64,000 bases of DNA. Origin: Aquipluma nitroreducens. Its GTDB lineage: Bacteria; Bacteroidota; Bacteroidia; Bacteroidales; Prolixibacteraceae. The notes below the pieces were generated by a model that did no database searches, was not told where the DNA came from, and saw only the letters and a list, made by a program, of their open reading frames with translations. Position numbers and translations under genes: made by a program. Every line of letters starts with the position of its first letter. Within the stretch, counting starts at the first letter, position 1. Location: NCBI RefSeq assembly GCF_009689585.1, contig NZ_AP018694.1, positions 4,827,501 to 4,891,500 on the forward strand, written 5' to 3'. Below are positions 1-64,000 of the stretch, one piece after another.

Positions 1-146
1 TTTGGATTTACCCTTTCGGCACGAGCAATCTCCTCGCATAAAATGGTTAGGTTACTGAGTTCTTCATTTTTGGTTTTCTTAATTGAACCAATCAGGTTGC
101 CCAGCCTAACATAGTCAAGGTCAGTAATAATAATGTTCCTTTTCAT
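1..146 (-). CDS. Partial GreA/Rnk-like protein, N-terminal part only
   Basis: A minus-strand frame opens with ATG at 146 and runs off the left edge of the window after 48 codons. It begins MKRNIIITDLDYVRL and continues through a helical stretch typical of the N-terminal domain of Rnk/GreA-like proteins. The complete gene at 4786-5199 starts with the same kind of sequence (ILTEVDYVRLNSLI), so the two are paralogues. Family members bind RNA polymerase or act as nucleoside diphosphate kinase regulators. Which role applies here cannot be told. The gene lies 52 bases beyond another minus-strand Gre-like gene and probably shares its transcript. Confidence 0.7.
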   Translation of the reverse strand, partial: MKRNIIITDLDYVRLGNLIGSIKKTKNEELSNLTILCEEIARAERVNP

Positions 147-198
147 ATCTGATTTTTTAATTTTTTTGAATTGATTAACTACTCAATTGGTAAGGTTG

Positions 199-618
199 TT
201 AATGTGAAATAATTTTTTCTATTCTGACTTGTTTTAGCTTTTCTCCATTGAAATAAGTTACATCTTCTCCTTCTTTGAGTCCCAAACAAACAAATCCCAG
301 CAAGCTATAAATTGAATAATCATCGTTCGATTCCAATTCGCCCGGATATACTATCCGAATTCGTTGTTTCTTATGCTCTGAATTGGTTATCAATATATTC
401 GAATTCATCCTGACAAAATTTTCGGGAATATCATTCGATGTATATTTGAGACTAAAGGTCAAAGCCAGAAAAAGATGATGTAATCGCTTCGGAGAAACAT
501 CTTCTTTTCCGATATCATTTTTTATCAGATTTATGAGTCTGAAGTAATCGGTGTATGTTATCGACTTCTTTTGAGCCTCCTTAACCTTAAATTCTTCAAG
601 TATTGATAGTTTTAACAT
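199..618 (-). CDS. GreA/GreB (Rnk-like) family protein
   Basis: This 139-residue protein has a helical N-terminal half and a C-terminal half with the GreA/GreB C-terminal signature. That signature includes an IRIVYPGE strand, the SIYSLLGFVCLGLKEGE segment and a final VRIEKI strand. It matches the plan of the complete paralogue at 4786-5199 but lacks the acidic coiled-coil tip of true GreA, so it is better called Rnk-like. It probably binds RNA polymerase. It is the first gene downstream of the palindrome at 669-702 on this strand and is divergent from the MarR-like gene at 749. Confidence 0.75.
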   Translation of the reverse strand: MLKLSILEEFKVKEAQKKSITYTDYFRLINLIKNDIGKEDVSPKRLHHLFLALTFSLKYTSNDIPENFVRMNSNILITNSEHKKQRIRIVYPGELESNDDYSIYSLLGFVCLGLKEGEDVTYFNGEKLKQVRIEKIISH

Positions 619-668
619 ATCTTCAATTTTTTAAAGAATGGTTTAATTTATACATTTGTTAAAATAAA

Positions 669-702
669 ATCGGATACGATATTAATATATATCGTATCCG
701 AT
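669..702. promoter_or_regulatory. Palindromic operator between divergent genes
   Basis: A perfect 14-bp inverted repeat (atcggatacgatat ... atatcgtatccgat) surrounds a 6-bp centre. It lies between the Gre-like gene (minus) and the MarR-like gene (plus). The outer 11 bp of each arm recur exactly at 5294-5325, before another Gre-like gene. Position and symmetry fit a dimeric repressor site. The MarR-like protein encoded next door is the obvious candidate, by inference. Confidence 0.75.
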
Positions 703-748
703 GCAAACATAGTGAATCTTTTTATATTTTTACACAAAAAATATACTG

Positions 749-1450
749 ATGGAAAATAAGTATGATGTTCTAAAACAGTTAATTGACCTATTTGAGAATT
801 TTGAAATGGAGAATGGACAATTAGATGTCCTGAATTTTGCCCAATGGATTTTAAACAAACATCACGAAGAACCAGAACTTCAAGAGAAAATATCCAATAA
901 AACAATATTAACTCGTTATCAGGAATCTTCAGTTCCTTTTAAAAATCACTTCGATGATAAAATCCGATTTTTAGAAGCTGTTGCGGGAATTGCCCGGTAT
1001 CATGAATTTTATACCCGGAAAGCGCTGAAAGATATGGTAATCAATACACGTTTGGAATTTCTTTTCCTCCAAGCCGTTGATATGCTTGAAAGAGCAAAGA
1101 AGACCGATCTTATCAATATCTATCATCTGGAATATACCACTGGCATGGATACAATAAGGAGATTGATTAATAACGGTTTACTATTCGAGATACAGGATGA
1201 GAATGACAAAAGAATTAAGCTGCTTATTATGTCTGATCTGGGGAAAGCTGTTTATGAGCAAGCCAAAAAGAGAATAAACGATGAAAGCACTATGTTCTTT
1301 ACCGCGATAAGTGATAATAAATGGAAAAAAGTTTTACCCGTTTTGGAGGAAATTGACGATTTCCATAGTGATGTTTTCCAGAAACATAACAATAAACCAT
1401 TTGCAGAAATATCAAATTTAATGGATTCTCTCAAACATTTATTTAAATGA
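749..1450 (+). CDS. MarR-like winged-helix regulator
   Basis: The protein has 233 residues. Residues about 95-175 read like a MarR winged helix: a helix ending VDMLERAKKTD, a recognition-type helix (YHLEYTTGMDTIRRLINNGLL), a wing (IQDENDKRIKLL) and then MSDLGKAVYEQAKK. About 90 N-terminal and 60 C-terminal residues extend beyond the usual 140-residue MarR core and are not recognised. It is transcribed divergently from the Gre-like gene across the palindrome at 669-702, which suggests autoregulation. A decayed second copy of its N-terminus lies at 5343-5420. Confidence 0.6.
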   Translation: MENKYDVLKQLIDLFENFEMENGQLDVLNFAQWILNKHHEEPELQEKISNKTILTRYQESSVPFKNHFDDKIRFLEAVAGIARYHEFYTRKALKDMVINTRLEFLFLQAVDMLERAKKTDLINIYHLEYTTGMDTIRRLINNGLLFEIQDENDKRIKLLIMSDLGKAVYEQAKKRINDESTMFFTAISDNKWKKVLPVLEEIDDFHSDVFQKHNNKPFAEISNLMDSLKHLFK

Positions 1451-1766
1451 TTTGGTTATTCTCGTGTAAGGGATTCCTCACTAAATGAAGATATTAATTG
1501 ACGTCTTGTTATGTAAAATGATTGAAGTTGATAATAGTCTGACTGTTTAATAGGCATTTGCCAACTTCAACCAATAATTAAACGCCTATAAATATAGAAT
1601 TTTATGAGAGTCCGGTATCATGCCTAATAATCAAATGGAGTCATTGATTGCATCACAAATGACTACAAGTGACATTGGCAAGAAGCGTAAAAAGATATTC
1701 AGGATGATTATAATAAGGTGAATGATTGTCTATGCAAACAGAATAGCGAACCAAAATCATAGAAAA
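1451..1766. other. Intergenic stretch, no gene recognised
   Basis: About 315 bases between the MarR-like gene and the universal stress gene. I found no open frame with family resemblance, no convincing hairpin terminator and no tRNA. An in-frame ATG at 1722 would extend the downstream protein by 15 residues, but those residues do not belong to the Usp fold. Confidence 0.5.
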
Positions 1767-2585
1767 ATGAAAAAGCGATTTATCATACTCATTGACTTTT
1801 CGGAGTATTCGGGCAACTTAATACGGTATGCATGCGATTGGGGTAGACAAGCAAATGTGGAATTGCTTTTAGTTCATCAAACCATTGTTTTAGCACCAGC
1901 ACTTACTGACAAAGATAGTAGACAGCAAATCGCTCAACACACAAATGATGAGGCATTGTATGAATTAAAAACCCTTGCAAAAGCGCTAATCCCACCAACA
2001 ATGCAAGTTTCATTCTCTGTTTCAGAAAGTCATTTGGAGTTTACCTTATCTAAACTTTTAGAAGAGCCATTTGATAATTTAATTTTTGTGGGAATCAAAG
2101 GCACAGGATTACTGAAGAAAATATTTCTTGGCAGCGTGGCTCTTGAGGTTATTGATAGCACAAAAAATATTATTGTTGCAATGCCCAAAGGAATTGCCAC
2201 TTACTCGCACAAAAAGATATTTGTAGCAGTAACAGAAAAATATCCTTTGAACCTTTTGGCGTTAAACAAATTCTTTAATTTTATTGCCAGCGAAAACACA
2301 AGTATTACTTTTTTCTATTTGGCAAAACCCAAGGAAAAAACAAAGAATATAGAAAAGTATCTTATCGATCTGACCGTATTGTTTGCCGGCAGATTTAATA
2401 CAAATTTCGCAATTTATGAAGGTAGCACCGCATTAGCCGACATTAGGAAAGTAATAAACAATAAGATTGACGAAATACTGATTGTTCAAAAAGGCTCACG
2501 TCTATTGACCGACCAACTTTTTCGAAAATTTTTGATTAATGAATTAGTTTACGAAGGGCAAACCCCTTTGATCGTTTTACCATAA
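1767..2585 (+). CDS. Universal stress protein, tandem UspA domains
   Basis: From ATG 1767 the protein is 272 residues and starts MKKRFIILIDFSEYSGNLI, the standard first strand and helix of a Usp domain. Domain 1 (about 1-140) ends FVGIKGTGLLKKIFLGSVAL and then IIVAMPKG, matching the G-x-x-G-x9-G-[ST] nucleotide-binding region. Domain 2 (about 145-272) starts KKIFVAVTEK and is more degenerate. An earlier ATG at 1722 is possible but adds residues that do not fit the family. The protein is cytoplasmic. Its ligand and role cannot be read from sequence. Confidence 0.85.
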   Translation: MKKRFIILIDFSEYSGNLIRYACDWGRQANVELLLVHQTIVLAPALTDKDSRQQIAQHTNDEALYELKTLAKALIPPTMQVSFSVSESHLEFTLSKLLEEPFDNLIFVGIKGTGLLKKIFLGSVALEVIDSTKNIIVAMPKGIATYSHKKIFVAVTEKYPLNLLALNKFFNFIASENTSITFFYLAKPKEKTKNIEKYLIDLTVLFAGRFNTNFAIYEGSTALADIRKVINNKIDEILIVQKGSRLLTDQLFRKFLINELVYEGQTPLIVLP

Positions 2586-2812
2586 TGGTCAAAGACAATG
2601 AAGCGAATCACAGCAGCCAACGACACCTATTCAAAAGTGGCGGTTTTGTTGCTTAATCAAGTTTTCTACATTTATCAAAAGCTGTTGTATGTTGATAGTG
2701 AAGTGCTTCTAATTTGCCACCTTCAGGTCGCTGCAAGTCGCTGGTGACAAGTAAAATAATTTCCCATTCAGAGGACAACAAATAATGATATATTAAACAA
2801 CATCAGTTTAAA

Positions 2813-4312
2813 ATGATGAGTATACAAATTGAGCTTATTTTATTAGTAGTCTCAGTTCTGTTTTTTCTGAGCATTTTGGCAGGAAAAGCAAGTTCCAGAT
2901 TCGGAGTCCCTGCATTATTATTATTTTTGGGTGTTGGAATGCTCTGTGGTAGCGATGGTTTAGGAATTCAATTTGAAGACAATCATATTGCACAGAATAT
3001 TGGAACTATCGCTTTATGTATCATACTTTTCTCTGGTGGACTAGATACGAAGATTTCAGAGATTCGACCGATAATAGCGCAAGGAGTTGTACTAGCGACT
3101 CTTGGGGTATTTTTAACTGCAATCATCACCGGTGTAATAATTTGGTGGGTTTTAGGTATGACAATGGCATCAGCTGGCATCAGTCTATTAACTTCTTTGT
3201 TGTTGGCGTCAACAATGGCATCAACAGACTCGGCTTCGGTTTTCTCTATTCTCCGTTCAAAAGGTCTACACTTAAAAAATAACCTACGCCCTATGCTGGA
3301 GCTCGAAAGTGGAAGTAACGACCCTATGGCATACGTTCTGGTTATTTCTCTGATAAGTATCATCAAACTAGAAATTGTACCAAACTATTGGATTGTTGGT
3401 GGTACATTAATACTGCAACTTGTTATTGGCGCTGTTTTAGGTTTCTTGTTAGGCAAACTAGCGGTTAGAATAATAAATAGTCTTAAAATTGGCAACGACT
3501 CATTATATCCGATTTTAGTTTTCACTTTCTGTATTTTTATTTTTTCTCTTACGTATTTTATTAAAGGAAATGGATTCCTTGCCGTTTACATTGGAGGATT
3601 GGTTATCGGAAATTCAAAGTTTGTACATAAACGTTCATCGCTCAATTTTTTTGATGGATTAGCTTGGATGTTTCAGTTAATTATGTTCTTAACCTTAGGC
3701 TTACTTGTGAATCCTCACGAATTATTGCCAATACTTGTACCCGGCCTGATTATTAGTTTCTTGATGATATTTTTTTCTCGTCCACTAACTGTTTTCTTAT
3801 GTTTGCTTCCTTTTGTGAAGATGTCGTTCAAGGATAAAACCTATATTTCGTGGGTTGGATTAAGGGGTGCAGTTCCTATTATATTTGCCATATTTCCTCT
3901 TGTAGAAAATGTACCTAATGCAAGGATCATATTCAATATCGTTTTTTTATGCACATTAGTTTCTTTAATGGTACAAGGAACATCACTTCCTTTAATAGCA
4001 AGATGGCTTAATCTTGCAGAAAAGCCAAGACAGATAAAAAAATTGAGGGATTTTGATGTCGATTTTTCGAATGATATAAAATCAGTTGCAACAGAAATTG
4101 AGATAACAGCTAAAATACTAAATAACGGAAATCAACTTATGAATTTATCCTTACCTGATAATACTGTGGTTGTAATGGTAAAACGTGAAGAAAAATATTT
4201 TGTACCAACAGGAAAAACGACTTTGAAAGTAAAAGATAAAATTTTAATTATTACAGACGACCATGAAGCTTTATTAGAAACTTATAAAAATTTAGGGCTT
4301 GAAAATTTTTAG
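2813..4312 (+). CDS. NhaP2/CvrA-type potassium/proton antiporter
   Basis: This 499-residue membrane protein has about twelve hydrophobic segments, then a soluble C-terminal tail (about 405-499) resembling a TrkA-C domain. The KASSRFGVPALLLFLGVGML start, the LFSGGLDT motif and LLASTMASTDSASVFSILR are typical of the CPA1 family, NhaP2 (YcgO/CvrA) branch. The conserved ELESGSNDPMAYVL segment carries the transport aspartates. It probably exchanges K+ or Na+ for H+ at the inner membrane. The gene stands alone 227 bases after the Usp gene. An alternative start lies one codon later. Confidence 0.88.
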   Translation: MMSIQIELILLVVSVLFFLSILAGKASSRFGVPALLLFLGVGMLCGSDGLGIQFEDNHIAQNIGTIALCIILFSGGLDTKISEIRPIIAQGVVLATLGVFLTAIITGVIIWWVLGMTMASAGISLLTSLLLASTMASTDSASVFSILRSKGLHLKNNLRPMLELESGSNDPMAYVLVISLISIIKLEIVPNYWIVGGTLILQLVIGAVLGFLLGKLAVRIINSLKIGNDSLYPILVFTFCIFIFSLTYFIKGNGFLAVYIGGLVIGNSKFVHKRSSLNFFDGLAWMFQLIMFLTLGLLVNPHELLPILVPGLIISFLMIFFSRPLTVFLCLLPFVKMSFKDKTYISWVGLRGAVPIIFAIFPLVENVPNARIIFNIVFLCTLVSLMVQGTSLPLIARWLNLAEKPRQIKKLRDFDVDFSNDIKSVATEIEITAKILNNGNQLMNLSLPDNTVVVMVKREEKYFVPTGKTTLKVKDKILIITDDHEALLETYKNLGLENF

Positions 4313-4385
4313 TGGGACAGAACACCAGTTGCCAATAATAACTGTATGTCAATTCCTTAGGTTTGAGTAAGTAATAGGAATAGAG

Positions 4386-4444
4386 GTTTCGGTACGGACT
4401 TTGTTGTCCGCACCGAAACAATGGCATCGGGGCTTGATCCCGAT
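4386..4444. repeat. Two adjacent hairpins downstream of the antiporter gene
   Basis: A 14-bp stem with one mismatch (4386-4399 with 4406-4419, loop tttgtt) is followed at once by a 6-bp stem (atcggg at 4426-4431 with cccgat at 4439-4444). Neither is followed by a T-run, so they are not typical intrinsic terminators. They may be a REP-like palindromic unit or a transcript 3'-end stabiliser. Confidence 0.5.
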
Positions 4445-4553
4445 ACATAGGGTCAATCCCCAATGGGTATATAGTTTCGAACGATAAATGACAAATTCTT
4501 CAGAACGAAAATCTAATTGGGTGGGGTGAGGATATTTATATTTAATTTCAATG

Positions 4554-4757
4554 TCATTGAATGAGGCTTATGGCTAATTCATTTTCCCGCTCAGAAAAAA
4601 GCACCTTATTTTCCCTAGCAAGCCAACCAAGAGCCAAGTATATATTTTTAATTTCCATTTTTGTCTGCTTTTTCAAATCAGTAATTTTGATATCCTTGTT
4701 ATCGTTAATTACCTGCCAGATAATTCCGGCATCCGAATCAATTCGAATTGTTTCCAT
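4554..4757 (-). CDS. Small winged-helix protein (DUF2582-like)
   Basis: A 67-residue protein reading METIRIDSDAGIIWQVI, then DLKKQTKMEIKNIYLALGWL and a short wing (ARENKVLFSE). This is the layout of the small Bacteroidota winged-helix proteins of the DUF2582 type. It lies 28 bases downstream of the Gre-like gene on the same strand and is probably co-transcribed with it. A truncated relative is found at 31378-31569. DNA binding is inferred from the fold only. Confidence 0.7.
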   Translation of the reverse strand: METIRIDSDAGIIWQVINDNKDIKITDLKKQTKMEIKNIYLALGWLARENKVLFSERENELAISLIQ

Positions 4758-4785
4758 GTCTTATAATTTATGTTTATAAAGCATA

Positions 4786-5199
4786 TTATAATAAATCTTC
4801 TCCATTTGCTTCAGGCTGAAACAGAACTTTTTCTATCCTAACAATTTGAGTTCCTCCAGTTGCTTCAAATGCAACCGAGTCTCCTGCTTTAAAACCTAAC
4901 AAGGCGCAGCCCAAAGGAGACAAAACTGAAATTAACCCGTCTTCGTAATTCGCATTCTGAGGGTAAACTAATTTTAACTCTTTTGTTTTACCTGTTTCAA
5001 GGAATTTAACTTCTATATGCGAATCCATTGTTACAAAGTCAGGCATAATTTTTTTTGGATAAATTTTTTTCGCCCTTTTAATCTCGATATTTAGAAAATT
5101 CAATGCCCGTATGTCTTGATTATCTTTACCAAGTAATCTATAGATTAATGAATTCAATCTCACATAATCTACTTCTGTTAAAATAATTTCATTTCTCAT
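4786..5199 (-). CDS. GreA/GreB (Rnk-like) family protein
   Basis: This 137-residue protein begins MRNEIILTEVDYVRLNSLIY, with a helical N-terminal region to about residue 55. It then shows the Gre C-terminal domain: ELKLVYPQNANYEDGLISVL, SPLGCALLGFKAGD and VRIEKVLF. It is a paralogue of 199-618 and of the partial gene at 1-146. It probably acts on RNA polymerase or as an Rnk-type regulator. Its upstream region carries the same palindrome that precedes 199-618, which suggests common control. Confidence 0.8.
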   Translation of the reverse strand: MRNEIILTEVDYVRLNSLIYRLLGKDNQDIRALNFLNIEIKRAKKIYPKKIMPDFVTMDSHIEVKFLETGKTKELKLVYPQNANYEDGLISVLSPLGCALLGFKAGDSVAFEATGGTQIVRIEKVLFQPEANGEDLL

Positions 5200-5293
5200 G
5201 ATGATTAATTTTTGTTTATACCTTTCAATCTTTATAACTCAGAAACTGATAACTGAAAAGTTTCATTAGCAATCCTTTTATCAATTAGATAAA

Positions 5294-5325
5294 ATCGGAT
5301 ACGACATTAATATATCGTATCCGAT
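5294..5325. promoter_or_regulatory. Second copy of the atcggatacga palindrome
   Basis: Arms atcggatacga (5294-5304) and tcgtatccgat (5315-5325) match the outer 11 bp of both arms of the site at 669-702. The spacer here is 10 bp instead of 12. The flanking bases also resemble each other (both run into aaatcttttta or gaatcttttta). It lies 95 bases upstream of the Gre-like gene on the minus strand. A shared repressor is the simplest explanation. Confidence 0.7.
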
Positions 5326-5342
5326 GTAAAGTTAATAAATCT

Positions 5343-5420
5343 TTTTATACAAAAGTTGCTCTGTTAAAACATTTATTAGATTTGATTACTGAACTTGATG
5401 AAATAGTAAGATCGTTGTAA
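5343..5420 (+). pseudogene. Remnant of a second MarR-like gene N-terminus
   Basis: Read in frame, these codons give TKVALLKHLLDLITELDEI and then a stop at 5418. This resembles the start of the gene at 749 (YDVLKQLIDLFENFEMEN), which sits at the same place relative to its own palindrome. There is no start codon in frame and nothing recognisable follows. The whole palindrome, promoter and gene unit was evidently duplicated, with this copy decaying afterwards. Confidence 0.5.
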
Positions 5421-5614
5421 AACCAATTGAAGCCAACACGTTTGTACTTTTCTTCGCCATGCCTTTTATCTGAGATGGAAGACGATGAAGACTTTCTTAA
5501 TCGGTAGTGCAGTCTTCAAATGCGGTAGATGCCAAACGCTTGTTGACGGCATCAATGGAAATTATAGGTTTTCGGTTCAAATTTTGTTTGGCTAGTACCC
5601 CGATCTAAATAAGG

Positions 5615-5908
5615 CATATTACTCATTCACTGCGGAAGATATTTGCACACACAACAACTAAAGGTGTCGCTTACACGAAACTGGCAAGATGGTAAAACGA
5701 TATTACCGAATTTGGCTTTGACTCTTTAAATACCATATCTGCTACTATTTATGTGCACTATCCAAACATCTTAAACTTCTATGACAATCGCAGCACGAAT
5801 GCTTCAGCAGAATCTTTCAATTCTAAAATCAAGGCATTCAGAGTTATTCAAAGCGCCGTAACTGACATCACTTTCTTTCTGTTCAGGCTACCTAAAATTT
5901 ATGCTTAA
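5615..5908 (+). pseudogene. C-terminal remnant of an ISAon1-like DDE transposase
   Basis: The frame reads TKLARW, an in-frame stop, then NDITEFGFDSLNTI, NILNFYDNRSTNASAESFNS, KIKAFR and FFLFRLPKIYA before a stop at 5906. The NRSTNASAESFNSKIKAFR block is the conserved C-terminal end of ISAon1-type (ISL3-like) transposases of Bacteroidota. The catalytic N-terminal part is missing and one tryptophan-adjacent codon is a stop, so it is dead. Confidence 0.75.
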
Positions 5909-5930
5909 TAAAAAACCCCCACAACAATAT

Positions 5931-6155
5931 GAAGTGATCCTTGATCTGGCATGTTTTAGAATTGAAGCGCTTTAAAATTACGGATATTTAATGGAGAGTA
6001 AATTATTGAAACGAAAGTTACTGGAACATGCAGCTGGGCTTTTATCCGATGGGGTAATACGGGAAAACTATCATCCTTTAACCGGCGAAGGATTGAATGC
6101 CATACATTTTAGCTGGTCTGCGGCACATTTGTTATTGCTTCTTTTAAAGAAGTAA
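5931..6155 (+). pseudogene. C-terminal remnant of a GH63-like glycoside hydrolase
   Basis: The frame ends ENYHPLTGEGLNAIHFSWSA, then AHLLLLLLKK and a stop at 6153. This matches the closing segment of bacterial GH63/MGH1-type glucosidases, where ENY(H/N)P.TGEG and SWSA line the active site. An in-frame stop after IEAL at 5976-5978 and the loss of the rest of the protein show it is a fragment. A 54-codon ORF from ATG 5991 remains. It sits directly after the transposase remnant, which may have caused the loss. Confidence 0.6.
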
Positions 6156-6374
6156 CTGTTTGAATCTTCAAAGAAAATTAACTCAATACCAAGAGTTCTC
6201 TTTTCCATCCTAAAATAAAAGAGTATATATTTGACTATTGAATATTTCAAAGTTCTTGTTGATGTACGAATATTAATTTCTAAATTAGTGCTAACAATTG
6301 ATCCGGATTGACAGAAAGAATTGGAACGAAAGAATTTCAGATAGTTGATTTTTACTAATTAGGATCAAACGAAT

Positions 6375-7889
6375 ATGAAAAAAGGGGAAAAGGGACTCGC
6401 GAAGATGGGAATGTTATGCACTGAACCCAAGTATAAACCGGAATTGACTTATAAAATCTTTTTCGAAGATTCAGGAGCTTCAATCGTTATTATCAATAAA
6501 GAAGGATTTTACCTGTTCGTCAATTCAAGGGCAGCTGGCAATATGGGAGGTAAGCCCGAAGACATTTTAGGAAGATCAATACTCGAATTTCTTCCTCAGA
6601 AAACAGCAGAAAAATATCTTGAACGGAATCGCAAGCTTATTGAGACTGGAATATCTGAAAAATATGAAGATACGTTTGAATTGCCATCAGGGATTAAAAC
6701 CTTTCTGATAACTGATCATGTTTTGAAAGATGAAGACAATAAGGGATACGCCCTTCAAAGCAGCAGTGTAGATATCACAGAACGCAAGAAATCAGAAGAG
6801 GCTTTACATGAAAGCGAAGAAATGTACCGACAAATTACTCAAAACCTTCCTGGAACAACGATTGTTCTTTTTGACCAAAACCTTCGTTTTTTGCTGGTTG
6901 AAGGATATTTACATCCGGATATAGGATTCACAACCAATCAATTAGTTGGGAAAACCCTTTGGGAGCTTCTTCCCCAAGCCCGCGCCCAACAGCTCGCTCC
7001 AATTTATGAGAATGCTTTGAAGGGCATTCCATTCGAAAACCTTATTTATGAATTTAAGGATCGAGTCCTATCTTTAAATATAATACCGTTAAAAAATAAC
7101 CATGGTCAGATATATCATGGTTTGGTTGTTTCTCATGATATAACTGAACGCAGACGTTCAGAGCAAACCCTTCGTGAGAACGAAGAGCGGCTGCGTGAAT
7201 TAAATGCAACCAAAGATAAGTTTTTCTCTATAATTGCCCACGACTTGAAAAGTCCCTTCAATAGTATACTTGGATTAAGTAATTTTATTATTGAGGAAAT
7301 GCATAAGAAGAAGAGATTTAAAAACCTTGAACAGTATGCGACAATTATCCGTGATTCATCTCAGCGGACATTTGGTTTACTTTCAAACCTGTTGGAATGG
7401 TCACGTATTCAAACTGGAAGGTTGGAATTTAAACCTGAAAAAGCAGATATAATTTCCCTGATAGAGCAAGAGATAGAGCTTTTAAATGATTCGGCAAGGC
7501 AAAAAAAGATTACTATCGTGACCGAACTTCCCAAAAGATGTTATGAAGTGATTGATAAGGACATGTTTATGACTATTGTTCGCAATCTAATTTCGAACGC
7601 CATCAAGTTTACAGGGTTAGATGGTACAATCAGGATTTCGGTGATTGAATCAGAACAATATATTGAAATTGCGGTCTCTGACAACGGAATAGGAATCAAA
7701 AAAGAACACATTGAGAATTTATTTCATATTGATGAAAGCCAATCGACTCCCGGAACTCAAAATGAAAAAGGGACAGGTCTTGGATTGATTCTCTGCAAAG
7801 AGTTTGTTGATAAACACGGTGGAAAAATCTGGGTGGAAAGTGAACCAGGTAAGGGGAGCTGTTTTCACTTTACGATTTCAAGGTTATAA
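6375..7889 (+). CDS. PAS-domain sensor histidine kinase
   Basis: This 504-residue protein has no membrane segment. It has a PAS domain at about 25-140 (ending SSVDITERKKSEEAL), a second at about 145-262 (ending HDITERRRSEQ), a HisKA domain and a HATPase domain. The phospho-accepting His289 lies in FFSIIAHDLKSPFNSILGL. The ATP-binding boxes are NLISNAIKFTG (N), DNGIGI (G1) and GTGLGLILCKEF (G2). No response regulator gene is adjacent, so its partner is unknown. It probably senses a cytoplasmic signal through its PAS domains. Confidence 0.92.
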   Translation: MKKGEKGLAKMGMLCTEPKYKPELTYKIFFEDSGASIVIINKEGFYLFVNSRAAGNMGGKPEDILGRSILEFLPQKTAEKYLERNRKLIETGISEKYEDTFELPSGIKTFLITDHVLKDEDNKGYALQSSSVDITERKKSEEALHESEEMYRQITQNLPGTTIVLFDQNLRFLLVEGYLHPDIGFTTNQLVGKTLWELLPQARAQQLAPIYENALKGIPFENLIYEFKDRVLSLNIIPLKNNHGQIYHGLVVSHDITERRRSEQTLRENEERLRELNATKDKFFSIIAHDLKSPFNSILGLSNFIIEEMHKKKRFKNLEQYATIIRDSSQRTFGLLSNLLEWSRIQTGRLEFKPEKADIISLIEQEIELLNDSARQKKITIVTELPKRCYEVIDKDMFMTIVRNLISNAIKFTGLDGTIRISVIESEQYIEIAVSDNGIGIKKEHIENLFHIDESQSTPGTQNEKGTGLGLILCKEFVDKHGGKIWVESEPGKGSCFHFTISRL

Positions 7890-8043
7890 CTTCAAAAAAA
7901 ATAACTTAATAACAGTAGGTTCCTTAAATGTGTTGTATTGTATCATTTTTAATTTTTAACGATGAATACCTTCTTCAAACTTTGGCAAACTCTTACTTCT
8001 AAATCGCGCTATAGGTTAACTAATATTTTTTTTATAAATGAAC

Positions 8044-8766
8044 TTATTTTTCTTCATCCATTGAAAGAAGCCTTTTGAAATGGTTTTCGAGATGTTTTCG
8101 CATAGCCGTGCGAAACATATCTGCATCTTTCAACCTCAAAACTTCAACGAGTTCTTTGTGCGAAACGTATTTTTTATCAGCAATTTCCTTATTGATTAAG
8201 CCACTAGTGTATACATAACTGAATACAGGCAGAAGCATCTTTTGGAAGCTTTTAAGTGTTTGATTACCTGTTATTTCGTAAAGTTTGCTGTGGAATAGGA
8301 TCTCATAATCAACATCAAATAGCGTATTTTCAGAGGGTGAAATCTCATTCTTAACAATTGAAAATAGTTCTTCAATATCTTTGTCAGTGACACGGGTTAC
8401 AACCAAATCAGACATTCCGACTTCAATCGTAAGTCTAAGTTCGAAAATATCTTTTAATGTCCCTTCATCCAGAATCCCTGGAATCATTGATTTTTGCATG
8501 ATGGATGACAAGTCAGGACTCTTGATGATCGTTCCAATGTGTTTTTTGGATTCAATTAGTCCCATTGTTTTTAATCGGGTAAGTGTTTCGCGTATCACAG
8601 TTCTACTGACACCCATAATCTCGGCAAGTTCCAATTCTTTTGGAATTGAATCGCCAGGTTGAAGTTTTTTCTTGGAAAAATAATCAATGAGATTCATTTC
8701 AACCTTATCTACAAGGCTACTGGTATCAATAGCCTTTAATCCGCTTATGTGTTCGTCTGTTTTCAT
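8044..8766 (-). CDS. GntR family regulator, FadR/FCD type (probable NanR-like repressor)
   Basis: From ATG 8766 the protein has 240 residues. The N-terminal winged helix-turn-helix includes GDSIPKELELAEIMGVSRT, VIRETLTRLKTMGLIE and GTII. The C-terminal FCD domain (about 95-235) carries the expected metal or ligand residues: Asp and His in DVDYEILFHSKLYEITGN, and His in VSHKELVEVL and RKHLENHF. A TTG at 8775 could be an earlier start but is unlikely. A TAATTTTG box at 8773-8780 lies very close to the ATG. The gene is divergent from susC and the nan genes, so it probably senses a sialic acid catabolite and represses them. Confidence 0.85.
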   Translation of the reverse strand: MKTDEHISGLKAIDTSSLVDKVEMNLIDYFSKKKLQPGDSIPKELELAEIMGVSRTVIRETLTRLKTMGLIESKKHIGTIIKSPDLSSIMQKSMIPGILDEGTLKDIFELRLTIEVGMSDLVVTRVTDKDIEELFSIVKNEISPSENTLFDVDYEILFHSKLYEITGNQTLKSFQKMLLPVFSYVYTSGLINKEIADKKYVSHKELVEVLRLKDADMFRTAMRKHLENHFKRLLSMDEEK

Positions 8767-9069
8767 ACCATACAAAATTAGAATAGAAATTCAATTGAAA
8801 AAATAAAATTCAAATGAGTTAAGTGATACATAAGACAAGTGTAGATAATTTTCCTAAAATACAACTTATTTATACCAGAATCTTGGGTTGTTTCCAAATT
8901 ACAAAATTTTAATGTATTTTTTAAATTACTTTAAATTAAGTATATCATGTAATTGTAAATGTTGAAATCAAAAAAAATTGTTCTGGCAAATTTCAAACAA
9001 TTCTATCTCCAGTGTTAAAAAACATTAAATAAAATTTACAAAATAATTTTCAGAACTAAAATTCATATT

Positions 9070-9077
9070 TATATTTG
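9070..9077 (+). promoter_or_regulatory. Bacteroidota -7 promoter box of susC
   Basis: TATATTTG fits the TAnnTTTG consensus of the primary sigma factor in Bacteroidota. It lies 58 bases before the susC-like ATG. The remainder of the 369-base gap between the regulator and susC (8767-9135) is A+T-rich and shows no gene. Confidence 0.65.
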
Positions 9078-9082
9078 CAGTG

Positions 9083-9097
9083 TTATGTAGGACATAA
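9083..9097. promoter_or_regulatory. Probable GntR/FCD operator overlapping the susC transcription start
   Basis: TTATGT AGG ACATAA is a perfect 6-bp inverted repeat with a GT-N3-AC core, the arrangement usual for FadR-subfamily operators. It starts 5 bases after the -7 box, so a bound regulator would cover the start of transcription. A partial copy (acataag) lies at about 8831, near the regulator's own promoter. Assignment to the divergent GntR protein is inference. Confidence 0.6.
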
Positions 9098-9135
9098 GCC
9101 AGTGAATGATTTTTTTACTAATTAATTAAACTGCT

Positions 9136-12100
9136 ATGAATAAAATTCTTGTACGGCTGCCACTTCTGATGGCATTTTTATTCCTGATGTCTTTTGTACA
9201 GGTTTCTGCACAGAAGACAGTGAAAGGTACTATTACAGATGCGGCTGATGGTTCAACGATTCCCGGAGTTAACGTTGTTGTTAAGGGAACTACCGTTGGA
9301 GCGCTAACTGACATTGATGGAAGCTACTCATTAAGTGTTCCTGCGGGAAAAGATGAGATCATGTTTTCAATGATTGGATATGCAACGGTCAACCAAAAGA
9401 TCGGTAATCTTACAATCATTGATATTGCTTTAACGACTTCAGTTCAGGCTATTGATGAAGTGGTCGTAGTTGGTTATGGCACTCAATCCAGAAGTAAGGT
9501 AACTTCTTCGATTGAAAAAGTTGATATGAAGTTAATGGAAACAGGTATGCGTTCCAATCCTGCACAGGCCTTGTCAGGTAGTGTGCCTGGGTTGAGAGTC
9601 GTAACTGCATCTGGAAGGCCTGGCGCAGTTCCTACCATTGTGTTAAGGGGAGGTACCAATTTTGATGGTACGGGTAGCCCACTTATTATCATGGACGGAC
9701 AGATTCGCGGTTCATTAAGCGACATTAATCCTGAAGAAATTGAAAGCATGGAAGTATTGAAAGATGCTTCGGCAACAGCTATTTATGGAGCCCGCGCAAG
9801 TAACGGTGTGATTCTCATCACATCGAAGAAAGGTAAAGCAGGTGTAGCAACAGTAACGGTTAAGGTAAAGCATGGTACGAATTTTCTGAATACACCTTAT
9901 GAATTTGTTGATGCCACAAACTACATTAAATGGGCGCGTCTGGGCATGGAACAAGCCATTAAAAACGGAGTTGGTGCTGTTAATAATGTGGCAGGTGTGG
10001 GTCCCAGAGGTACAGGCAACGTGTACAAAGATGCAGCTGGAAATATTCTCGATGGAAATTACGATTCAAGAGCAATCTGGAGTGTGATGCGACTGGATGC
10101 CACCAACCAGGAATTATTAAGCCAGCCCGGTTGGAAGCAAATGAAAGACCCGATAAAAACAGCTGCCAACGGAAATTACGATCCCAATGGTACCATCTAC
10201 GATTTGATTTACAAAGATTTCAATTATGGCGATTATGGCTTAAACAAAACAGCACAGACCCAGGATTATAACATCGGTTTTACCGGTGGTAACGACCGTG
10301 GAAAATATTTCGCAAATCTGGGTTATTATGACGAAGGTGGTTTATCGTTAGAAACTTTCTACAAAAGGATCAATTTCGCTTTCAACGGCGATTATAAAAT
10401 TAAAGATTGGCTAACCTCCGAAAGCGGTATCCAGTTTGTTATGGCCAAATGGAAAGATCAATCGCTGCAAAATGGAGAATCAAACTATTGGGCACGTATG
10501 CTTTCTGCCCCGCCAACCATGCGTGGTACCAACGCGAAAGGTGAATTGCTTCTTGGCCGCGACGCCAGCGACGGTAATCCGGCATTTAACATCGACAAAT
10601 ACTTCAGGGGTAATGAATCCGATAAATTCACAATGAATCAGGCTTTCAAGATTGATATTATGAAAGGTTTATATGTGAAAGCAACCGGAATCGTCATGTA
10701 TGATGAATCTTTTGTAGAATCGTTCAATAAAGATTTCCGCTCAGGCGTGATGAGTCTTACCAATTTAAACACCGGTTGGAACAGAACGAGGGCATCTTCG
10801 GCAAACTTTGACCGCACCGTTCGGCAGACCTATAATGCCATCGCGAATTATCAGGCTAAGTTCCTTGAAAAGCACAGTATTTCAGCCATGGCTGGTTTTG
10901 AATATTTCGATTCGTACAACTATGGAGTTTATGCTGCCGGTTCAGGCGCCCCAACCGATGATTTCAGAGATCTGGGCTTAACGCTGAATAATGCCGAGCA
11001 ACAAACCAGATCAACTGATACATGGCATGCCCGGGAAAGAATTGTTTCTCAGTTTGGTCGTGTGAATTATGACTATGCTGACAAATATCTCTTAGCATTC
11101 ACCGTAAGGAGAGATGGCTACTCCAGATTAATCGGCGACAATCAATATGGCGTATTCCCTGCATTATCAGCAGGATGGCTTGTTTCGAAAGAAGATTTCA
11201 TGAAGTCGTCACAAAATTGGCTGTCATATCTGAAACTGAGAACCAGTTGGGGTAAAAATGGTAACGTGGGCGGAATTGGAACCTATGAATTACAAGGTTC
11301 GTATGGTTCTCAAACCGCATATAATGGAACTATCGGATTTTTGCAGAGTGGTATCGCAAATCCTAACCTGAAATGGGAGAAAACCAATACAGTAGAGGTA
11401 GGCGCCGATATGGGCTTCTTCGAAAACCGGATTTATGCCTCAATGGCTTTCTACAACCGAATTACTACCGACAAAATAGCCAGTGTATTGCTGCCTACTT
11501 CAGCGGGTGTTTCAAGTGTTCGCACCAACAACGGTAGCATGAAGAATACTGGATTCGAGATTGAAGTAACCGGAAAAATCATTCAGAAAAAAGATTTTAA
11601 ATGGCAGGTTAGCGGCAACGCATCCTGGAATAAAAACACGGTTCTGTCACTTCCTTTCAACGGAAACGAAAACAACCGGCAAGGTGGTCAGCAGATTTAC
11701 GATCCGGCAACAAAGAAAAATGTTTGGGTTGGCGGTTTGCAGGAAGGACAGGAATGGGGTAGCGTGTATGGATTTGTCAGTGAAGGTATCATCCGTAATG
11801 CTGAGGATTTAGCCAATTACAACAAGGTTGACCTTGCTGCCGGACAGGTGTGGTATAATGGAAGCGCCGGGAAACGGGTGGCCAGCCAGAAAATTATGAC
11901 GGCAAAAGGCCTGAATTTGGCCGGTGGTTGGATTCCTACCCAAATGGGCGATGTAAGGTGGAAAGATATTGACCAGAACGACACCATCGATACCAGGGAT
12001 ATGACTAAGCTTGGACGTGAGATTCCTCGCCTAACGGGAGGTTTTACTACAACTTTAAGCTACAAGCGGTTTACATTCGCCGCCCGCGTCGATTTTGGTG

Positions 12101-12510
12101 TCGGACATATTCAACAGGATTTCATGCAGTTGTGGGCTTTAGCGTGTGCCCAGGGCGAATTTGCCCCTACAACGGCTGTTTACGACACCTGGACAGTTGA
12201 TAACCCAAATGCATCTCTTCCAAGGTATACATGGGCCGATCAATTGAATACAAAAAACTACGACCGGCCGAGCAGTATGTTCTGGAAGAAATCTGATTAC
12301 CTCGCATTCCGTGAAGTGTCATTGAGCTACAGTGTTCCAACAGCATTACTTAAAAAAGCTAAAATTGGAGGTCTGGTACTTACCGTTACGGGTCAAAACC
12401 TTGGATATTTAACCAATAAAATGCTGAATTTGCCCGAACGCACAGGAAATCAAAATGGCGCCTACGTTATACCAACACAATTGATCTTTGGTGCTGATAT
12501 TACTTTTTAA
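9136..12510 (+). CDS. SusC-like TonB-dependent outer membrane transporter
   Basis: This 1124-residue protein starts with a signal peptide ending VSAQ (about residue 26). A carboxypeptidase-regulatory-like domain follows (about 27-108, GTITDAADGSTIPGVNVVVK). Next is a TonB-box segment (IDEVVVVGYGTQ), a plug domain (about 120-230, with LRGGTNFDG and ATAIYGARASNGVILITSKK) and a large beta-barrel ending in an aromatic-rich strand (IFGADITF). It imports oligosaccharide or sialic acid across the outer membrane together with the SusD-like protein 33 bases downstream. It is the first gene of the sialic acid locus and carries the promoter and operator at 9070-9097. Confidence 0.96.
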   Translation: MNKILVRLPLLMAFLFLMSFVQVSAQKTVKGTITDAADGSTIPGVNVVVKGTTVGALTDIDGSYSLSVPAGKDEIMFSMIGYATVNQKIGNLTIIDIALTTSVQAIDEVVVVGYGTQSRSKVTSSIEKVDMKLMETGMRSNPAQALSGSVPGLRVVTASGRPGAVPTIVLRGGTNFDGTGSPLIIMDGQIRGSLSDINPEEIESMEVLKDASATAIYGARASNGVILITSKKGKAGVATVTVKVKHGTNFLNTPYEFVDATNYIKWARLGMEQAIKNGVGAVNNVAGVGPRGTGNVYKDAAGNILDGNYDSRAIWSVMRLDATNQELLSQPGWKQMKDPIKTAANGNYDPNGTIYDLIYKDFNYGDYGLNKTAQTQDYNIGFTGGNDRGKYFANLGYYDEGGLSLETFYKRINFAFNGDYKIKDWLTSESGIQFVMAKWKDQSLQNGESNYWARMLSAPPTMRGTNAKGELLLGRDASDGNPAFNIDKYFRGNESDKFTMNQAFKIDIMKGLYVKATGIVMYDESFVESFNKDFRSGVMSLTNLNTGWNRTRASSANFDRTVRQTYNAIANYQAKFLEKHSISAMAGFEYFDSYNYGVYAAGSGAPTDDFRDLGLTLNNAEQQTRSTDTWHARERIVSQFGRVNYDYADKYLLAFTVRRDGYSRLIGDNQYGVFPALSAGWLVSKEDFMKSSQNWLSYLKLRTSWGKNGNVGGIGTYELQGSYGSQTAYNGTIGFLQSGIANPNLKWEKTNTVEVGADMGFFENRIYASMAFYNRITTDKIASVLLPTSAGVSSVRTNNGSMKNTGFEIEVTGKIIQKKDFKWQVSGNASWNKNTVLSLPFNGNENNRQGGQQIYDPATKKNVWVGGLQEGQEWGSVYGFVSEGIIRNAEDLANYNKVDLAAGQVWYNGSAGKRVASQKIMTAKGLNLAGGWIPTQMGDVRWKDIDQNDTIDTRDMTKLGREIPRLTGGFTTTLSYKRFTFAARVDFGVGHIQQDFMQLWALACAQGEFAPTTAVYDTWTVDNPNASLPRYTWADQLNTKNYDRPSSMFWKKSDYLAFREVSLSYSVPTALLKKAKIGGLVLTVTGQNLGYLTNKMLNLPERTGNQNGAYVIPTQLIFGADITF

Positions 12511-12543
12511 TTAGAAATTACCATATTATCTAAATAGAGGATT

Positions 12544-14109
12544 ATGAAAAACATAAAATATTTGATACTGGCGGTAATTATAGCACTTACCGCCACCTCA
12601 TGCCAGAAAACACTTGATCTTGCTCCGGAAGATTATTTCGGTGATGGAAACTTCTGGCAGAACGAATCACAGGTTACCAACTTTATGGTTGGTATTCACA
12701 AGCAGCTCAGAGACAATCAGTTTATGTTTGTTCGATTGGGTGAAATGCGTTCAGGTATTTACAGCAATGTCGATCGCCAGAGTACATCATTGAATGAATT
12801 GCCCATTATTGAGCAGCGCATTGACGAAAATTCCGCTGGGATTACTTCATGGGCCGGCTTTTATGGGCCGATTTTGCAACTGAATCTTTTTATCCAAAAG
12901 ACAGAAGCAATAACGTTCCTGGCAGCCGATAAAAAGAACTATCTTTTAGGTCAGGCTTATGGATTAAGAGCTTTTTACTATTTTCACCTTCTTCGTACTT
13001 ATGGTGGCGTACCTCTTCGTCTTGAGCCCGAAGTATTGAACGGAAATACCGATCCGGTACTTTTGCGCAAAGCCCGAGCTACTGAAGAGGAAACCCTGGC
13101 AGCAATTAAGTCTGATGTTAACAAATCAGTAACTGCATTTGGAACTTTGGCTAGTCCGGCAGGCAAAAGCCAATGGAGTCCGAAAGCTACCTTGATGCTG
13201 AAAGGCGAAGTTTATTTGTGGTCGGCAAAAGTATATGGCACAACTGCCGATTTAGCCGAAGCAAAATCAGCGCTGAACGCCGTTACCGGAAGCACGCTAC
13301 AAACATCTTTTGCCAATACATTCGCCTATAACCAAAAGGATAATTCGGAAATTATTTTGAATCTCCGCTACCTGGTTGGTGAAGCCGAAATGGGTAATGT
13401 TGCTTCATATACCTATTCAACATTCAATTTCGACAACCTGCACTACAAAGATTCGCTTGCAATGGGTCCACTGCTCGTCGATCCTTTGGTGATTGCAGCC
13501 ACAAATTCAATGCAGATTATCCAACGGTACGGTTATACATTCGAGTTGTTTAAAGCATACAATGTAAAAGATAAGAGACGTGATGTTACTTTCTATGATT
13601 TTTATAAAGTAACCAAAACTCCTTACAAGATTGATGTGAGAAATACTGCACTGGTTAAATTCCTCGGAACGATTAGCGCGAATAAACGCTATTTCACCAG
13701 CGATTGGCCTATTTATCGCGAAGCAGACAGAGTGTTAATGCTGGCAGAAATTGTGAATGCTGAGGGAAGTGATCCATCCAGTTACATCAAACAAATTCGT
13801 GACCGTGCTTTTGCTCCGGATGCTGATCCAACTCCTTTTGTCAATTCAACCAAAGACAAAAACGAATTGGCCATTTATTCAGAACGTGTGAAAGAGTTTG
13901 TTCATGAAGGTAAATCATGGTATGATTTAAGAAGAATGAAATATGGCTCCGATCCATTGGTGTTCAAGAGCACAAGTCATAATTATGGAGTTTTGGACAA
14001 AGCCACCAAATCGTATATGATTTTATGGCCGATCGAAAAAGCGATTTGGACCAGTGATCCTCTGGTAAATCAAACACCAGGTTATCCAACTTCTAAACCA
14101 GCTAAATAA
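12544..14109 (+). CDS. SusD/RagB-like surface glycan-binding lipoprotein
   Basis: This 521-residue protein has a lipoprotein signal peptide ending ALTATSC (Cys20). It then shows the SusD fold: LDLAPEDYFGDGNFWQ near the N-terminus, TPR-like helices (LLGQAYGLRAFYYFHLLRTY) and the C-terminal block ERVKEFVHEGKSWYDLRRMK typical of RagB/SusD. It sits on the cell surface and caps the SusC barrel. Glycan specificity cannot be read directly, but the downstream sialidase and sialate genes point to sialic acid or a sialoglycan. Confidence 0.95.
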   Translation: MKNIKYLILAVIIALTATSCQKTLDLAPEDYFGDGNFWQNESQVTNFMVGIHKQLRDNQFMFVRLGEMRSGIYSNVDRQSTSLNELPIIEQRIDENSAGITSWAGFYGPILQLNLFIQKTEAITFLAADKKNYLLGQAYGLRAFYYFHLLRTYGGVPLRLEPEVLNGNTDPVLLRKARATEEETLAAIKSDVNKSVTAFGTLASPAGKSQWSPKATLMLKGEVYLWSAKVYGTTADLAEAKSALNAVTGSTLQTSFANTFAYNQKDNSEIILNLRYLVGEAEMGNVASYTYSTFNFDNLHYKDSLAMGPLLVDPLVIAATNSMQIIQRYGYTFELFKAYNVKDKRRDVTFYDFYKVTKTPYKIDVRNTALVKFLGTISANKRYFTSDWPIYREADRVLMLAEIVNAEGSDPSSYIKQIRDRAFAPDADPTPFVNSTKDKNELAIYSERVKEFVHEGKSWYDLRRMKYGSDPLVFKSTSHNYGVLDKATKSYMILWPIEKAIWTSDPLVNQTPGYPTSKPAK

Positions 14110-14144
14110 GTTTAGTTTAAGTATACATTGTTTGTTTGTGATTG

Positions 14145-14172
14145 AAAGGAGGCTGTTTCGGCAGCCTCTTTT
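14145..14172 (+). terminator. Intrinsic terminator-like hairpin after susD
   Basis: The stem gaggctg/cagcctc (14149-14155 with 14162-14168) has a 6-base loop and is extended by g-t and a-t pairs on both sides into a short T-rich tail. It lies 36 bases past the SusD stop and before the sialidase. It could limit read-through, so that susCD mRNA is more abundant than that of the downstream enzymes. Confidence 0.7.
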
Positions 14173-14295
14173 CTTCCAATTATTAAAAAAGAATTCTTTC
14201 TTTCAAAAACGAATTGCCTGCCCAAGATTTACAAAATCATTATATTTCCAAACAAGTGTTGAATGATCTTTCGGTGCAACAAAAAAATAAGTACT

Positions 14296-15927
14296 ATGAA
14301 AACTATCCTTGTCGTATTATTCGCTTTGCTTGCCTCTTCTCATTGTACCAAAAGCAATCCAACAGATGTGAATCCTGCAAAAATTTCAAGTGTTCAGCTT
14401 ACACCTGTGAGAACACCAGTGTTTATCGGTAAAAGTGATGTTTCGCTTTACACTTTGAAACTACGGTTGGATGAGGGTCATGAAAAAGTATTCCTTAAAA
14501 AGGTAATCCTGAACTTTACTCCAGGCAGTCAGCCCGACTGTATTGCTTCTCTTTCGGTTGTTTATACCGGAACAGAAATTCCACTTTTCGGAAGTTCACA
14601 AAAAAATGGACTCAAAACTGCAATCGCGGGTACTAGTTCAATGTCCACAGGTTTAAACTTGATATCCCTCAACTTTACCTTGAAAAGTGATGCCAGTCTC
14701 ACTAAAAGTTTCGAGGTACAGGAAGTTGAGCTTATTTTCAGCGACAATCAGACCATAAAAGTCGCTCCTGATTACAAATTTATTTATCACCCTGCTCTAC
14801 TTTTTCGTGCTGCCGGTCAGGATCGGGTAAATACCTACCGGATACCAGGTTTGATAACCACAGGCAAAGGCACACTGATTGCCGTTTACGACAACCGTTA
14901 CAACAACAGCAAAGACCTTCAGGAAGATATTGACATTGGCATGAGTCGCAGTACCGATGGGGGACAGACCTGGCAACCCATGAAAGTAATCATGGACATG
15001 GGCGAATATGGTGGTCGTTCGCAACAACTGAATGGAATTGGTGATCCCTGCGTGCTTTACGATCACAAGACCAATACAATCTGGGTTGCAGCGCTCTGGA
15101 TGAGTGGTTCTGCTCCTGATAAAATGCTATGGTGGGCATCCAAACCAGGAATGAAACCTGAAGAAACAGGTCAGTTCATTTTGGTAAAAAGTACCGACGA
15201 CGGAGCGACCTGGTCGCAACCAATCAATATTACCTCACAAATTAAAGATCCGGCATGGCAGTTGCTTTTGCAAGGCCCTGGTCGCGGAATTACCATGACC
15301 GACGGAACATTGGTTTTCCCTGCACAGTTCAAAGCTGATTTGGGAACAAAAGCGCTAGATGGAGGACAATTTACCTGTCACTCAACCATTGTTTACAGCA
15401 AAGATCAGGGAAATACCTGGCAAATTGGTACCGGCGCAAAATCGAATACTACCGAGGCTCAGGTGGTTGAGCTTGCTGACGGGAGCCTGATGCTGAACAT
15501 GCGCGACGACCGTAATCGAAAAGACAAAGGCGATACCAACGGCAGGGCTGTTTCCACTACCAATGATTTGGGCAAAACATGGACTGTCCACCCTTCCTCG
15601 AATTCTGCATTGCCCGAATCCAATTGCATGGGCAGTATTATTTCTGCCGATGTGAAAATAAATGGCCAAAGTAAGCAAGTACTTTTCTTCTCCAATCCTA
15701 ACAATAAGAATACCCGCACGAACATGACCATTAAAGCCAGCTTGGACAATGGTTTGACCTGGTCCGAAGCTTATCAGACAGAACTGAATTCGGCTGAAGG
15801 TTATGGTTATTCCTGCTTAACAATGGTTGACGAAAATACCATCGGCATCGTTTATGAAGGAACTAAAGAACTTTATTTTCAGAAAATACCAGTTTCTGAC
15901 TTGTTGGTAAATCTGGTTAAGAAATAA
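14296..15927 (+). CDS. nanH: Exo-alpha-sialidase (GH33)
   Basis: From ATG 14296 the protein is 543 residues with a lipoprotein-like leader (MKTILVVLFALLASSHC). The N-terminal 150 residues resemble the sialidase-associated N-terminal domain. The catalytic propeller starts with the arginine motif DRVNTYRIPGL. It carries five Asp-boxes: SRSTDGGQTW, KSTDDGATW, SKDQGNTW, TTNDLGKTW and ASLDNGLTW. It cleaves terminal sialic acids from glycoconjugates at the cell surface or in the periplasm. An in-frame ATG at 14263 exists, but the leader clearly begins at 14296. Only 3 bases separate it from the next gene. Confidence 0.95.
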   Translation: MKTILVVLFALLASSHCTKSNPTDVNPAKISSVQLTPVRTPVFIGKSDVSLYTLKLRLDEGHEKVFLKKVILNFTPGSQPDCIASLSVVYTGTEIPLFGSSQKNGLKTAIAGTSSMSTGLNLISLNFTLKSDASLTKSFEVQEVELIFSDNQTIKVAPDYKFIYHPALLFRAAGQDRVNTYRIPGLITTGKGTLIAVYDNRYNNSKDLQEDIDIGMSRSTDGGQTWQPMKVIMDMGEYGGRSQQLNGIGDPCVLYDHKTNTIWVAALWMSGSAPDKMLWWASKPGMKPEETGQFILVKSTDDGATWSQPINITSQIKDPAWQLLLQGPGRGITMTDGTLVFPAQFKADLGTKALDGGQFTCHSTIVYSKDQGNTWQIGTGAKSNTTEAQVVELADGSLMLNMRDDRNRKDKGDTNGRAVSTTNDLGKTWTVHPSSNSALPESNCMGSIISADVKINGQSKQVLFFSNPNNKNTRTNMTIKASLDNGLTWSEAYQTELNSAEGYGYSCLTMVDENTIGIVYEGTKELYFQKIPVSDLLVNLVKK

Positions 15928-15930
15928 GAA

Positions 15931-17907
15931 ATGAAAAGCCGGAGCGTCATATTCAAACTTTGGAAATTTACCGTGGTGGCGGTTTCTTTCTTTTTTTTGT
16001 TACAGAACCTTCATGGTCGAACAAATAATGTAGATGTTCCGGCTTTGATTCCGATGCCTCAACAGATTTTCCGGAACAATCAGAGTTTTAAAATTGATGG
16101 AAACAAGACTCGGATTATTCAGAGAATTGTGTCATCACTTCCTAATGTTCCCATCAATCAGGATGAAGCCTATATTTTAAAAATCAATGCTGATTCATTA
16201 GTACTTCAGGCTAAAACTCAAAAAGGACTCTTTCGTGGACAACAGACCATAAGCCAGCTAACTTTTACTAAAGTTGGAAAGCAGTTTGTAGCTGGTTGCA
16301 CGATAACAGACTGGCCTGCTTTCCAAATTCGCGGCTTTATGCAGGATGTAGGACGGAATTTCATGTCAGTAGCTTTGTTAAAAGAGCAAATCGATGTAAT
16401 GGCCGCCTATAAATTCAATGTTTTTCATCTTCATTTAACCGACAATCCCGGATGGCGACTTGAAAGCAAAAAATATCCCGAATTGCACGTCGCTTCATCA
16501 ATGAGCCGCAGGCCCGGAATGTATTATTCACAGGAAGATTTTCTGGAACTTGTCAACTACTGCAATGATCGTTTCATAACCCTCGTTCCTGAATTTGATA
16601 TTCCCGGACATTGTGAGGCATTTCGCAGGGCATTTGCTATCGATTCGATGAGCGACCAAAGGGTAAAACCGATTTTGCTTGATCTGATTGACGAGTTATG
16701 CAACCTGGTTCCAAAGGAAAAAATGCCTTACCTTCATTTGGGAACCGACGAAGTTTGGTCAAAACACGAACGGCCTGCTGACGGTCTTTTAGAAGCAGTT
16801 GTCGAACGGGTGAAATCTCACAACAGGGAAGTAATCGTTTGGAGTCCGGGACAGCATATTGAAAATGATACGACTTCCATCACACAACTTTGGTCATCAG
16901 CAGGAAAGCCGAAAGACGGTCATCGTTACATCGATTCGAGGCTCAATTACCTCAATCACCTTGATCCATTGGCCGGAGTTGTCCAACTTTATTTTGACCG
17001 GATTTGCGGCGCTGCTCATGGCGATTCGATGCGGTTAGGCGGTATTTTGTGTTGCTGGAACGACAACAATGTGAATGACGAATACGATATTATCCGGCAA
17101 AATCCGGTTTATCCCGGAATGCTGACTTACAGCGAAACTTCATGGAAAGGCCAGTCGGTTGATTTTGGAGAAAATTACCTTGCAAAACTTCCTTACCCTG
17201 AAAATCCATTATACAAAGAGTTTCAGAATTTTGAAGAACGATTAACCGAGCATCGCGACCGCTATTTTCAGGATAAACCTTTTCCGTATGTGAAACAATC
17301 AGAGATAGTCTGGAAAATGATTGGTCCGTTTGAAAGCCGAGGTGATTTAAACCAGTCGTTTCCGGTGGAAAGTAGTATTCGGGAAAATTATATCATTGAC
17401 GGCAAAAAATTTAGTTGGACTGGCTCAAATTACGGTGGAACCATCCACATCCGACATTTCTTTGGTTTTCCTTCCTTGTTCTCAGAAAAGCAGGGAACTG
17501 TTTATGCTACAACCAATATCTGGTCGCCAAAAGATCAGAAAGTGGGCTGCTGGATTGGATTTCAGGACTGGTCGCGTTCGGGCGGTCGACGGGGAGGCCC
17601 ATTCCCGCAACAAGGTCAATGGCACACTACCAATCCGAAAGTTTGGGTGAATGGAGAAATGATAAATCCGCCCGTCTGGAAAAATCCCGGCTTGGCTGAA
17701 AAAACTGAAGAAATTCCGTTTTCTGACGAGAACTACTTTTCCCGGAAGCCAACGAAAATCAACTTGAAAAAAGGTTGGAACACCGTTCTTCTAAAAGTGC
17801 CGCAAGGTGGAACTTCATGGAAATGGATGTTTACGTTCGTGCCTGTACGAATAGAAAATAATCAGGTAAAAGAAATTGAAGGACTCAGGTTCTCAGTTAA
17901 TAAATAG
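15931..17907 (+). CDS. GH20 beta-N-acetylhexosaminidase
   Basis: This 658-residue protein has an N-terminal signal segment, a GH20b-type domain (about 38-125, ALIPMPQQIFR) and a GH20 catalytic barrel. The barrel shows IRGFMQDVGRNFM, FNVFHLHLTDNPGWRLE, LVPEFDIPGH and the catalytic Asp-Glu pair at about 273-274 in HLGTDEVW. The usual second glycine before the Asp is replaced by Thr. About 170 extra C-terminal residues are not assigned. It should remove beta-linked GlcNAc or GalNAc exposed once sialic acid is gone. It lies within the nan operon. Confidence 0.9.
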   Translation: MKSRSVIFKLWKFTVVAVSFFFLLQNLHGRTNNVDVPALIPMPQQIFRNNQSFKIDGNKTRIIQRIVSSLPNVPINQDEAYILKINADSLVLQAKTQKGLFRGQQTISQLTFTKVGKQFVAGCTITDWPAFQIRGFMQDVGRNFMSVALLKEQIDVMAAYKFNVFHLHLTDNPGWRLESKKYPELHVASSMSRRPGMYYSQEDFLELVNYCNDRFITLVPEFDIPGHCEAFRRAFAIDSMSDQRVKPILLDLIDELCNLVPKEKMPYLHLGTDEVWSKHERPADGLLEAVVERVKSHNREVIVWSPGQHIENDTTSITQLWSSAGKPKDGHRYIDSRLNYLNHLDPLAGVVQLYFDRICGAAHGDSMRLGGILCCWNDNNVNDEYDIIRQNPVYPGMLTYSETSWKGQSVDFGENYLAKLPYPENPLYKEFQNFEERLTEHRDRYFQDKPFPYVKQSEIVWKMIGPFESRGDLNQSFPVESSIRENYIIDGKKFSWTGSNYGGTIHIRHFFGFPSLFSEKQGTVYATTNIWSPKDQKVGCWIGFQDWSRSGGRRGGPFPQQGQWHTTNPKVWVNGEMINPPVWKNPGLAEKTEEIPFSDENYFSRKPTKINLKKGWNTVLLKVPQGGTSWKWMFTFVPVRIENNQVKEIEGLRFSVNK

Positions 17908-17922
17908 ATTCAATTGACCAAA

Positions 17923-20037
17923 ATGAGATACAGGTTTCATATCGTTTTTTTGCTGATCAGTTTTTTGATGGGTAACACCATCATTGGATTCAGCCAACCT
18001 TCTGATCAGAAAATACGGGTGGCCTCTATTGGTGATTCGGTGACCAAAGGATATGGATTAAAAAATCCCGAATCGCAATCCTATCCGGCGCAATTGCAGA
18101 CTCTTTTGGGTTCATCTTATCAGGTCGAAAATTTTGGGGTAAGCGGTACAACTTTGCTAAGCAAAGGGCATCGACCTTATGTTTTGACCGATGAATATCA
18201 GCGTGCACTTGCTTTTAAACCACAAATAGTAATCATTCATTTGGGACTGAACGATACCGATCCAAGGAACTGGCCCAATTATCGGGATGATTTTATTCCG
18301 GATTATTTGAAACTCATTCATTCATTTCAAAGTTTGGATGGAAAATCGCCCAAGATTTTTATTTGCCGGATGACTCCGATTTTTAATGCGCATCCGAGAT
18401 TTAAATCAGGTACCCGCGACTGGTTCTGGCAAATTCAGGAAAAGATTGAACAGATTGCAAAAACTGCCCAGGTTGGGTTAATTGATTTGCATACCCCGCT
18501 CTATTCTCGTCCCGATTTATTCAAAGATGCGATTCATCCTGACCAAACGGGGGCAGGTATAATTGCAAAAACCGTTTTTCAGCATATTACCGGAAATTTT
18601 GGTGGTTTGCAGCTGGCTCCGGTGTTCATGAACCACATGGTTCTGCAGCAGAAATCTAAAATCCACGTGTGGGGAAAGGCCAATTCCGGTTCTGAAATCG
18701 TTGGAGAATTCAACCATCAAATAGAAAAATGTATTGTAGGCGAATCCGGAGATTGGTCGCTGACTTTTAATCCGGCTCCAGCTGGAGGTCCTTATACTTT
18801 AAAAGTTAATTCAGGAAACCAGCAATCTGTTCTTCTCAACGATATTCTGGTTGGAGAAATCTGGATTTGTGCTGGTCAGTCGAACATGGAATTTCAGTTG
18901 AAAGATGCGGCCACTGCATCATCTGACCTTCCAAAGGTAGCCAACCCCAATCTTCGTTTCTATCAATTAAAAGGCATTGTTAGGCCGGATGATACAAAAT
19001 GGGATTCGTTGTCGCTTGAAAGAATAAACAAGCTGGACTTTTTTGAAGGGAATTGGGAAAAATGTAATCCGGAGAATTCCGGTAATTTTTCGGCCATTGG
19101 TTATTATTTCGGAAAAATGCTGAATGAAAATCTGAACGTTCCGGTTGGCATCATCCAGGTCAGTGTTGGCGGAGCTCCGATAGAAGCATTCATCGACCGG
19201 AAAACATTGGAGTTCGATCCGAACCTTGTTGATGTTCTTACAAACTGGAAACAAAATGATTTTATCATGGATTGGTGTCGCGATCGGGCTAAATTAAATA
19301 TCTCCTTAAGTAAAAATGAACTTCAACGGCACCCATTTGAGCCTGCCTATATTTATGAATCAGGAATCCAGGTACTTGCAGGAATGCCTGTGAGTGGAGT
19401 TATTTGGTATCAGGGTGAATCGAATGCACACAATGCCGAACATTATAAGAATGCTTTTCCTGCATTGGTAAATTCGTGGCGAAGTAGCTTTAATAATCCG
19501 GAAATGCCGTTTTATTTTGCCCAGCTCTCAAGTTTAAACCGTCCTTCCTGGCCCTATTTTCGAAATATTCAGCGGCAGCTAAGCCTTTCTGTACCAAATA
19601 CGGCGATGGTAGTAACAAGCGATTTGGGCGATTCATTGAATGTTCATCCCAAGCGAAAACGCGAAGTCGGTGAACGTTTTGCTAAACTAGCTTTAGCCAA
19701 AGTTTACGGACAAAAGCTTGAATATTCAGGGCCAGAGGTTTTGGGATTTAAGCAGATTGGAGAGGTGATCAGGATTCAGTTTAATCATGCATCCCAACTA
19801 AAAACTTCAGATGGAATGCCATTAAGAGAATTTGAAATTGCTGGTCGGGATGGAATTTTTGAATTGGTGAATGCTTCTGTAAATGGGAAAGAAATAATTA
19901 TACAAACACAAATTAAGAACGTGCAAAAAATACGTTACGGCTGGAATCCTTTTTCACGAGGGAATCTGGTCAACGAAGCAGGACTACCTGCATCAACATT
20001 CGAAATGGAGATAGACAAAAATATTTTAATTAAATGA
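17923..20037 (+). CDS. Two-module SGNH protein: GDSL esterase fused to sialate O-acetylesterase
   Basis: From ATG 17923 the protein is 704 residues with a signal peptide ending GFSQ. Module 1 (about 30-225) is a GDSL esterase with IGDSVTKGYG, GVSGTT, HLGLNDTD and DAIHPDQTG. Module 2 (about 230-700) is a sialate 9-O-acetylesterase-type domain with WICAGQSNMEFQL and GVIWYQGESNAHN. Both should remove O-acetyl groups from sialic acids in the periplasm. A TTG at 17914 could add three residues. Its stop overlaps the start of the lyase gene by 4 bases, which suggests coupled translation. Confidence 0.9.
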   Translation: MRYRFHIVFLLISFLMGNTIIGFSQPSDQKIRVASIGDSVTKGYGLKNPESQSYPAQLQTLLGSSYQVENFGVSGTTLLSKGHRPYVLTDEYQRALAFKPQIVIIHLGLNDTDPRNWPNYRDDFIPDYLKLIHSFQSLDGKSPKIFICRMTPIFNAHPRFKSGTRDWFWQIQEKIEQIAKTAQVGLIDLHTPLYSRPDLFKDAIHPDQTGAGIIAKTVFQHITGNFGGLQLAPVFMNHMVLQQKSKIHVWGKANSGSEIVGEFNHQIEKCIVGESGDWSLTFNPAPAGGPYTLKVNSGNQQSVLLNDILVGEIWICAGQSNMEFQLKDAATASSDLPKVANPNLRFYQLKGIVRPDDTKWDSLSLERINKLDFFEGNWEKCNPENSGNFSAIGYYFGKMLNENLNVPVGIIQVSVGGAPIEAFIDRKTLEFDPNLVDVLTNWKQNDFIMDWCRDRAKLNISLSKNELQRHPFEPAYIYESGIQVLAGMPVSGVIWYQGESNAHNAEHYKNAFPALVNSWRSSFNNPEMPFYFAQLSSLNRPSWPYFRNIQRQLSLSVPNTAMVVTSDLGDSLNVHPKRKREVGERFAKLALAKVYGQKLEYSGPEVLGFKQIGEVIRIQFNHASQLKTSDGMPLREFEIAGRDGIFELVNASVNGKEIIIQTQIKNVQKIRYGWNPFSRGNLVNEAGLPASTFEMEIDKNILIK

Positions 20038-20957
20038 TTATGAAAAAGATAGAAGGATTGATCGCTGCCCCTTTTGCACCATTGAGCGCAAAGGATGAAG
20101 TAATGTATGATTTTATTCCCGGATATTACGAGTTTCTGGAAAAGAACAAGGTAGTTGGCGTGTTTATCAACGGTTCAACGGGCGAAGGTGTTTCGCTTTC
20201 TCAGGCCGAAAAAAGAAAAATAACTGAAAAGTGGACTTCCGTAGGATCAGTTAGGAAGACCATGAAAGTTATTAATCTGGTTGGAGGAACTTCTTATCAG
20301 GAATGTATTGAAAGTGCCATTCATTCTCAGGAAAATGGGGTGGATGCCATTGCTATTTTGGCTCCGTATTATTTTAAACCAGCAGGAGCTAAACAGCTGG
20401 CCGAATTCTGCGCGAAAATTGCTGCCGCCGTTCCTGACATGCCTGTCTATTTTTACCATATCCCCGTGCTGACCGGCTGTAACGTTTCCATGTTAGATTT
20501 TTTGCAGGAAGCTTCACCAATCATTCCAAATCTGGTTGGGATAAAATACACCCATGAAGATTTTATGGATTTTTTGAGTTGTATGAGTTTCGAAAACGGA
20601 AGATTTGATATGCTTTGGGGTCGCGATGAAAACTTGCTTTCGGCATTGGTTCTGGGTGCAAAGGGTGGGGTAGGCAGTACATTTAATTATGCGGCGCCAT
20701 TATATCTTCAGCTAATAGAAGCTTTTGATAAGGGAGATTTAGTGGAAGCCAGAAGACTTCAGCAATTATCAATTGACATGATCAGGCTTTTGGGCAAATA
20801 CGGCGGCATTGCCAGCGGTAAAGCTTACATGCGCTATGTTGAAATGAATTGCGGAGAGTTTAGGTTACCTGTTAAGAATATGACTGGCGAGATGTATAAC
20901 GAATTTGTGAAAGACGTAAAGTCACTCGATATGGAACATCTTTTTTCTAAAAAGTAA
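20034..20957 (+). CDS. nanA: N-acetylneuraminate lyase
   Basis: A 307-residue DHDPS-family aldolase with no signal peptide, so cytoplasmic. It shows the substrate-carboxylate motif NGSTGEG (about 46-52), the catalytic Tyr141 in VYFYHIP and the Schiff-base Lys171 in LVGIKYTHEDF. It splits N-acetylneuraminate into N-acetylmannosamine and pyruvate. Start choice is between ATG 20034 (overlapping the previous stop) and ATG 20040, which gives the more typical MKKIEGLIAAPFAP. Its product feeds the AGE-family epimerase two genes downstream. Confidence 0.95.
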   Translation: MIMKKIEGLIAAPFAPLSAKDEVMYDFIPGYYEFLEKNKVVGVFINGSTGEGVSLSQAEKRKITEKWTSVGSVRKTMKVINLVGGTSYQECIESAIHSQENGVDAIAILAPYYFKPAGAKQLAEFCAKIAAAVPDMPVYFYHIPVLTGCNVSMLDFLQEASPIIPNLVGIKYTHEDFMDFLSCMSFENGRFDMLWGRDENLLSALVLGAKGGVGSTFNYAAPLYLQLIEAFDKGDLVEARRLQQLSIDMIRLLGKYGGIASGKAYMRYVEMNCGEFRLPVKNMTGEMYNEFVKDVKSLDMEHLFSKK

Positions 20958-20964
20958 TTTACAG

Positions 20965-22128
20965 ATGATCAAACAAGCCATTTTTATTTTAGTCGTACTA
21001 TCGGCTTGTACTGAAAAAAAAACAGAACCAAACCCTATGAAAATAGAATTTGAAATCTTGAGTCAGATTCCTCCGGCACAAGGCAAAACAACTCAGTTTG
21101 GATTGGCTGGCCCACTGGTCGGATGTGATGATAATCATCTGATTGTGGCTGGCGGATCGAATTTTGAAGATAATCTTCCATGGCGCGGAGGCACCAAATC
21201 GTATCATGACGATATTTATATTCTAACCCGATTAAAAAATGGTTCGAATATCTGGAGCCAACTCAAACAAAAGTTGCCACATCCGATGGCATACAGTGCA
21301 TTGGTTCCAGCTGGTAATGGCTTTTTAAGTATTGGTGGAGAAGATTTTCACGGAAAGCTAAATCAGGTCTATCAGATTTCTATGGAAGGAGATTCAATCC
21401 ATTTTGAGAGTTTTCCGAAACTTCCGGTTGCCCTTTCCAATTCAGGCGCTACAATAATCGGCACTAAAGTTTATGTTGCCGGTGGGTTGGATTCAAACGG
21501 AGCTACCAATCATTTGATGAGCCTTGATCTTTCATTAACGGATTTAAAATGGGAATCTTTACCCAATTTGCCTGAATCACTTTCCCATGTGGTTGTTGTC
21601 AGTCAATCAGATGGCAATGAAAATTGCATCTATGTCTTTGGAGGGCGAAATCAAACAGGTATTACCTCTACTTTTTTGAGTACTATTTGGAAATATTCTC
21701 CAACCGGAAATGAGTGGATCAATGCAGGAAGTCTTCAACTGAAAAACAAAGAGAAATTTGGACTTTCAGCCGGAACCGGAGTTGCTTATGGCGACCGGTG
21801 GATTATTCTGATTGGCGGTGACAAAGGAAATTTATTCAATAAGACTGAAATTTTAAACGATAAAATTTCAAAGTCTCCGGAAGGGCCTGAAAAGGAAAAA
21901 ATCCTGAAAGAAAAAGATATTCATTTAATCAGTCATCCCGGATTTTCCAGAGAAATTCTGGCTTTTAATACTTTCACAGGTGAACTAAAACTGATTGAGG
22001 AGTCGCCAGTTGAATCTCAGGTTACCACAACTGCTTTTTGGTGGAACGAACAGGTAGTCATTCCATCCGGAGAAATTCGTCCGGGAGTTCGGACACCATT
22101 GATAAGAAGTATTAAAATAATTGAGTAA
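20965..22128 (+). CDS. Cyclically permuted sialate mutarotase (NanM-like), lipoprotein
   Basis: This 387-residue kelch-type propeller has a short lipoprotein leader (MIKQAIFILVVLSAC). It begins with the permuted-family signature LIVAGGSNFEDN, PWRGGTKSYHDDIYIL, followed by further kelch repeats (VYVAGGLDSNG, IYVFGGRN, WIILIGGDKG). NanM-type enzymes convert alpha-sialic acid released by sialidase into the beta anomer needed for uptake and the lyase reaction. It starts 7 bases after nanA and should act in the periplasm. Confidence 0.9.
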   Translation: MIKQAIFILVVLSACTEKKTEPNPMKIEFEILSQIPPAQGKTTQFGLAGPLVGCDDNHLIVAGGSNFEDNLPWRGGTKSYHDDIYILTRLKNGSNIWSQLKQKLPHPMAYSALVPAGNGFLSIGGEDFHGKLNQVYQISMEGDSIHFESFPKLPVALSNSGATIIGTKVYVAGGLDSNGATNHLMSLDLSLTDLKWESLPNLPESLSHVVVVSQSDGNENCIYVFGGRNQTGITSTFLSTIWKYSPTGNEWINAGSLQLKNKEKFGLSAGTGVAYGDRWIILIGGDKGNLFNKTEILNDKISKSPEGPEKEKILKEKDIHLISHPGFSREILAFNTFTGELKLIEESPVESQVTTTAFWWNEQVVIPSGEIRPGVRTPLIRSIKIIE

Positions 22129-22172
22129 GATCTTAAATTAGTTGTACAAACAAAAAATTCAGGAGGAACAAT

Positions 22173-23333
22173 ATGAATTTTAGTGATTTAGCCAATCAAT
22201 ACCGGAACGAATTGTTGAATAATGTAATTCCGTTTTGGGAAAAACAGTCACCCGATAACGAGTTTGGAGGCTATTATACCTGCCTCGATCGTCAGGGAAA
22301 AGTATTCGATACCGATAAATTTGTCTGGCTTCAGGGGCGTGAAGTCTGGATGTTTTCATCGTTATACAATCAAATTGAGCAGAAAGAAGAGTGGCTGAAA
22401 ATGGCATTGCTTGGTGCCGACTTTTTGCAGAAGTACGGACATGATTCGGAAGGGAACTGGTATTTTTCATTGACACGCGAAGGGAAACCACTGATTCAGC
22501 CGTATAATATTTTTTCCGACTGTTTTGCGACAATGGCGTTCGGACAACTTTTTAAAGCCACCGGAAATGAAGAACATGGTCAGTTGGCCAAGAAGACATT
22601 CGAGGGTATTCTGAAAAAAAGTTCCAATCCAAAAGGCAACTATAACAAGGCTTACCCGGGAACACGTCCGTTAAAAGGTTTTTCGTTGCCCATGATTTTG
22701 TGTAACCTTTCGCTTGAAATTGAGCATTTATTGAGTAAAGAACTTGTAGGGGAGACCGTCGATCGTTGTATTCACGAAGTTATGGATGTTTTTTACGATA
22801 CGAATACTGGTCTGGTACTGGAAAACGTAAAGCCTGATGGCAGTTTCTCCGATTCATTTGAAGGGCGCCTGCTGAATCCGGGGCACACGATTGAAGCGAT
22901 GTGGTTCGTCATGGATCTGGCCTCCAGAGCACAAGACAAAGCAATGATAAAAAAAGCGGTTGATATTTGTATCCGCACCATTGAATATGGCTGGGATAAA
23001 CAATATGGTGGATTATACTATTTTATGGACATCAAAGGCTATCCGCCACAACAACTTGAATGGGACCAGAAACTCTGGTGGGTTCATATTGAAACTTTGA
23101 TCAGTTTGCTTAAAGGTTATCATTATTCGGGCGATGTGCGATGCCTGGAGTGGTTCGAAAAAGTGCACGAATACACCTGGGCTCATTTTCCTGATCCTGA
23201 ATTTGGCGAATGGTATGGTTATCTCAACCGACAGGGCGAAGTATTGTTACCTTTAAAAGGTGGAAAGTGGAAGGGATGTTTTCATGTGCCAAGAGGACTT
23301 TTTCAATGTTATAAAGTACTCGAAAAATTATAA
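22173..23333 (+). CDS. AGE-family N-acylglucosamine 2-epimerase (NanE-type)
   Basis: A 386-residue cytoplasmic protein with the alpha/alpha-barrel sequence of the renin-binding-protein/AGE family. Landmarks are QSPDNEFGGYYTCLDRQG, VWLQGREVWMFSSLYN, LLNPGHTIEAMWFVMDLA, WDKQYGGLYYFMD and LWWVHIETL, with the expected active-site histidines. Family members interconvert N-acetylmannosamine and N-acetylglucosamine. In Bacteroidota this replaces the NanK/NanE phosphosugar route. It follows lyase and mutarotase and supplies GlcNAc for the kinase and NagB steps. Confidence 0.92.
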   Translation: MNFSDLANQYRNELLNNVIPFWEKQSPDNEFGGYYTCLDRQGKVFDTDKFVWLQGREVWMFSSLYNQIEQKEEWLKMALLGADFLQKYGHDSEGNWYFSLTREGKPLIQPYNIFSDCFATMAFGQLFKATGNEEHGQLAKKTFEGILKKSSNPKGNYNKAYPGTRPLKGFSLPMILCNLSLEIEHLLSKELVGETVDRCIHEVMDVFYDTNTGLVLENVKPDGSFSDSFEGRLLNPGHTIEAMWFVMDLASRAQDKAMIKKAVDICIRTIEYGWDKQYGGLYYFMDIKGYPPQQLEWDQKLWWVHIETLISLLKGYHYSGDVRCLEWFEKVHEYTWAHFPDPEFGEWYGYLNRQGEVLLPLKGGKWKGCFHVPRGLFQCYKVLEKL

Positions 23334-23351
23334 TTTTCAACTAAAAAAGAG

Positions 23352-24119
23352 ATGAATACGAGGCCCTTCAATTTGGCACACAGCACCTGGCTGGAAGTGA
23401 AAGATTTGACTTATGATTTGGCTGTTTTGCCTTGGGGTGCTGTCGAACCTCATAATTACCACTTGCCTTATTCAACTGACGTAATTCAGGCTGAGCTCAT
23501 TGCCTTAAAAAGTGCTGAACTTGCATGGAATGTTGGAGCAAAATCCATTGTACTGCCGGCTGTACCTTGGGGTGTAAATACCGGGCAACTCGATCTGAGA
23601 CTGTGCCTGAATTTGATGCCTTCAACCCAACTGATCATTCTCAACGATCTGGTTGAAAATCTGAAAAGACACGCAATCAATAAATTGGTAATCATTAACA
23701 GTCATGGAGGTAACAATTTTGTACCCATCCTACGTGAATTGTCAGTAAAACATCCCGAAGTATTTATCTGCACCATTGATTGGTGGAAGGTTAGTAAAGC
23801 CGAAGCTTATTTCTCTGAACCGGGCGACCATGCCGGCGAGTTGGAAACCAGTGTGATGATGCATTTAGTTCCTGAACTTGTTTTACCAATTGAAACTGCC
23901 GGAGATGGGAAAGCGAAGAATTTTAAAACCGAGGGGCTGAAACAACGATGGGCATGGGCACAAAGACGATGGAGTTCGATTTCTGAAAGCACCGGGGTAG
24001 GGAATCCCGCACTGGCTTCGGCGGAAAACGGTCAGCGGTTTATCAAAGATTCAGTTAAAAAGATTGCAGGTTTCTTAATTGAACTTGCTTCAGTTGATAC
24101 GAATGAAATGTATGAGTAG
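23352..24119 (+). CDS. Creatininase-family metal-dependent amidohydrolase
   Basis: A 255-residue protein with the creatininase fold signatures WGAVEPHNYHLPYSTDV (metal-binding Glu, His and Asp), VIINSHGGNNF and GDHAGELETS. The family includes creatinine amidohydrolase and formamide hydrolases of cofactor synthesis. It has no signal peptide. It lies between the epimerase (18-base gap) and the transporter (25-base gap), so it is probably part of the operon. The reaction in sialic acid use is not known. Opening a lactam or removing a modified acyl group is possible. Confidence 0.85.
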   Translation: MNTRPFNLAHSTWLEVKDLTYDLAVLPWGAVEPHNYHLPYSTDVIQAELIALKSAELAWNVGAKSIVLPAVPWGVNTGQLDLRLCLNLMPSTQLIILNDLVENLKRHAINKLVIINSHGGNNFVPILRELSVKHPEVFICTIDWWKVSKAEAYFSEPGDHAGELETSVMMHLVPELVLPIETAGDGKAKNFKTEGLKQRWAWAQRRWSSISESTGVGNPALASAENGQRFIKDSVKKIAGFLIELASVDTNEMYE

Positions 24120-24144
24120 TTTTCACAAATAACTTTGATGTCGG

Positions 24145-25395
24145 ATGAATCTAAAAAATAGAAATACTTATGCCTGGGTGGTGGTTGGGTTGTTGTGGGT
24201 GGTCGCACTTCTCAATTATATGGACCGACAGATGCTTTCGACCATGAAAGTGGCCATGATGGGCGACATTCATGAGTTGGAAACAGCAGAGAATTTCGGG
24301 CGGTTGATGGCTGTTTTTCTTTGGATCTATGCCCTGATGAGTCCGGTTGCCGGATTAATTGCCGACCGGCTTAACCGAAAATGGTTAATTGTCGGAAGTT
24401 TGGCAGTATGGTCAGGAGTGACTCTGGCTATGGGATATGTCGATAACTTTGATCATCTGTATATTTTGCGTGCGATGATGGGAGTGAGCGAAGCATTATA
24501 TATCCCGGCTGGATTATCATTGATTGCCGATTATCACCAGGGTAAAACACGATCACTGGCCATTGGGATTCATATGACCGGACTATACGTAGGGCAGGCC
24601 ATGGGTGGATTTGGAGCAACTGTTGCACATGAATATTCATGGCAAACCACTTTTCATTCCTTTGGATTTGTTGGCATTTTGTACAGTGTAATTCTCATTC
24701 TTTTTCTGCGGGAGAAAAGAGAAGTTAAAACGGTTCAAAAAGAGAAAAAACCTTCTTTCAGTGGATTCTCCTCGGTATTCAATAGTCTGGGGATGCTCTT
24801 TGGAACCATTAGTTTCTGGGTCATCATGTTTTATTTTGCAGCTCCAAGTTTTCCGGGCTGGGCTATTAAAAATTGGATTCCGACTTTATTCTCGTCAAGT
24901 CTGCATATTGATATGGCTCAGGCAGGTCCACTTTCAACAATCACGATCGCTTTATCTTCGTTTATAGGTGTCATTTTTGGTGGTATTCTGGCCGACCGCT
25001 GGATTCAACGAAACCTTCGCGGGCGGATTTATACCGGAGCCATTGGCTTGTCACTTACCATTCCGGCCTTGCTTTTTCTGGGTTTTGGTCAAACTTTGTT
25101 CACCGTGGTGGGTGGAGCTGTATTCTTCGGAATTGGCTATGGAATGTTCGATGCCAACAACATGCCTATTCTTTGCCAGTTTGTATCGCCACAGCATCGG
25201 GCTGCAGGATATGGATTGATGAACATGACCGGAGTTTTTGCCGGGGCATTTATTACTAATCTTTTGGGAAAATCAACTGATTCGGGAACCTTGGGTCCTG
25301 ATCTGGCTCTTCTGGCTATTCCTGTTGCCATAGCTATTGTACTTCAACTTGTTATGCTCAAACCTAAATTTGCAGATAAAACCGATGATAATTGA
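24145..25395 (+). CDS. MFS transporter, probable sialic acid permease (NanT-like)
   Basis: A 416-residue major facilitator protein with twelve predicted segments. It begins WVVVGLLWVVALLNYMDRQM. The conserved loop-2 motif is GLIADRLNRKWLI, with a matching GGILADRWIQRNLRGR in the second half. Residues GLSLIADYHQGKTRSLA match the anion/cation symporter branch. Its place between the epimerase, creatininase and lyase genes strongly suggests that it carries sialic acid or a related acid across the inner membrane. Specificity is inferred from context. Confidence 0.85.
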   Translation: MNLKNRNTYAWVVVGLLWVVALLNYMDRQMLSTMKVAMMGDIHELETAENFGRLMAVFLWIYALMSPVAGLIADRLNRKWLIVGSLAVWSGVTLAMGYVDNFDHLYILRAMMGVSEALYIPAGLSLIADYHQGKTRSLAIGIHMTGLYVGQAMGGFGATVAHEYSWQTTFHSFGFVGILYSVILILFLREKREVKTVQKEKKPSFSGFSSVFNSLGMLFGTISFWVIMFYFAAPSFPGWAIKNWIPTLFSSSLHIDMAQAGPLSTITIALSSFIGVIFGGILADRWIQRNLRGRIYTGAIGLSLTIPALLFLGFGQTLFTVVGGAVFFGIGYGMFDANNMPILCQFVSPQHRAAGYGLMNMTGVFAGAFITNLLGKSTDSGTLGPDLALLAIPVAIAIVLQLVMLKPKFADKTDDN

Positions 25396-25464
25396 CCGGC
25401 ACTTTGGAATATTGAACAATAATAGATGATAAAATTCTGAATGTTTAAGAAATATTGAAATAAC

Positions 25465-26418
25465 ATGTTTGAACTTTTTATCGAATTTGCAATAAAATTA
25501 TTTCCCATTTACCTTTGGGCATTGTTTGGATTTATTCTGGGGAAGTTGCTGAAAGTGAGAAAGAATGACGCAGCAAACATTCTGGTTTTCCTGATCCTTC
25601 CACTCATTACATTTCATGGATCTTTTACAACACCGGTAACAGTTCAGGCATTAAGCCTACCTTTATTTTTCTTTCTGCTTTGTTCCATCATTACCTTGTT
25701 ATTTCTTTGGTTGGGTAAGAAAACATGGAAGGATAACACTGGAAATTTGCTCGCATTTGCTTCAAGTTATGGAAATTATGGGTATTTTGCTCTTCCTGCA
25801 GCAATAGTCTTGTTTGGCAAAGAAGCAGAAAGTCCGGTAATAATGGCTGGAATAGGATTCATTATTTATAGTTGTACGGTTGGATATTTTGTGACTGCAC
25901 TGGGAAATTTTACAATTGCAGAAAGCCTTAAGAAGACACTGGTGCTTCCATCGGTTTATGCAATGATACTTGGCTTATCTCTCAATGTGCTAAATATAAG
26001 ATTTGGTTCATTTCGAAATATTGATCTGAATGATATTTATTTAAGTGTAGCGTGTGATGTTCGTGGGGTTTATACCATAATCGGAATGATGCTTGTTGGC
26101 CTGGCAATCGCTGAGATAAAAACTTTGATGATTGATTGGAAATTTGTTGGAATGGCATCATTGGCTCAGTTTGTGATATGGCCAATCGTAGTAGGTTTAT
26201 ACATTATTCTGGATAAAAACATTCTGCATTTTTATCCGGTGTTGTTGCTGAAAATTATATTTCTTTTATCACTGATTCCGGTAGGAGTTAATTTAATCGC
26301 ATACTCATCTCAGCTTGGCGTACATCCTGAAAAAGCGGCAGTTGCCATTCTTCTTACTACGATATTTGCAATGTTATTTATCCCATTCATGATTTCAGTT
26401 TTTATAGGATTCATTTGA
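25465..26418 (+). CDS. AEC (auxin efflux carrier) family permease
   Basis: This 317-residue protein has about ten membrane segments, arranged as two halves typical of the AEC family. Features include FILGKLLKVRKNDAAN, ILVFLILPLITF, GNYGYFALPAAIVLFG and the late PVGVNLIAYSSQLG crossover. Bacterial members move small carboxylates such as malonate or malate. Here it may export or import pyruvate or another acid made by the lyase step, by inference from position. It lies 69 bases after the MFS gene. Confidence 0.82.
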   Translation: MFELFIEFAIKLFPIYLWALFGFILGKLLKVRKNDAANILVFLILPLITFHGSFTTPVTVQALSLPLFFFLLCSIITLLFLWLGKKTWKDNTGNLLAFASSYGNYGYFALPAAIVLFGKEAESPVIMAGIGFIIYSCTVGYFVTALGNFTIAESLKKTLVLPSVYAMILGLSLNVLNIRFGSFRNIDLNDIYLSVACDVRGVYTIIGMMLVGLAIAEIKTLMIDWKFVGMASLAQFVIWPIVVGLYIILDKNILHFYPVLLLKIIFLLSLIPVGVNLIAYSSQLGVHPEKAAVAILLTTIFAMLFIPFMISVFIGFI

Positions 26419-26443
26419 CTGAAATTTCTAAATTACAATGACT

Positions 26444-27103
26444 ATGAAAATACTGATTTTTTTCTTCTTGATGAGCGCGGTTTTGATTGTGAACGGCCAG
26501 AACTCCAAATTCAGTACTTACTATGAACAACGCAAATCGCTTTTCGAAGTTTTGCCCGACACAAAGGGAGAAATTATATTCCTCGGAAACAGCATCACCG
26601 ATGGAGGAGAATGGGCTGAATTGTTCGGAAACAAAAATGTAAAAAACCGTGGCATCAGTGGCGATACCACTGATGGTGTTCTGTTCCGGCTGGGTGAAGT
26701 CACTAAGTCGAAGCCTAAAATAGTATTTTTGCTGATTGGGATAAATGATCTATCCAGAGGAATTCCTAAAGATTCTGTACTCTCAAACATTTGCAGCATT
26801 GCACTGAAGATCAAGAAGGATTCGCCTGAAACAAAAGTTTTTGTGCAAAGTATATTGCCGGTTAATCCGATTTATGGATTGTTTAAAACACACACCAATA
26901 AAACTGATGAAGTGATGTGGATCAATGCCCAATTAAAAAACTGGTGCGAAAAAGAGCATTTTCAATTTATCGATTTGTTTAGTCATTTTAAATGCATCGA
27001 TAGCAATCTCTTGAATCCTGAACTAACAAATGATGGACTTCATTTAAAAGGAGAAGGTTATCTGTTATGGATGAAAATTATTAAACTATACCTCAAAAAA
27101 TAA
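26444..27103 (+). CDS. Secreted SGNH/GDSL esterase, probable sialate O-acetylesterase
   Basis: A protein of about 219 residues with a signal peptide (MKILIFFFLMSAVLIVNGQ). It shows the four SGNH blocks: FLGNSITDGGEW (Ser), NRGISGDTTDG (Gly), LLIGINDLSRG (Asn) and LTNDGLHLKGEGY (Asp-His). Relatives act as acetylhydrolases or sialate O-acetylesterases. It is the third esterase module in this locus. ATG 26438 would add two residues. Confidence 0.85.
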   Translation: MKILIFFFLMSAVLIVNGQNSKFSTYYEQRKSLFEVLPDTKGEIIFLGNSITDGGEWAELFGNKNVKNRGISGDTTDGVLFRLGEVTKSKPKIVFLLIGINDLSRGIPKDSVLSNICSIALKIKKDSPETKVFVQSILPVNPIYGLFKTHTNKTDEVMWINAQLKNWCEKEHFQFIDLFSHFKCIDSNLLNPELTNDGLHLKGEGYLLWMKIIKLYLKK

Positions 27104-27151
27104 AAATCTGTACTCTAATTATTAAGCAAGTAATAAGTTTTAAGATACCTT

Positions 27152-27979
27152 ATGAGACTAATCATTCAGGACAATCACAGGTTAACCTCGAAGTGGGTGG
27201 CCAATTACATCGCAAGAAAAATTAATCTGGCAGAGCCAACCTTAGAAAGGCCTTTTGTATTGGGATTGCCAACAGGTTCTTCGCCACTTTATACCTATCA
27301 TGAATTGATTAAATTATACCAGTATGGAGCCGTTTCATTTCGCCATGTAGTGACCTTTAATATGGATGAATATGTTGGAATTCCGAAAGATCATCCACAG
27401 AGTTACCACACCTTCATGTGGGATAATCTGTTTAACCAAATAGATATTCTTCCTGGAAATGTCAATATACTGAATGGTAATGCTCCGGATATCAAAGCTG
27501 AATGCCAGGCTTATGAAGATAAAATCAAAGCGGTTGGTGGAATTGATCTTTTTCTCGGAGGCATTGGTCCCGACGGGCATCTGGCTTTTAATGAACCTGG
27601 TTCCTCTTTGGCATCACGTACCCGCGATAAAGAACTCAATTACGATACTAAATTGGCTAATTCACGCTTCTTCGACAATGATGTTAACAAAGTGCCCAAC
27701 TCTTCGTTAACCGTTGGGATTGCCACAGTTATGGACGCTAAAGAAGTTTTGATTATTGTGAACGGGTATAACAAAGCCAGAGCTTTGCATCATGTAGTAG
27801 AAGAAGGTGTAAATCACATGTGGACTATCAGCGCGTTGCAACTACATCCACGTGGTATGATAGTTTGCGATGAATCAGCAACTTATGAATTGAAAGTCGG
27901 AACGTATAAACATTTTAAAGATATTGAAAGAAACAACCTGGATCCGGATAACTTGCTGACATCTAACCTGATTTGGTGA
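27152..27979 (+). CDS. nagB: Glucosamine-6-phosphate deaminase
   Basis: A 275-residue protein of the NagB/SugarP isomerase fold. It has GLPTGSSPLYTY near the N-terminus, the catalytic NMDEYVGIPKDHPQSYHTF motif (Asp, with the conserved active-site Asp-Glu-Tyr) and GGIGPDGHLAFNEPGSS, with Arg-containing lid TRDKEL. Length and motifs match E. coli-type NagB. It converts glucosamine-6-phosphate to fructose-6-phosphate and ammonia, the last step of sialic acid catabolism. A divergent homologue lies at 62954. Confidence 0.95.
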   Translation: MRLIIQDNHRLTSKWVANYIARKINLAEPTLERPFVLGLPTGSSPLYTYHELIKLYQYGAVSFRHVVTFNMDEYVGIPKDHPQSYHTFMWDNLFNQIDILPGNVNILNGNAPDIKAECQAYEDKIKAVGGIDLFLGGIGPDGHLAFNEPGSSLASRTRDKELNYDTKLANSRFFDNDVNKVPNSSLTVGIATVMDAKEVLIIVNGYNKARALHHVVEEGVNHMWTISALQLHPRGMIVCDESATYELKVGTYKHFKDIERNNLDPDNLLTSNLIW

Positions 27980-28063
27980 TATCAGTGTCAATTTAATTTT
28001 TAATTTTACAGTAATAGACGTCTTCAAATTCAGAAAGAAATAGATTTTTTAAAACCAATAATT

Positions 28064-29518
28064 ATGAGCTCAAATCGAAGATCGTTTTTAAAGAATATTG
28101 CATTGGGTTCCGGAGTAATAGCTGCCAGTCCATTAATGGCTTCAGAAAATTCAGCTGAAAAAGATAAACTGAATTTCATTAAAAAATCAGCGGCACGCAT
28201 ATCGGCTATGAATTTTAACATGTGTGGTTATGCAGCACCCAGGTTAGATAAAGTCCGTGTTGGTTTTGTAGGTATTGGTGACCGTGGTTCTGATGCAGTA
28301 GAACGAATGACTTATATCGAGGGAGTTGAAATTGTTGCTCTTTGCGATATCCGTCAGGCAGCCGTTGATGGGGGACAGGAAATTTTAGCGAAGGCAGGTC
28401 TTCCTAAAGCGAAAGAATTTGTTGCCGGCGACCTTGGATTTAAACAGCTATGCGACAGTAACCAGGTCGACCTTATTTATATTGCTACACCTTGGGAATG
28501 GCATGTTCCTGTGGCTGTTGCAGCTATGGAAGGTGATAAACATGCAGCGGTTGAGGTTTCAACAGCAAAAACAATGGATGAATGCTGGCAAATAGTTGAA
28601 GTTTCGGAACGTACCAGAAAACATTGTGTAATTCTGGAAAATTGCTGCTATGATTTTTTCGAATTACTTACCCTGAATATGGTCAGACAAGGAGCTTTTG
28701 GTGACCTGATACATGGTGAAGGCGCATATATTCATGATCTGGATTATTGGCTGTTTAATAAGCCCAAAGATGATAAAATGACCGATGGTGCCTATACCAA
28801 AATGTGGCGCATGCATGAAAATAAGCGTAAGGCAAATGTATATCCGACTCATGGCTTAGGCCCAATTTGTCAGGCAATGAATATCAACCGGGGCGACAAG
28901 ATGGATTATCTTACAGCGATGATGTCGGAAGATTTTACTCTGAAAAATAAAATTGAAGCGAAAGCAAAGGTTGATCCATTCTTTCAACAGTTTGTCGGTT
29001 GGGATATGCGGGGTAATATGGATATTCAATTGATAAAGACCAATAAAGGGCGAACGATTATGATTCAACATGATGTAAGTTCTCCACGGCCATATTCCAG
29101 AATTCATTTATTAAGTGGTACAAAATGTTATGCCCAGAAATATCCTCTTCAACAAATTGCCTTTGGCCACGAAGTTGCTGATGAGGCAAAAATGAAGGAA
29201 TTGGAAGAAAAATATACTCCTGAAATTGTTCGTCGAATGGGTGAAATGGCAAAGAAGGTTGGCGGTCATGGCGGTATGGATTTTATGATGGACTGGCGGT
29301 TAATTGATTGCCTGCGAAACGGTTTGCCAATGGATATGGATGTTTATGATGCTGCTGCCTGGAGTTGTATTACTCCTTTGAGTGAATGGTCAATAGCCAA
29401 TGGTTCCAAACCAATTGAAATTCCAGACTTTACCCGAGGGGCATGGAAAACCAATTCAGCAGTTGAATTAACCTTGAAAGGAGGAGGAACGACAACAGTA
29501 AGAAACATTCAATTATAA
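28064..29518 (+). CDS. GH109-like alpha-N-acetylgalactosaminidase (Gfo/Idh/MocA fold), Tat-exported
   Basis: This 484-residue protein has a Tat signal (NRRSFLKN, then a hydrophobic stretch and MASE). A Rossmann domain follows (KVRVGFVGIGDRGSDAVERM). The usual EKP motif of oxidoreductases is replaced by AAVEVSTAKT, and there is a VILENCCYDFFELL segment and HGEGAYIHDLDYW. Both are features of GH109. GH109 enzymes use bound NAD to cleave terminal alpha-GalNAc, as in blood-group A or mucin glycans. It closes the nan gene run, 84 bases after nagB. Confidence 0.88.
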   Translation: MSSNRRSFLKNIALGSGVIAASPLMASENSAEKDKLNFIKKSAARISAMNFNMCGYAAPRLDKVRVGFVGIGDRGSDAVERMTYIEGVEIVALCDIRQAAVDGGQEILAKAGLPKAKEFVAGDLGFKQLCDSNQVDLIYIATPWEWHVPVAVAAMEGDKHAAVEVSTAKTMDECWQIVEVSERTRKHCVILENCCYDFFELLTLNMVRQGAFGDLIHGEGAYIHDLDYWLFNKPKDDKMTDGAYTKMWRMHENKRKANVYPTHGLGPICQAMNINRGDKMDYLTAMMSEDFTLKNKIEAKAKVDPFFQQFVGWDMRGNMDIQLIKTNKGRTIMIQHDVSSPRPYSRIHLLSGTKCYAQKYPLQQIAFGHEVADEAKMKELEEKYTPEIVRRMGEMAKKVGGHGGMDFMMDWRLIDCLRNGLPMDMDVYDAAAWSCITPLSEWSIANGSKPIEIPDFTRGAWKTNSAVELTLKGGGTTTVRNIQL

Positions 29519-29814
29519 GTTTTAACAATTCGATGAGAAATTTAAAAATATTGTATTCCGGGCATTACGGGTGTTTCAATTGTTTCGGTAATACAACCAG
29601 GATTAAATTTAGGATCAGCTTCTGGACCTTGTTTCATGTCTGTACTCCAACTTCTTCCTACGGAAATTAATATGCCTTAATATCTGACAATAAATTAACT
29701 TTAAATCAGATACAGATTGCAAGACTAGTTTTTGAAATGCTGTTTTTTTGGGGATGTTCTTTTATTATCCTATTTTCGACAACGGGTTGAAGTAATTGTA
29801 CAACAGCTTACCAA

Positions 29815-30141
29815 ATGGAATTAACAAAGGATATTGAAAATACTGAACATTGGAGAGTGACCTGGTTGCAATTCATGGATGGCGACAAGGAAGCATTTGC
29901 TTTTTTTTACAATCAATATATCGATCGTTTGTATCAGTATGGAATAAAGCTTTGTAACGATGAAGACACCATTAAGGATGCCATACAGGAAGTATTTCTT
30001 GATCTTTATTTAAAAAGAGCCAGTAATCCAACAACACCTAATAATTTGAAGTATTACCTGCTTTTAGCTTTGAAACGGAACCTGATTGGACATGCCGGAC
30101 AAATTGACCACTCTGCGCTGTTTGCAATAATGGTCCTATAA
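29815..30141 (+). pseudogene. Truncated ECF sigma-70 factor (region 2 only)
   Basis: The 108-residue frame contains sigma region 2: DKEAFAFFYNQYIDRLYQYG and DTIKDAIQEVFLDLYLKR. It breaks off after LLLALKRNLI and ends in unrelated residues. ECF factors of this SusC-associated type run to about 180-200 residues and need region 4 for -35 recognition. I find no region 4 in any frame downstream. The break point reads aaattgaccac, which resembles the IS21 end repeats at 39317-39419, so an insertion event may be responsible. Confidence 0.7.
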
Positions 30142-30225
30142 TTATCACAAGATTAATAACTTAAGTCCGTCGTGTGTGGTTCAATAATCCCCGGCGGAAG
30201 GTGTTTTTTAGTCCGGCTCTTCCAA

Positions 30226-30921
30226 TTATAACCTGAGCTTTACTGCCGGGGTAAGAATACTGTGTAGATTTTGCATTCTCATATCAATATCGGCAATGCC
30301 ATCGGCACAATCTTTTAATTCCTTGGTTACCATAGCTGTTTTTTCATCCGTCAGCTTGTACCACAATTCGTGTTCCAGTGATGCCCAAAAATCCATTGCG
30401 ATTGTCCGTATCTGAATTTCCACATTGACAAGTTCGGTACTTTCTGAAAGGAAAACAGGAACCGTTACAATTAGATGGAGACTACGGTACCCATTTGGTT
30501 TCGGGTTTTTTATATAGTCGGATATTCGGATTACCGTTATATCATCTTGTGAGGTAAGTAGTTTCGAAATTAGATAAATATCGTCGATATACGAACAGAT
30601 AACCCGAACCCCGGCAATATCGGTAAGATTATTTCTAGCTGACTCTACACTGAGTTCAAATCCTCGCCTGGTTAACTTATCAAAAATACTTTTGGGCGTT
30701 TTTACACGGGCTTTTATCTGATGTATAGGGTTGCGATCTTTTACATATTTGAATTCATCATTTAGATTTTCCAGCTTCGTGGTAATTTCCCGTGTCGTGG
30801 CTAAATAAAGATTTTCCGTCACCATAAATGCATTAATTGCTTTGACTGCTTCATCAGGTAGGATGTTGCTTGTTAGCCCATCAAATATATAAGCGACTTT
30901 TGTTTTTTCTATGTTAATCAT
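30226..30921 (-). CDS. Small alarmone synthetase, RelQ/YjbM-like (p)ppGpp synthetase
   Basis: From ATG 30921 the protein has 231 residues. It carries the RelA/SpoT nucleotidyltransferase domain: RVKTPKSIFDKL, TDIAGVRVICSYIDDIYLI (metal-binding Asp), NGYRSLHLIV and VEIQIRTIAMDFWASLEHEL (catalytic Glu). There is no hydrolase, TGS or ACT domain, as expected for small alarmone synthetases. The open frame continues upstream to 31155 but without family resemblance, so the inner start is chosen. It makes pppGpp or ppGpp in the cytoplasm. Confidence 0.88.
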   Translation of the reverse strand: MINIEKTKVAYIFDGLTSNILPDEAVKAINAFMVTENLYLATTREITTKLENLNDEFKYVKDRNPIHQIKARVKTPKSIFDKLTRRGFELSVESARNNLTDIAGVRVICSYIDDIYLISKLLTSQDDITVIRISDYIKNPKPNGYRSLHLIVTVPVFLSESTELVNVEIQIRTIAMDFWASLEHELWYKLTDEKTAMVTKELKDCADGIADIDMRMQNLHSILTPAVKLRL

Positions 30922-31377
30922 CTTTGTGTTCCTTTCATTTAGTTTCTTTAAGCAATTGACCATTTCCCGAAAATTGGATTGAACAAGTTCTGTAATCCAG
31001 TCATATTGGGACTTAAGGTTTTTTATATATGGGAAAAGCTGGATGAAAAGGTTGTTTTTATTGTGCAACCAAAAGCAAATAATCCCAAGAACCCGGCTCA
31101 TGTCAAAAGTATTAACAAAACAGGTAGAGAACAAGATTAGTCGCTGTTTTCTCAAACTTGAGGATCAATTAACAAAGCCAAAATCTCGTTGTATACGGAA
31201 AAATGGCCAACAGAATATTATAAACTGGTACCGTATTGGCTATATAAAATAGCCACTGGCATTTGAGCTAATTTATCGCACGGTTAGATGGGTGCATAGA
31301 ACGACTCCTGCCATAACGTTTTCATTTCTGTTTTCTAAGCTGTTTTCTGAATATGTTTTCGTGCTGGAAGGGAACGT
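30922..31377. other. Long non-coding stretch upstream of the alarmone synthetase
   Basis: No recognised gene lies in these 456 bases. The minus-strand frame of the synthetase stays open to about 31155, but its residues look random. No terminator or promoter could be placed with confidence. Confidence 0.4.
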
Positions 31378-31569
31378 TTAAAATACCAGCATCACGCTCA
31401 CAACTTTCCCTGTCGGCAGTAGTTCAACACGCTCGTTACCGTCTAGCCAGTCCACTGCTAATAAAACATCATTTTCTTCCAGATTAGTCAGGTCTTTTAG
31501 CTCTTCCAACGACATAATTCCTTCTTCTTCCAGAGTTGCCGTTATGGTGGTGGCAACTGTTTTTATTGG
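31378..31569 (-). pseudogene. Fragment of a DUF2582-like small winged-helix gene
   Basis: The minus frame reads TATLEEEGIMSLEELKDLTN, then LEENDVLLAVDWLDGNERVE and a stop at 31378. It aligns with the winged-helix protein at 4554 (ITDLKKQTKMEIKNIYLALG WLARENKV). There is no start codon at the N-terminal end, only an internal ATG, and a stop lies just upstream. It is a 5'-truncated relic. Confidence 0.55.
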
Positions 31570-31598
31570 TTAATTATTCGAGTATAAAAGAATATTTA

Positions 31599-31606
31599 TA
31601 TATTTG
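31599..31606 (+). promoter_or_regulatory. Probable -7 promoter box of the AAA ATPase gene
   Basis: TATATTTG sits 17 bases before ATG 31624. It lies between two copies of attcgagtat (31577-31586 and 31616-31625). The second copy includes the start codon, so the 5' end of the gene seems to have been partly duplicated. Confidence 0.55.
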
Positions 31607-31623
31607 TGTAAATAAATTCGAGT

Positions 31624-32892
31624 ATGGAAGAGTATTTCGCAACATTAAAGAAATATAATTTTTGGGAAGGCAATGTTCCAGAACTGGGTTATTACCGCAA
31701 AGATTATACAGACAAGATATTTGACTACACAGGCAGTAAACTTGTCAAAGTGTTGGTAGGCCAGCGGCGTGCGGGTAAAAGCTATATTCTTCGTCAGATT
31801 GCCCATAGACTGATCGAGAGTGGTGTAGATCCCAGGAATATCTTTTATGTCAACAAAGAATTTACTGATTTCGATTTTATCAGCTATTATAAAGACCTTG
31901 AAGTACTACTTAAACTATATCGGGAGAAACTTAAACCTGAAGGTAAGGTTTGGCTTTTTATAGACGAAGTACAAAATATCAGTGGATGGGAACATTTTGT
32001 GAACTCTCATTCACAGGATTTCGTTGAAAGCTATGAAATATTTATAAGCGGCTCCAATTCAAAAATGCTTTCAATGGAATTGGCAACACTGCTTTCAGGC
32101 CGATATGTCAATTTTGAGGTATTCCCTTTTAGTTATGAGGAATATACTGGAATAACTCAAAAAGAAGTAAAAAAGCAAAGTTACATCGACTACATGGAGA
32201 GCGGAGCATTACCCGAATTGTTTGTATTGCCTAACGATGAAACAAAGCGTAATTACATATCTGCTATTAAAGATACGGTATTGCTGCGCGACATTATACA
32301 ACGACACAGCATCAAGGACCCAAAGTTGCTCGAAGATGTTTTTATTTATCTGGTCAATAACGCCTCTAATCTGGTCTCGATAGTTAATATTGTGAACTAT
32401 TTCAAGAGTAACGGGAGAAAAACAACGTACGATACGGTTGCAAATTACATCAGTTATATTGAAGATACTTTCATGATACACAAAGTTGAACGCTATGATA
32501 TCAGGGGAAAGGAAACAATCTCCGGTAACTGTAAATATTATATAAACGACTTGTCATTCAAAAATTATTTATATCCTGGATTTGGATATGGGGTGGGGTA
32601 TAAGCTTGAAAATCTGGTTTATTTGGAACTTCGAAGGGCTGGATATGAAGTTTATGTTGGGGCCATGCGTGATAAAGAAGTGGACTTTGTAGCTAAAAAA
32701 GGGGATAGGCTGATCTACCTTCAAAGCACCTATCTTTTGGTTGATGAGCAAACAGCACTGCGCGAATATGCTCCTCTGGAAGCAATAAAAGATAATTATG
32801 AAAAAGCGGTTGTCTCTCTTGATGACATTTCGTTACCTTCGAATAAAGGTATCCGGCATATTCAGGCATGGAAATTACATGAAATTCTATAA
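31624..32892 (+). CDS. AAA ATPase with DUF4143 domain
   Basis: A 422-residue protein. The N-terminal ATPase domain has a Walker A VLVGQRRAGKSYILRQ (about 41-56), a Walker B VWLFIDEVQNISG (about 110-122) and a sensor-like FISGSNSKML. The C-terminal half is the DUF4143 type: KDTVLLRDIIQRHSI, TYDTVANYISYIEDTFMIHK and a nuclease-like EVDFVAKKGDRLIYLQ. This family is common and mobile in Bacteroidota. Its substrate is unknown. It is not clearly linked to the genes around it. Confidence 0.85.
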   Translation: MEEYFATLKKYNFWEGNVPELGYYRKDYTDKIFDYTGSKLVKVLVGQRRAGKSYILRQIAHRLIESGVDPRNIFYVNKEFTDFDFISYYKDLEVLLKLYREKLKPEGKVWLFIDEVQNISGWEHFVNSHSQDFVESYEIFISGSNSKMLSMELATLLSGRYVNFEVFPFSYEEYTGITQKEVKKQSYIDYMESGALPELFVLPNDETKRNYISAIKDTVLLRDIIQRHSIKDPKLLEDVFIYLVNNASNLVSIVNIVNYFKSNGRKTTYDTVANYISYIEDTFMIHKVERYDIRGKETISGNCKYYINDLSFKNYLYPGFGYGVGYKLENLVYLELRRAGYEVYVGAMRDKEVDFVAKKGDRLIYLQSTYLLVDEQTALREYAPLEAIKDNYEKAVVSLDDISLPSNKGIRHIQAWKLHEIL

Positions 32893-32968
32893 ACGTCATT
32901 TATCGTCAGGTGCAAGCATATCTATATATAAATGCTTGCACCTTTTGCATTGTGAAATCTTTGTTCCA

Positions 32969-33190
32969 TCAAATTTCAAAAATTTCCTGAAAAGCACTTT
33001 CAATTATCACAACTTCATCATCCCTTAATTCAGGAAATTCTTTGGCTCTGGCTCTCTTAGAAAGGATTCCTCCATTTTGCTCAAGAAACCTAACCAGCAT
33101 TGACACTAACTTTGTGGAATTGAGCCGATTGTTCCGTTCAATCAGGTTTTGACTCTCTCGACCACCAATTTTCAGGATCGAGTGAGCCAA
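32969..33190 (-). CDS. Small hypothetical protein divergent from the Fic gene
   Basis: A 73-residue frame begins at ATG 33190, ends at 32969 and is fairly polar (KLVSMLVRFLEQNGGILSKR, then DDEVVIIESAFQEIFEI). I do not recognise the family. The last 45 residues look like a small helical domain, and a start at the internal Met is possible. Its 5' end lies beside the gagccg boxes that flank the Fic promoter, so the two may form a divergently controlled pair. Confidence 0.35.
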   Translation of the reverse strand: MAHSILKIGGRESQNLIERNNRLNSTKLVSMLVRFLEQNGGILSKRARAKEFPELRDDEVVIIESAFQEIFEI

Positions 33191-33201
33191 ATATTAGTTG
33201 T

Positions 33202-33254
33202 ATTCGGCTCGTAATTTTACTATATTTGAGCCGAATATGAAAAATAATCGGCTC
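33202..33254. promoter_or_regulatory. Fic promoter with cggctc/gagccg boxes
   Basis: A TATATTTG -7 box (33221-33228) lies inside an inverted repeat attcggctc (33202-33210) and gagccgaat (33228-33236). A further cggctc lies at 33249-33254, touching the ATG. Another gagccg occurs at 33122-33127 and a near copy (gagcca) at 33184. The boxes overlap both promoter and start codon, which suggests a repressor. The Fic protein itself ends in a winged helix and could be the regulator. Confidence 0.5.
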
Positions 33255-34361
33255 ATGAAGTATAACTGGCAGTTGCCTGAATGGCCTATGTTTTCCTTTG
33301 AGACCACGGATGTTCAGCCTCTTATCCTCGAATTTGCAAAAGAAACAGGTGAGATAAACGGCATAATCCAAGGGTTACCAAACCACCTGAAGCAGGAAAC
33401 GCTTTTACAATTAATGATGTCTGAAGCCTTGAAAACCTCGGAAATAGAAGGAGAATATATCAGCCGTGAAGATGTGATATCCTCTCTAAGGAACAACCTT
33501 GGACTGAACGACATGCCTGTTTCTGTAAAAGACCGAAGAGCCACCGGGATAGCCCAACTGATGACAGAAGTCCGAAAAAGCTTTCAGGAACCACTGACAA
33601 TAAATACGCTTAAAACCTGGCATGGCATGTTAATGGCCGGTACACGGAATATAAATCCGGGCGATTGGAGAGAGGGAAACGCCCCCATGCATGTGATTTC
33701 AGGTGCTGTTGGACGTGAAGTGGTACACTTTGAAGCGCCGCCATCGGAGAAGGTACTAGCAGAAATGAAAGCTTTTATTGAGTGGTATAATTCAGCTATC
33801 TTTCCATTAAAAGGAGAAATTGCCGAAGGGGTACTAAAGTCGGCCATAGCGCACCTGTATTTTGAATCGATTCATCCTTTTGAAGACGGAAATGGTCGCA
33901 TAGGCCGTGCCGTTGCTGAAAAAGCGTTGTCGCAGTCACTCAATCGTCCTGTCATGTTGAGTTTGTCAAAAACCATCGAAAAGAACAAAGAAGACTATTA
34001 TAATGCACTGAAGGAAGCACAACGGTCTTTGAATATTACTTCGTGGATAACTTATTTTACCCTGGTTATTCTTGATGCCCAAAGGGATGCCAAATCCATG
34101 GTTCAGTTCACATTAAAAAAAGCCCAGTTTTTTGACCGTTACAAGGACAAGTTAAATGAGCGTCAGTCGAAAGCCGTCCTCAAAATAATGGAACAAGGAG
34201 TTGATGGTTTCGAAGGGGGAATGACAGCGAGAAAATATATGAGTATAACCAGGGTATCCAAAGCGACGGCGACAAGAGACTTACAGCAATTATACGATTT
34301 GGGCGTATTTACCCGTGATGGAGGCGGTAGATCAGTACGCTATCAACTGAATTTTGATTGA
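33255..34361 (+). CDS. Fic-domain protein (AMPylator type) with built-in inhibitory helix
   Basis: From ATG 33255 the protein has 368 residues. An N-terminal DUF4172-like domain includes an inhibitory-helix motif TSEIEG (about 61-66, matching S/T-x3-E-G/N). The Fic core carries HPFEDGNGRIGR with the catalytic His208. A C-terminal winged helix (ARKYMSITRVSKATATRDLQ) follows. Such class II Fic proteins transfer AMP to a target and are held back by the Glu of the inhibitory helix. Earlier ATGs (33237, or a further upstream frame) fall at or before the expected transcription start. Confidence 0.9.
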   Translation: MKYNWQLPEWPMFSFETTDVQPLILEFAKETGEINGIIQGLPNHLKQETLLQLMMSEALKTSEIEGEYISREDVISSLRNNLGLNDMPVSVKDRRATGIAQLMTEVRKSFQEPLTINTLKTWHGMLMAGTRNINPGDWREGNAPMHVISGAVGREVVHFEAPPSEKVLAEMKAFIEWYNSAIFPLKGEIAEGVLKSAIAHLYFESIHPFEDGNGRIGRAVAEKALSQSLNRPVMLSLSKTIEKNKEDYYNALKEAQRSLNITSWITYFTLVILDAQRDAKSMVQFTLKKAQFFDRYKDKLNERQSKAVLKIMEQGVDGFEGGMTARKYMSITRVSKATATRDLQQLYDLGVFTRDGGGRSVRYQLNFD

Positions 34362-34597
34362 AATGCAGTCCCACACTCAAAAAAAAAGGATACAGAAAAA
34401 AATGTCGTGATTTAGATTGGAATGAAAAGTTTAAATGCATTGGATTGGACGTTGGGTATTAGGCAGGGACTTTTATTCCGAATTTTTTGGTAGTTTTGTT
34501 TTGCAAATGGAAGCAACCTGATACTCGAAATAGTACGTTTTCGAGGTGGTAATTCGGGAGTTTGAAAGATTTTGAAAAATTAAATAATTGATATTTA

Positions 34598-34635
34598 GCG
34601 GTATAGCTGATGGGTTCCGTTCCCGCCAGCTCCAC
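34598..34635 (+). other. tmRNA/tRNA 3'-end-like sequence, probable attachment site
   Basis: The run ending gggttccgttcccgccagctccac resembles the T-arm and acceptor 3' end of tmRNA, where CCCGCCAGCTCCAcca is common. No tmRNA body, tag frame or matching 5' acceptor strand lies upstream, and the Fic gene ends only 236 bases before it. A truncated tyrosine-integrase start lies 250 bases downstream. Mobile elements that insert into ssrA copy just this 3' end, so an att site is the best reading, by inference. Confidence 0.45.
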
Positions 34636-34658
34636 TTTTTCAGAAAGCACATCAAAGC

Positions 34659-34691
34659 AAACTCCTGTAAATATCACATTTACAGGAGTTT
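34659..34691. terminator. Strong hairpin with T-run beside the att-like site
   Basis: A perfect 14-bp stem (aaactcctgtaaat with atttacaggagttt) has a 5-base loop and is followed by tttgtttttt. It has the form of an intrinsic terminator on the plus strand, although no recognised gene ends just before it. Confidence 0.7.
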
Positions 34692-34737
34692 TTTGTTTTT
34701 TGGAAATGCAGCAAAATGCATTTAAAAGCATCTACCG

Positions 34738-34792
34738 AGGTGCAAATTCGGGAGTTGACCCGAAAAACAAAATTACTCCCGAATTTGCACCT
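34738..34792. repeat. 18-bp perfect inverted repeat upstream of the integrase fragment
   Basis: The arms aggtgcaaattcgggagt (34738-34755) and actcccgaatttgcacct (34775-34792) are exact reverse complements around a 19-base spacer. The left arm is also the second copy of the direct repeat at 34542. The position 95 bases before the integrase start suggests a recombinase or regulator binding region. Confidence 0.6.
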
Positions 34793-34886
34793 TGAACGCT
34801 TATATTGCGTTGAAATGCAGTGTTTTGCATTTCATGTTCTTTCATTGCTAAAGTATATTTACTAACAAAAATTAAATGATTTTGGT

Positions 34887-35033
34887 ATGAAAAAACAAGA
34901 AACTTATGCTGTTCGCTTTGTACTTCGCAATAGCAAAGTAGCTCAAAACGAGAAATCGTCTCTTTCAGTACGTGTTACAGTTAATGCTCAAAGTGTAATA
35001 TTCGGTCAAACTGACCACCCTGTGCCGATTTAA
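34887..35033 (+). pseudogene. N-terminal fragment of a tyrosine-type integrase
   Basis: The frame starts MKKQETYAVRFVLRNSKVAQ and continues SSLSVRVTVNAQSVIF, which is the opening of the SAM-like arm-binding part of Bacteroidota phage/transposon integrases. After about 40 codons it enters the IS21 left end and stops at 35031. No catalytic domain remains to the right of the insertion elements, so the gene is cut off. Confidence 0.65.
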
Positions 35034-35036
35034 ATT

Positions 35037-36850
35037 GGTTCTTCGTCACATTTGGGGAAAATACCTTCGATTGAATATTGAATTAAATATCAGATAACCA
35101 GTGCATTAGATTGATATTTTCTTGATAATTAGACTGATATTTTCTATCTTTAAGTAATTTAATGACAGTTACTTATGAAGATATCCCGCCTAATTTGCTT
35201 ATCCAAATTTCGCATTAAGAATATAGAACATGATAATAATACGATCAAAATTTTCGCATCAATCAAGTCCAACCGATCCAAATGCCCTGATTGTGGTTTT
35301 CTCAGCAGTTCTGTTCATGATTTTTACCATCGAACGATATCTGATCTACCCGTATTTCAACATAATACCATACTCATTTTAAAGACACGGAAATTCAAAT
35401 GCAAAGATCCAACATGTCACCGCAAGGTATTTTCTGAACAGACGTCCCATCTGATGCGATACGCCAGAAGAACTGCCAGAGCATCGCAAATATTGGATTC
35501 TTTGTCAATTGAACTAACAGGAAAACTTGGAAGCATTCTATCTAAACAATTTTCAATTCCAGTTAGTCCTTCAACCGTCACCCGGATCGCTCTTAAACAG
35601 CAATTGCCAGAGATAAAGCAACCAAGAGTCCTTGGCATTGATGATTGGGCATACCGTAAGGGAGTGAGCTATGGAACAGTTTTAATTGACATGGAAACAT
35701 CCAGACCAATTGACTTATTATCATCAAGAGAAAGTGCCGATTTAAAGGGATGGTTAGCCCAATATCCTGATGCCGAAATAGTGACCCGAGATCGTTCAGG
35801 TGCCTATTCTTCGGCCATTAATGAAGTTTGTCCGGATGCAATTCAAATTGCGGATCGATTCCATTTATTAATGAATTTATCTGATGCCTTAGATAAATAC
35901 TTCAAAAGTATAAGTAAAGAGATAAGAAGGGTAATAACAGAAAAAACGGATGAAATATTAACGATGTCTGCCAATACTGATCTATTTAATGCTGAGTCGG
36001 TTAAAGGCTTCCTGTCCCGGCAAGTTCCCGCAGAACCTAAAGAAATCAAAGTCGACCAACGGCTGGATACCTTCAAAAAAGTTAAAGAACTTCAATCAAA
36101 CGGAACTCCACTGAAAAGAATTTCAAAAATCTTAAATATTAGTCGTAACACGGTACGATCCTATTTCATTCAGGAAACCTTATCACCCAGGATTCGCCGA
36201 AGATCGATCAACATTGATTTATTTACCAGTTATATTTTGTCCCGATTAAATATGGAGGGATATAAAAAGAAGGATATATTCGATGAAATTGTTCAGCTTG
36301 GATATAACGGCGGTAGCACACAAGCGTATTCTTACATCAACAAAATAAAGTTGGAGTATAGCCTTACCACATTAGATAACGCCAAGATTCAACAAAGAAT
36401 GATCCCTTATATCAAACCTCTAAGCTCTAGGAAATTGGCCAAATATATTGGCGGATCTCTATCAGACATTGAAGACACCGACGAAAGAATCTGCATGAAA
36501 GCCCTAATTGACAATGTTCCTGAACTTCAAATTGTCAGGAGGTTAGTCCTGATTTTTCGAACTATGCTTAAAAGAAGAAGTGGTAACATTAAAAGATGGA
36601 TTGGTTTCATAAAACGATCAAAACGAAAGCTATATGGACTGAAAACATTTGCCAACGGCTTACTATTCGATATTAAGGCTGTTGAAAATGGCATACGTTT
36701 GCCCTGGAGCAATGGAGCAGTTGAAGGTCATGTGAACCGGATCAAGAGCATTAAGCGCCAAATGTATGGCAGGGCAGGTTTTGAACTATTGCGAAGGAAG
36801 GTGATTCTATCTCAAACCGGATAATTAATCCCCAAATGTGACGAAGAACC
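35037..36850. mobile_element. ISL3-family insertion sequence with 8-bp target duplication
   Basis: Perfect 22-bp terminal inverted repeats (35037-35058 starting ggttcttcgtcac, and 36829-36850) bound a single transposase gene. Directly outside lie identical copies of tttaaatt (35029-35036 and 36851-36858), the 8-bp duplication expected for ISL3. The target is the internal end-repeat region of the IS21 element, so this insertion is later than the IS21. It appears intact. Confidence 0.95.
35175..36824 (+). CDS. ISL3-family transposase
   Basis: A 549-residue transposase. The N-terminal zinc-binding part shows CPDCGFLSSSVHDFYH and RKFKCKDPTCHRKVF. The DDE domain has LGIDDWAYRKGVSYGTVLID, VTRDRSGAYSSAINEVCPDA and, at the end, the Glu in NGAVEGHVNRIKSIKRQMYG. 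A helix-turn-helix-like segment (LKRISKILNISRNTVRSYF) lies in the middle. It is full-length and lies between the inverted repeats, so it may be active. Confidence 0.95.
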   Translation: MKISRLICLSKFRIKNIEHDNNTIKIFASIKSNRSKCPDCGFLSSSVHDFYHRTISDLPVFQHNTILILKTRKFKCKDPTCHRKVFSEQTSHLMRYARRTARASQILDSLSIELTGKLGSILSKQFSIPVSPSTVTRIALKQQLPEIKQPRVLGIDDWAYRKGVSYGTVLIDMETSRPIDLLSSRESADLKGWLAQYPDAEIVTRDRSGAYSSAINEVCPDAIQIADRFHLLMNLSDALDKYFKSISKEIRRVITEKTDEILTMSANTDLFNAESVKGFLSRQVPAEPKEIKVDQRLDTFKKVKELQSNGTPLKRISKILNISRNTVRSYFIQETLSPRIRRRSINIDLFTSYILSRLNMEGYKKKDIFDEIVQLGYNGGSTQAYSYINKIKLEYSLTTLDNAKIQQRMIPYIKPLSSRKLAKYIGGSLSDIEDTDERICMKALIDNVPELQIVRRLVLIFRTMLKRRSGNIKRWIGFIKRSKRKLYGLKTFANGLLFDIKAVENGIRLPWSNGAVEGHVNRIKSIKRQMYGRAGFELLRRKVILSQTG

Positions 36851-36952
36851 TTTAAATTGACCATGCGTTGCCGATTTAAATTGACCACCTAAAAATACCA
36901 TCTAAGAACTACCTTTTTTCAATGTCGTAATTGATATTCAAAATTGTAAAAA

Positions 36953-37690
36953 TTATTCCTTGTTGATACTTTTTTTCTTTCTCATTGATTCTCCGTGTAA
37001 TTCGATGCGGTGAGCTTGATGAATCAGCCTGTCCAATACTGCATCAGCAATGGTTTTTTCTCCAATAATATCATACCATCCCTGAACCGGTATTTGTGAA
37101 GTAACGATAATGGAACCCTTATTGTGTCGGTCTTCAATGATTTCCAATAGCGTTATCCTGTTTTGACTATCGAGTGCCTGGAGTCCAAAATCATCGAGTA
37201 TAATAACATCCTGCCTTTCGATTTTCGCTAGCTCCTTCAAGTATGAGCCATCGGCTTTTGCCATTTTTAACCTGGAAAACAACTTCGATGTATTGAAGTA
37301 ATTTACCCGGTAGCCCTGGATACATGCCTGATAACCCAGTGCCGTTGCCAAATAACTTTTACCCACGCCGGTACTTCCTGTGATTAAAACGTTCTCGTTC
37401 TTCTCTACGAACTCACACTCTCCAAGTCGTAAAATAAGGTTGCGTTCCAGGTTTCGTGATTGATCGAAAGTGATGCTTTCGATGTTTGATTTGTAATGGA
37501 ACTTGGCATTTCTAATTAGTCTCTCTATTTTTCGGTTGTGACGTTCGTCCCATTCTGCATCAATAATCATGGACACAAACTGATCGATGGTGTAATGGTC
37601 TGTTTTTCCGGTTTCGACAGCAGTTTTAAATGCACCATGCATTCCGGAGAGTTTCATTTGTCTCATTTTTGTCAACGTTGATTCATTCAT
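36953..37690 (-). CDS. istB: IS21 helper ATPase IstB
   Basis: A 245-residue AAA+ protein of the DnaA/DnaC type with Walker A ITGSTGVGKSYLATALGY and Walker B VIILDDFGLQALD, followed by an Arg-containing sensor (GSIIVTSQIPVQGWYD and LDRLIHQAHRIEL). IstB helps the IstA transposase choose and capture target DNA. It starts 18 bases after istA, as is usual, and is full-length. Confidence 0.95.
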   Translation of the reverse strand: MNESTLTKMRQMKLSGMHGAFKTAVETGKTDHYTIDQFVSMIIDAEWDERHNRKIERLIRNAKFHYKSNIESITFDQSRNLERNLILRLGECEFVEKNENVLITGSTGVGKSYLATALGYQACIQGYRVNYFNTSKLFSRLKMAKADGSYLKELAKIERQDVIILDDFGLQALDSQNRITLLEIIEDRHNKGSIIVTSQIPVQGWYDIIGEKTIADAVLDRLIHQAHRIELHGESMRKKKSINKE

Positions 37691-37708
37691 AATAATTTGA
37701 TTTTAAGT

Positions 37709-39268
37709 TTATTTGTAATAGTTCTTCCCTCGTATGTTGTTGTGTTCGGGCAATTCCGGATCTTCTGTTGTCTCACCCTTGATCATATCCAGGTTGTTTT
37801 CCAGGATGTTTTGTATGGCTTTAAAACTGTAGGTTCCAAAGTCAAGAGCACGTTTGCAGGCATTGATAAGTCTTTGTTTGCCAACCTTTTTCTCAAACGA
37901 AAGTATCCCCATGCAACTTTTAAACGCCTGCTCAGGATGGTTTCGGCTTTCAATGATCTTAAAGATATATTCCCCGGCAACCGGGTCAATACTGTTTGCC
38001 CAATTGATAAACCGGGGGGCAGTCCAATCGGTTACAAATTGATGGGTGCTCGCTAAATGTTCGGGTGTGGTTGTGTAGCTGTAAAGTGCGTAGTCCCGGG
38101 GATGGGTAGCCAACCGATTGTATTTAAAGTAAATCTCGACCGTTGTTCTGGTGTACATCACCTTCACCTTTTTGCGGATGTATTGGTACGGCACGCTATA
38201 AAAATGTTTGTCGCAACTAAGCTGCACATGACCATTTTGCATGACCGTTGCCTGTGCCTGATACTTGATCTCAAAGCGTTGGATGGGCAGTGGCGACAGT
38301 TTGCCCTTCTCGATGTCATTGTATAGCTCAAAACGTGTGTATGGACGACCGGTGAGCTTTTTGTTGTTGTGTGCATCCAACAGGTCGCCGATGCGATCGT
38401 TCAGTTCCGCAAGGGAGAAAAACGTTTCGTCCTTCAGTGCAGCATAAATCCTGCGGTATAGTATTTTAACAGCACCTTCAACTAACGATTTGTCCCGTGG
38501 TTTATAAGCTCTGGCTGGTAGAATAGTGGTTTCGTAATGTTCTGCCAGATCTGCCAGTGTTTCGTTGATGGTGGGCTCAAAACGGCTGCTTTTTATCACC
38601 GCTGACTTTAGATTGTCCGGAACAATTGCTGCCGGAACGCCTTCAAAAAAACGCATGGCATTTTCTACCGATACAACAAAATCTTCCTTCTTTTGGCTGG
38701 CCGTGGCTTCGGCATAGGTATATTGACTTGCCCCCAAAATGGCAACAAAAAACTCAACTTCGGTAATCTCTCCGGTGTCTTTATCCGCGATTGAAAGCTT
38801 TTTCCCGGCATAATCAACATACATCTTGTCGCCAGCCTTGTGGTTCATGTGCATCACCGGATTTACCTTCTTTCCCCACAGTTTGTAATACTCCCGGAAC
38901 TGAGAGTTTTGATAGCCATCAGGATGCTTTTTGATGTATTCTTCCCACATCCCATAGGAGGTAACACCAACTTTTTTGAGTTCCCGTTCCATGTACGGGA
39001 AAAAGTCATAAAGCTTTTGCACCCGGGCGCTGATGGGTTCATCGGTTTGGTGAGAGAACAGCGTTTCAAGTTCAAGATCAGTCTTTTGATTGATCTGGTC
39101 AAGGGTCAGTCCTTGTACTTCAAAAAGGGAAATGTATTTTTTTACAGTGTTCCTCGATAAGGATAAGTATTGGCTTATAAATAGCTTACTTTTTCCACCG
39201 CAATGAAATTTAATTGCTTTTCTAATCTTACTCATGTCCGTTAATTTATTTGCCATAATCCGTTCCAT
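37709..39268 (-). CDS. istA: IS21 transposase IstA
   Basis: A 519-residue protein. It has an N-terminal helix-turn-helix (LFISQYLSLSRNTVKKYI) and the DDE/rve core (DKMYVDYAGKKL, AIVPDNLKSAVIK, KSLVEGAVKILYRRIYA) with Asp, Asp and Glu. The C-terminal beta domain (MQNGHVQLSCDKHFYSVPYQ) follows. ATG 39268 is used. An alternative start lies four codons later. It is full-length and paired with istB, so the IS21 element may have been active before its left end was hit by the ISL3. Confidence 0.95.
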   Translation of the reverse strand: MERIMANKLTDMSKIRKAIKFHCGGKSKLFISQYLSLSRNTVKKYISLFEVQGLTLDQINQKTDLELETLFSHQTDEPISARVQKLYDFFPYMERELKKVGVTSYGMWEEYIKKHPDGYQNSQFREYYKLWGKKVNPVMHMNHKAGDKMYVDYAGKKLSIADKDTGEITEVEFFVAILGASQYTYAEATASQKKEDFVVSVENAMRFFEGVPAAIVPDNLKSAVIKSSRFEPTINETLADLAEHYETTILPARAYKPRDKSLVEGAVKILYRRIYAALKDETFFSLAELNDRIGDLLDAHNNKKLTGRPYTRFELYNDIEKGKLSPLPIQRFEIKYQAQATVMQNGHVQLSCDKHFYSVPYQYIRKKVKVMYTRTTVEIYFKYNRLATHPRDYALYSYTTTPEHLASTHQFVTDWTAPRFINWANSIDPVAGEYIFKIIESRNHPEQAFKSCMGILSFEKKVGKQRLINACKRALDFGTYSFKAIQNILENNLDMIKGETTEDPELPEHNNIRGKNYYK

Positions 39269-39316
39269 TTTTGAACGAAAGTATGGGTAACGACATGAAA
39301 AAAAGTAAGCGTTTTA

Positions 39317-39419
39317 GGTGGTCAGTTTGCGTCGGCAAAGGGTGGTCAATTTGCGTCGGCAACCGGTGGTCACTTTGCTCCGAAACTGGTGGTCAATTTA
39401 AACTGGAAATGGGTGGTCA
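39317..39419. repeat. Five ggtggtca transposase-binding repeats at the IS21 right end
   Basis: Copies start at 39317 (ggtggtca), 39341, 39365, 39388 and 39412. The spacings are 24, 24, 23 and 24 bases, so they lie on about the same face of the DNA every two turns. The left end carries the matching inverted set. Confidence 0.85.
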
Positions 39420-39424
39420 ATTTC

Positions 39425-39733
39425 ACCGTTTTTTCCAATGAAGATACTGCTCACACCATTACTTCTGACAACGGTTCTGTGTTCGCACAACATGAACTAA
39501 TTGCAAAAAAACTGAATGCAGATTTCTATTTTGCACACCCATATTCTTCCTGAGAAATGGGACTAAATGAATATACAAACAAGCTAATCAAGCAATTTTC
39601 AATTAAAGGAAGCAATTTCGATTTATATGATAGTGAATATATAAAACTGGTAAAGAATAAGATAAATCGAAGACCAAGAGAAAAATTAAAATTTCAAACC
39701 CCTTCTAAAATATTTTTTGCAGCTTTGAAATGA
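39425..39733 (+). pseudogene. C-terminal remnant of an IS30-family transposase
   Basis: The frame reads TAHTITSDNGSVFAQHELIA, KLNADFYFAHPYSS, then a stop (tga for the usual tgg at 39551), EMGLNEYTNKLIKQF and NRRPREKLKFQTPSKIFFAA. This is the DDE end of IS30 transposases, where HPYSSWERGLNEN is standard. The N-terminal half is missing. It abuts the right end of the IS21 element, while the left end abuts the integrase, so the flanks were not originally contiguous. Confidence 0.85.
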
Positions 39734-39802
39734 TTTATCGCATTTGTGACTTGAATCTACGATAAAAAAATAAATTTAACAAGGTATCAAAAGAAAATAT
39801 CT

Positions 39803-39810
39803 TATATTTG
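39803..39810 (+). promoter_or_regulatory. Probable -7 box of the EamA transporter gene
   Basis: TATATTTG lies 25 bases before ATG 39835 and is the first promoter-like signal after the mobile element region. Confidence 0.6.
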
Positions 39811-39834
39811 CCTTCGAAAAATAAATTATTTCTT

Positions 39835-40698
39835 ATGAAAGCTTCTCGTTCTTGGTTGTTTTTCGCTATTATTACTACGGTGTTTTGGGGCGTTTGGGGA
39901 GCCTTAATTGAAGTGCCTCAAAAGGCCGGATTTCCGCCAACACTGGGATATATTGTGTGGGCATTTACCATGATTCCTTGTGCCTTAGTCGCTATGTATT
40001 TAATCGATTGGAAGATTGAAACCGATAAACGATCTGTTTTTTTAGGATCAGCCATTGGTTTGCTTGGTGCTGGTGGTCAGTTATTGCTTTTCGAGGCATT
40101 GCTTCAAGGTACAGCCTACATTATTTTCCCGTTTATCTCGCTGTATCCTATTCTAACCATTTTATTATCAGTAGTTATTTTGAAGGAGAAAACCAATCTG
40201 CTGAAATGGATTGGAATAGGAACTGCACTCGTCGCTATCTATTTTCTTTCCTATCAGGAACCTGGCTCATCCGATTCACGTGGATATCTATGGCTGGTTC
40301 TTTCCTTATTTGTGTTCGTGGCCTGGGGTTTACAGGCATATGTGATGAAATTCTCAAATGAAACCATGAAAGCCGAGAGCATCTTCTTTTATATGGCAGT
40401 AACGGCTCTTGTCCTTTCCCCATTTGCCTGGTGGATGACTGATTTTAGTCAACCAATTAACTGGGGGTTCAAAGGTCCTTATCTGGCTGCATTGGTGCAT
40501 GTTTTGAATTCTGTTGGTGCGCTGATGCTTGTTTACGCGCTTCGATACGGAAAAGCCATTATTGTGGTGCCGCTAACGGGACTGGCGCCGGTTATTACAA
40601 TTGTACTTTCACTTATATTATACAGTGTCATGCCCGGATCGATGCTTATGATCGGATTGGTATTTGCAGTAGTAGCTATTGCAATCCTGTCTTTCTGA
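39835..40698 (+). CDS. EamA/DMT-family membrane transporter
   Basis: From ATG 39835 the protein has 287 residues and about ten hydrophobic segments, in two EamA halves. Landmarks are FWGVWGALIEVPQKAGF, PFISLYPILTILLSVVILKE and PLTGLAPVITIVLSLILY. DMT proteins move a wide range of small metabolites. Its position before a sugar permease and a sugar kinase suggests a carbohydrate, but the specificity is not known. A TTG at 39808 that would extend the frame overlaps the promoter box. Confidence 0.8.
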   Translation: MKASRSWLFFAIITTVFWGVWGALIEVPQKAGFPPTLGYIVWAFTMIPCALVAMYLIDWKIETDKRSVFLGSAIGLLGAGGQLLLFEALLQGTAYIIFPFISLYPILTILLSVVILKEKTNLLKWIGIGTALVAIYFLSYQEPGSSDSRGYLWLVLSLFVFVAWGLQAYVMKFSNETMKAESIFFYMAVTALVLSPFAWWMTDFSQPINWGFKGPYLAALVHVLNSVGALMLVYALRYGKAIIVVPLTGLAPVITIVLSLILYSVMPGSMLMIGLVFAVVAIAILSF

Positions 40699-40794
40699 TC
40701 TATGTTTCAATTCAAAAAAGAATCACATTCTCTCCTGAAATCGGAAATGAATGTTTCGAATTACATTTTTCACTATCAAATTACACTTAAGAAA

Positions 40795-42048
40795 ATGACG
40801 AATAAACAATCCTCGCAAGGTGAAAACACCTTGATAATTCCACTACTCATTGTAGGTGTTTTGTTTTTTGTAATTGGTTTTGGAGTCGGAATTAGTGGAT
40901 TTCTAACTCCTTTTCTTCGGGATGCATTAAACCTCTCTGTGACTGAATCCTATTTAGTGACGGCGGCAATTTTTTCAGCCTTTGTTGTTTTTGGGGCACC
41001 TGCAGGTTGGGTTATTAAGAAAGTAGGTTATAAAATGAGTATGCTCATTGCCTTTTTTATTATGGCACTTGGCATGATCCTTTTTGTGCCATCAGCAAAT
41101 ATGGCCAGTTTTCCAATTTTTTTACTGGCCTTATTCATCGGTGGTATTGGGAATACTTTATTGCAGGCAGCAGTTAATCCATATGTTACCATTATTGGTC
41201 CACACGAAAGTGCAGCCATGCGCATGTGTTTAATGGGTATCATGAATAAGCTGGCCTGGTGGATGGGACCCTTATTTCTGGGCTTATTTCTTGATTTGAA
41301 AAATGTTCAGTTAAGTCAGGTGTCCTTTCCTTTTTACATCGTGACCGGAATTCTGGTAGCCTTGGGAATATTCATGTATTTTGTTCCGCTTCCAGAAGTG
41401 AAGGCTGCCGGCGAGGATGAAAATGATGCAAGTTCAGCAAGTGTTTATGCTGCCGGAAGAAAAAGTGTTTTTCAGATGCCTCATTTGTTATTGGGCGTAT
41501 TTGCTCTGTTTTTATATGTTGGGGTTGAAACCATCCCCATGGTTTCGATCATTGGTTTTGCCAAAGCCGTATTTGGTGAGGGAATGACCAATCCGGCCGG
41601 ATATGCCAAATATGTTCCAATTGGCATGTTTGTAGGTTATGTTTTTGGAGTGATCATGATTCCAAAATTACTTTCCCAGACAACGGCTCTGAAATTATTT
41701 GCTGTAATTGGTATTATATCTTCCTTTTGTGTCATTTTTCTACCCGGTGAAATGGGGATTTACAGCTTGGTCGCAATTGGTTTTGCCAATTCAATTATGT
41801 GGGGAGCAATCTGGCCGCTGGCCATTGCCGATTTAGGCAAGTTCACAAAAACCGGTGCTTCTTTGCTTGTCATGGGAATTGTAGGAGGGGCGATATTGCC
41901 TTTAATCTTTGGCTTTCTGGTCGATCTTTTTAAAACCGGCGAAATTTCGTCAGTCAGCGATTATCAAAACGCCTATTGGATATTTATTCCTGCTTACCTG
42001 TTTATCCTTTATTTTGGAACTTGGGGATATCAAATCAGAAGAAAATAG
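40795..42048 (+). CDS. FHS-family sugar permease (NagP/FucP-like MFS)
   Basis: From ATG 40795 the protein has 417 residues and about twelve hydrophobic segments. The signature LLQAAVNPYVTIIGPHESAA and the early GFLTPFLRDALNLSV are typical of the fucose-galactose-glucose/GlcNAc (FHS) branch of the MFS, which includes NagP. In this setting (NahK-like kinase downstream and GlcNAc genes nearby) it may carry GlcNAc or GalNAc. Open frame extends to 40702, but the upstream residues are not membrane-like. Confidence 0.82.
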   Translation: MTNKQSSQGENTLIIPLLIVGVLFFVIGFGVGISGFLTPFLRDALNLSVTESYLVTAAIFSAFVVFGAPAGWVIKKVGYKMSMLIAFFIMALGMILFVPSANMASFPIFLLALFIGGIGNTLLQAAVNPYVTIIGPHESAAMRMCLMGIMNKLAWWMGPLFLGLFLDLKNVQLSQVSFPFYIVTGILVALGIFMYFVPLPEVKAAGEDENDASSASVYAAGRKSVFQMPHLLLGVFALFLYVGVETIPMVSIIGFAKAVFGEGMTNPAGYAKYVPIGMFVGYVFGVIMIPKLLSQTTALKLFAVIGIISSFCVIFLPGEMGIYSLVAIGFANSIMWGAIWPLAIADLGKFTKTGASLLVMGIVGGAILPLIFGFLVDLFKTGEISSVSDYQNAYWIFIPAYLFILYFGTWGYQIRRK

Positions 42049-42087
42049 AATTTGTCGCATAGTCAATTAATAATAATATTTGAAGTT

Positions 42088-43170
42088 ATGAAAGAGTTGA
42101 TATCAATCGTAAATAAATTTTTACAAGGAGCTGAAGTTCAGGAGATCTCTGTATTTGGCGAAGGACATATAAACATCACCTATCGGGTCGCTCTTAAAAG
42201 TGAGCCCAAAGAGTATGTTTTGCAAAAGATAAATCACCACATTTTTAAAGATGTTGATCTTTTACAGAACAATATAAAACGCATAACCGATCACATTCGT
42301 CAAAAATTGGCGGATGCAGGTGAAAACGATCTCGAACGTAAAACGTTGACGATCATTCTGACTTTGGATGAGAAATTATTTTATTTTGATGATGAGAATT
42401 ACTGGCGAATGACCTTGTTAATTCCTGAAGCCAAAACATTCGAGGCGATTACTCCTGAATATGCTTTTCATGCGGGGAAAGCTTTTGGAAATTTCCAGGC
42501 CATGCTAGCAGATATTCCCGGAGAACCACTTGGCGAAACGATTCCAAACTTTCACAACATGGAATCCCGCCTTGCTTCCTTCCGCGAGGCAGTAAAGAAT
42601 GATTCAGCTGGCCGATTAATCAAGGTGAAGGATTTGGTTCAAGAGATTGAAAAACGTGCCGACGAAATGTGTTCGTGTGAACGATTATTCAGGGAAGGTA
42701 AATTGCCGAAACGAATCAATCATTGCGATACCAAAGTGAATAATATGTTGTTCGACGAATCAGGCAAAGTGCTTTGTGTGATCGATCTCGACACGGCCAT
42801 GCCCGGTTTTGTGATGTCCGACTTCGGCGATTTCATGCGTTCAGCCGGAAACACCGGAAAAGAGGATGACGCCGATTTACAAAATGTTTCTTTCAACATG
42901 GAAATATTCAAGTCATATACTCAAGGCTACCTTCAGGAAGCAAAAAAATTTCTGAGTCCAATTGAAGTTGAGATGTTACCATTTGGAGCTAAATTAATCA
43001 CTTACATGCAGGTAACCCGTTTTCTGGCCGATTATCTCAACGGAGATACCTATTACAAAATCAGCTTTCCGGAACATAATTTACAGCGTACAAAAGCACA
43101 GTTTAAATTGCTGCAGAGCATTGAGGAATACTATTCTGAAATGCTGAATTATATTGCGGCATTAGTTTAG
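42088..43170 (+). CDS. APH-type sugar kinase, N-acetylhexosamine 1-kinase-like
   Basis: From ATG 42088 the protein is 360 residues with the aminoglycoside phosphotransferase/choline kinase fold. It has a Gly-rich loop (FGEGHINITYRV), an ATP-binding Lys in VLQKINHH, the Brenner motif HCDTKVNN (about 212-219, catalytic Asp214) and the metal-binding VIDLDT (about 232-236). NahK of this fold phosphorylates GlcNAc or GalNAc at C1. The neighbouring FHS permease and amino-sugar genes fit that role, but other sugars are possible. Confidence 0.75.
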   Translation: MKELISIVNKFLQGAEVQEISVFGEGHINITYRVALKSEPKEYVLQKINHHIFKDVDLLQNNIKRITDHIRQKLADAGENDLERKTLTIILTLDEKLFYFDDENYWRMTLLIPEAKTFEAITPEYAFHAGKAFGNFQAMLADIPGEPLGETIPNFHNMESRLASFREAVKNDSAGRLIKVKDLVQEIEKRADEMCSCERLFREGKLPKRINHCDTKVNNMLFDESGKVLCVIDLDTAMPGFVMSDFGDFMRSAGNTGKEDDADLQNVSFNMEIFKSYTQGYLQEAKKFLSPIEVEMLPFGAKLITYMQVTRFLADYLNGDTYYKISFPEHNLQRTKAQFKLLQSIEEYYSEMLNYIAALV

Positions 43171-43620
43171 ACAAATCGAAAACCTGTTTGTTCGGGATTT
43201 GAATGGATTGCCAGTCAGTACAGGGAACTGCCAGTTTTAAATTCATAGTGATGGAATTAATTTCTCCAAGTAAATCAGGTTCGAAGTTCACTTTAAACTC
43301 AACATAATTGATGAATGGGCTGTGTCGCAAGCCTTTCCGGCCATCAAATTCAATAACTCATGCAGGAGAGCAGTTTTATTAGTGAGGTATCGCTGAACGA
43401 AAATACATTCAGATAGGTGTAAGTTGATTTTACAATCGATTGCCAAAACACGGATGAAAAAGAAAGTCAAATAATTGCTGTAAAGGCAAAAATCAGCTTT
43501 TTTTAGTTGTGTTTTCATCCATGAATAATTTGTTTTTTAATTGCCGGATGGAACTCACATGTCGTTGGAAATTATTTTCATTGGTATTTGTGTTGACGCC
43601 AACATGTCCGTTTCATATTC
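43171..43620. other. Intergenic stretch with possible coding relics
   Basis: This 450-base gap lies between the kinase and the minus-strand GH27 relic. A minus frame at 43103-43330 gives YVEFKVNFEPDLLGEINSIT and similar, which looks protein-like but has no start and overlaps the kinase. The end nearest GH27 carries a dispersed repeat (see 43542-43613). No promoter or terminator was placed. Confidence 0.4.
43542..43613 (-). repeat. Dispersed repeat, copy 1 (inverted relative to 49906-49976)
   Basis: A perfect 21-base match (43542-43562, starting tgccggatggaac) to the reverse complement of 49956-49976 continues with weaker similarity for about 50 more bases (shared catgtt, accaatga and tatgaaacg). 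It lies directly downstream of the GH27 relic. Both copies can be read with a common short frame containing HVSSIRQ, so they may be relics of the same gene. Confidence 0.55.
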
Positions 43621-44864
43621 CTATTTGTATTGAAATACATTATGTGGCTTCATGGTTCCGACTATTTTTAAAATGACGACTCCATGAGCCGGAATTTCAA
43701 AACTTATCTTTTGATTTTCCGAATATGTAAAGTCTTTCTTCGCCCACAAATCGCGCATCGTATAGCCTTTTTTGGCAGCAATGCCGATTGAGTCGGGGTT
43801 AAAACTTATGGTTGCAGTTTTTTCAGACCTGTTCAGCAAAGCGACAGCAACTTTTCCGCTCATGGTCGAGATCAGCGGTTTAGCCCACACTTCCAGAACG
43901 CTGTTCTTTTTCAGACGCCGTGCCTGACAGACCAATGGATCCTGATTGAGTGCTATTACTTCTTCAAAGGTTAGGATTCCGATCGTTTCTTCTGACATGT
44001 TTCTCAAATCATTTCCGGCCAAAAGGGGTGAATTCATCATACACCACATGCTGAAGTGAGTTTTATCCTCTTCGTAACTCATGCCGCGTCCCACCTGAAG
44101 CATATCCATATCGTTCACGTGTCCGAGCGAAGCATATTTCCACAAATCGGCATTCAATTCAATGATATTTAGGATGCTTTTAAAAGTATTGTCAATATCT
44201 CCTGAAATGCGCCACGAATCTGCGAGATTTGTAGCCCATGTTCCAGGAAATTGCCATCTGCAAACATTGAAAACAACATCAGGATTTATTTCCCGAATGA
44301 TGTTCCCTATTTTAGTGTACTGTGTTTGCTCGTCAAGACCCATCCATTCACCTCCACACCAATCTACTTTTATGAAGTTGAACCCCAATCCTTAAGCACC
44401 ATGTTTAGGTCTTGATGTTCGTGTCCAAACAATCCACAGCCGGAACCGATTGTGTCTTTATCCCATTTGGAAGTACATGTGTTAATACCGGCATCCGAAT
44501 AAATTCCTGCTTTTAATCCTTTGAAATGGATATAGTCGGCAACTGCTTTCATCCCTTGGGGGAACTTTTTCAGATTTATCAGCAAATTCCCATTTTTATC
44601 GCGGCCTCCGAAATATCCATCGTCGATGTTGATGTAGGAATAACCTTCATCATGCATTCCTGTTGAGACCATAAAGTCTGCTTGTGATTGAATGGTTTTC
44701 TCATCAATTTTTACATGAAAGTTATTCCAGCTGGCCCATCCCATAATTGGTGTTTTTGGCCGGTTTCCAGATGTTATATTCTGACTTAAACCGAGGTCGG
44801 TAAAAAATAATATGGAGATTAAAATTGACATGAATGTTTTCCAGTTGACTTTTTTTGTTTTCAT
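43621..44864 (-). pseudogene. GH27 alpha-galactosidase-like gene with a frameshift
   Basis: The N-terminal frame (from ATG 44864) has a signal peptide ending GLSQ, then PIMGWASWNNF, YINIDDGYFGGRD and GIYSDAGINTC, and stops at 44370. The continuation in another frame (to 43621) has FIKVDWCGGEW with the nucleophile Asp, WRISGDI with the acid/base Asp and a C-terminal beta domain. One base appears to be missing in ggggttcaac near 44386. Joined, they give about 413 residues, the normal GH27 length. It could be a real inactivation or a sequencing error. GH27 enzymes cleave alpha-galactose or alpha-GalNAc. Confidence 0.85.
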
Positions 44865-45207
44865 TTGATCATCCTTTAGGTTTGGTTAATCGTTGTATAA
44901 GGTTTCCGTTGTTAATGGACTTTTAAACAGCAAACCGGAAATCCAATTGTTTGGTGACCATTGAATTGGAATGCATTTTATTCCTGTGCTTTTCTGACTT
45001 TTGCCTCCATTATCTATGTACTAATTTCATTGAAACTGTATGAAATTTTCAATGACACTAAATTTCAAAAATTCACCCCATCCGAAGAGTGATTTTCCTA
45101 CCGAAAGTGAGATGGGAATTTTTCAGACTCTCTTCAGGTACTGGCTAAATCGAAAAAAATATAGAATTTACATTGATGATCATTTTGGCTTCTGGTTGGC
45201 AAAGAAT
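44865..45207. other. Intergenic stretch between the GH27 and DeoR genes
   Basis: These 343 bases hold the upstream region of the minus-strand GH27 gene. No -7 box could be placed with confidence. A plus-strand frame begins at 45040 but runs into the DeoR coding region and shows no family resemblance. Confidence 0.4.
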
Positions 45208-45993
45208 TTAGGCTATAATGACCTTAATATTTGCATCCTCAAGTCGCTTTTTATCGCTTTCCAGAATTCCTGAATCAGTAATTACAATGTTAATTTTATC
45301 GAGCTTACAAATAAAAGCAAGGCTTTTCCGAAGGAATTTGGAAGAATCGGTTACAACAATTACTTCACGGGCAACTTCAATCATGATTTGATTCATGTAA
45401 GCCTCCTCAATGTTTGGTGTTGAAATGCCATTCGAAGGGTCAAAGCCATCAACGCCAAGAAATACTTTGTCGACATAGAAATTTTTAAGATTTCTTTCAG
45501 CTAGCGGGCCAATAAAGCATAATGAATTTTTACGTAATACTCCGCCGGGCATAATCAAATTGATATTTGTATTCGAAACCAATTGATTAGCGATATTTAA
45601 AGCATTGGTAATAATAGTTACATTATTCAACGATGTCGAAAGGTTTTTTACGATTTCGACTGTAGTTGTACCTGAATCGATTATTACAGTGTCAGAATCA
45701 TTAATAAGCTTAGCCGCAACTTTGCCAATTCTGCTTTTTTCCGACATATTTATTTTGTTTTTTTCTCCCAGTTGCTGGTCAAAGCTTACTGTCTGATTTA
45801 TACTCATAGCTCCACCACGTGCACGAACTAAAAGTTTTTTCATTTCAAGTTGTTCCAAATCATTACGGATAGTTACTTCACTAACACCGAATTCTTTGCT
45901 GAGATCGTTAACAAAAACCTGATCATGCGCAGAAAGCATCTGCATGATTTTCATCCGTCTTTCAACTGTGTTGTGCTGATTAATTTTTCCCAT
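45208..45993 (-). CDS. DeoR/GlpR-family regulator (AgaR-like)
   Basis: A 261-residue protein. The N-terminal DeoR winged helix reads RRMKIMQMLSAHDQVFVNDL, SKEFGVSEVTIRNDLEQLE, KKLLVRARGGAM. The C-terminal DeoRC sensor domain contains IIDSGTTTVEI, TIITNALNIA, IMPGGVLRKNSLCFIGPLAE and VDKVFLGVDGFD. This domain binds sugar phosphates. It is divergent from the AgaS gene with a 253-base gap holding an AgaR-like box, so it probably represses agaS in response to an amino-sugar phosphate. Confidence 0.9.
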   Translation of the reverse strand: MGKINQHNTVERRMKIMQMLSAHDQVFVNDLSKEFGVSEVTIRNDLEQLEMKKLLVRARGGAMSINQTVSFDQQLGEKNKINMSEKSRIGKVAAKLINDSDTVIIDSGTTTVEIVKNLSTSLNNVTIITNALNIANQLVSNTNINLIMPGGVLRKNSLCFIGPLAERNLKNFYVDKVFLGVDGFDPSNGISTPNIEEAYMNQIMIEVAREVIVVTDSSKFLRKSLAFICKLDKINIVITDSGILESDKKRLEDANIKVIIA

Positions 45994-46190
45994 ATACTTT
46001 TTTTAGTTCCGTTGGTTGCTCAAAACAAGGGAGTTTTTCAACTGATTGCAAAGATAGCCAATAATTTTTTTATCTACTGAATTCAATTGTATTACAAATA
46101 TAAAACATATAAGGTAACGAAACTGATTTGACAACTAAAGAAAAGATAAAATAAATTTAAATGTAGTAAATTAAATGAAAAAAAAATATA

Positions 46191-46217
46191 TATATTTGTA
46201 ATGAAAGTAAACGAAAG
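46191..46217 (+). promoter_or_regulatory. agaS promoter with AgaR-like operator
   Basis: A TATATTTG -7 box (46191-46198) is followed by gaaagtaaacgaaag (46203-46217). Its reverse strand reads CTTTCGTTTACTTTC, close to the TTTCRTTTYRTTTY repeat bound by AgaR-type DeoR regulators. The box would lie over the transcription start. The DeoR protein encoded divergently is the likely ligand, by inference. Confidence 0.55.
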
Positions 46218-46246
46218 AATATTTACAAAAATTACAACCAAGCCCT

Positions 46247-47416
46247 ATGAATACGAATAAATCTTCCGATTCAGTTTTTTCGAAGCAGGATAAAACTTAT
46301 ACCGGGAAAGAGATTTGGAATCAGCCAGTATTGTGGCAAGAGATTTTTACCCAGGTCCAGCAGGAAAAACAATCTATCACTTCATTTTTAAATAAAGCAC
46401 TCCAACACAATAATTTAAATATTGTTATTACAGGAGCTGGAACAAGTGCATTTATTGGTCTTTCTCTTTCTGGTATTTATGGCCGAAAATCAGGAAAACA
46501 TGTGAATGCGGTTTCAACCACTGATCTGGTTACCCATCCTAACGATTATTTAAGCACTGACAGTCCGGTACTGTTAATATCATTTGCACGTTCAGGGAAT
46601 AGTCCTGAAAGCGTTGCGGCTGTTAGCATTGCAGATCAGGTTTGTTCAAAAGTGTTCCACTTTATTATTACCTGCGACGAGAAAGGCGAATTGGCAAAAT
46701 ACGACACCTATTCGCCAAAATTTGTTTTTGTTCTTCCTGAAAATGCAAATGATAAAAGTCTGGCCATGACCGGTAGTTATTCAGGAATGCTGCTGGCCGG
46801 ATTACTTATTGCAAGAATAAATGAAATTGATTCGCTGGCTCCGCAGGTCAACGTGCTTATTCAGTACGGTCAAAAATTACTTGGTCAATCAGAAATATTC
46901 AGAGAAATTGCCGAAATGAGTTTCGAAAGGGCTGTTTTTCTTGGATCGGGTCCTTTATTGGGAACAGCTACTGAATCTCATTTAAAATTGCAGGAACTTA
47001 CCGATGGAAACATCATTTGCAAAAGAGATTCTTTTCTTGGGTTCAGACATGGGCCCAAAGCGGTTATCAATAACAAAACGCTTGTTTTTCTTCTCTTTTC
47101 GAATCAACAGTATGTCATTCAATACGAAACCGACCTCATTGAATCACTTCATGACGGACAACAACCTTTATATACAGTTGGACTAATTGAAAGCGGTACT
47201 TTAAAAGCAAAAATTGATCGCGTTTTTGTTCTGTCCGATAAAGGAAATCAGCTTGATGAGGAGTTTTTGCCGGTTTGTTTTATTCTTCCTGCCCAAATGA
47301 TCGGGTTTTATAAATCGATCCAACTTGGATTGAATCCTGATTCGCCATCGTTAAGTGGCGCTATTAACAGGGTAGTAAAAGGTGTTTTAATTTATCCATA
47401 CGAAAATAAAGATTGA
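46247..47416 (+). CDS. agaS: AgaS-like SIS-domain sugar-phosphate isomerase/deaminase
   Basis: A 389-residue protein with two SIS domains. Domain 1 has IVITGAGTSAFIGLSLSG, VSTTDLVTHPNDYL and LLISFARSGNSPESVAA. Domain 2 has AVFLGSGPLLGTATESHLK, LQELTDGNI and FRHGPKAVI. This is the layout of AgaS, which deaminates galactosamine-6-phosphate (to tagatose-6-phosphate) or acts as an aldose-ketose isomerase. It is cytoplasmic. Control by the divergent DeoR protein fits GalNAc/GalN use. Confidence 0.9.
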   Translation: MNTNKSSDSVFSKQDKTYTGKEIWNQPVLWQEIFTQVQQEKQSITSFLNKALQHNNLNIVITGAGTSAFIGLSLSGIYGRKSGKHVNAVSTTDLVTHPNDYLSTDSPVLLISFARSGNSPESVAAVSIADQVCSKVFHFIITCDEKGELAKYDTYSPKFVFVLPENANDKSLAMTGSYSGMLLAGLLIARINEIDSLAPQVNVLIQYGQKLLGQSEIFREIAEMSFERAVFLGSGPLLGTATESHLKLQELTDGNIICKRDSFLGFRHGPKAVINNKTLVFLLFSNQQYVIQYETDLIESLHDGQQPLYTVGLIESGTLKAKIDRVFVLSDKGNQLDEEFLPVCFILPAQMIGFYKSIQLGLNPDSPSLSGAINRVVKGVLIYPYENKD

Positions 47417-48909
47417 TGAATCAGCTTATGAAAACCATTTTCTTTTATTTATTATGCGGATTACTTGGTCAGACATTTCTAATGGCTCAGGAAAATAATG
47501 TCATTATGAAAGTCAAACCAAAAGAAATTAACGATGTACTGACAAATCCGGGAATAGGATTTACAACCTTTCAACGTTTTAACGGAGATGATTTAAATGA
47601 AGGGATACGTTGGACTGAAGGTTTACCAATTGTATATCAGAACTTTGATGGTGACCTGACCAATAAAAACTACCCTCAGACAACTATTGCCTATTTCAGG
47701 GTAAACTGGCGATTTTTAGAACCAGAATGTCAACAGTATAACTGGCCAATGATTGATAAAGCCTTAAAAACAGCAGCCGAAAGGGGACAAACGTTGATGC
47801 TTCGCATTTCACCCTATGAAGCTGAAGCTGAAAAAGACGTGCCCGGTTGGTACAGGGAAATGGTTGGGCCAGAGAAACAACAGGGGATAGCAAAATGGAG
47901 GGTCGACCCCGAAGACCCCCGGTATATAAAATATTTTGGAGGGATGATCAAAGCCTTGGGGCAGCGGTATGACGGGCATCCAGATTTAGAATCTGTCGAT
48001 GTTTCATTTATCGGTTACTGGGGCGAAGGAGAAGGTTCCCATTTATTGTCTGATCCTTCGCGGTTGGCTTTAATCAATGCATATCTGGATAATTTTAAAA
48101 AGACAACCTTGACTTTCCAGCCGCTCAATGGTGATGCACCTGACCCTGGAGTTTTGGTTAATGGCACGAATATAGCCGCTTACTGGCCTGACGGGAGAAA
48201 CAATGGTACCGGAACTCAAATGCGTAATCTGGGTTGGCGTTTGGATTGTCATGGAGATTTGAGAAGAAGTGAATGGAACCACATGACTGATGTTTATCCG
48301 GAAGACATTATAAAAAGTGGAATGAGTGAAGCTTGGAGAAAGGCACCAGTTACACTTGAAATTTGCGGGACATTCTTAAGTTGGCTCCAAAAACAAAAAT
48401 ACAGTGAAGAAACTGTGGAATACATTTTTGAACAAGGCCTCAAATGGCATGTTTCTTCTTTTAATGCTAAAAGTTCAGCAGTACCAAAAGAATGGAGACC
48501 ATTGGTGGATAATTGGTTGAACAAAATGGGCTACCGATTCGTACTTCGCAGGTTTACTTACCCATCAGTTGTAACGGTCCAAGGCCAGTTGCGCATTACA
48601 TCATGGTGGGAAAACAAAGGAGTAGCACCTATTTATAAGGATTACAAATTTGCCCTTCGAATTAAAAATACTGAAAAAACAGTGATATTAAGTACCAGCG
48701 CCAATATTCTTAACTGGTTTCCTGGTGATATAGTCCATGACGAAAACCTGTATATTCCTCATGACATGCCTGTGGGAACCTATGAACTCGAAATTGCCAT
48801 CGTTTCCCCTGTTTCTTATGAACCTAAAGTGAAATTGGCTATTGATGGAGTAAATGAAGATGGCTGGTACCCAATGGGAAAAATAGAAATAAAGGAAAAT
48901 AAACAATAG
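47416..48909 (+). CDS. Secreted DUF4832 family protein (TIM-barrel glycoside hydrolase-like)
   Basis: From ATG 47416 the protein has 497 residues and a signal peptide (MKTIFFYLLCGLLGQTFLMA, then Q). The N-terminal DUF4874-like part has LTNPGIGFTTFQRF and YFRVNWRFLEPE. The DUF4832 domain includes SFIGYWGEGEGSH and ends in a beta-sandwich (SVVTVQGQLRITSWWENKG). Acidic residues in the barrel resemble GH42/GH5-type enzymes, but no activity is established to my knowledge. The start overlaps the agaS stop by one base, so the two are probably co-transcribed. Confidence 0.8.
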   Translation: MNQLMKTIFFYLLCGLLGQTFLMAQENNVIMKVKPKEINDVLTNPGIGFTTFQRFNGDDLNEGIRWTEGLPIVYQNFDGDLTNKNYPQTTIAYFRVNWRFLEPECQQYNWPMIDKALKTAAERGQTLMLRISPYEAEAEKDVPGWYREMVGPEKQQGIAKWRVDPEDPRYIKYFGGMIKALGQRYDGHPDLESVDVSFIGYWGEGEGSHLLSDPSRLALINAYLDNFKKTTLTFQPLNGDAPDPGVLVNGTNIAAYWPDGRNNGTGTQMRNLGWRLDCHGDLRRSEWNHMTDVYPEDIIKSGMSEAWRKAPVTLEICGTFLSWLQKQKYSEETVEYIFEQGLKWHVSSFNAKSSAVPKEWRPLVDNWLNKMGYRFVLRRFTYPSVVTVQGQLRITSWWENKGVAPIYKDYKFALRIKNTEKTVILSTSANILNWFPGDIVHDENLYIPHDMPVGTYELEIAIVSPVSYEPKVKLAIDGVNEDGWYPMGKIEIKENKQ

Positions 48910-48985
48910 GTTATATTGAAAAAATAAAAAAAAGAGTATTCTCTACAAAATAAAATATTATAAAGTCAGTGGTAATAATATAATC

Positions 48986-49852
48986 ATGAGGAACAAGAAG
49001 CATGATCAAGAAAATTTCGTGAAAATATTCAGAAGTGGTACAATTGATGGCATGGATTCGCCTGAAAATAGTTTTCCAAAGCGGACTTCAGCGCAAACTC
49101 AAGCTGTTAGCAAGTTGTTGCACCGGGTGATTATTAAATTTTTATTAGTCATTTTGCTTGTTGGTATCAAAAGCTTTAATTTGGAATTATTTGCCAGAGC
49201 GGATGATTCAAAAGCTTTAATAGTTAGAAAGTGCCCTGATTTTAAGGTTACAGGAGACGGCTCTGCTGAAAATTGGGCTTTGGCAGAATGGATGGTCCTT
49301 CCCCAACGTATTTTGTCTGGAGAACCACTAACGACGAAAGTAAAAGTGCTGTATTCCAAAACCGGCATCTATTTCCTTTTCAATTGCAGGGATAAAAAGT
49401 TGACTTCAACCATGAATGCTGATTTTATGGATCTCTGGAAAGAAGATGTTGTCGAAATATTTCTTTGGACTGATGATCAAACCCCCGTTTATTTTGAATA
49501 TGAGATTTCTCCTTTAAATTATGAATTGCCGATCTTAATATCAAACGAAAAAGGAGACCTTGTCAGGTGGATGCCTTTTCATTATGATAGTGATAGAAAA
49601 ACCCGTCATGCTACTACTGTCCAGGGAGGGGAAATGAGGAGTAATGCCGCAATTACGGGCTGGACTGCAGAATTTTTTATTCCTTATAAGCTCTTGAGAC
49701 CATTAAATAATAGTTTGCCAAAACCAGATACCAGATGGAGGGCAAATTTTTATCGGATCGATTACGATAGTGGTATCTCCGAATGGTCATGGCAATTGAC
49801 AAGTAAGACTTTTCATGACTTTGAGAAGTTTGGGTTTCTTGTGTTTGAGTAG
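48986..49852 (+). CDS. CBM9-like carbohydrate-binding protein with export signal
   Basis: A 288-residue protein. Residues about 48-68 are hydrophobic (FLLVILLVGIKSFNLELFA), and the mature domain looks like a family 9-like carbohydrate-binding module: DGSAENWALAEWM, KVLYSKTGIYFLFNCRD, LWKEDVVEIFLWTDD, FFIPYKLL and WRANFYRIDYDSGISEWSW. The 45 residues before the hydrophobic segment are unusually long, so a start at ATG 49052 is likely. It may bind glycans at the cell envelope for the neighbouring enzymes. Confidence 0.8.
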   Translation: MRNKKHDQENFVKIFRSGTIDGMDSPENSFPKRTSAQTQAVSKLLHRVIIKFLLVILLVGIKSFNLELFARADDSKALIVRKCPDFKVTGDGSAENWALAEWMVLPQRILSGEPLTTKVKVLYSKTGIYFLFNCRDKKLTSTMNADFMDLWKEDVVEIFLWTDDQTPVYFEYEISPLNYELPILISNEKGDLVRWMPFHYDSDRKTRHATTVQGGEMRSNAAITGWTAEFFIPYKLLRPLNNSLPKPDTRWRANFYRIDYDSGISEWSWQLTSKTFHDFEKFGFLVFE

Positions 49853-49905
49853 CAATTTATTTTTTGACGAACAATGGCACACTAATTTAACTCACAATGT
49901 TTAAT

Positions 49906-49976
49906 CTTATGAAACGAGCATGTTTGACAACAATCACAAAAACCAATGATCAAATACATGTGAGTTCCATCCGGCA
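49906..49976 (+). repeat. Dispersed repeat, copy 2
   Basis: This copy is inverted relative to 43542-43613. The last 21 bases (from 49956, acatgtgagttcc) match perfectly, and the preceding 50 bases match with gaps. It lies 53 bases after the CBM9-like gene. The two copies bracket the GH27-DeoR-AgaS-DUF4832-CBM9 block. Confidence 0.55.
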
Positions 49977-50040
49977 GTTTTGCCGATCAATGTAAAAATT
50001 TATCACCAATTGATATTAAACTTACTAAAAATTTGTACGG

Positions 50041-51108
50041 ATGAAAATTTTATTGTTTTCATTGTTTTTTTCTTCAATCATGTTTTTGTCGCAGGCGCAG
50101 CAACGACAAATGAGAGCTTCTGGTTTGCAGGACTCACTGCTTCTTAAAGATTACAGGCCGCAAACCATTTTTAAGAATCCCAAAACTCTTATTAAAAGGG
50201 CAAAATATCTTGCCATTGATATGCACATGCATGCTCCTGTCGGGGGAAATCTGGATTCCATCGCTATTGTACAGTTGAGAAACATGGATGAAGCAGGCGT
50301 TCAAAAGACAATCCTCTTTTGTGGAATAGGGAAAACATTTGATAAGTATGCTGCCGTTTATGGGAAATACGCCGATCGCTTCGAACTCTGGTGTGGGCTT
50401 GATCTTACAGGCTCTGGCCCCTCAACAATAGCCGAACTGGAAAGATGTGTAAAGCTTGGTGCCAGTGGAGTTGGTGAGATCAGTGATAAAGGTAAGGGAC
50501 TACCTGGTAGCCCGGGGATGCACATCGATGATCCGCGTATGGACCCTGTTTTGGAAAAGCTTGCTGACCTTAAATTGCCAATCAATCTCCACATCGGAGA
50601 TCCAAGATGGATGTATGAGCCGATGGACGAACATAATGACCTTTTATTTGAGTCATACTATTATCGGCTAGACAACCAGAAGGATATTCCAGATCTTACA
50701 GAAATGGTCACTACCATGGAACGCGCCTTGAAAAAACATCCGCGAACCACTTTTATTGCATGCCATTTTATGAACCAGACGTATGATCTGGACCAGCTTG
50801 GGAGAATGTTCGATAAGTATCCGAATCTGTATGCTGATGTATCTCAGAGAGAGGCTTACGTGGCGGCTATCCCCAGGTTTGCTAAGCAATTCATGGAGAA
50901 GTATGCAGACCGGTTATTGTACGGTACCGACCAGAGTTACAACCTGTCAATGTATCGGAATACATTCCGTATATGGGAGACACTTGACGAGCACTTCTAC
51001 GCGTGGGACGTATCGAATACGCCTTGGCCCCTCTCCGGGTTGGGGCTCAGCGATGCCACACTTAAGAAATTCTACCGGGAAAACGCATTGAAGATTCTGA
51101 AAAATTAG
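50041..51108 (+). CDS. Secreted amidohydrolase (amidohydrolase_2 family)
   Basis: A 355-residue protein with a signal peptide ending LSQAQ. The TIM barrel shows the metal-binding IDMHMHAPVGG (His-x-His) near the N-terminus, INLHIGDPRW, FIACHFMNQTYD and LLYGTDQSY (Asp). Family members are decarboxylases and lactonases such as 2-pyrone-4,6-dicarboxylate hydrolase. A lactone made by oxidising a sugar could be a substrate here, given the downstream oxidoreductases. That is inference. Confidence 0.82.
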   Translation: MKILLFSLFFSSIMFLSQAQQRQMRASGLQDSLLLKDYRPQTIFKNPKTLIKRAKYLAIDMHMHAPVGGNLDSIAIVQLRNMDEAGVQKTILFCGIGKTFDKYAAVYGKYADRFELWCGLDLTGSGPSTIAELERCVKLGASGVGEISDKGKGLPGSPGMHIDDPRMDPVLEKLADLKLPINLHIGDPRWMYEPMDEHNDLLFESYYYRLDNQKDIPDLTEMVTTMERALKKHPRTTFIACHFMNQTYDLDQLGRMFDKYPNLYADVSQREAYVAAIPRFAKQFMEKYADRLLYGTDQSYNLSMYRNTFRIWETLDEHFYAWDVSNTPWPLSGLGLSDATLKKFYRENALKILKN

Positions 51109-51372
51109 GTAAGTTAAAAGTAACCGACATCAACAGGGTGGAAAGACGGGCGGAATCGTGACAGAACATCCAACCAATTAAGTGAGAGGTTAAGCCCATA
51201 ATGGCCTGCATGTGAAAATTGACCAGAGGGATGATAACAGATTAAAAATATTTGCACGAGAAGGATTTTTGAAGCTGAATATAAGAGGAAGAGTTTTAAT
51301 TAACGGATGTGATTGGTTTCAATATAAATCAAATGATAGATATTCAAAATGGCTAATCAAGATTTAATCTTT

Positions 51373-53637
51373 ATGAAAAAAAAACAAATATTTTACAGGG
51401 CGGGTTTTAATTATTCGAATTTATTCAAAATAGTTTTCACTTTAGTGTCAATTATATTGCTGATTAACAACCAAATTAAGGCTCAGGATAAAGTTAGTGT
51501 TATAAATGAACTTGATGTGATACATTCAAAGGAAGGAGGAGGAAAAGATAATGCCTGGATTCAATTCAATGATGCTCCTAATTCATTATATCACTATATT
51601 GCCGGACAAGCTTATCCTTTACTTGATCAGCGAGTCAGCTTTGTAGTCGGTTTGCACTCTCTTTCCGATTGGCAAAAAAGGCAGGAATTTTTGCGTAAAA
51701 CCTTGTTAGATATTGTAGGGCCTTTCCCTGAGAAAACTCCCTTAAATGCAAAGATCACCAGAACTATTGAAAAGGATAGTTACAGGGTAGAACATATAAT
51801 TTATGAGTCTCAGCCCGGTTTATATGTTACATCATCTATGTTTATCCCTCATGGACTTAAAAAGGGTAATAAAGTTCCATGCATTATCTTTTGCAGTGGA
51901 CATTCAGATAATGGATATCGCTACTTATCATACCAGAATATAATACTTAACCTGGTAAAAAAGGGATTCATCGTATTCGCATTTGATCCGGTTGATCAGG
52001 GAGAGCGTCTTGAGTATTTTGATCCGCAAACCAATATGCCTAAACCTGGTGGATCAGACTCGTGGCACTCATATAGTGGAGCTCAGGCATTGATAACAGG
52101 AAGTTCTCAGGTTAAGTATATGATGTGGGATGGAATCAGGGCTGTGGATTATGTCCTCACAAGAAGCGAGGTGGATCCTGCCAGAATAGGGATCACAGGT
52201 ACCTCAGGCGGAGGAACACAATCTGCTTTTATAGCCGCACTTGATGATCGTATATATGCAACTGCTCCTTCATGTTTCATTACCAATTACACCAGAATAT
52301 TTCAATCCATTGGACCTCAGGATGCTGAACAAAACATGTTTAATGGAATACTGAGTGGATTAGATCATGGTGATCTTCTTTTGGTTAGAGCACCAAAACC
52401 TGCTTTGATTTTAGCCACTACGGAAGATTTTTTCAGTATTCAGGGAGCCAGAGAGACTGCAAAAGAAGTGTCAAACATGTATAAGGCCTTTGGTAAAGAG
52501 GATAACTTTAGTATAGCTCAAGATGGTGGACCTCATGGGACAACCCCCAAAAACAGGGAAGCAATGTATGCTTTTTTTCAGACATCTTTAAATAATCCAG
52601 GCAATCCGAAGGAAGAGAAAGTTGAACCGTTAAGCACTGAGGAGATGCAGGTAAGCAAAACGGGACAGGTTTATACCTCTTTTAGGGGAGAAACTATTTT
52701 CAGTTTGAACTGCAAAGAGTCAGAAAAATTGGTTGCAAAATTACAATTTTCCAGAAATGATCTTTCCAGACATCTTCCCGAGGTATTAGAATCAGCTAAA
52801 AAGCTTTCTGGTTATCAAAATCCATTAGTAACCAGTGAACCGGTTTTTACCGGACGTATTCAGCGGGATGGTTATGTGATTTATAAGTATTTTATTGCTG
52901 GTGAGGGTAATTATATTATTCCTTATCTGTTAATGGTACCAGATAAGTCAAACAATAAAGCTCTGATCTATCTTCATCCTTCAGGCAAGTCAGCCGAAGC
53001 TTCTGTTGGTGGCGAGATGGAATGGTTTGTTAGGAATGGTTTTACAGTGCTGGCTCCGGATATGATTGGAGTTGGTGAAATGGGACCGGGGGATTTTCAC
53101 GGAGATTCATATATTGAAGGTGTCTCCTTTAATGTATGGTTTAGTTCCATGCTTATTGGAAGAAGTATCGTGGGAATTAGAGCTGGTGACGTTGTAAGGC
53201 TCACTCAATTGTTGAAGAAAAACATTGGAATAAGTGAGGTTTATGGATTTGCAAGAAAAGAAATGGGGTCGGTATTGTTGTATGCGGCAGCTTTTGATCC
53301 GGCAATTACCAGGATAGCCCTAATAAAACCTTATTCCTCTTACCGATCTATTGTTATGAGCCGCTTTTATAATCCCGCGTTTATTTATAGCACTGTTCCA
53401 GGAGCTCTTAAGGCTTTTGATCTTCCTGATCTTGAAGCCAGTCTGGCACCAAGGAAGTTGATGATGGTAAGTGTTACAGATGCATCGGGGTCTACTGTTG
53501 GTATTGAAGATATTAATCAAGATCTGGACATAATTAGAAATGCTTATCATTTCAGAAATGTTGATGGACAATTAAACATTGTATCCCCGAAGCCAAATGA
53601 AAATCTATGCAATTTTTTTTCGAAATGGATCGAATAG
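51373..53637 (+). CDS. Secreted tandem alpha/beta-hydrolase (acetyl-xylan-esterase type)
   Basis: From ATG 51373 the protein has 754 residues with a signal region ending IKAQ. The first alpha/beta-hydrolase domain (about 80-410) has CIIFCSGHSDNGYRY, FDPVDQGERLEYFD and the nucleophile elbow ITGTSGGGTQS (Ser). The second (about 500-754) has LIYLHPSGKSAEAS and FTVLAPDMIGVGE but reads ARKEMGSVLL where a GxSxG elbow is expected, so it is probably inactive. Likely role: removal of acetyl or other acyl groups from glycans. Confidence 0.82.
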   Translation: MKKKQIFYRAGFNYSNLFKIVFTLVSIILLINNQIKAQDKVSVINELDVIHSKEGGGKDNAWIQFNDAPNSLYHYIAGQAYPLLDQRVSFVVGLHSLSDWQKRQEFLRKTLLDIVGPFPEKTPLNAKITRTIEKDSYRVEHIIYESQPGLYVTSSMFIPHGLKKGNKVPCIIFCSGHSDNGYRYLSYQNIILNLVKKGFIVFAFDPVDQGERLEYFDPQTNMPKPGGSDSWHSYSGAQALITGSSQVKYMMWDGIRAVDYVLTRSEVDPARIGITGTSGGGTQSAFIAALDDRIYATAPSCFITNYTRIFQSIGPQDAEQNMFNGILSGLDHGDLLLVRAPKPALILATTEDFFSIQGARETAKEVSNMYKAFGKEDNFSIAQDGGPHGTTPKNREAMYAFFQTSLNNPGNPKEEKVEPLSTEEMQVSKTGQVYTSFRGETIFSLNCKESEKLVAKLQFSRNDLSRHLPEVLESAKKLSGYQNPLVTSEPVFTGRIQRDGYVIYKYFIAGEGNYIIPYLLMVPDKSNNKALIYLHPSGKSAEASVGGEMEWFVRNGFTVLAPDMIGVGEMGPGDFHGDSYIEGVSFNVWFSSMLIGRSIVGIRAGDVVRLTQLLKKNIGISEVYGFARKEMGSVLLYAAAFDPAITRIALIKPYSSYRSIVMSRFYNPAFIYSTVPGALKAFDLPDLEASLAPRKLMMVSVTDASGSTVGIEDINQDLDIIRNAYHFRNVDGQLNIVSPKPNENLCNFFSKWIE

Positions 53638-53696
53638 AATTTTAAGATTCCTGCAATATTAAAATGATTGGGATTCAAAAAATAAGCTAATAAATT

Positions 53697-55073
53697 ATGA
53701 ATACAAAAGATTTAACACGAAGAAATTTCATTGGTAAAACAGCAGCCGGGTTGGTCGGTGTAGCGGTTTCATCAAGTGTATCATCCATGAGTGCAGCTTC
53801 ATACAAGAGGATAATAGGTGCAAACGATCGAATCAATATCGGACTTTTAGGTTGTGGTGCCCGGAGCCATGGGCACCAAAACATGGTTAAAATGTCGGAA
53901 AAGGATAAAAATTTGGGGGTAGTTGCTGTTTGTGATATATGGAAACTTAATAGGGAAAAAACAGCAGCAAACTGTAAAAACATGTTTGGGGCAGATGTAA
54001 GGCAGTTTAAATATTCAGAAGAAATGTTAAAAATGCCTGATCTGGATGCCGTGATGATCGCTACCGGGGATTTCCAGCATGCCAAACTTTTGGCAGAGGT
54101 TGTTAAAGCAGGGAAAGATTGCTATGTTGAAAAACCCTTGGCCGAGAGTGTCGAAGAAGCTAAGCAGGCGAGGGAAGCCGTACTGGCTTCCGGGCAGGTT
54201 GTTCAACAAGGATCGGAATGGCTAAGTGATCCTATCCAGCATAAAGTGCGTGACATTATACGTTCCGGCAAGTTGGGCCAGATAACCAAAATTGAACAGG
54301 TTTGGAACGACAATAATCACCGGTGGCATGACCCAAAAGACCCGGACGTAGCCTCGATCAGGGAAGAGGATACTGACTGGAACAGATGGTTGTTGGGCAA
54401 ACCCTACGAACCGTTTGATCCGTGGAAATATTTTGAGTTCAGGATTTTCCGGGAATACTCCGGTGGTATCACTTCTCAATGGATGAGCCATGGTATCGGG
54501 TTAGTCCATTTTTATACCGACACGGCCATTCCTGATTCGATGGTTGCCAACGGCGGGATATTTGGTTGGCCTGACATCCGGCAAAACCCCGATACGTTTC
54601 AGGCACTTGCAACATACAACGATGCGAAATTCATGTATTCCTATACGTCTAATTATGCAAGCAAATTTGGAGATTACACCTGTATCCGCGGGAAAGACGG
54701 GACATTGTTCGCACATGGAGGGGAAGGGAGTCCCCGTTGGTTCTTAATTCCCGAACATTTGGAGCTTCCGGGAGGATTTGATTTTTATGAAGGACTGAAA
54801 GAAGCGGTCAAAAGTGGCAAAGCTGAAATGATAACGATAGAAGAATACGGAATGAAACTTCCTCCAGTCAATGGGAGTGATGACAGTAAATTTCACATGG
54901 ACAACTGGGTGGATTGCATGCGAAGCAGGAACCCCAATACAAACGGGCATATTCATACCGGTTTTTGGCATTCCATTGGTAGCATAATGGCTACACAAGC
55001 TTACCGTGAAGGAAAAAAACTTTACTGGGATCGCACGAAAGAAGAGATCGTTGACCATCCGGTAATCATTTAA
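53697..55073 (+). CDS. Tat-exported Gfo/Idh/MocA oxidoreductase (1)
   Basis: A 458-residue protein. The Tat signal is TRRNFIGK followed by a hydrophobic stretch. The Rossmann domain has RINIGLLGCGARSHGH and AVCDIWKLNREKT, with the EKP motif in CYVEKPLAES. The substrate domain contains WLSDPIQHKVRDIIRSGKLG and SGGITSQWMSHGIGLVHFYT. The EKP motif indicates a true NAD(P)-dependent oxidoreductase rather than a GH109 hydrolase. It is the first of four such genes in this run. Confidence 0.88.
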   Translation: MNTKDLTRRNFIGKTAAGLVGVAVSSSVSSMSAASYKRIIGANDRINIGLLGCGARSHGHQNMVKMSEKDKNLGVVAVCDIWKLNREKTAANCKNMFGADVRQFKYSEEMLKMPDLDAVMIATGDFQHAKLLAEVVKAGKDCYVEKPLAESVEEAKQAREAVLASGQVVQQGSEWLSDPIQHKVRDIIRSGKLGQITKIEQVWNDNNHRWHDPKDPDVASIREEDTDWNRWLLGKPYEPFDPWKYFEFRIFREYSGGITSQWMSHGIGLVHFYTDTAIPDSMVANGGIFGWPDIRQNPDTFQALATYNDAKFMYSYTSNYASKFGDYTCIRGKDGTLFAHGGEGSPRWFLIPEHLELPGGFDFYEGLKEAVKSGKAEMITIEEYGMKLPPVNGSDDSKFHMDNWVDCMRSRNPNTNGHIHTGFWHSIGSIMATQAYREGKKLYWDRTKEEIVDHPVII

Positions 55074-55144
55074 CCGGTTCACTATATTTTGTATTCCTAC
55101 CTTATTGCAAAGTAAGGGTTAAAATAATTTTTAAAAGAATCCAA

Positions 55145-56512
55145 ATGACAGAAAGAAGAGATTTTATCAAGAAAAGTGTAATTGGAACTGCTGGAATAGC
55201 TATTGGTGGCATGGGATTCAGCACAAAAACCTATGCGTCGATTATCGGTGCCAATGAACGAATTAATGTCGCCGTTATAGGTATCCGGAACCGGGGAAAA
55301 GACCATTATCGTGCCCTTGCGAAAATTCCCAATGTAAATATTGTGGCTATTTGCGACATTGATAAAAGACTTATCCCTGAAGCAGTAGCTGAAATTGAAA
55401 AACTTACAGGAAGGAAACCAGCCGTTGAAGCAGAATACCGAAAGATTCTTGAAAACAAAGATATCGATGCGGTTACGATAGCTACTCCAAATCACTGGCA
55501 CGCACTGCAAACCATATGGGCCTGTCAGGCAGGAAAGGACGTATATGTTGAGAAACCAGTGTCTCACACCCTATTAGAAAGCCGGAAAATGGTAGAAGCA
55601 GCCCGAAAATACAATCGGGTGGTACAGACAGGAACACAGGCTCGGAGCCAAACTTCTACAAGGAATGCTATTAAATTTATGAATGACGGTGGATTAGGAA
55701 AAATATATATGGCCAGGGGCCTTTGCCTGAAACCTCGTGGAAGTATTGGCCATGTAAAAAACAGCGAGATACCCAATGGTGTGGACTGGAATACTTTTCT
55801 TGGACCTACTCCGTACCGTCCTTTTAACGAAAATAGGTTTCATTACAAGTGGCACTGGTTCTGGGATACCGGTTGCGGGGATCTGGGAAACCAGGGAATT
55901 CATCAGGCAGATGTTGCCCGATGGGCACTGGGAAAAAGTACACATCCAGTCAGAATCCAGGGTGTTGGGAATTATTTTATATGGGATTCTGATCAGGAAA
56001 CCCCCAATATGCAGCAACTTGAATTTGAATATGAAGACGGATCGATTTTACAATTTGAAGTACGCGGGTTAGGTACAAATTCCGAAGCAGGAATTCGGGT
56101 GGGTGACCTTATTTACGGCTCTAAAGGTTGGATGAGCATGGAGAGTGAAGATGAAGGGACTGGAAAAGTTTACCACAGCAACATTAACATCAAACCCGAT
56201 GGATTTTCGTCTTACAAAGAAGAAGAAGGCCCGGTTTTCACCAATGATATTCCGGATGAGGCTGAATCTGTGGTCAATCACTTTACTAATTTTATCGAAT
56301 GCGTGAAATCCAGAAAATGGCAGAATTTGAATGCAGAAATCATGGAAGGGCATTTATCTACCTCGCTGTGTCATTTGGGAAATATTGCAACCCGGCTAAA
56401 GCGACCCCTTTATTTTAATCCGGGAGCCGAAAAATTTATAAACGACGCGGAAGCAGATACTTACCTGACTAAAATATATAGGCCTCCGTTTTTATTGCCG
56501 GAAAACGTTTAA
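55145..56512 (+). CDS. Tat-exported Gfo/Idh/MocA oxidoreductase (2)
   Basis: A 455-residue protein. The Tat signal is ERRDFIKK. The Rossmann domain has [18 protein letters not shown] and [14 protein letters not shown]. The EKP motif lies in [10 protein letters not shown], followed by [20 protein letters not shown] and [20 protein letters not shown] in the substrate domain. It starts 71 bases after oxidoreductase 1 and 26 bases before the DUF1080 gene. It probably oxidises or reduces a glycoside at C3. Confidence 0.88.
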
Positions 56513-56538
56513 TATCTATTTTAATACATATCAAAACT

Positions 56539-57900
56539 ATGAAAAACCTGATTTATATATTTGCCGGAATTATCGTACTAATGACTTCATGTAATACTCC
56601 TAATGATCCTTGGGAAAATCTAATCAAGGAGAATCTTGGGAATTGGCAACAGATTAACGGTCCTGCACATTATGAAGTTAAAGATGGGGTAATTATCGGA
56701 ACCGCAGCAACAAGCGATCCTTCCGACGATTCGTTTCTTTGTACGAAAGCTAATTATGGCGATTTTATCCTTGAGTTCGATACATGGCTTGACCCTCAGA
56801 TGAACTCAGGGGTAAATATACGCAGTGAAAGCCGTCCAAATTATCTTGATGGCCAGGTTTACGGGTACCAGTTTGAACTTGATCCTTCTCCAAGATCATG
56901 GACTGGTGGCATTTACGATGAGTCAAGAAGGCTCTGGTTATATACACTCGATATTAATCCCCCTGCAAAAAAAGCGTATAAAAACGGCGAATGGAACCAT
57001 TGCCGCATCGAAGCTATTGGAAATTCAATCCGGACTTGGGTCAATGGGATACCCTGTGCTGATCTTGCTGACGATATGACACCGACAGGGTTTATCGGGC
57101 TTCAGGTACACGGAATTGGAAACGATTCAGGTAAGGTTGGCATACAGGTTAAATGGAAAAATCTCAGGATTATGACCAAAAATCTGGAACAATATGCTAC
57201 CCCTTATCTGCCTGTTATCCCTCAAAGCAGTTATCTGAAGAACACGCTGAGCGACCGGGAGCTTAAAGATGGCTGGAAATTGCTTTGGGATGGAAAAACC
57301 ACCAATGGATGGCGCGGCGCAAAACTTTCGGCTTTCCCTTCAACCGGTTGGGAAATTAAGGATGGCACCCTGACTATCCATGGGTCAGGAGGAGCTGAGG
57401 CAGCATCAGGAGGCGATATCGTAACGGCTGATAAGTATAAGAATTTTGAGGTTGTCGTTGACTTTAAGTACTCTCCGGGAGCAAATAGCGGCATTAAATA
57501 CTTCGTCGATACCAACCTAAACAAAGGGGAAGGCTCCTCAATTGGTTGCGAATATCAGATTCTTGATGACAAATTGCATCCGGATGCACACGAAGGAATT
57601 GGTGGAAACCGCACCCTGGCAGGTCTTTATGATCTTATAGCCCCGTTGCCCAAACGCGATAATGGTACCGGGCAATGGAACAGAGCTACTATCGTTGTTA
57701 ACGGAAACCATGTTGAACACTGGCTCAACGGGCAGAAAACTGTTGAGTACGAAAGAGGAAACGATGCATGGAAGGCTCTTGTAGCAACAAGCAAATATAA
57801 AATCTGGCCAAATTTCGGGGAAGCAACTGAAGGGAATATCCTTCTTCAGGACCATGGATGGGAAGTCTCTTTCAAAAATATGAAAATAAAAGAATTGTAA
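56539..57900 (+). CDS. Lipoprotein with two DUF1080 (3-keto-glycoside hydrolase-like) domains
   Basis: A 453-residue lipoprotein with a leader ending IVLMTSC (Cys18). Domain 1 (about 20-215) has [20 protein letters not shown] and [13 protein letters not shown]. Domain 2 (about 230-453) has [55 protein letters not shown] and [19 protein letters not shown]1080 proteins include 3-keto-disaccharide hydrolases, which act after a Gfo/Idh/MocA enzyme has oxidised C3. Its place between two such enzymes supports a joint role outside the cytoplasm. Confidence 0.88.
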
Positions 57901-57931
57901 GATCAAATAACTAACTTAACACCAGACTAGT

Positions 57932-59272
57932 ATGGAAAGCAATAGAAGAGATTTTATTAAAAAAACATTAGTTGGTGTAACTGCATTATCTGCTGGCGGT
58001 ATCCTTCCCGGATTCAGCGTGCGAAGTTACAACCGTATTTTGGGTTCAAACGAGAAAATCAGGATATCGGTTATGGGTGTTAACTCGCGGGGAAAAGCCC
58101 TCGCCGAAACCTATGCCAGCCAGCCAAACTGCGATGTGATACACATTTGCGATGTTGATCGCCGGGCAATGGAAAAGTGCATTGCTTCTGTAACCGAAAT
58201 CCAACAACACCAACCAAAGGGTTTGTCCGACTTCCGCCGTTCGTTGGAGAGCAAAGACATAGATGGTATGGTAATCGCAACACCCGACCACTGGCATGCT
58301 CCTGCAGCAATTTTGTCGATGCAGGCCGGAAAGCATGTGTATGTGGAAAAACCATGCAGTCATAACCCGGCCGAAGGGGAATTATTGATAAAAGCAGCCG
58401 ACAAATGCGGAAAAGTAATACAAATGGGAAACCAACGCCGTTCGTATCCGAATGTGATTAAGGCCATTCAGGAATTGAGAAACGGTGCAATCGGCCGGTC
58501 TTATCTGGGCAAAGGTTGGTACACCAACAATCGCGGACCAATTGGGATTGGCAAAGAAGTTGACGTACCGGAGTGGCTCGACTGGGACTTGTGGCAGGGC
58601 CCTGCCCCCCGAAAAGCCTATAAAGACAATATCGTTCATTACAACTGGCACTGGCGCTGGCACTGGGGAACAGGCGAAGCCCTGAACAACGGCACACACA
58701 TGGTCGACTTATTGCGTTGGGGACTTGATGTCGATTTCCCAACCAAAGTGAGTTCTGCCGGGGGACGCTACCGTTATAAGGACGACTGGGAAACACCAGA
58801 CACACAGATCATCAATTTTGAATTTGGCTACAACATTGCTATGACCTGGGAAGGACGTAGCTGCAACGGAAAAACCATCGAAGGAAGTACGGTCGGAGCT
58901 TTATTTTACGGCGAAAACGGCAGTTTGATGATTGACGGAAATGCATACACCATTTTCGATTTGGAGAGCAAAGTGGTTAAAGTAGTAAAAAACGAAGAAG
59001 TTATTGATGCCCGGAACTTATCAAATCCGGCCAGCGATCTCGACAGTTTGCACATTCAAAACTTTTTTTCCAGCATTAAAACCGGAGAAAAACTGAATTC
59101 TGACATTGATTCCGGCCATAAAAGTACACTGCTGGTTCAGTTGGGAAATATTTCGCAACGTGTTGGACACTCCTTAAACATTGATCCAAAAACAGGACAT
59201 ATACTTGACGACAAGGATGCCATGCAATTTTGGCAACGCAGCTACGAAAAGGGCTGGGAAATAAAATTGTAA
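57932..59272 (+). CDS. Tat-exported Gfo/Idh/MocA oxidoreductase (3)
   Basis: A 446-residue protein. The Tat signal is NRRDFIKK. The Rossmann domain has RISVMGVNSRGKALAETYAS and HICDVDRRAMEKC, with the EKP motif in VYVEKPCSHN. The substrate domain includes VIQMGNQRRSYPNVIKAIQE and WHWRWHWGTGEALNNGTHMV. It starts 32 bases after the DUF1080 gene. The base composition of this gene is slightly more G+C-rich than its neighbours. It probably works with the DUF1080 protein. Confidence 0.88.
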   Translation: MESNRRDFIKKTLVGVTALSAGGILPGFSVRSYNRILGSNEKIRISVMGVNSRGKALAETYASQPNCDVIHICDVDRRAMEKCIASVTEIQQHQPKGLSDFRRSLESKDIDGMVIATPDHWHAPAAILSMQAGKHVYVEKPCSHNPAEGELLIKAADKCGKVIQMGNQRRSYPNVIKAIQELRNGAIGRSYLGKGWYTNNRGPIGIGKEVDVPEWLDWDLWQGPAPRKAYKDNIVHYNWHWRWHWGTGEALNNGTHMVDLLRWGLDVDFPTKVSSAGGRYRYKDDWETPDTQIINFEFGYNIAMTWEGRSCNGKTIEGSTVGALFYGENGSLMIDGNAYTIFDLESKVVKVVKNEEVIDARNLSNPASDLDSLHIQNFFSSIKTGEKLNSDIDSGHKSTLLVQLGNISQRVGHSLNIDPKTGHILDDKDAMQFWQRSYEKGWEIKL

Positions 59273-59358
59273 CGAAGAAATCAGAGAAAATTTTAATCAG
59301 GAGAAAAATTTCCTCCCCCTTTTTATGGGTACAGGAACGCTCCATAAGTTTTGAAACG

Positions 59359-60342
59359 ATGAACACTCGAAGATCATTTATAAAAACTGTGAGTACGGGG
59401 ACTGCCCTTTCTACCCTGACATTTTCAACTGTTGGAGCCACTGCTTCCCGCCTGATTTCTGAAAATCTTTCCGGAGAAAAACCCATTCGTATTGGCATTA
59501 TTGGTGCCGAGAATTCGCATACGGTCGGATATGGAAAGCTTTTCAATATCGATAAAAAATTTCCGGGAGTAGAGCTTAAATATGTATGGGGCGAAACGGA
59601 AGAGTTTGCAAAAGAGTCTATGACCAAAGGCCAAATCCCATATATGGTGAAAGATCCGTTAGAAATGCTTGGAAAGATCGACGCACTGATTGTCGACCAC
59701 CGGCACGCCAAATATCATTTAAAAGCAGCAGAACCATTTGTAAAAGCAGGTATCCCAACCTTCATTGACAAACCTTTTTGTTACACGGTTGCTGAAGGAA
59801 AAGAATTTCTGGAAATGGCCCGGGAAGCTGGCACTCCGGTTTCATCATACAGCACCATTGCACATACAGATTCGACATTCGATATAGTTGATCAGATAAA
59901 GTCGCTTGGCGAATTCAACAATATTATACGCAATGGCCCGGCTGATATTGAATCTCCCTATGGTGGAATATTCTTTTACGGTGTGCATCTGGTACAACCG
60001 CTGATGTATATGTTTGGCGAAGATATCAAAGTGGTAAAAATCAATAAATATGGGAAAAAAGCAGGAGCTGTTCTGATTTTTGAAAGTGGTTTACAGGCCA
60101 ATCTGGTGTTCAATACGCTTCACTACGGTTGGGAAACATATGTGGAAACAAAAAAAGGAATTGTTGAACTCAAATCAAGGGTTCAGGAATCCGTACCTGA
60201 AAGATGTTACCGCGATATGGTCGAAATGTTCCGTACCGGAAAAGAGCCACTCAGCCATGAAAGTATCTTAAAACCGATAGCAGTACTCGAAGCAATGGAA
60301 AAATCAGTTTCAAGTGAAAAATGGGAAGAGGTAAAAATGTGA
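59359..60342 (+). CDS. Tat-exported Gfo/Idh/MocA family protein (4), shorter
   Basis: From ATG 59359 the protein has 327 residues. The Tat signal is TRRSFIKT. The Rossmann domain has RIGIIGAENSHTVGYGKLF and ALIVDHRHAKYHLKAAEPF. The usual EKP motif is changed to FIDKPFCYT (Asp for Glu). The C-terminal part is shorter than in the other three. An upstream frame to 59230 overlaps the preceding gene and carries no signal, so the later start is used. It is 86 bases after oxidoreductase 3 and probably acts outside the cytoplasm. The function is unknown. Confidence 0.8.
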   Translation: MNTRRSFIKTVSTGTALSTLTFSTVGATASRLISENLSGEKPIRIGIIGAENSHTVGYGKLFNIDKKFPGVELKYVWGETEEFAKESMTKGQIPYMVKDPLEMLGKIDALIVDHRHAKYHLKAAEPFVKAGIPTFIDKPFCYTVAEGKEFLEMAREAGTPVSSYSTIAHTDSTFDIVDQIKSLGEFNNIIRNGPADIESPYGGIFFYGVHLVQPLMYMFGEDIKVVKINKYGKKAGAVLIFESGLQANLVFNTLHYGWETYVETKKGIVELKSRVQESVPERCYRDMVEMFRTGKEPLSHESILKPIAVLEAMEKSVSSEKWEEVKM

Positions 60343-60359
60343 GAATAAAAAACAAGAAT

Positions 60360-61586
60360 ATGAATTACTCTTTTCCACATAAAATCCAGCAATCAATTGT
60401 TTTATACTTAATACTGACAATGAACGTTTCCTTTGCCCAGACCAAAATTGAAGGCTTGTTATACCTCAACAAAAAACCTGTTTCCGTAGAGATAAAAGAC
60501 GGAAATATCATTAGTGTGCAGCAAATCGATAAATATACCGACGAAAGTAATCCGGTTTACATTGCACCAGGACTGATTGATCTTCAAATCAATGGATACA
60601 TGGGTATCGATTTCTCAGATCAGAATTTAAATACTGAAGGAATAAGAAAAGCTGTAAAAGCCCTTTGGAAGCAAGGAGTGACGTCCTTTCTACCTACTTT
60701 GATTACAGCTGATCAGGAACATCTCAGAAATAGTTTTTCGATTCTTGCAAAGGCATTGGATGATGAAGAAATTGGCCTGTCAGTCCCTGGATTCCATCTC
60801 GAAGGGCCATACATCTCTCCTGAAAAGGGATTTCGCGGGGCACATCTGGAAAAATACATCAGAAAGCCTGACTGGAATGAATTTCAGGAATTACAGAAAG
60901 CTGCGCACAATGGCATTAAACTAATTACTGTTGCTCCTGAAATAGAAGGAGCTATTTCGTTTATTCAAAAATGCAGTCGTGAAGGAATTGTTGTTTCACT
61001 TGGACATCACAATGGAAATGCACAGCAAATTAAACTGGCAACAGATGCCGGAGCCTCCCTGTCTACTCATTTGGGCAATGGTTGTGCAAACCTGATCGAC
61101 CGTCACAATAATCCTCTATGGCCGCAACTTGCCGACGATCGTCTATCGGTAAGTCTTATTGTTGACGGATTTCATTTGAATCAGGAAGAGGTACAATGTT
61201 TTTACAAAATCAAAGGAATCAACCGCACTATATTGATTTCAGACGCACTCGATCTTGCAGGACTTGAACCCGGAGAATACACCAGATGGGAAAGAACTGT
61301 GGTTTTAACTCCTGATGTTGTGAAATTTCCGGCAGAAAATGTGTTGGCTGGAGCTGCCTCTCCCATTACCGCCGGTGTATCAAATATGATGAATTTCACA
61401 CAATGCAGTCTCGCCGATGCCATTCAAATGGCCAGTACCAATCCGGCCAGGCTAATTGGGTTGAAAAACCTTGGGGAAATTAAGCCAGGGATGCGGGCTG
61501 ATTTAATTGTATTTAAAATGGAAAACTCGAAAATTGTTATTCAGAAAACCATTGTTGCCGGCAAAGTAGTTTATTCAAACCATTAA
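60360..61586 (+). CDS. NagA-like N-acetylglucosamine deacetylase with a signal peptide
   Basis: From ATG 60360 the protein has 408 residues. It starts with a likely signal peptide (IQQSIVLYLILTMNVSFA, then Q). The amidohydrolase barrel shows APGLIDLQINGYMGIDF, FHLEGPYISPEKGFRGAH (metal Glu), VVSLGHHNGNA and STHLGNGCANL (metal His), LIVDGFHL and the catalytic Asp in LISDALDLAG. Ordinary NagA is cytoplasmic, deacetylates GlcNAc-6-phosphate and has THLFNAM where this has THLGNGC. Export plus this change suggest a non-phosphorylated N-acetyl sugar as substrate, by inference. Confidence 0.85.
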   Translation: MNYSFPHKIQQSIVLYLILTMNVSFAQTKIEGLLYLNKKPVSVEIKDGNIISVQQIDKYTDESNPVYIAPGLIDLQINGYMGIDFSDQNLNTEGIRKAVKALWKQGVTSFLPTLITADQEHLRNSFSILAKALDDEEIGLSVPGFHLEGPYISPEKGFRGAHLEKYIRKPDWNEFQELQKAAHNGIKLITVAPEIEGAISFIQKCSREGIVVSLGHHNGNAQQIKLATDAGASLSTHLGNGCANLIDRHNNPLWPQLADDRLSVSLIVDGFHLNQEEVQCFYKIKGINRTILISDALDLAGLEPGEYTRWERTVVLTPDVVKFPAENVLAGAASPITAGVSNMMNFTQCSLADAIQMASTNPARLIGLKNLGEIKPGMRADLIVFKMENSKIVIQKTIVAGKVVYSNH

Positions 61587-61619
61587 TTATTATTTGATAA
61601 TTATTCACACAACAGTCAA

Positions 61620-62930
61620 ATGAATATGAAAGAACAAACCCAAAGTATTGGAAATTATCGTTATCGAATTCTGGCACTGGTATTTATGGCCACTACGATT
61701 AATTATTTTGACCGTAGTATTGTTGGTGTAATGGCCCCAACCTTGCAAAAACTTTTCGACTGGACAAATAAAGACTATGCGGCGATCATGGTCTCCTTCA
61801 AAATTGCCTATGGTATAGGATTGCTGTTCATGGGAAGCATTATTGACCGGCTTGGCACCAAGATAGGATATACTATTTCAATTGTAGTCTGGAGCATATT
61901 CGGAATGCTGCATGCTGTAATCAGGCCGGCTTTCAGTTTAATTGGATTTATTACGGCCCGGTTCGGACTTGGAATTGGCGAGTCGGGAAATTTTCCTGCC
62001 GCAATTAAAACTGTAGCAGAGTGGTTCCCCAAAAAGGATCGGGCTTTTGCCAACGGCATTTTTGATGCATCAACCAGCGTTGGGGCAATTTTAGCCCCGT
62101 TCATTGTTGGAGCCATTGTTTCCCTCGAAGGAGATAACTGGCAAATACCTTTTCTTATTACAGGTGCGCTTAGTGCTTTGTGGGTATTTTTATGGATGAG
62201 AACCTATCAAAAACCGGAAGAACATCCAAAATTATCAAAAGAGGAGTTAGCCTATATTAACAGCGATTCTGAAGAGGAGACAACAGAAAAAATTCCCTGG
62301 TTAAAATTATTACCAAAGAGGGAGACCTGGGCTTTCTCATTAACTACACTAACTGATGGCGTTTGGTGGTTTTATCTTTTCTGGGGTGCGAAATTTCTTG
62401 CAGAACAGTTTGGAGTAGACATTAAAAACATAGGACTTCCTTTTCTGATTATTTTCCTGATGGCTGACGCAGGGAGTCTGCTTGGGGGGTATTCCTCTGG
62501 TGCATTAATAAAAAAAGGCTGGTCAATCAATAAGGCCAGAAAAATAACCATGCTGGTTTGTGCCATTATTATTTTACCAGTAAGCTTGGTACCGGTTATT
62601 ACAAGCAAATGGATAGCAGTCTTTTTAATTGGTCTTGCTGCTGCAGGACATCAGTCATGGTCAATCAATGGCTATACGTTGGTTCCGGATGTTTTTCCCA
62701 AGAAAGCAATCGCTTCTGTGATAGGAATAGGAAAAATGATTGGGGTGGCAGTCGCGATAATTGCGGATATTGCCTTAGGGGCAGTACTTGATACCGCCGG
62801 TAATTCAGGCTATTTCTGGGCATTCATGATCGCAGGGTTCTCTTATATCCTCATCTTGGGATTTGTACATCTGTTGATGCCAAAGATGACCCCATTGGAT
62901 GACAATTTGAATTATATAAATAATAAATAA
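61620..62930 (+). CDS. MFS transporter, hexuronate/sugar-acid (ACS) type
   Basis: A 436-residue protein with twelve predicted segments. It begins [20 protein letters not shown], has [20 protein letters not shown] (loop-2 motif) and [20 protein letters not shown], characteristic of the anion:cation symporter branch (ExuT, GudP, GarP). These carry sugar acids. It starts 33 bases after the NagA-like gene, so it may import the product made by the exported enzymes, perhaps an oxidised or deacetylated sugar. ATG 61626 is an alternative start. Confidence 0.85.
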
Positions 62931-62953
62931 CTTTTTTAAATAACAACAAGAAT

Positions 62954-63682
62954 ATGGAAATTGTAATTTTAAAAAACAAGCAAGCTCTTGGTGAAATAGC
63001 CGCCCATAGGGGTGCAGAATTGATTCGTAAAGCTATCCTCGACGGGGGCATGGCCAACATCATTGTTGCTACAGGTGCATCGCAGTTCGAAATGCTAAAC
63101 GAGTTGGTAAAAGAGGATGTTGACTGGTCGAAAGTCACTGCTTTTCACCTGGATGAATACATCGGCATTTCTGAAATGCACCCTGCATCATTTCGGAAAT
63201 ATCTAAAAGAACGATTTGTAGATATTGTATCCCCGAAAATGTTTCACTATGTAAATGGAGAAATTAATCCGGATGAAGAGTGCAAAATCCTGGGAAATCT
63301 AATCAGCAAACATCCAATTGACGTAGCTTTTGTGGGAATTGGCGAAAACAGTCATTTAGCATTCAATGATCCACCAGCTGATTTCGAAACGGAAGAAGCC
63401 TATCTTGTGGTGACATTGAACGAAGCCTGTCGCCGCCAGCAATTGGGTGAAGGTTGGTTTCCCACAATTAGCGATGTTCCTGAAAAGGCAATCAGTATGT
63501 CTATCAAGCAGATCATGAAATCGAAAGCCATTATCTGTTGTGTCCCCGATTTACGAAAGGCAGAGGCGGTCAAAAAAACGGTTGAAGGTTCAATTTTACC
63601 AGCAATTCCTGCATCGATCATGCGGTGCCATGAGGTTGTATGGCTTTATCTTGATAAAGATTCAGCCTCGATGCTATCCTGA
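62954..63682 (+). CDS. NagB-like glucosamine-6-phosphate deaminase/isomerase
   Basis: A 242-residue protein of the NagB/6-phosphogluconolactonase fold. It has [32 protein letters not shown] and [20 protein letters not shown], then [20 protein letters not shown] and [15 protein letters not shown]. The DEY and [12 protein letters not shown] motifs fit deaminase activity on an amino-sugar phosphate. It is more divergent from E. coli NagB than the copy at 27152. It starts 23 bases after the MFS gene. Confidence 0.85.
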
Positions 63683-63893
63683 AATGCAAACGATTATACA
63701 TTTAAAGCATCATAACTCTTTAGAAAATATCAATTTATGTAAACAAATGACAACAGGTGTTATGTATTCATTATTCTACCTGGACTCCTCATCTCCACCT
63801 ATGATAAAATCATGGATTTCAGAAATGAATTAATATACCTAATGATAAAATTGATTATGAAGAATTAATTTAAAATTAAACATTATTATTATC

Positions 63894-64000
63894 ATGGCTT
63901 CATCTAATAGTTATAAATCGGATGTCCTTTCAGTAAATGCTACCGAAGCATCTCTTGATAAAAATGGATTAGAAAAAGTGATTGGAATGGGTGTTCGGCT
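63894..64000 (+). CDS. Partial gene at the right edge, not recognised
   Basis: A plus frame begins with ATG 63894 and runs off the window after 35 codons (MASSNSYKSDVLSVNATEAS, then LDKNGLEKVIGMGVR). It follows a 211-base gap after the NagB-like gene. The N-terminus is polar, with no signal peptide. Too little is visible to name a family. Confidence 0.45.
   Translation, partial: MASSNSYKSDVLSVNATEASLDKNGLEKVIGMGVR

Follow-up and report, generated by a model that had tools for sequence, protein, structure and literature searches.

A candidate extracytoplasmic oxidoreductive route for N-acetylhexosamines in Aquipluma nitroreducens, and the conserved operon to which it belongs

In the usual order of amino-sugar catabolism, import is followed by phosphorylation, deacetylation and deamination. 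In a window of 64,000 nucleotides of Aquipluma nitroreducens (the whole stretch of DNA analysed), export-signal-bearing Gfo/Idh/MocA oxidoreductases and a DUF1080 protein, as found in the 3-keto-glycoside pathway, adjoin a NagA-like deacetylase with a signal peptide, a permease and a NagB-like protein, which raises the question of whether oxidoreductive glycan breakdown here acts on amino sugars, and in which compartment. We cautiously favour the view that these genes together specify an extracytoplasmic, oxidoreductive way of degrading N-acetylhexosamines, a variant of the 3-keto route. The gene content, the export signals and the conserved operon with its variants are direct observations, from which we infer the reaction steps. 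We know of no activity reported for any member of the operon.

The gene cluster and its surroundings

The eight genes of the preliminary description, and their nearly unbroken order, were recovered as open reading frames on the plus strand between 53697 and 63682, co-directional and separated by gaps of 11-86 bp, with Pfam and NCBIfam matches that agree with the content assigned to them. The features are as follows.

27152-27979: canonical NagB (by eye), neighbour of the GH109 gene
28064..29518, plus strand: GH109 protein (PF21252, 142.7 bits)
40702..43170, plus strand: MFS protein and N-acetylhexosamine 1-kinase-like protein (PF07690, PF01636)
45204..47423: AgaR-type regulator (minus strand, by eye) and AgaS-type SIS protein (plus strand, PF01380)
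51349..53637, plus strand: two-domain esterase-like protein (Abhydrolase_7/AXE1, Pfam), possibly the first gene of the run
53697..55073, plus strand: GfoA, Tat-type Gfo/Idh/MocA oxidoreductase, EKP (Pfam/NCBIfam, translation)
55145..56512, plus strand: GfoB, Tat-type Gfo/Idh/MocA oxidoreductase, EKP, with GFO_IDH_MocA_C2 (Pfam/NCBIfam, translation)
56539..57900, plus strand: double DUF1080 (3keto-disac_hyd) lipoprotein (PF06439 in two stretches, PDB match)
57932..59272, plus strand: GfoC, Tat-type Gfo/Idh/MocA oxidoreductase that marks the conserved amino-sugar operon (Pfam/NCBIfam, PDB, locus scans)
59359..60342, plus strand: GfoD, small Tat-type Gfo/Idh/MocA protein, DKP variant (Pfam, translation)
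60354..61586, plus strand: NagA-like deacetylase with a Sec-type signal peptide (TIGR00221, aligned residues, N-termini)
61620..62930, plus strand: ACS-type MFS permease (Pfam/NCBIfam)
62954..63682, plus strand: NagB2, divergent glucosamine-6-phosphate deaminase-like protein (PF01182, motifs)
63894..64000, plus strand: 5' part of a NagX/HGSNAT-like membrane protein gene, which runs on to L010:1081

The esterase-like gene ends 59 bp upstream of GfoA and may belong to the same run; among the 140 fetched loci, four contain a homologue of it (632-714 bits), and each of these also has GfoC plus one or more amino-sugar genes. The unit had been drawn to end at 63682, and this limit has to be moved: the NagX/HGSNAT-like gene opens 211 bp after NagB2, is cut by the end of the window and is followed by GH109 and then by a GalNAc-type locus. 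Its product had no Pfam match and weak PDB matches, all of them HGSNAT; its His80 aligns to position 297 of 8vkj/8jkv, called catalytic in the available part of PMC9007349.

The amino-sugar genes around the cluster comprise GH109, GH123, SIS/AgaS and an N-acetylhexosamine kinase, the last matching 4ocj/4wh1 (E 2.7e-65); the FucP label on the MFS protein beside it is our own. The AgaR/AgaS pair has a second, 100% identical copy downstream of the cluster. A second, incomplete copy of the cluster itself lies about 74 kb downstream, with its GfoA at L013:4168-5544; it has no GfoC, GfoD or NagA, which counts against the proposed route, and a NagX/HGSNAT-like gene again stands behind NagB2. The region contains duplications and transposase-like genes.

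The conserved operon, DUF1080 and the oxidoreductases

GfoC-GfoD-NagA-importer-NagB2 form a conserved operon in many related bacteria. Among 60 loci anchored on NagA, GfoC occurs in 31, a GfoD-type gene in 27, NagB2 in 45 and all three together in 20. When 80 loci were anchored on GfoC instead, amino-sugar genes stood near 25 of the 34 close and 4 of the 46 distant homologues (Fisher p 2e-9). The nine close loci without an amino-sugar gene count against the proposed route, though some are short contigs. As a base rate, the organism's own genome (5.7 Mb) holds one GfoC at 60% identity or more. A distant NagA lineage is found in the same operon type (GfoC in 8 and NagB2 in 13 of 17 loci), NagB2 and NagA are fused in locus L145, and GH109 occurs in loci L063, L128, L132, L148 and L179. 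Many genera combine Gfo/Idh/MocA oxidoreductases with NagA/NagB-like enzymes in this way, so the gene order is no peculiarity of this strain; a unique order would have refuted the preliminary description.

The DUF1080 protein is, as proposed, a double-domain lipoprotein: PF06439 matches in two stretches (278 bits), residues 24-453 match PDB 4jqt (E 1.2e-176), and a lipobox, LMTSC, was read by eye. The cluster therefore has the DUF1080 gene characteristic of the 3-keto-glycoside pathway. Gfo/Idh/MocA plus DUF1080 had been named as the core of the known 3-keto-glycoside route. In the present operon DUF1080 lies outside the conserved core, being present in 2 of the 60 NagA-anchored and 7 of the 34 close-GfoC loci, and this scarcity counts against the proposed route; amino-sugar genes accompany it in all seven of the latter loci. 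GfoC-GfoD-DUF1080-NagA-Nramp-like-NagB2 was found again in Arenibacter and Splendidivirga, with DUF1080 genes of 271-284 residues inside the operon (L121, L123, L128). The double-size form (451 residues) occurs once among the close-GfoC loci, in L133, together with the esterase, GfoC, a FucP-type importer, NagA and NagB2. In A. nitroreducens, GfoA-GfoB-double DUF1080 looks like a generic 3-keto module placed beside the amino-sugar operon.

GfoA-GfoD all have GFO_IDH_MocA Pfam matches, and the description of three EKP-type oxidoreductases and one variant with Tat signals agrees with the N-termini and motifs read by eye (RRNFI, RRDFI, RRDFI and RRSFI, respectively; EKP in GfoA, GfoB and GfoC, DKP in GfoD); TatC is encoded in the genome. 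In NCBIfam, GfoB and GfoC remain below the equivalog cut-offs of BT_2158_fam (162, the best score, and 157 bits; cut-off 750) and BT_2159_fam (45 and 24 bits; cut-off 650). By sequence, the nearest solved relatives of GfoC are PDB 8tdf/8tdh, titled AL3 glucoside-3-dehydrogenase, and 8tdf also has the top query TM-score (0.70) among the 50 Foldseek matches listed; GfoC also resembles other sugar oxidoreductases. The oxidation position, C3, is suggested by this kinship and by the neighbouring genes. Since the periplasm has no cofactor pool of the kind that separate oxidising and reducing enzymes would require, each Tat-exported Gfo enzyme is more likely to be redox-neutral.

Redox neutrality is also the basis of the strongest alternative, in which GfoC (with GfoD) is itself an NAD-dependent glycosidase or anhydro-sugar hydrolase comparable to GH109, GH188 and the 2,7-anhydro-Neu5Ac enzymes, no free keto sugar is formed, and NagA and NagB2 act on the released N-acetylhexosamine. 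The rarity of DUF1080 in the conserved core argues for it, as do the Foldseek matches of GfoC to the NAD-dependent glycoside hydrolases 8qc5/8qc2 and to RgNanOx (6z3b), and the mechanism is described for GH109 and GH188 in the available text of PMC10755693. However, the Glyco_hydro_109_C domain had no Pfam match in GfoA-GfoD, whereas the GH109 proteins at window position 28064 and at L010:1149 do match it; the closest solved sequence relative of GfoC is titled a glucoside 3-dehydrogenase; and two GfoC paralogues in the genome adjoin DUF1080 genes. We regard this alternative as possible, if clearly less probable than an oxidoreductive route.

An unlikely reading is that the 3-keto module GfoA-GfoB-DUF1080 serves neutral sugars, is unrelated to the amino-sugar operon next to it and came to lie there by duplication in an insertion-element-rich region. 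The duplications and transposase-like genes would fit this, as would the double DUF1080 proteins of the order: among 20 loci fetched out of 28 non-own matches, a labelled Gfo gene is directly adjacent in 10, and NagA or NagB2 is near in none. Against two unrelated units, both genome copies hold GfoA-GfoB-DUF1080 in one run with MFS-NagB2-NagX, GfoB also precedes GfoC in a congener (L066), and DUF1080 stands with the operon genes in the four loci named above.

Compartment, import and phosphorylation

The NagA-like protein exceeds the TIGR00221 (NagA) cut-off of 225.65 with 257 bits in NCBIfam. Its Glu150, His218, His239 and Asp297, to which metal and catalytic roles are assigned from the alignment and the E. 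coli numbering, are invariant among the 61 aligned sequences with a letter there. It bears a Sec-type signal ending ..NVSFA/Q (by eye), which indicates that the deacetylase of A. nitroreducens probably acts outside the cytoplasm. The signal peptide claimed for it is no isolated feature: of 81 NagA rows from the 140 fetched loci, scored by our own rule rather than SignalP and with duplicates included, 47 have a signal-like N-terminus, 29 have none and 5 are ambiguous. The signal speaks against a cytoplasmic location; nonetheless, the protein keeps the residues that align with the Arg and His through which E. coli NagA contacts the phosphate. Such residues would be superfluous for an unphosphorylated substrate, and their retention counts against the proposed route.

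The importer appears to change with the deacetylase. The permease matches MFS_1, and its best NCBIfam subfamily is TIGR00893 (226 bits, below the cut-off of 395); in many relatives an Nramp-like carrier occupies its position. In each of the 57 rows (of 95) that could be scored, the importer type fits the compartment of the deacetylase: 34 signal-bearing NagA rows go with Nramp-like or ACS-MFS importers and 23 signal-less ones with FucP-type importers. This agreement amounts to four independent switches, a number at which a sign test (p 0.125) cannot reach significance. Some rows could go against the rule. The one Nramp-like carrier (U0) scanned matches PF01566 with 196 bits. A consensus built from 29 rows (duplicates counted) shows NIGT and no MPH, so that both Nramp metal motifs, DPGN and MPH, are absent.

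NagB2 matches Glucosamine_iso (PF01182, 59 bits) and reaches 133.5 of the 236.9 bits of the NCBIfam NagB equivalog cut-off. Asp67, His134 and Lys202 are retained, and the phosphate-site signature is changed: the TG(G/S)(T/S)P loop reads TGASQ, and the Arg position of NSRFF holds Gly, Glu or Gln, varying with the alignment. Phosphorylation had been placed elsewhere in the cell. No kinase recurs in the operons of relatives except a phosphofructokinase after NagA/NagB2 in six runs, which suggests that fructose-6-phosphate is formed there and a kinase step needed, a point against the proposed route; phosphorylation elsewhere is possible. Doubtful, in our judgement, is a phosphorylation-free pathway, in which oxidation and deacetylation of N-acetylhexosamines would both take place outside the cytoplasm, an ACS-MFS permease or an Nramp-fold carrier switched from metals to an organic cation would bring in the free amino sugar, possibly in 3-keto form, and NagB2, with its remodelled phosphate site, would deaminate the unphosphorylated sugar.

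Ordinary GlcNAc/GalNAc catabolism, with the free sugar imported and phosphorylated, the NagA signal being either a mis-start or a membrane anchor, and a side reaction such as epimerisation left to the Gfo proteins, is the least probable reading: the TIGR00221 score, the aligned phosphate contacts, the kinase-like gene in the window, two ROK matches in the genome and the six phosphofructokinase runs agree with it, but the signal-like rows follow importer type and phosphofructokinase is the only kinase that recurs in the runs.

The proposed route and known systems

In the oxidoreductive route that we favour, outer enzymes (GH109, GH123, GH20) and SusC/D would bring N-acetylhexosamine or its glycosides into the periplasm; kinship and neighbouring genes point to GalNAc glycosides as the most likely substrate, and perhaps also GlcNAc. 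The Tat-exported Gfo proteins, with their own NAD(H), would oxidise the sugar, probably at C3, and so labilise its glycosidic bond; where present, the double DUF1080 lipoprotein may split the 3-keto glycoside, and the keto product would re-oxidise the enzyme-bound NADH, making the cycle redox-neutral. The exported NagA-like enzyme would then remove the acetyl group outside the cytoplasm, the amino sugar, a cation, would be imported by the ACS-type MFS permease or, in many relatives, by the Nramp-like carrier, and NagB2 would deaminate or isomerise it in the cytoplasm. In lineages with a cytoplasmic deacetylase and a FucP-type importer, the N-acetyl sugar would be imported first. Of the scheme as originally outlined, the exported deacetylase, the amino-sugar surroundings and the recurrence stand, DUF1080 as part of the conserved core does not, and a separate reduction step has become less likely. 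A widespread operon with a deacetylase outside the cytoplasm, and an importer that changes with it, would constitute a second topology of amino-sugar catabolism. It would also bring amino sugars within the reach of oxidoreductive glycan breakdown and suggest that a carrier of the Nramp fold may transport an organic cation; its single genes can be tested in culturable bacteria.

The cluster resembles the 3-keto-glycoside pathway of Bacteroidota (Gfo 3-dehydrogenase and DUF1080) and the Caulobacter lactose route in its exported dehydrogenases adjoining DUF1080 and in the kinship of GfoC to 8tdf/8tdh; PMC9007349, in its available part, proposes that a DUF1080 protein hydrolyses 3'-ketolactose in the periplasm. 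It differs in that its core consists of GfoC-GfoD with NagA, an importer and NagB2, mostly without DUF1080, and that N-acetylhexosamines seem to be its class of substrate. With the NagA-NagB and AgaA-AgaS pathways, whose steps are outlined in the portion available of PMC12118421, it shares a deacetylase followed by a deaminase, whereas the export signal, the changed NagB2 motifs, the added oxidoreductases and the near absence of an operon kinase set it apart. The Gfo-type fold is common to GH109 and GH188 among the NAD-dependent glycosidases (GH4, GH177, GH179, GH188), whose C3 chemistry PMC10755693 treats in its available text; GfoA-GfoD lack the GH109 C-terminal family match, and GH109 proteins themselves stand nearby. 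In NagX systems, glucosamine is acetylated in the periplasm; here the HGSNAT-like gene, with its aligned His80, adjoins an exported deacetylase, a combination that looks futile and counts against the proposed route. The surroundings also recall the BT4240-50 GalNAc locus of Bacteroides thetaiotaomicron with its GH109, MFS and N-acetylhexosamine kinase (PMC11992087, available part); the terms "deacetyl" and "oxidoreductase" are absent from the main text of that paper, which in this part describes no operon of the present kind.

Gene content of the cluster and its surroundings

The cluster consists of eight genes at 53697-63682, which encode, in order, GfoA, GfoB, a double DUF1080 lipoprotein, GfoC, GfoD, a NagA-like deacetylase, an ACS-type MFS permease and NagB2. 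As the preliminary description held, all eight are present on the + strand, separated by gaps of 11-86 bp. Domain searches recovered four Gfo/Idh/MocA proteins, the double DUF1080 protein and the MFS permease, scored the NagA-like protein above the curated NagA family cut-off, and assigned NagB2 to the glucosamine-isomerase family, below the NagB equivalog cut-off. Judged by eye, all four Gfo proteins have twin-arginine N-termini, the DUF1080 protein has a lipobox and the NagA-like protein has a Sec-type signal; TatC is encoded in the genome. The cluster extends beyond the eight genes first listed, and its surroundings hold the following features.

Ending 59 bp before GfoA: two-domain esterase, a possible extra member of the run
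Starting at 63894, after NagB2: HGSNAT/NagX-like gene, with three weak PDB matches
Beyond the window, downstream of the NagX-like gene: GH109 protein (domain search)
Beyond the window, downstream of the NagX-like gene: PLP-dependent enzyme (domain search)
Beyond the window, downstream of the cluster: AgaR-type regulator (by eye)
Beyond the window: AgaS-type gene, an exact copy of that for the window's SIS protein
Beyond the window, downstream: GatZ/KbaZ-like and PfkB proteins (domain search)
Beyond the window, downstream: SusC/SusD-like genes (by eye)
Beyond the window, downstream: GH123 protein and a second one under the GH123 cut-off (domain search)
Still further downstream of the window: GH20-like gene and another NagB-like gene (by eye)

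A second GH109 gene and an N-acetylhexosamine kinase-like gene lie inside the window, and the neighbourhood of the cluster is GalNAc-type. Of the 140 fetched loci, 4 contain an esterase homologue, and each of these also holds GfoC and at least one amino-sugar gene. The HGSNAT/NagX-like protein gave no family match in a Pfam search; its PDB matches are all to heparan-alpha-glucosaminide N-acetyltransferase, with one histidine aligned with position 297.

The region is rich in duplications and insertion elements. An AgaR-AgaS pair flanks the cluster in two copies (window 45204-47423 and, in a downstream stretch of the same genome, L010:4312-6531) with 100% identity over 2220 bp, and a GH27-like alpha-galactosidase/N-acetylgalactosaminidase (family by eye) at window 43621-44864 (- strand) is split into two overlapping ORFs and is apparently broken. 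Transposase-like genes, recognized by eye, and repeated segments are found at window 35175-39268 and, further downstream, at L012:9707-11389 and L013:12001-13098.

Recurrence of the joined operon and the DUF1080 module

Among 140 genomes of the family searched with the NagA-like protein, 67 gave matches with E-values of 1e-40 or lower, a count that takes in distant NagA. From the 63 non-window matches with at least 40% identity, 60 loci were fetched, leaving out the fragments G089, G096 and G016. GfoC is present in 31 of these 60 loci, a GfoD-type gene in 27, NagB2 in 45 and all three together in 20, while carriers of the Nramp-like or ACS-MFS type occur in 35, FucP-type carriers in 5, DUF1080 in 2 and NagX in 10; all of these are lower bounds, several contigs ending within the fetched stretch. 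The most frequent order is GfoC, GfoD, NagA, carrier, NagB2; a LacI-type regulator often precedes it and was identified by Pfam in one member.

The more distant NagA lineage (31-34% identity; all 17 loci) had been planned as a negative control in which Gfo genes were expected to be absent. It was rejected as such because between about half and three quarters of the loci had the same operon (GfoC in 8, GfoD-type in 9, NagB2 in 13), and its GfoC frequency compared with that of the 60 NagA-anchored loci gave a Fisher p of 0.79. In this lineage the NagA of the operon is predicted to be cytoplasmic and the importer is mostly FucP-type. The own genome carries a second NagA-like gene (L065, C1:331752-332870), 67% identical, beside NagB2 and a FucP-type importer, whose product has no signal by our hydrophobicity rule. 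Seven loci (L068, L071, L076-L078, L081, L082) add an HpcH-type aldolase to the NagA operon and mostly also RraA-like, DUF4838, GH92 or BNR genes (by eye), which suggests other glycans. A sialic-acid pathway was set aside, as BNR and lyase-like genes occur in few loci only.

A scan of genome contigs with a GfoC alignment gave at least 80 loci, which we divided into close and distant GfoC at a 640-bit cut chosen after the list had been inspected, the partial L179 being assigned to the close group. Among the matches listed, an amino-sugar gene (NagA, NagB2, GH109, GH20 or NagX) is present in 25 of 34 close but only 4 of 46 distant GfoC loci (Fisher p 2e-9, on loci from related species that are not independent). 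The case for more than chance rests on this contrast together with the single close GfoC of the own genome. DUF1080 occurs in 19 of the 46 distant and 7 of the 34 close loci, again among the matches listed, and all seven of the latter have amino-sugar genes. Two Arenibacter species and Splendidivirga share the series LacI, GfoC, GfoD, DUF1080 (271-284 residues), NagA, Nramp-like carrier and NagB2, Arenibacter with one additional gene between LacI and GfoC; the composition is that of the window's cluster, but without GfoA and GfoB and with a different carrier. Cognataquiflexum nitidum has a natural NagB2-NagA fusion of 628 residues (L145:12861-14747).

A gene order unique to this strain, which would have refuted the scheme of the preliminary description, was not what we found: oxidoreductive and amino-sugar enzymes are joined in many genera, mostly Bacteroidota by record title, and their association does not come from a chance event in a single strain. 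Culturable relatives that carry the operon include Mariniphaga anaerophila (L126), Arenibacter arenosicollis (L121) and Draconibacterium aestuarii (L130). The first observation is confirmed and extended.

The cluster might instead consist of two neighbouring, unrelated units, a 3-keto module and an amino-sugar operon. A duplicate of the region about 74 kb downstream (DNA identity 92-97%) comprises GfoA-GfoB-DUF1080-MFS-NagB2-NagX and lacks GfoC, GfoD and NagA; because these three are kept together in relatives, the short copy probably represents the derived state. In the order, 27 of 247 genomes, the own one among them, hold a match to the double DUF1080 protein with an E-value of 1e-90 or lower; 4jqt is a close solved relative of this protein. 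Of 28 matches outside the own genome, 20 neighbourhoods were fetched: a labelled Gfo gene directly adjoins DUF1080 in 10 (counted by hand), and none of the 20 holds NagA or NagB2. Two GfoC paralogues of the own genome (52% and 43% identity) also adjoin DUF1080 genes, so that GfoA-GfoB-DUF1080 resembles a 3-keto module of a generic kind. The genome has 23 DUF1080 domain matches. A Bacteroidales MAG locus (L133:4121-13886) argues against a coincidence confined to this genome: its composition is close to that of the window's cluster, and a double-size DUF1080 protein of 451 residues is encoded there together with an esterase of the same type, GfoC, a FucP-type importer, NagA and NagB2. This somewhat weakens the reading as two unrelated units, which we consider unlikely beside the more probable reading as an extracytoplasmic oxidoreductive N-acetylhexosamine pathway.

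Chemistry, compartment and phosphorylation

By sequence, the best solved relatives of GfoC are 8tdf/8tdh, titled glucoside 3-dehydrogenase AL3. Its AlphaFold model (mean pLDDT 77.8) also matches KanD2, first by E-value, DgpA1, glucuronide-3-dehydrogenase and NAD-dependent glycoside hydrolases; since the whole family is matched, the reaction is not fixed by the fold alone. The GfoD model (mean pLDDT 82.8) matches Gfo enzymes of many kinds. No NAD pool is available to exported Gfo enzymes, so each must close its own redox cycle. A cycle like that of a glycosidase, or a keto sugar acting as acceptor, fits this better than the relay of separate dehydrogenase and reductase originally put forward. 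The specific chemistry of the pathway is inferred.

Export of NagA was called with our own hydrophobicity rule rather than SignalP, from the highest Kyte-Doolittle mean of any 11-residue stretch within the N-terminal 50 residues (at least 2.2, signal; below 1.9, none), with ORFs starting at the first ATG/GTG/TTG after a stop. Proteins below 320 residues (L115 and L117 among them) were excluded from the signal counts and identical rows (L125, L126, L130, L237) were removed. A row was scored if its call was clear and an Nramp/ACS-MFS or FucP-type importer lay no more than 2.5 kb away, which leaves 38 of 95 rows uncounted. The 57 non-identical rows scored divide into 34 with a signal and an Nramp-like/ACS-MFS carrier, 23 with no signal and a FucP-type importer, and 0 mixed. 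L087, L098, L118 and L143 were hand-marked as N-terminally incomplete; had they been scored, L118, which is cut off by its contig end, and L143, a short ORF with an uncertain start, would have been no-signal rows next to ACS-MFS, counter to the rule. Calls are unsure for L222, whose ORF start lies inside the preceding gene, and for L138 and L139, which look over-long. Pooling the label MFS_w24 with the ACS type would add three disagreeing loci (L221, L223, L226; no signal) and one agreeing (L103); GfoC and NagB2 are absent from the fetched stretch of those three. Loci with sodium-solute symporters mostly have no signal on NagA, L108 being borderline with a signal. On the NagA tree, compartment and importer change four times, giving four independent pairs in the same direction (sign test p 0.125, a number of pairs with which this test is unable to reach significance).

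On a simple reading, the importer would carry the deacetylated sugar where NagA is exported and the N-acetyl sugar where it stays in the cytoplasm. The Nramp-like carrier scores 196 bits against PF01566 (one member scanned), and both metal motifs (DPGN and MPH) are absent from the consensus of 29 rows, as expected if another cargo is carried.

The original scheme placed phosphorylation elsewhere, between import and deamination. A kinase inside the operon was set aside: none of the 19 clusters present in at least two loci looks kinase-like by eye (83 loci, 117 unlabelled genes; single-locus genes covered within the first 62 clusters), and the only labelled kinase in the NagA/NagB2 runs is a phosphofructokinase, in six loci (Pfam PFK in one member, PPi type by eye), which suggests fructose-6-phosphate. 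One locus, L084, has a sugar-acid-kinase-like gene (by eye), and two ROK matches lie elsewhere in the genome. At the TG(G/S)(T/S)P site, the NagB2 loop reads TGASQ where the deacetylase is of the exported variant and mostly AAPSQ where the operon is of the FucP variant. The Arg position of NSRFF is taken by a residue other than arginine, which one depending on the alignment; the canonical NagB of the window (27152-27979) keeps PTGSSP and NSRFF. The NagB2 lysine aligned with E. coli Lys208 is kept, as are the NagA residues aligned with E. coli Arg227 and His251. These residues and the phosphofructokinase all count against a phosphorylation-free route, which appears rather doubtful.

Relation to described systems

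Among the matches listed in the literature covered, which included few subscription papers, no report was found of an exported NagA with Gfo enzymes, of an Nramp glucosamine carrier or of a 3-keto amino-sugar route. About 45 kb downstream of the cluster end, L012:4503-7883 encodes Gluconate_2-dh3, a GMC oxidoreductase and then a protein rich in CxxCH motifs (by eye), genes that resemble the LacABC sugar 3-dehydrogenases. For the HGSNAT/NagX-like protein, acetylation of periplasmic glucosamine is proposed in PMC9007349. Here the NagX-like gene adjoins a cluster with a signal-bearing deacetylase.
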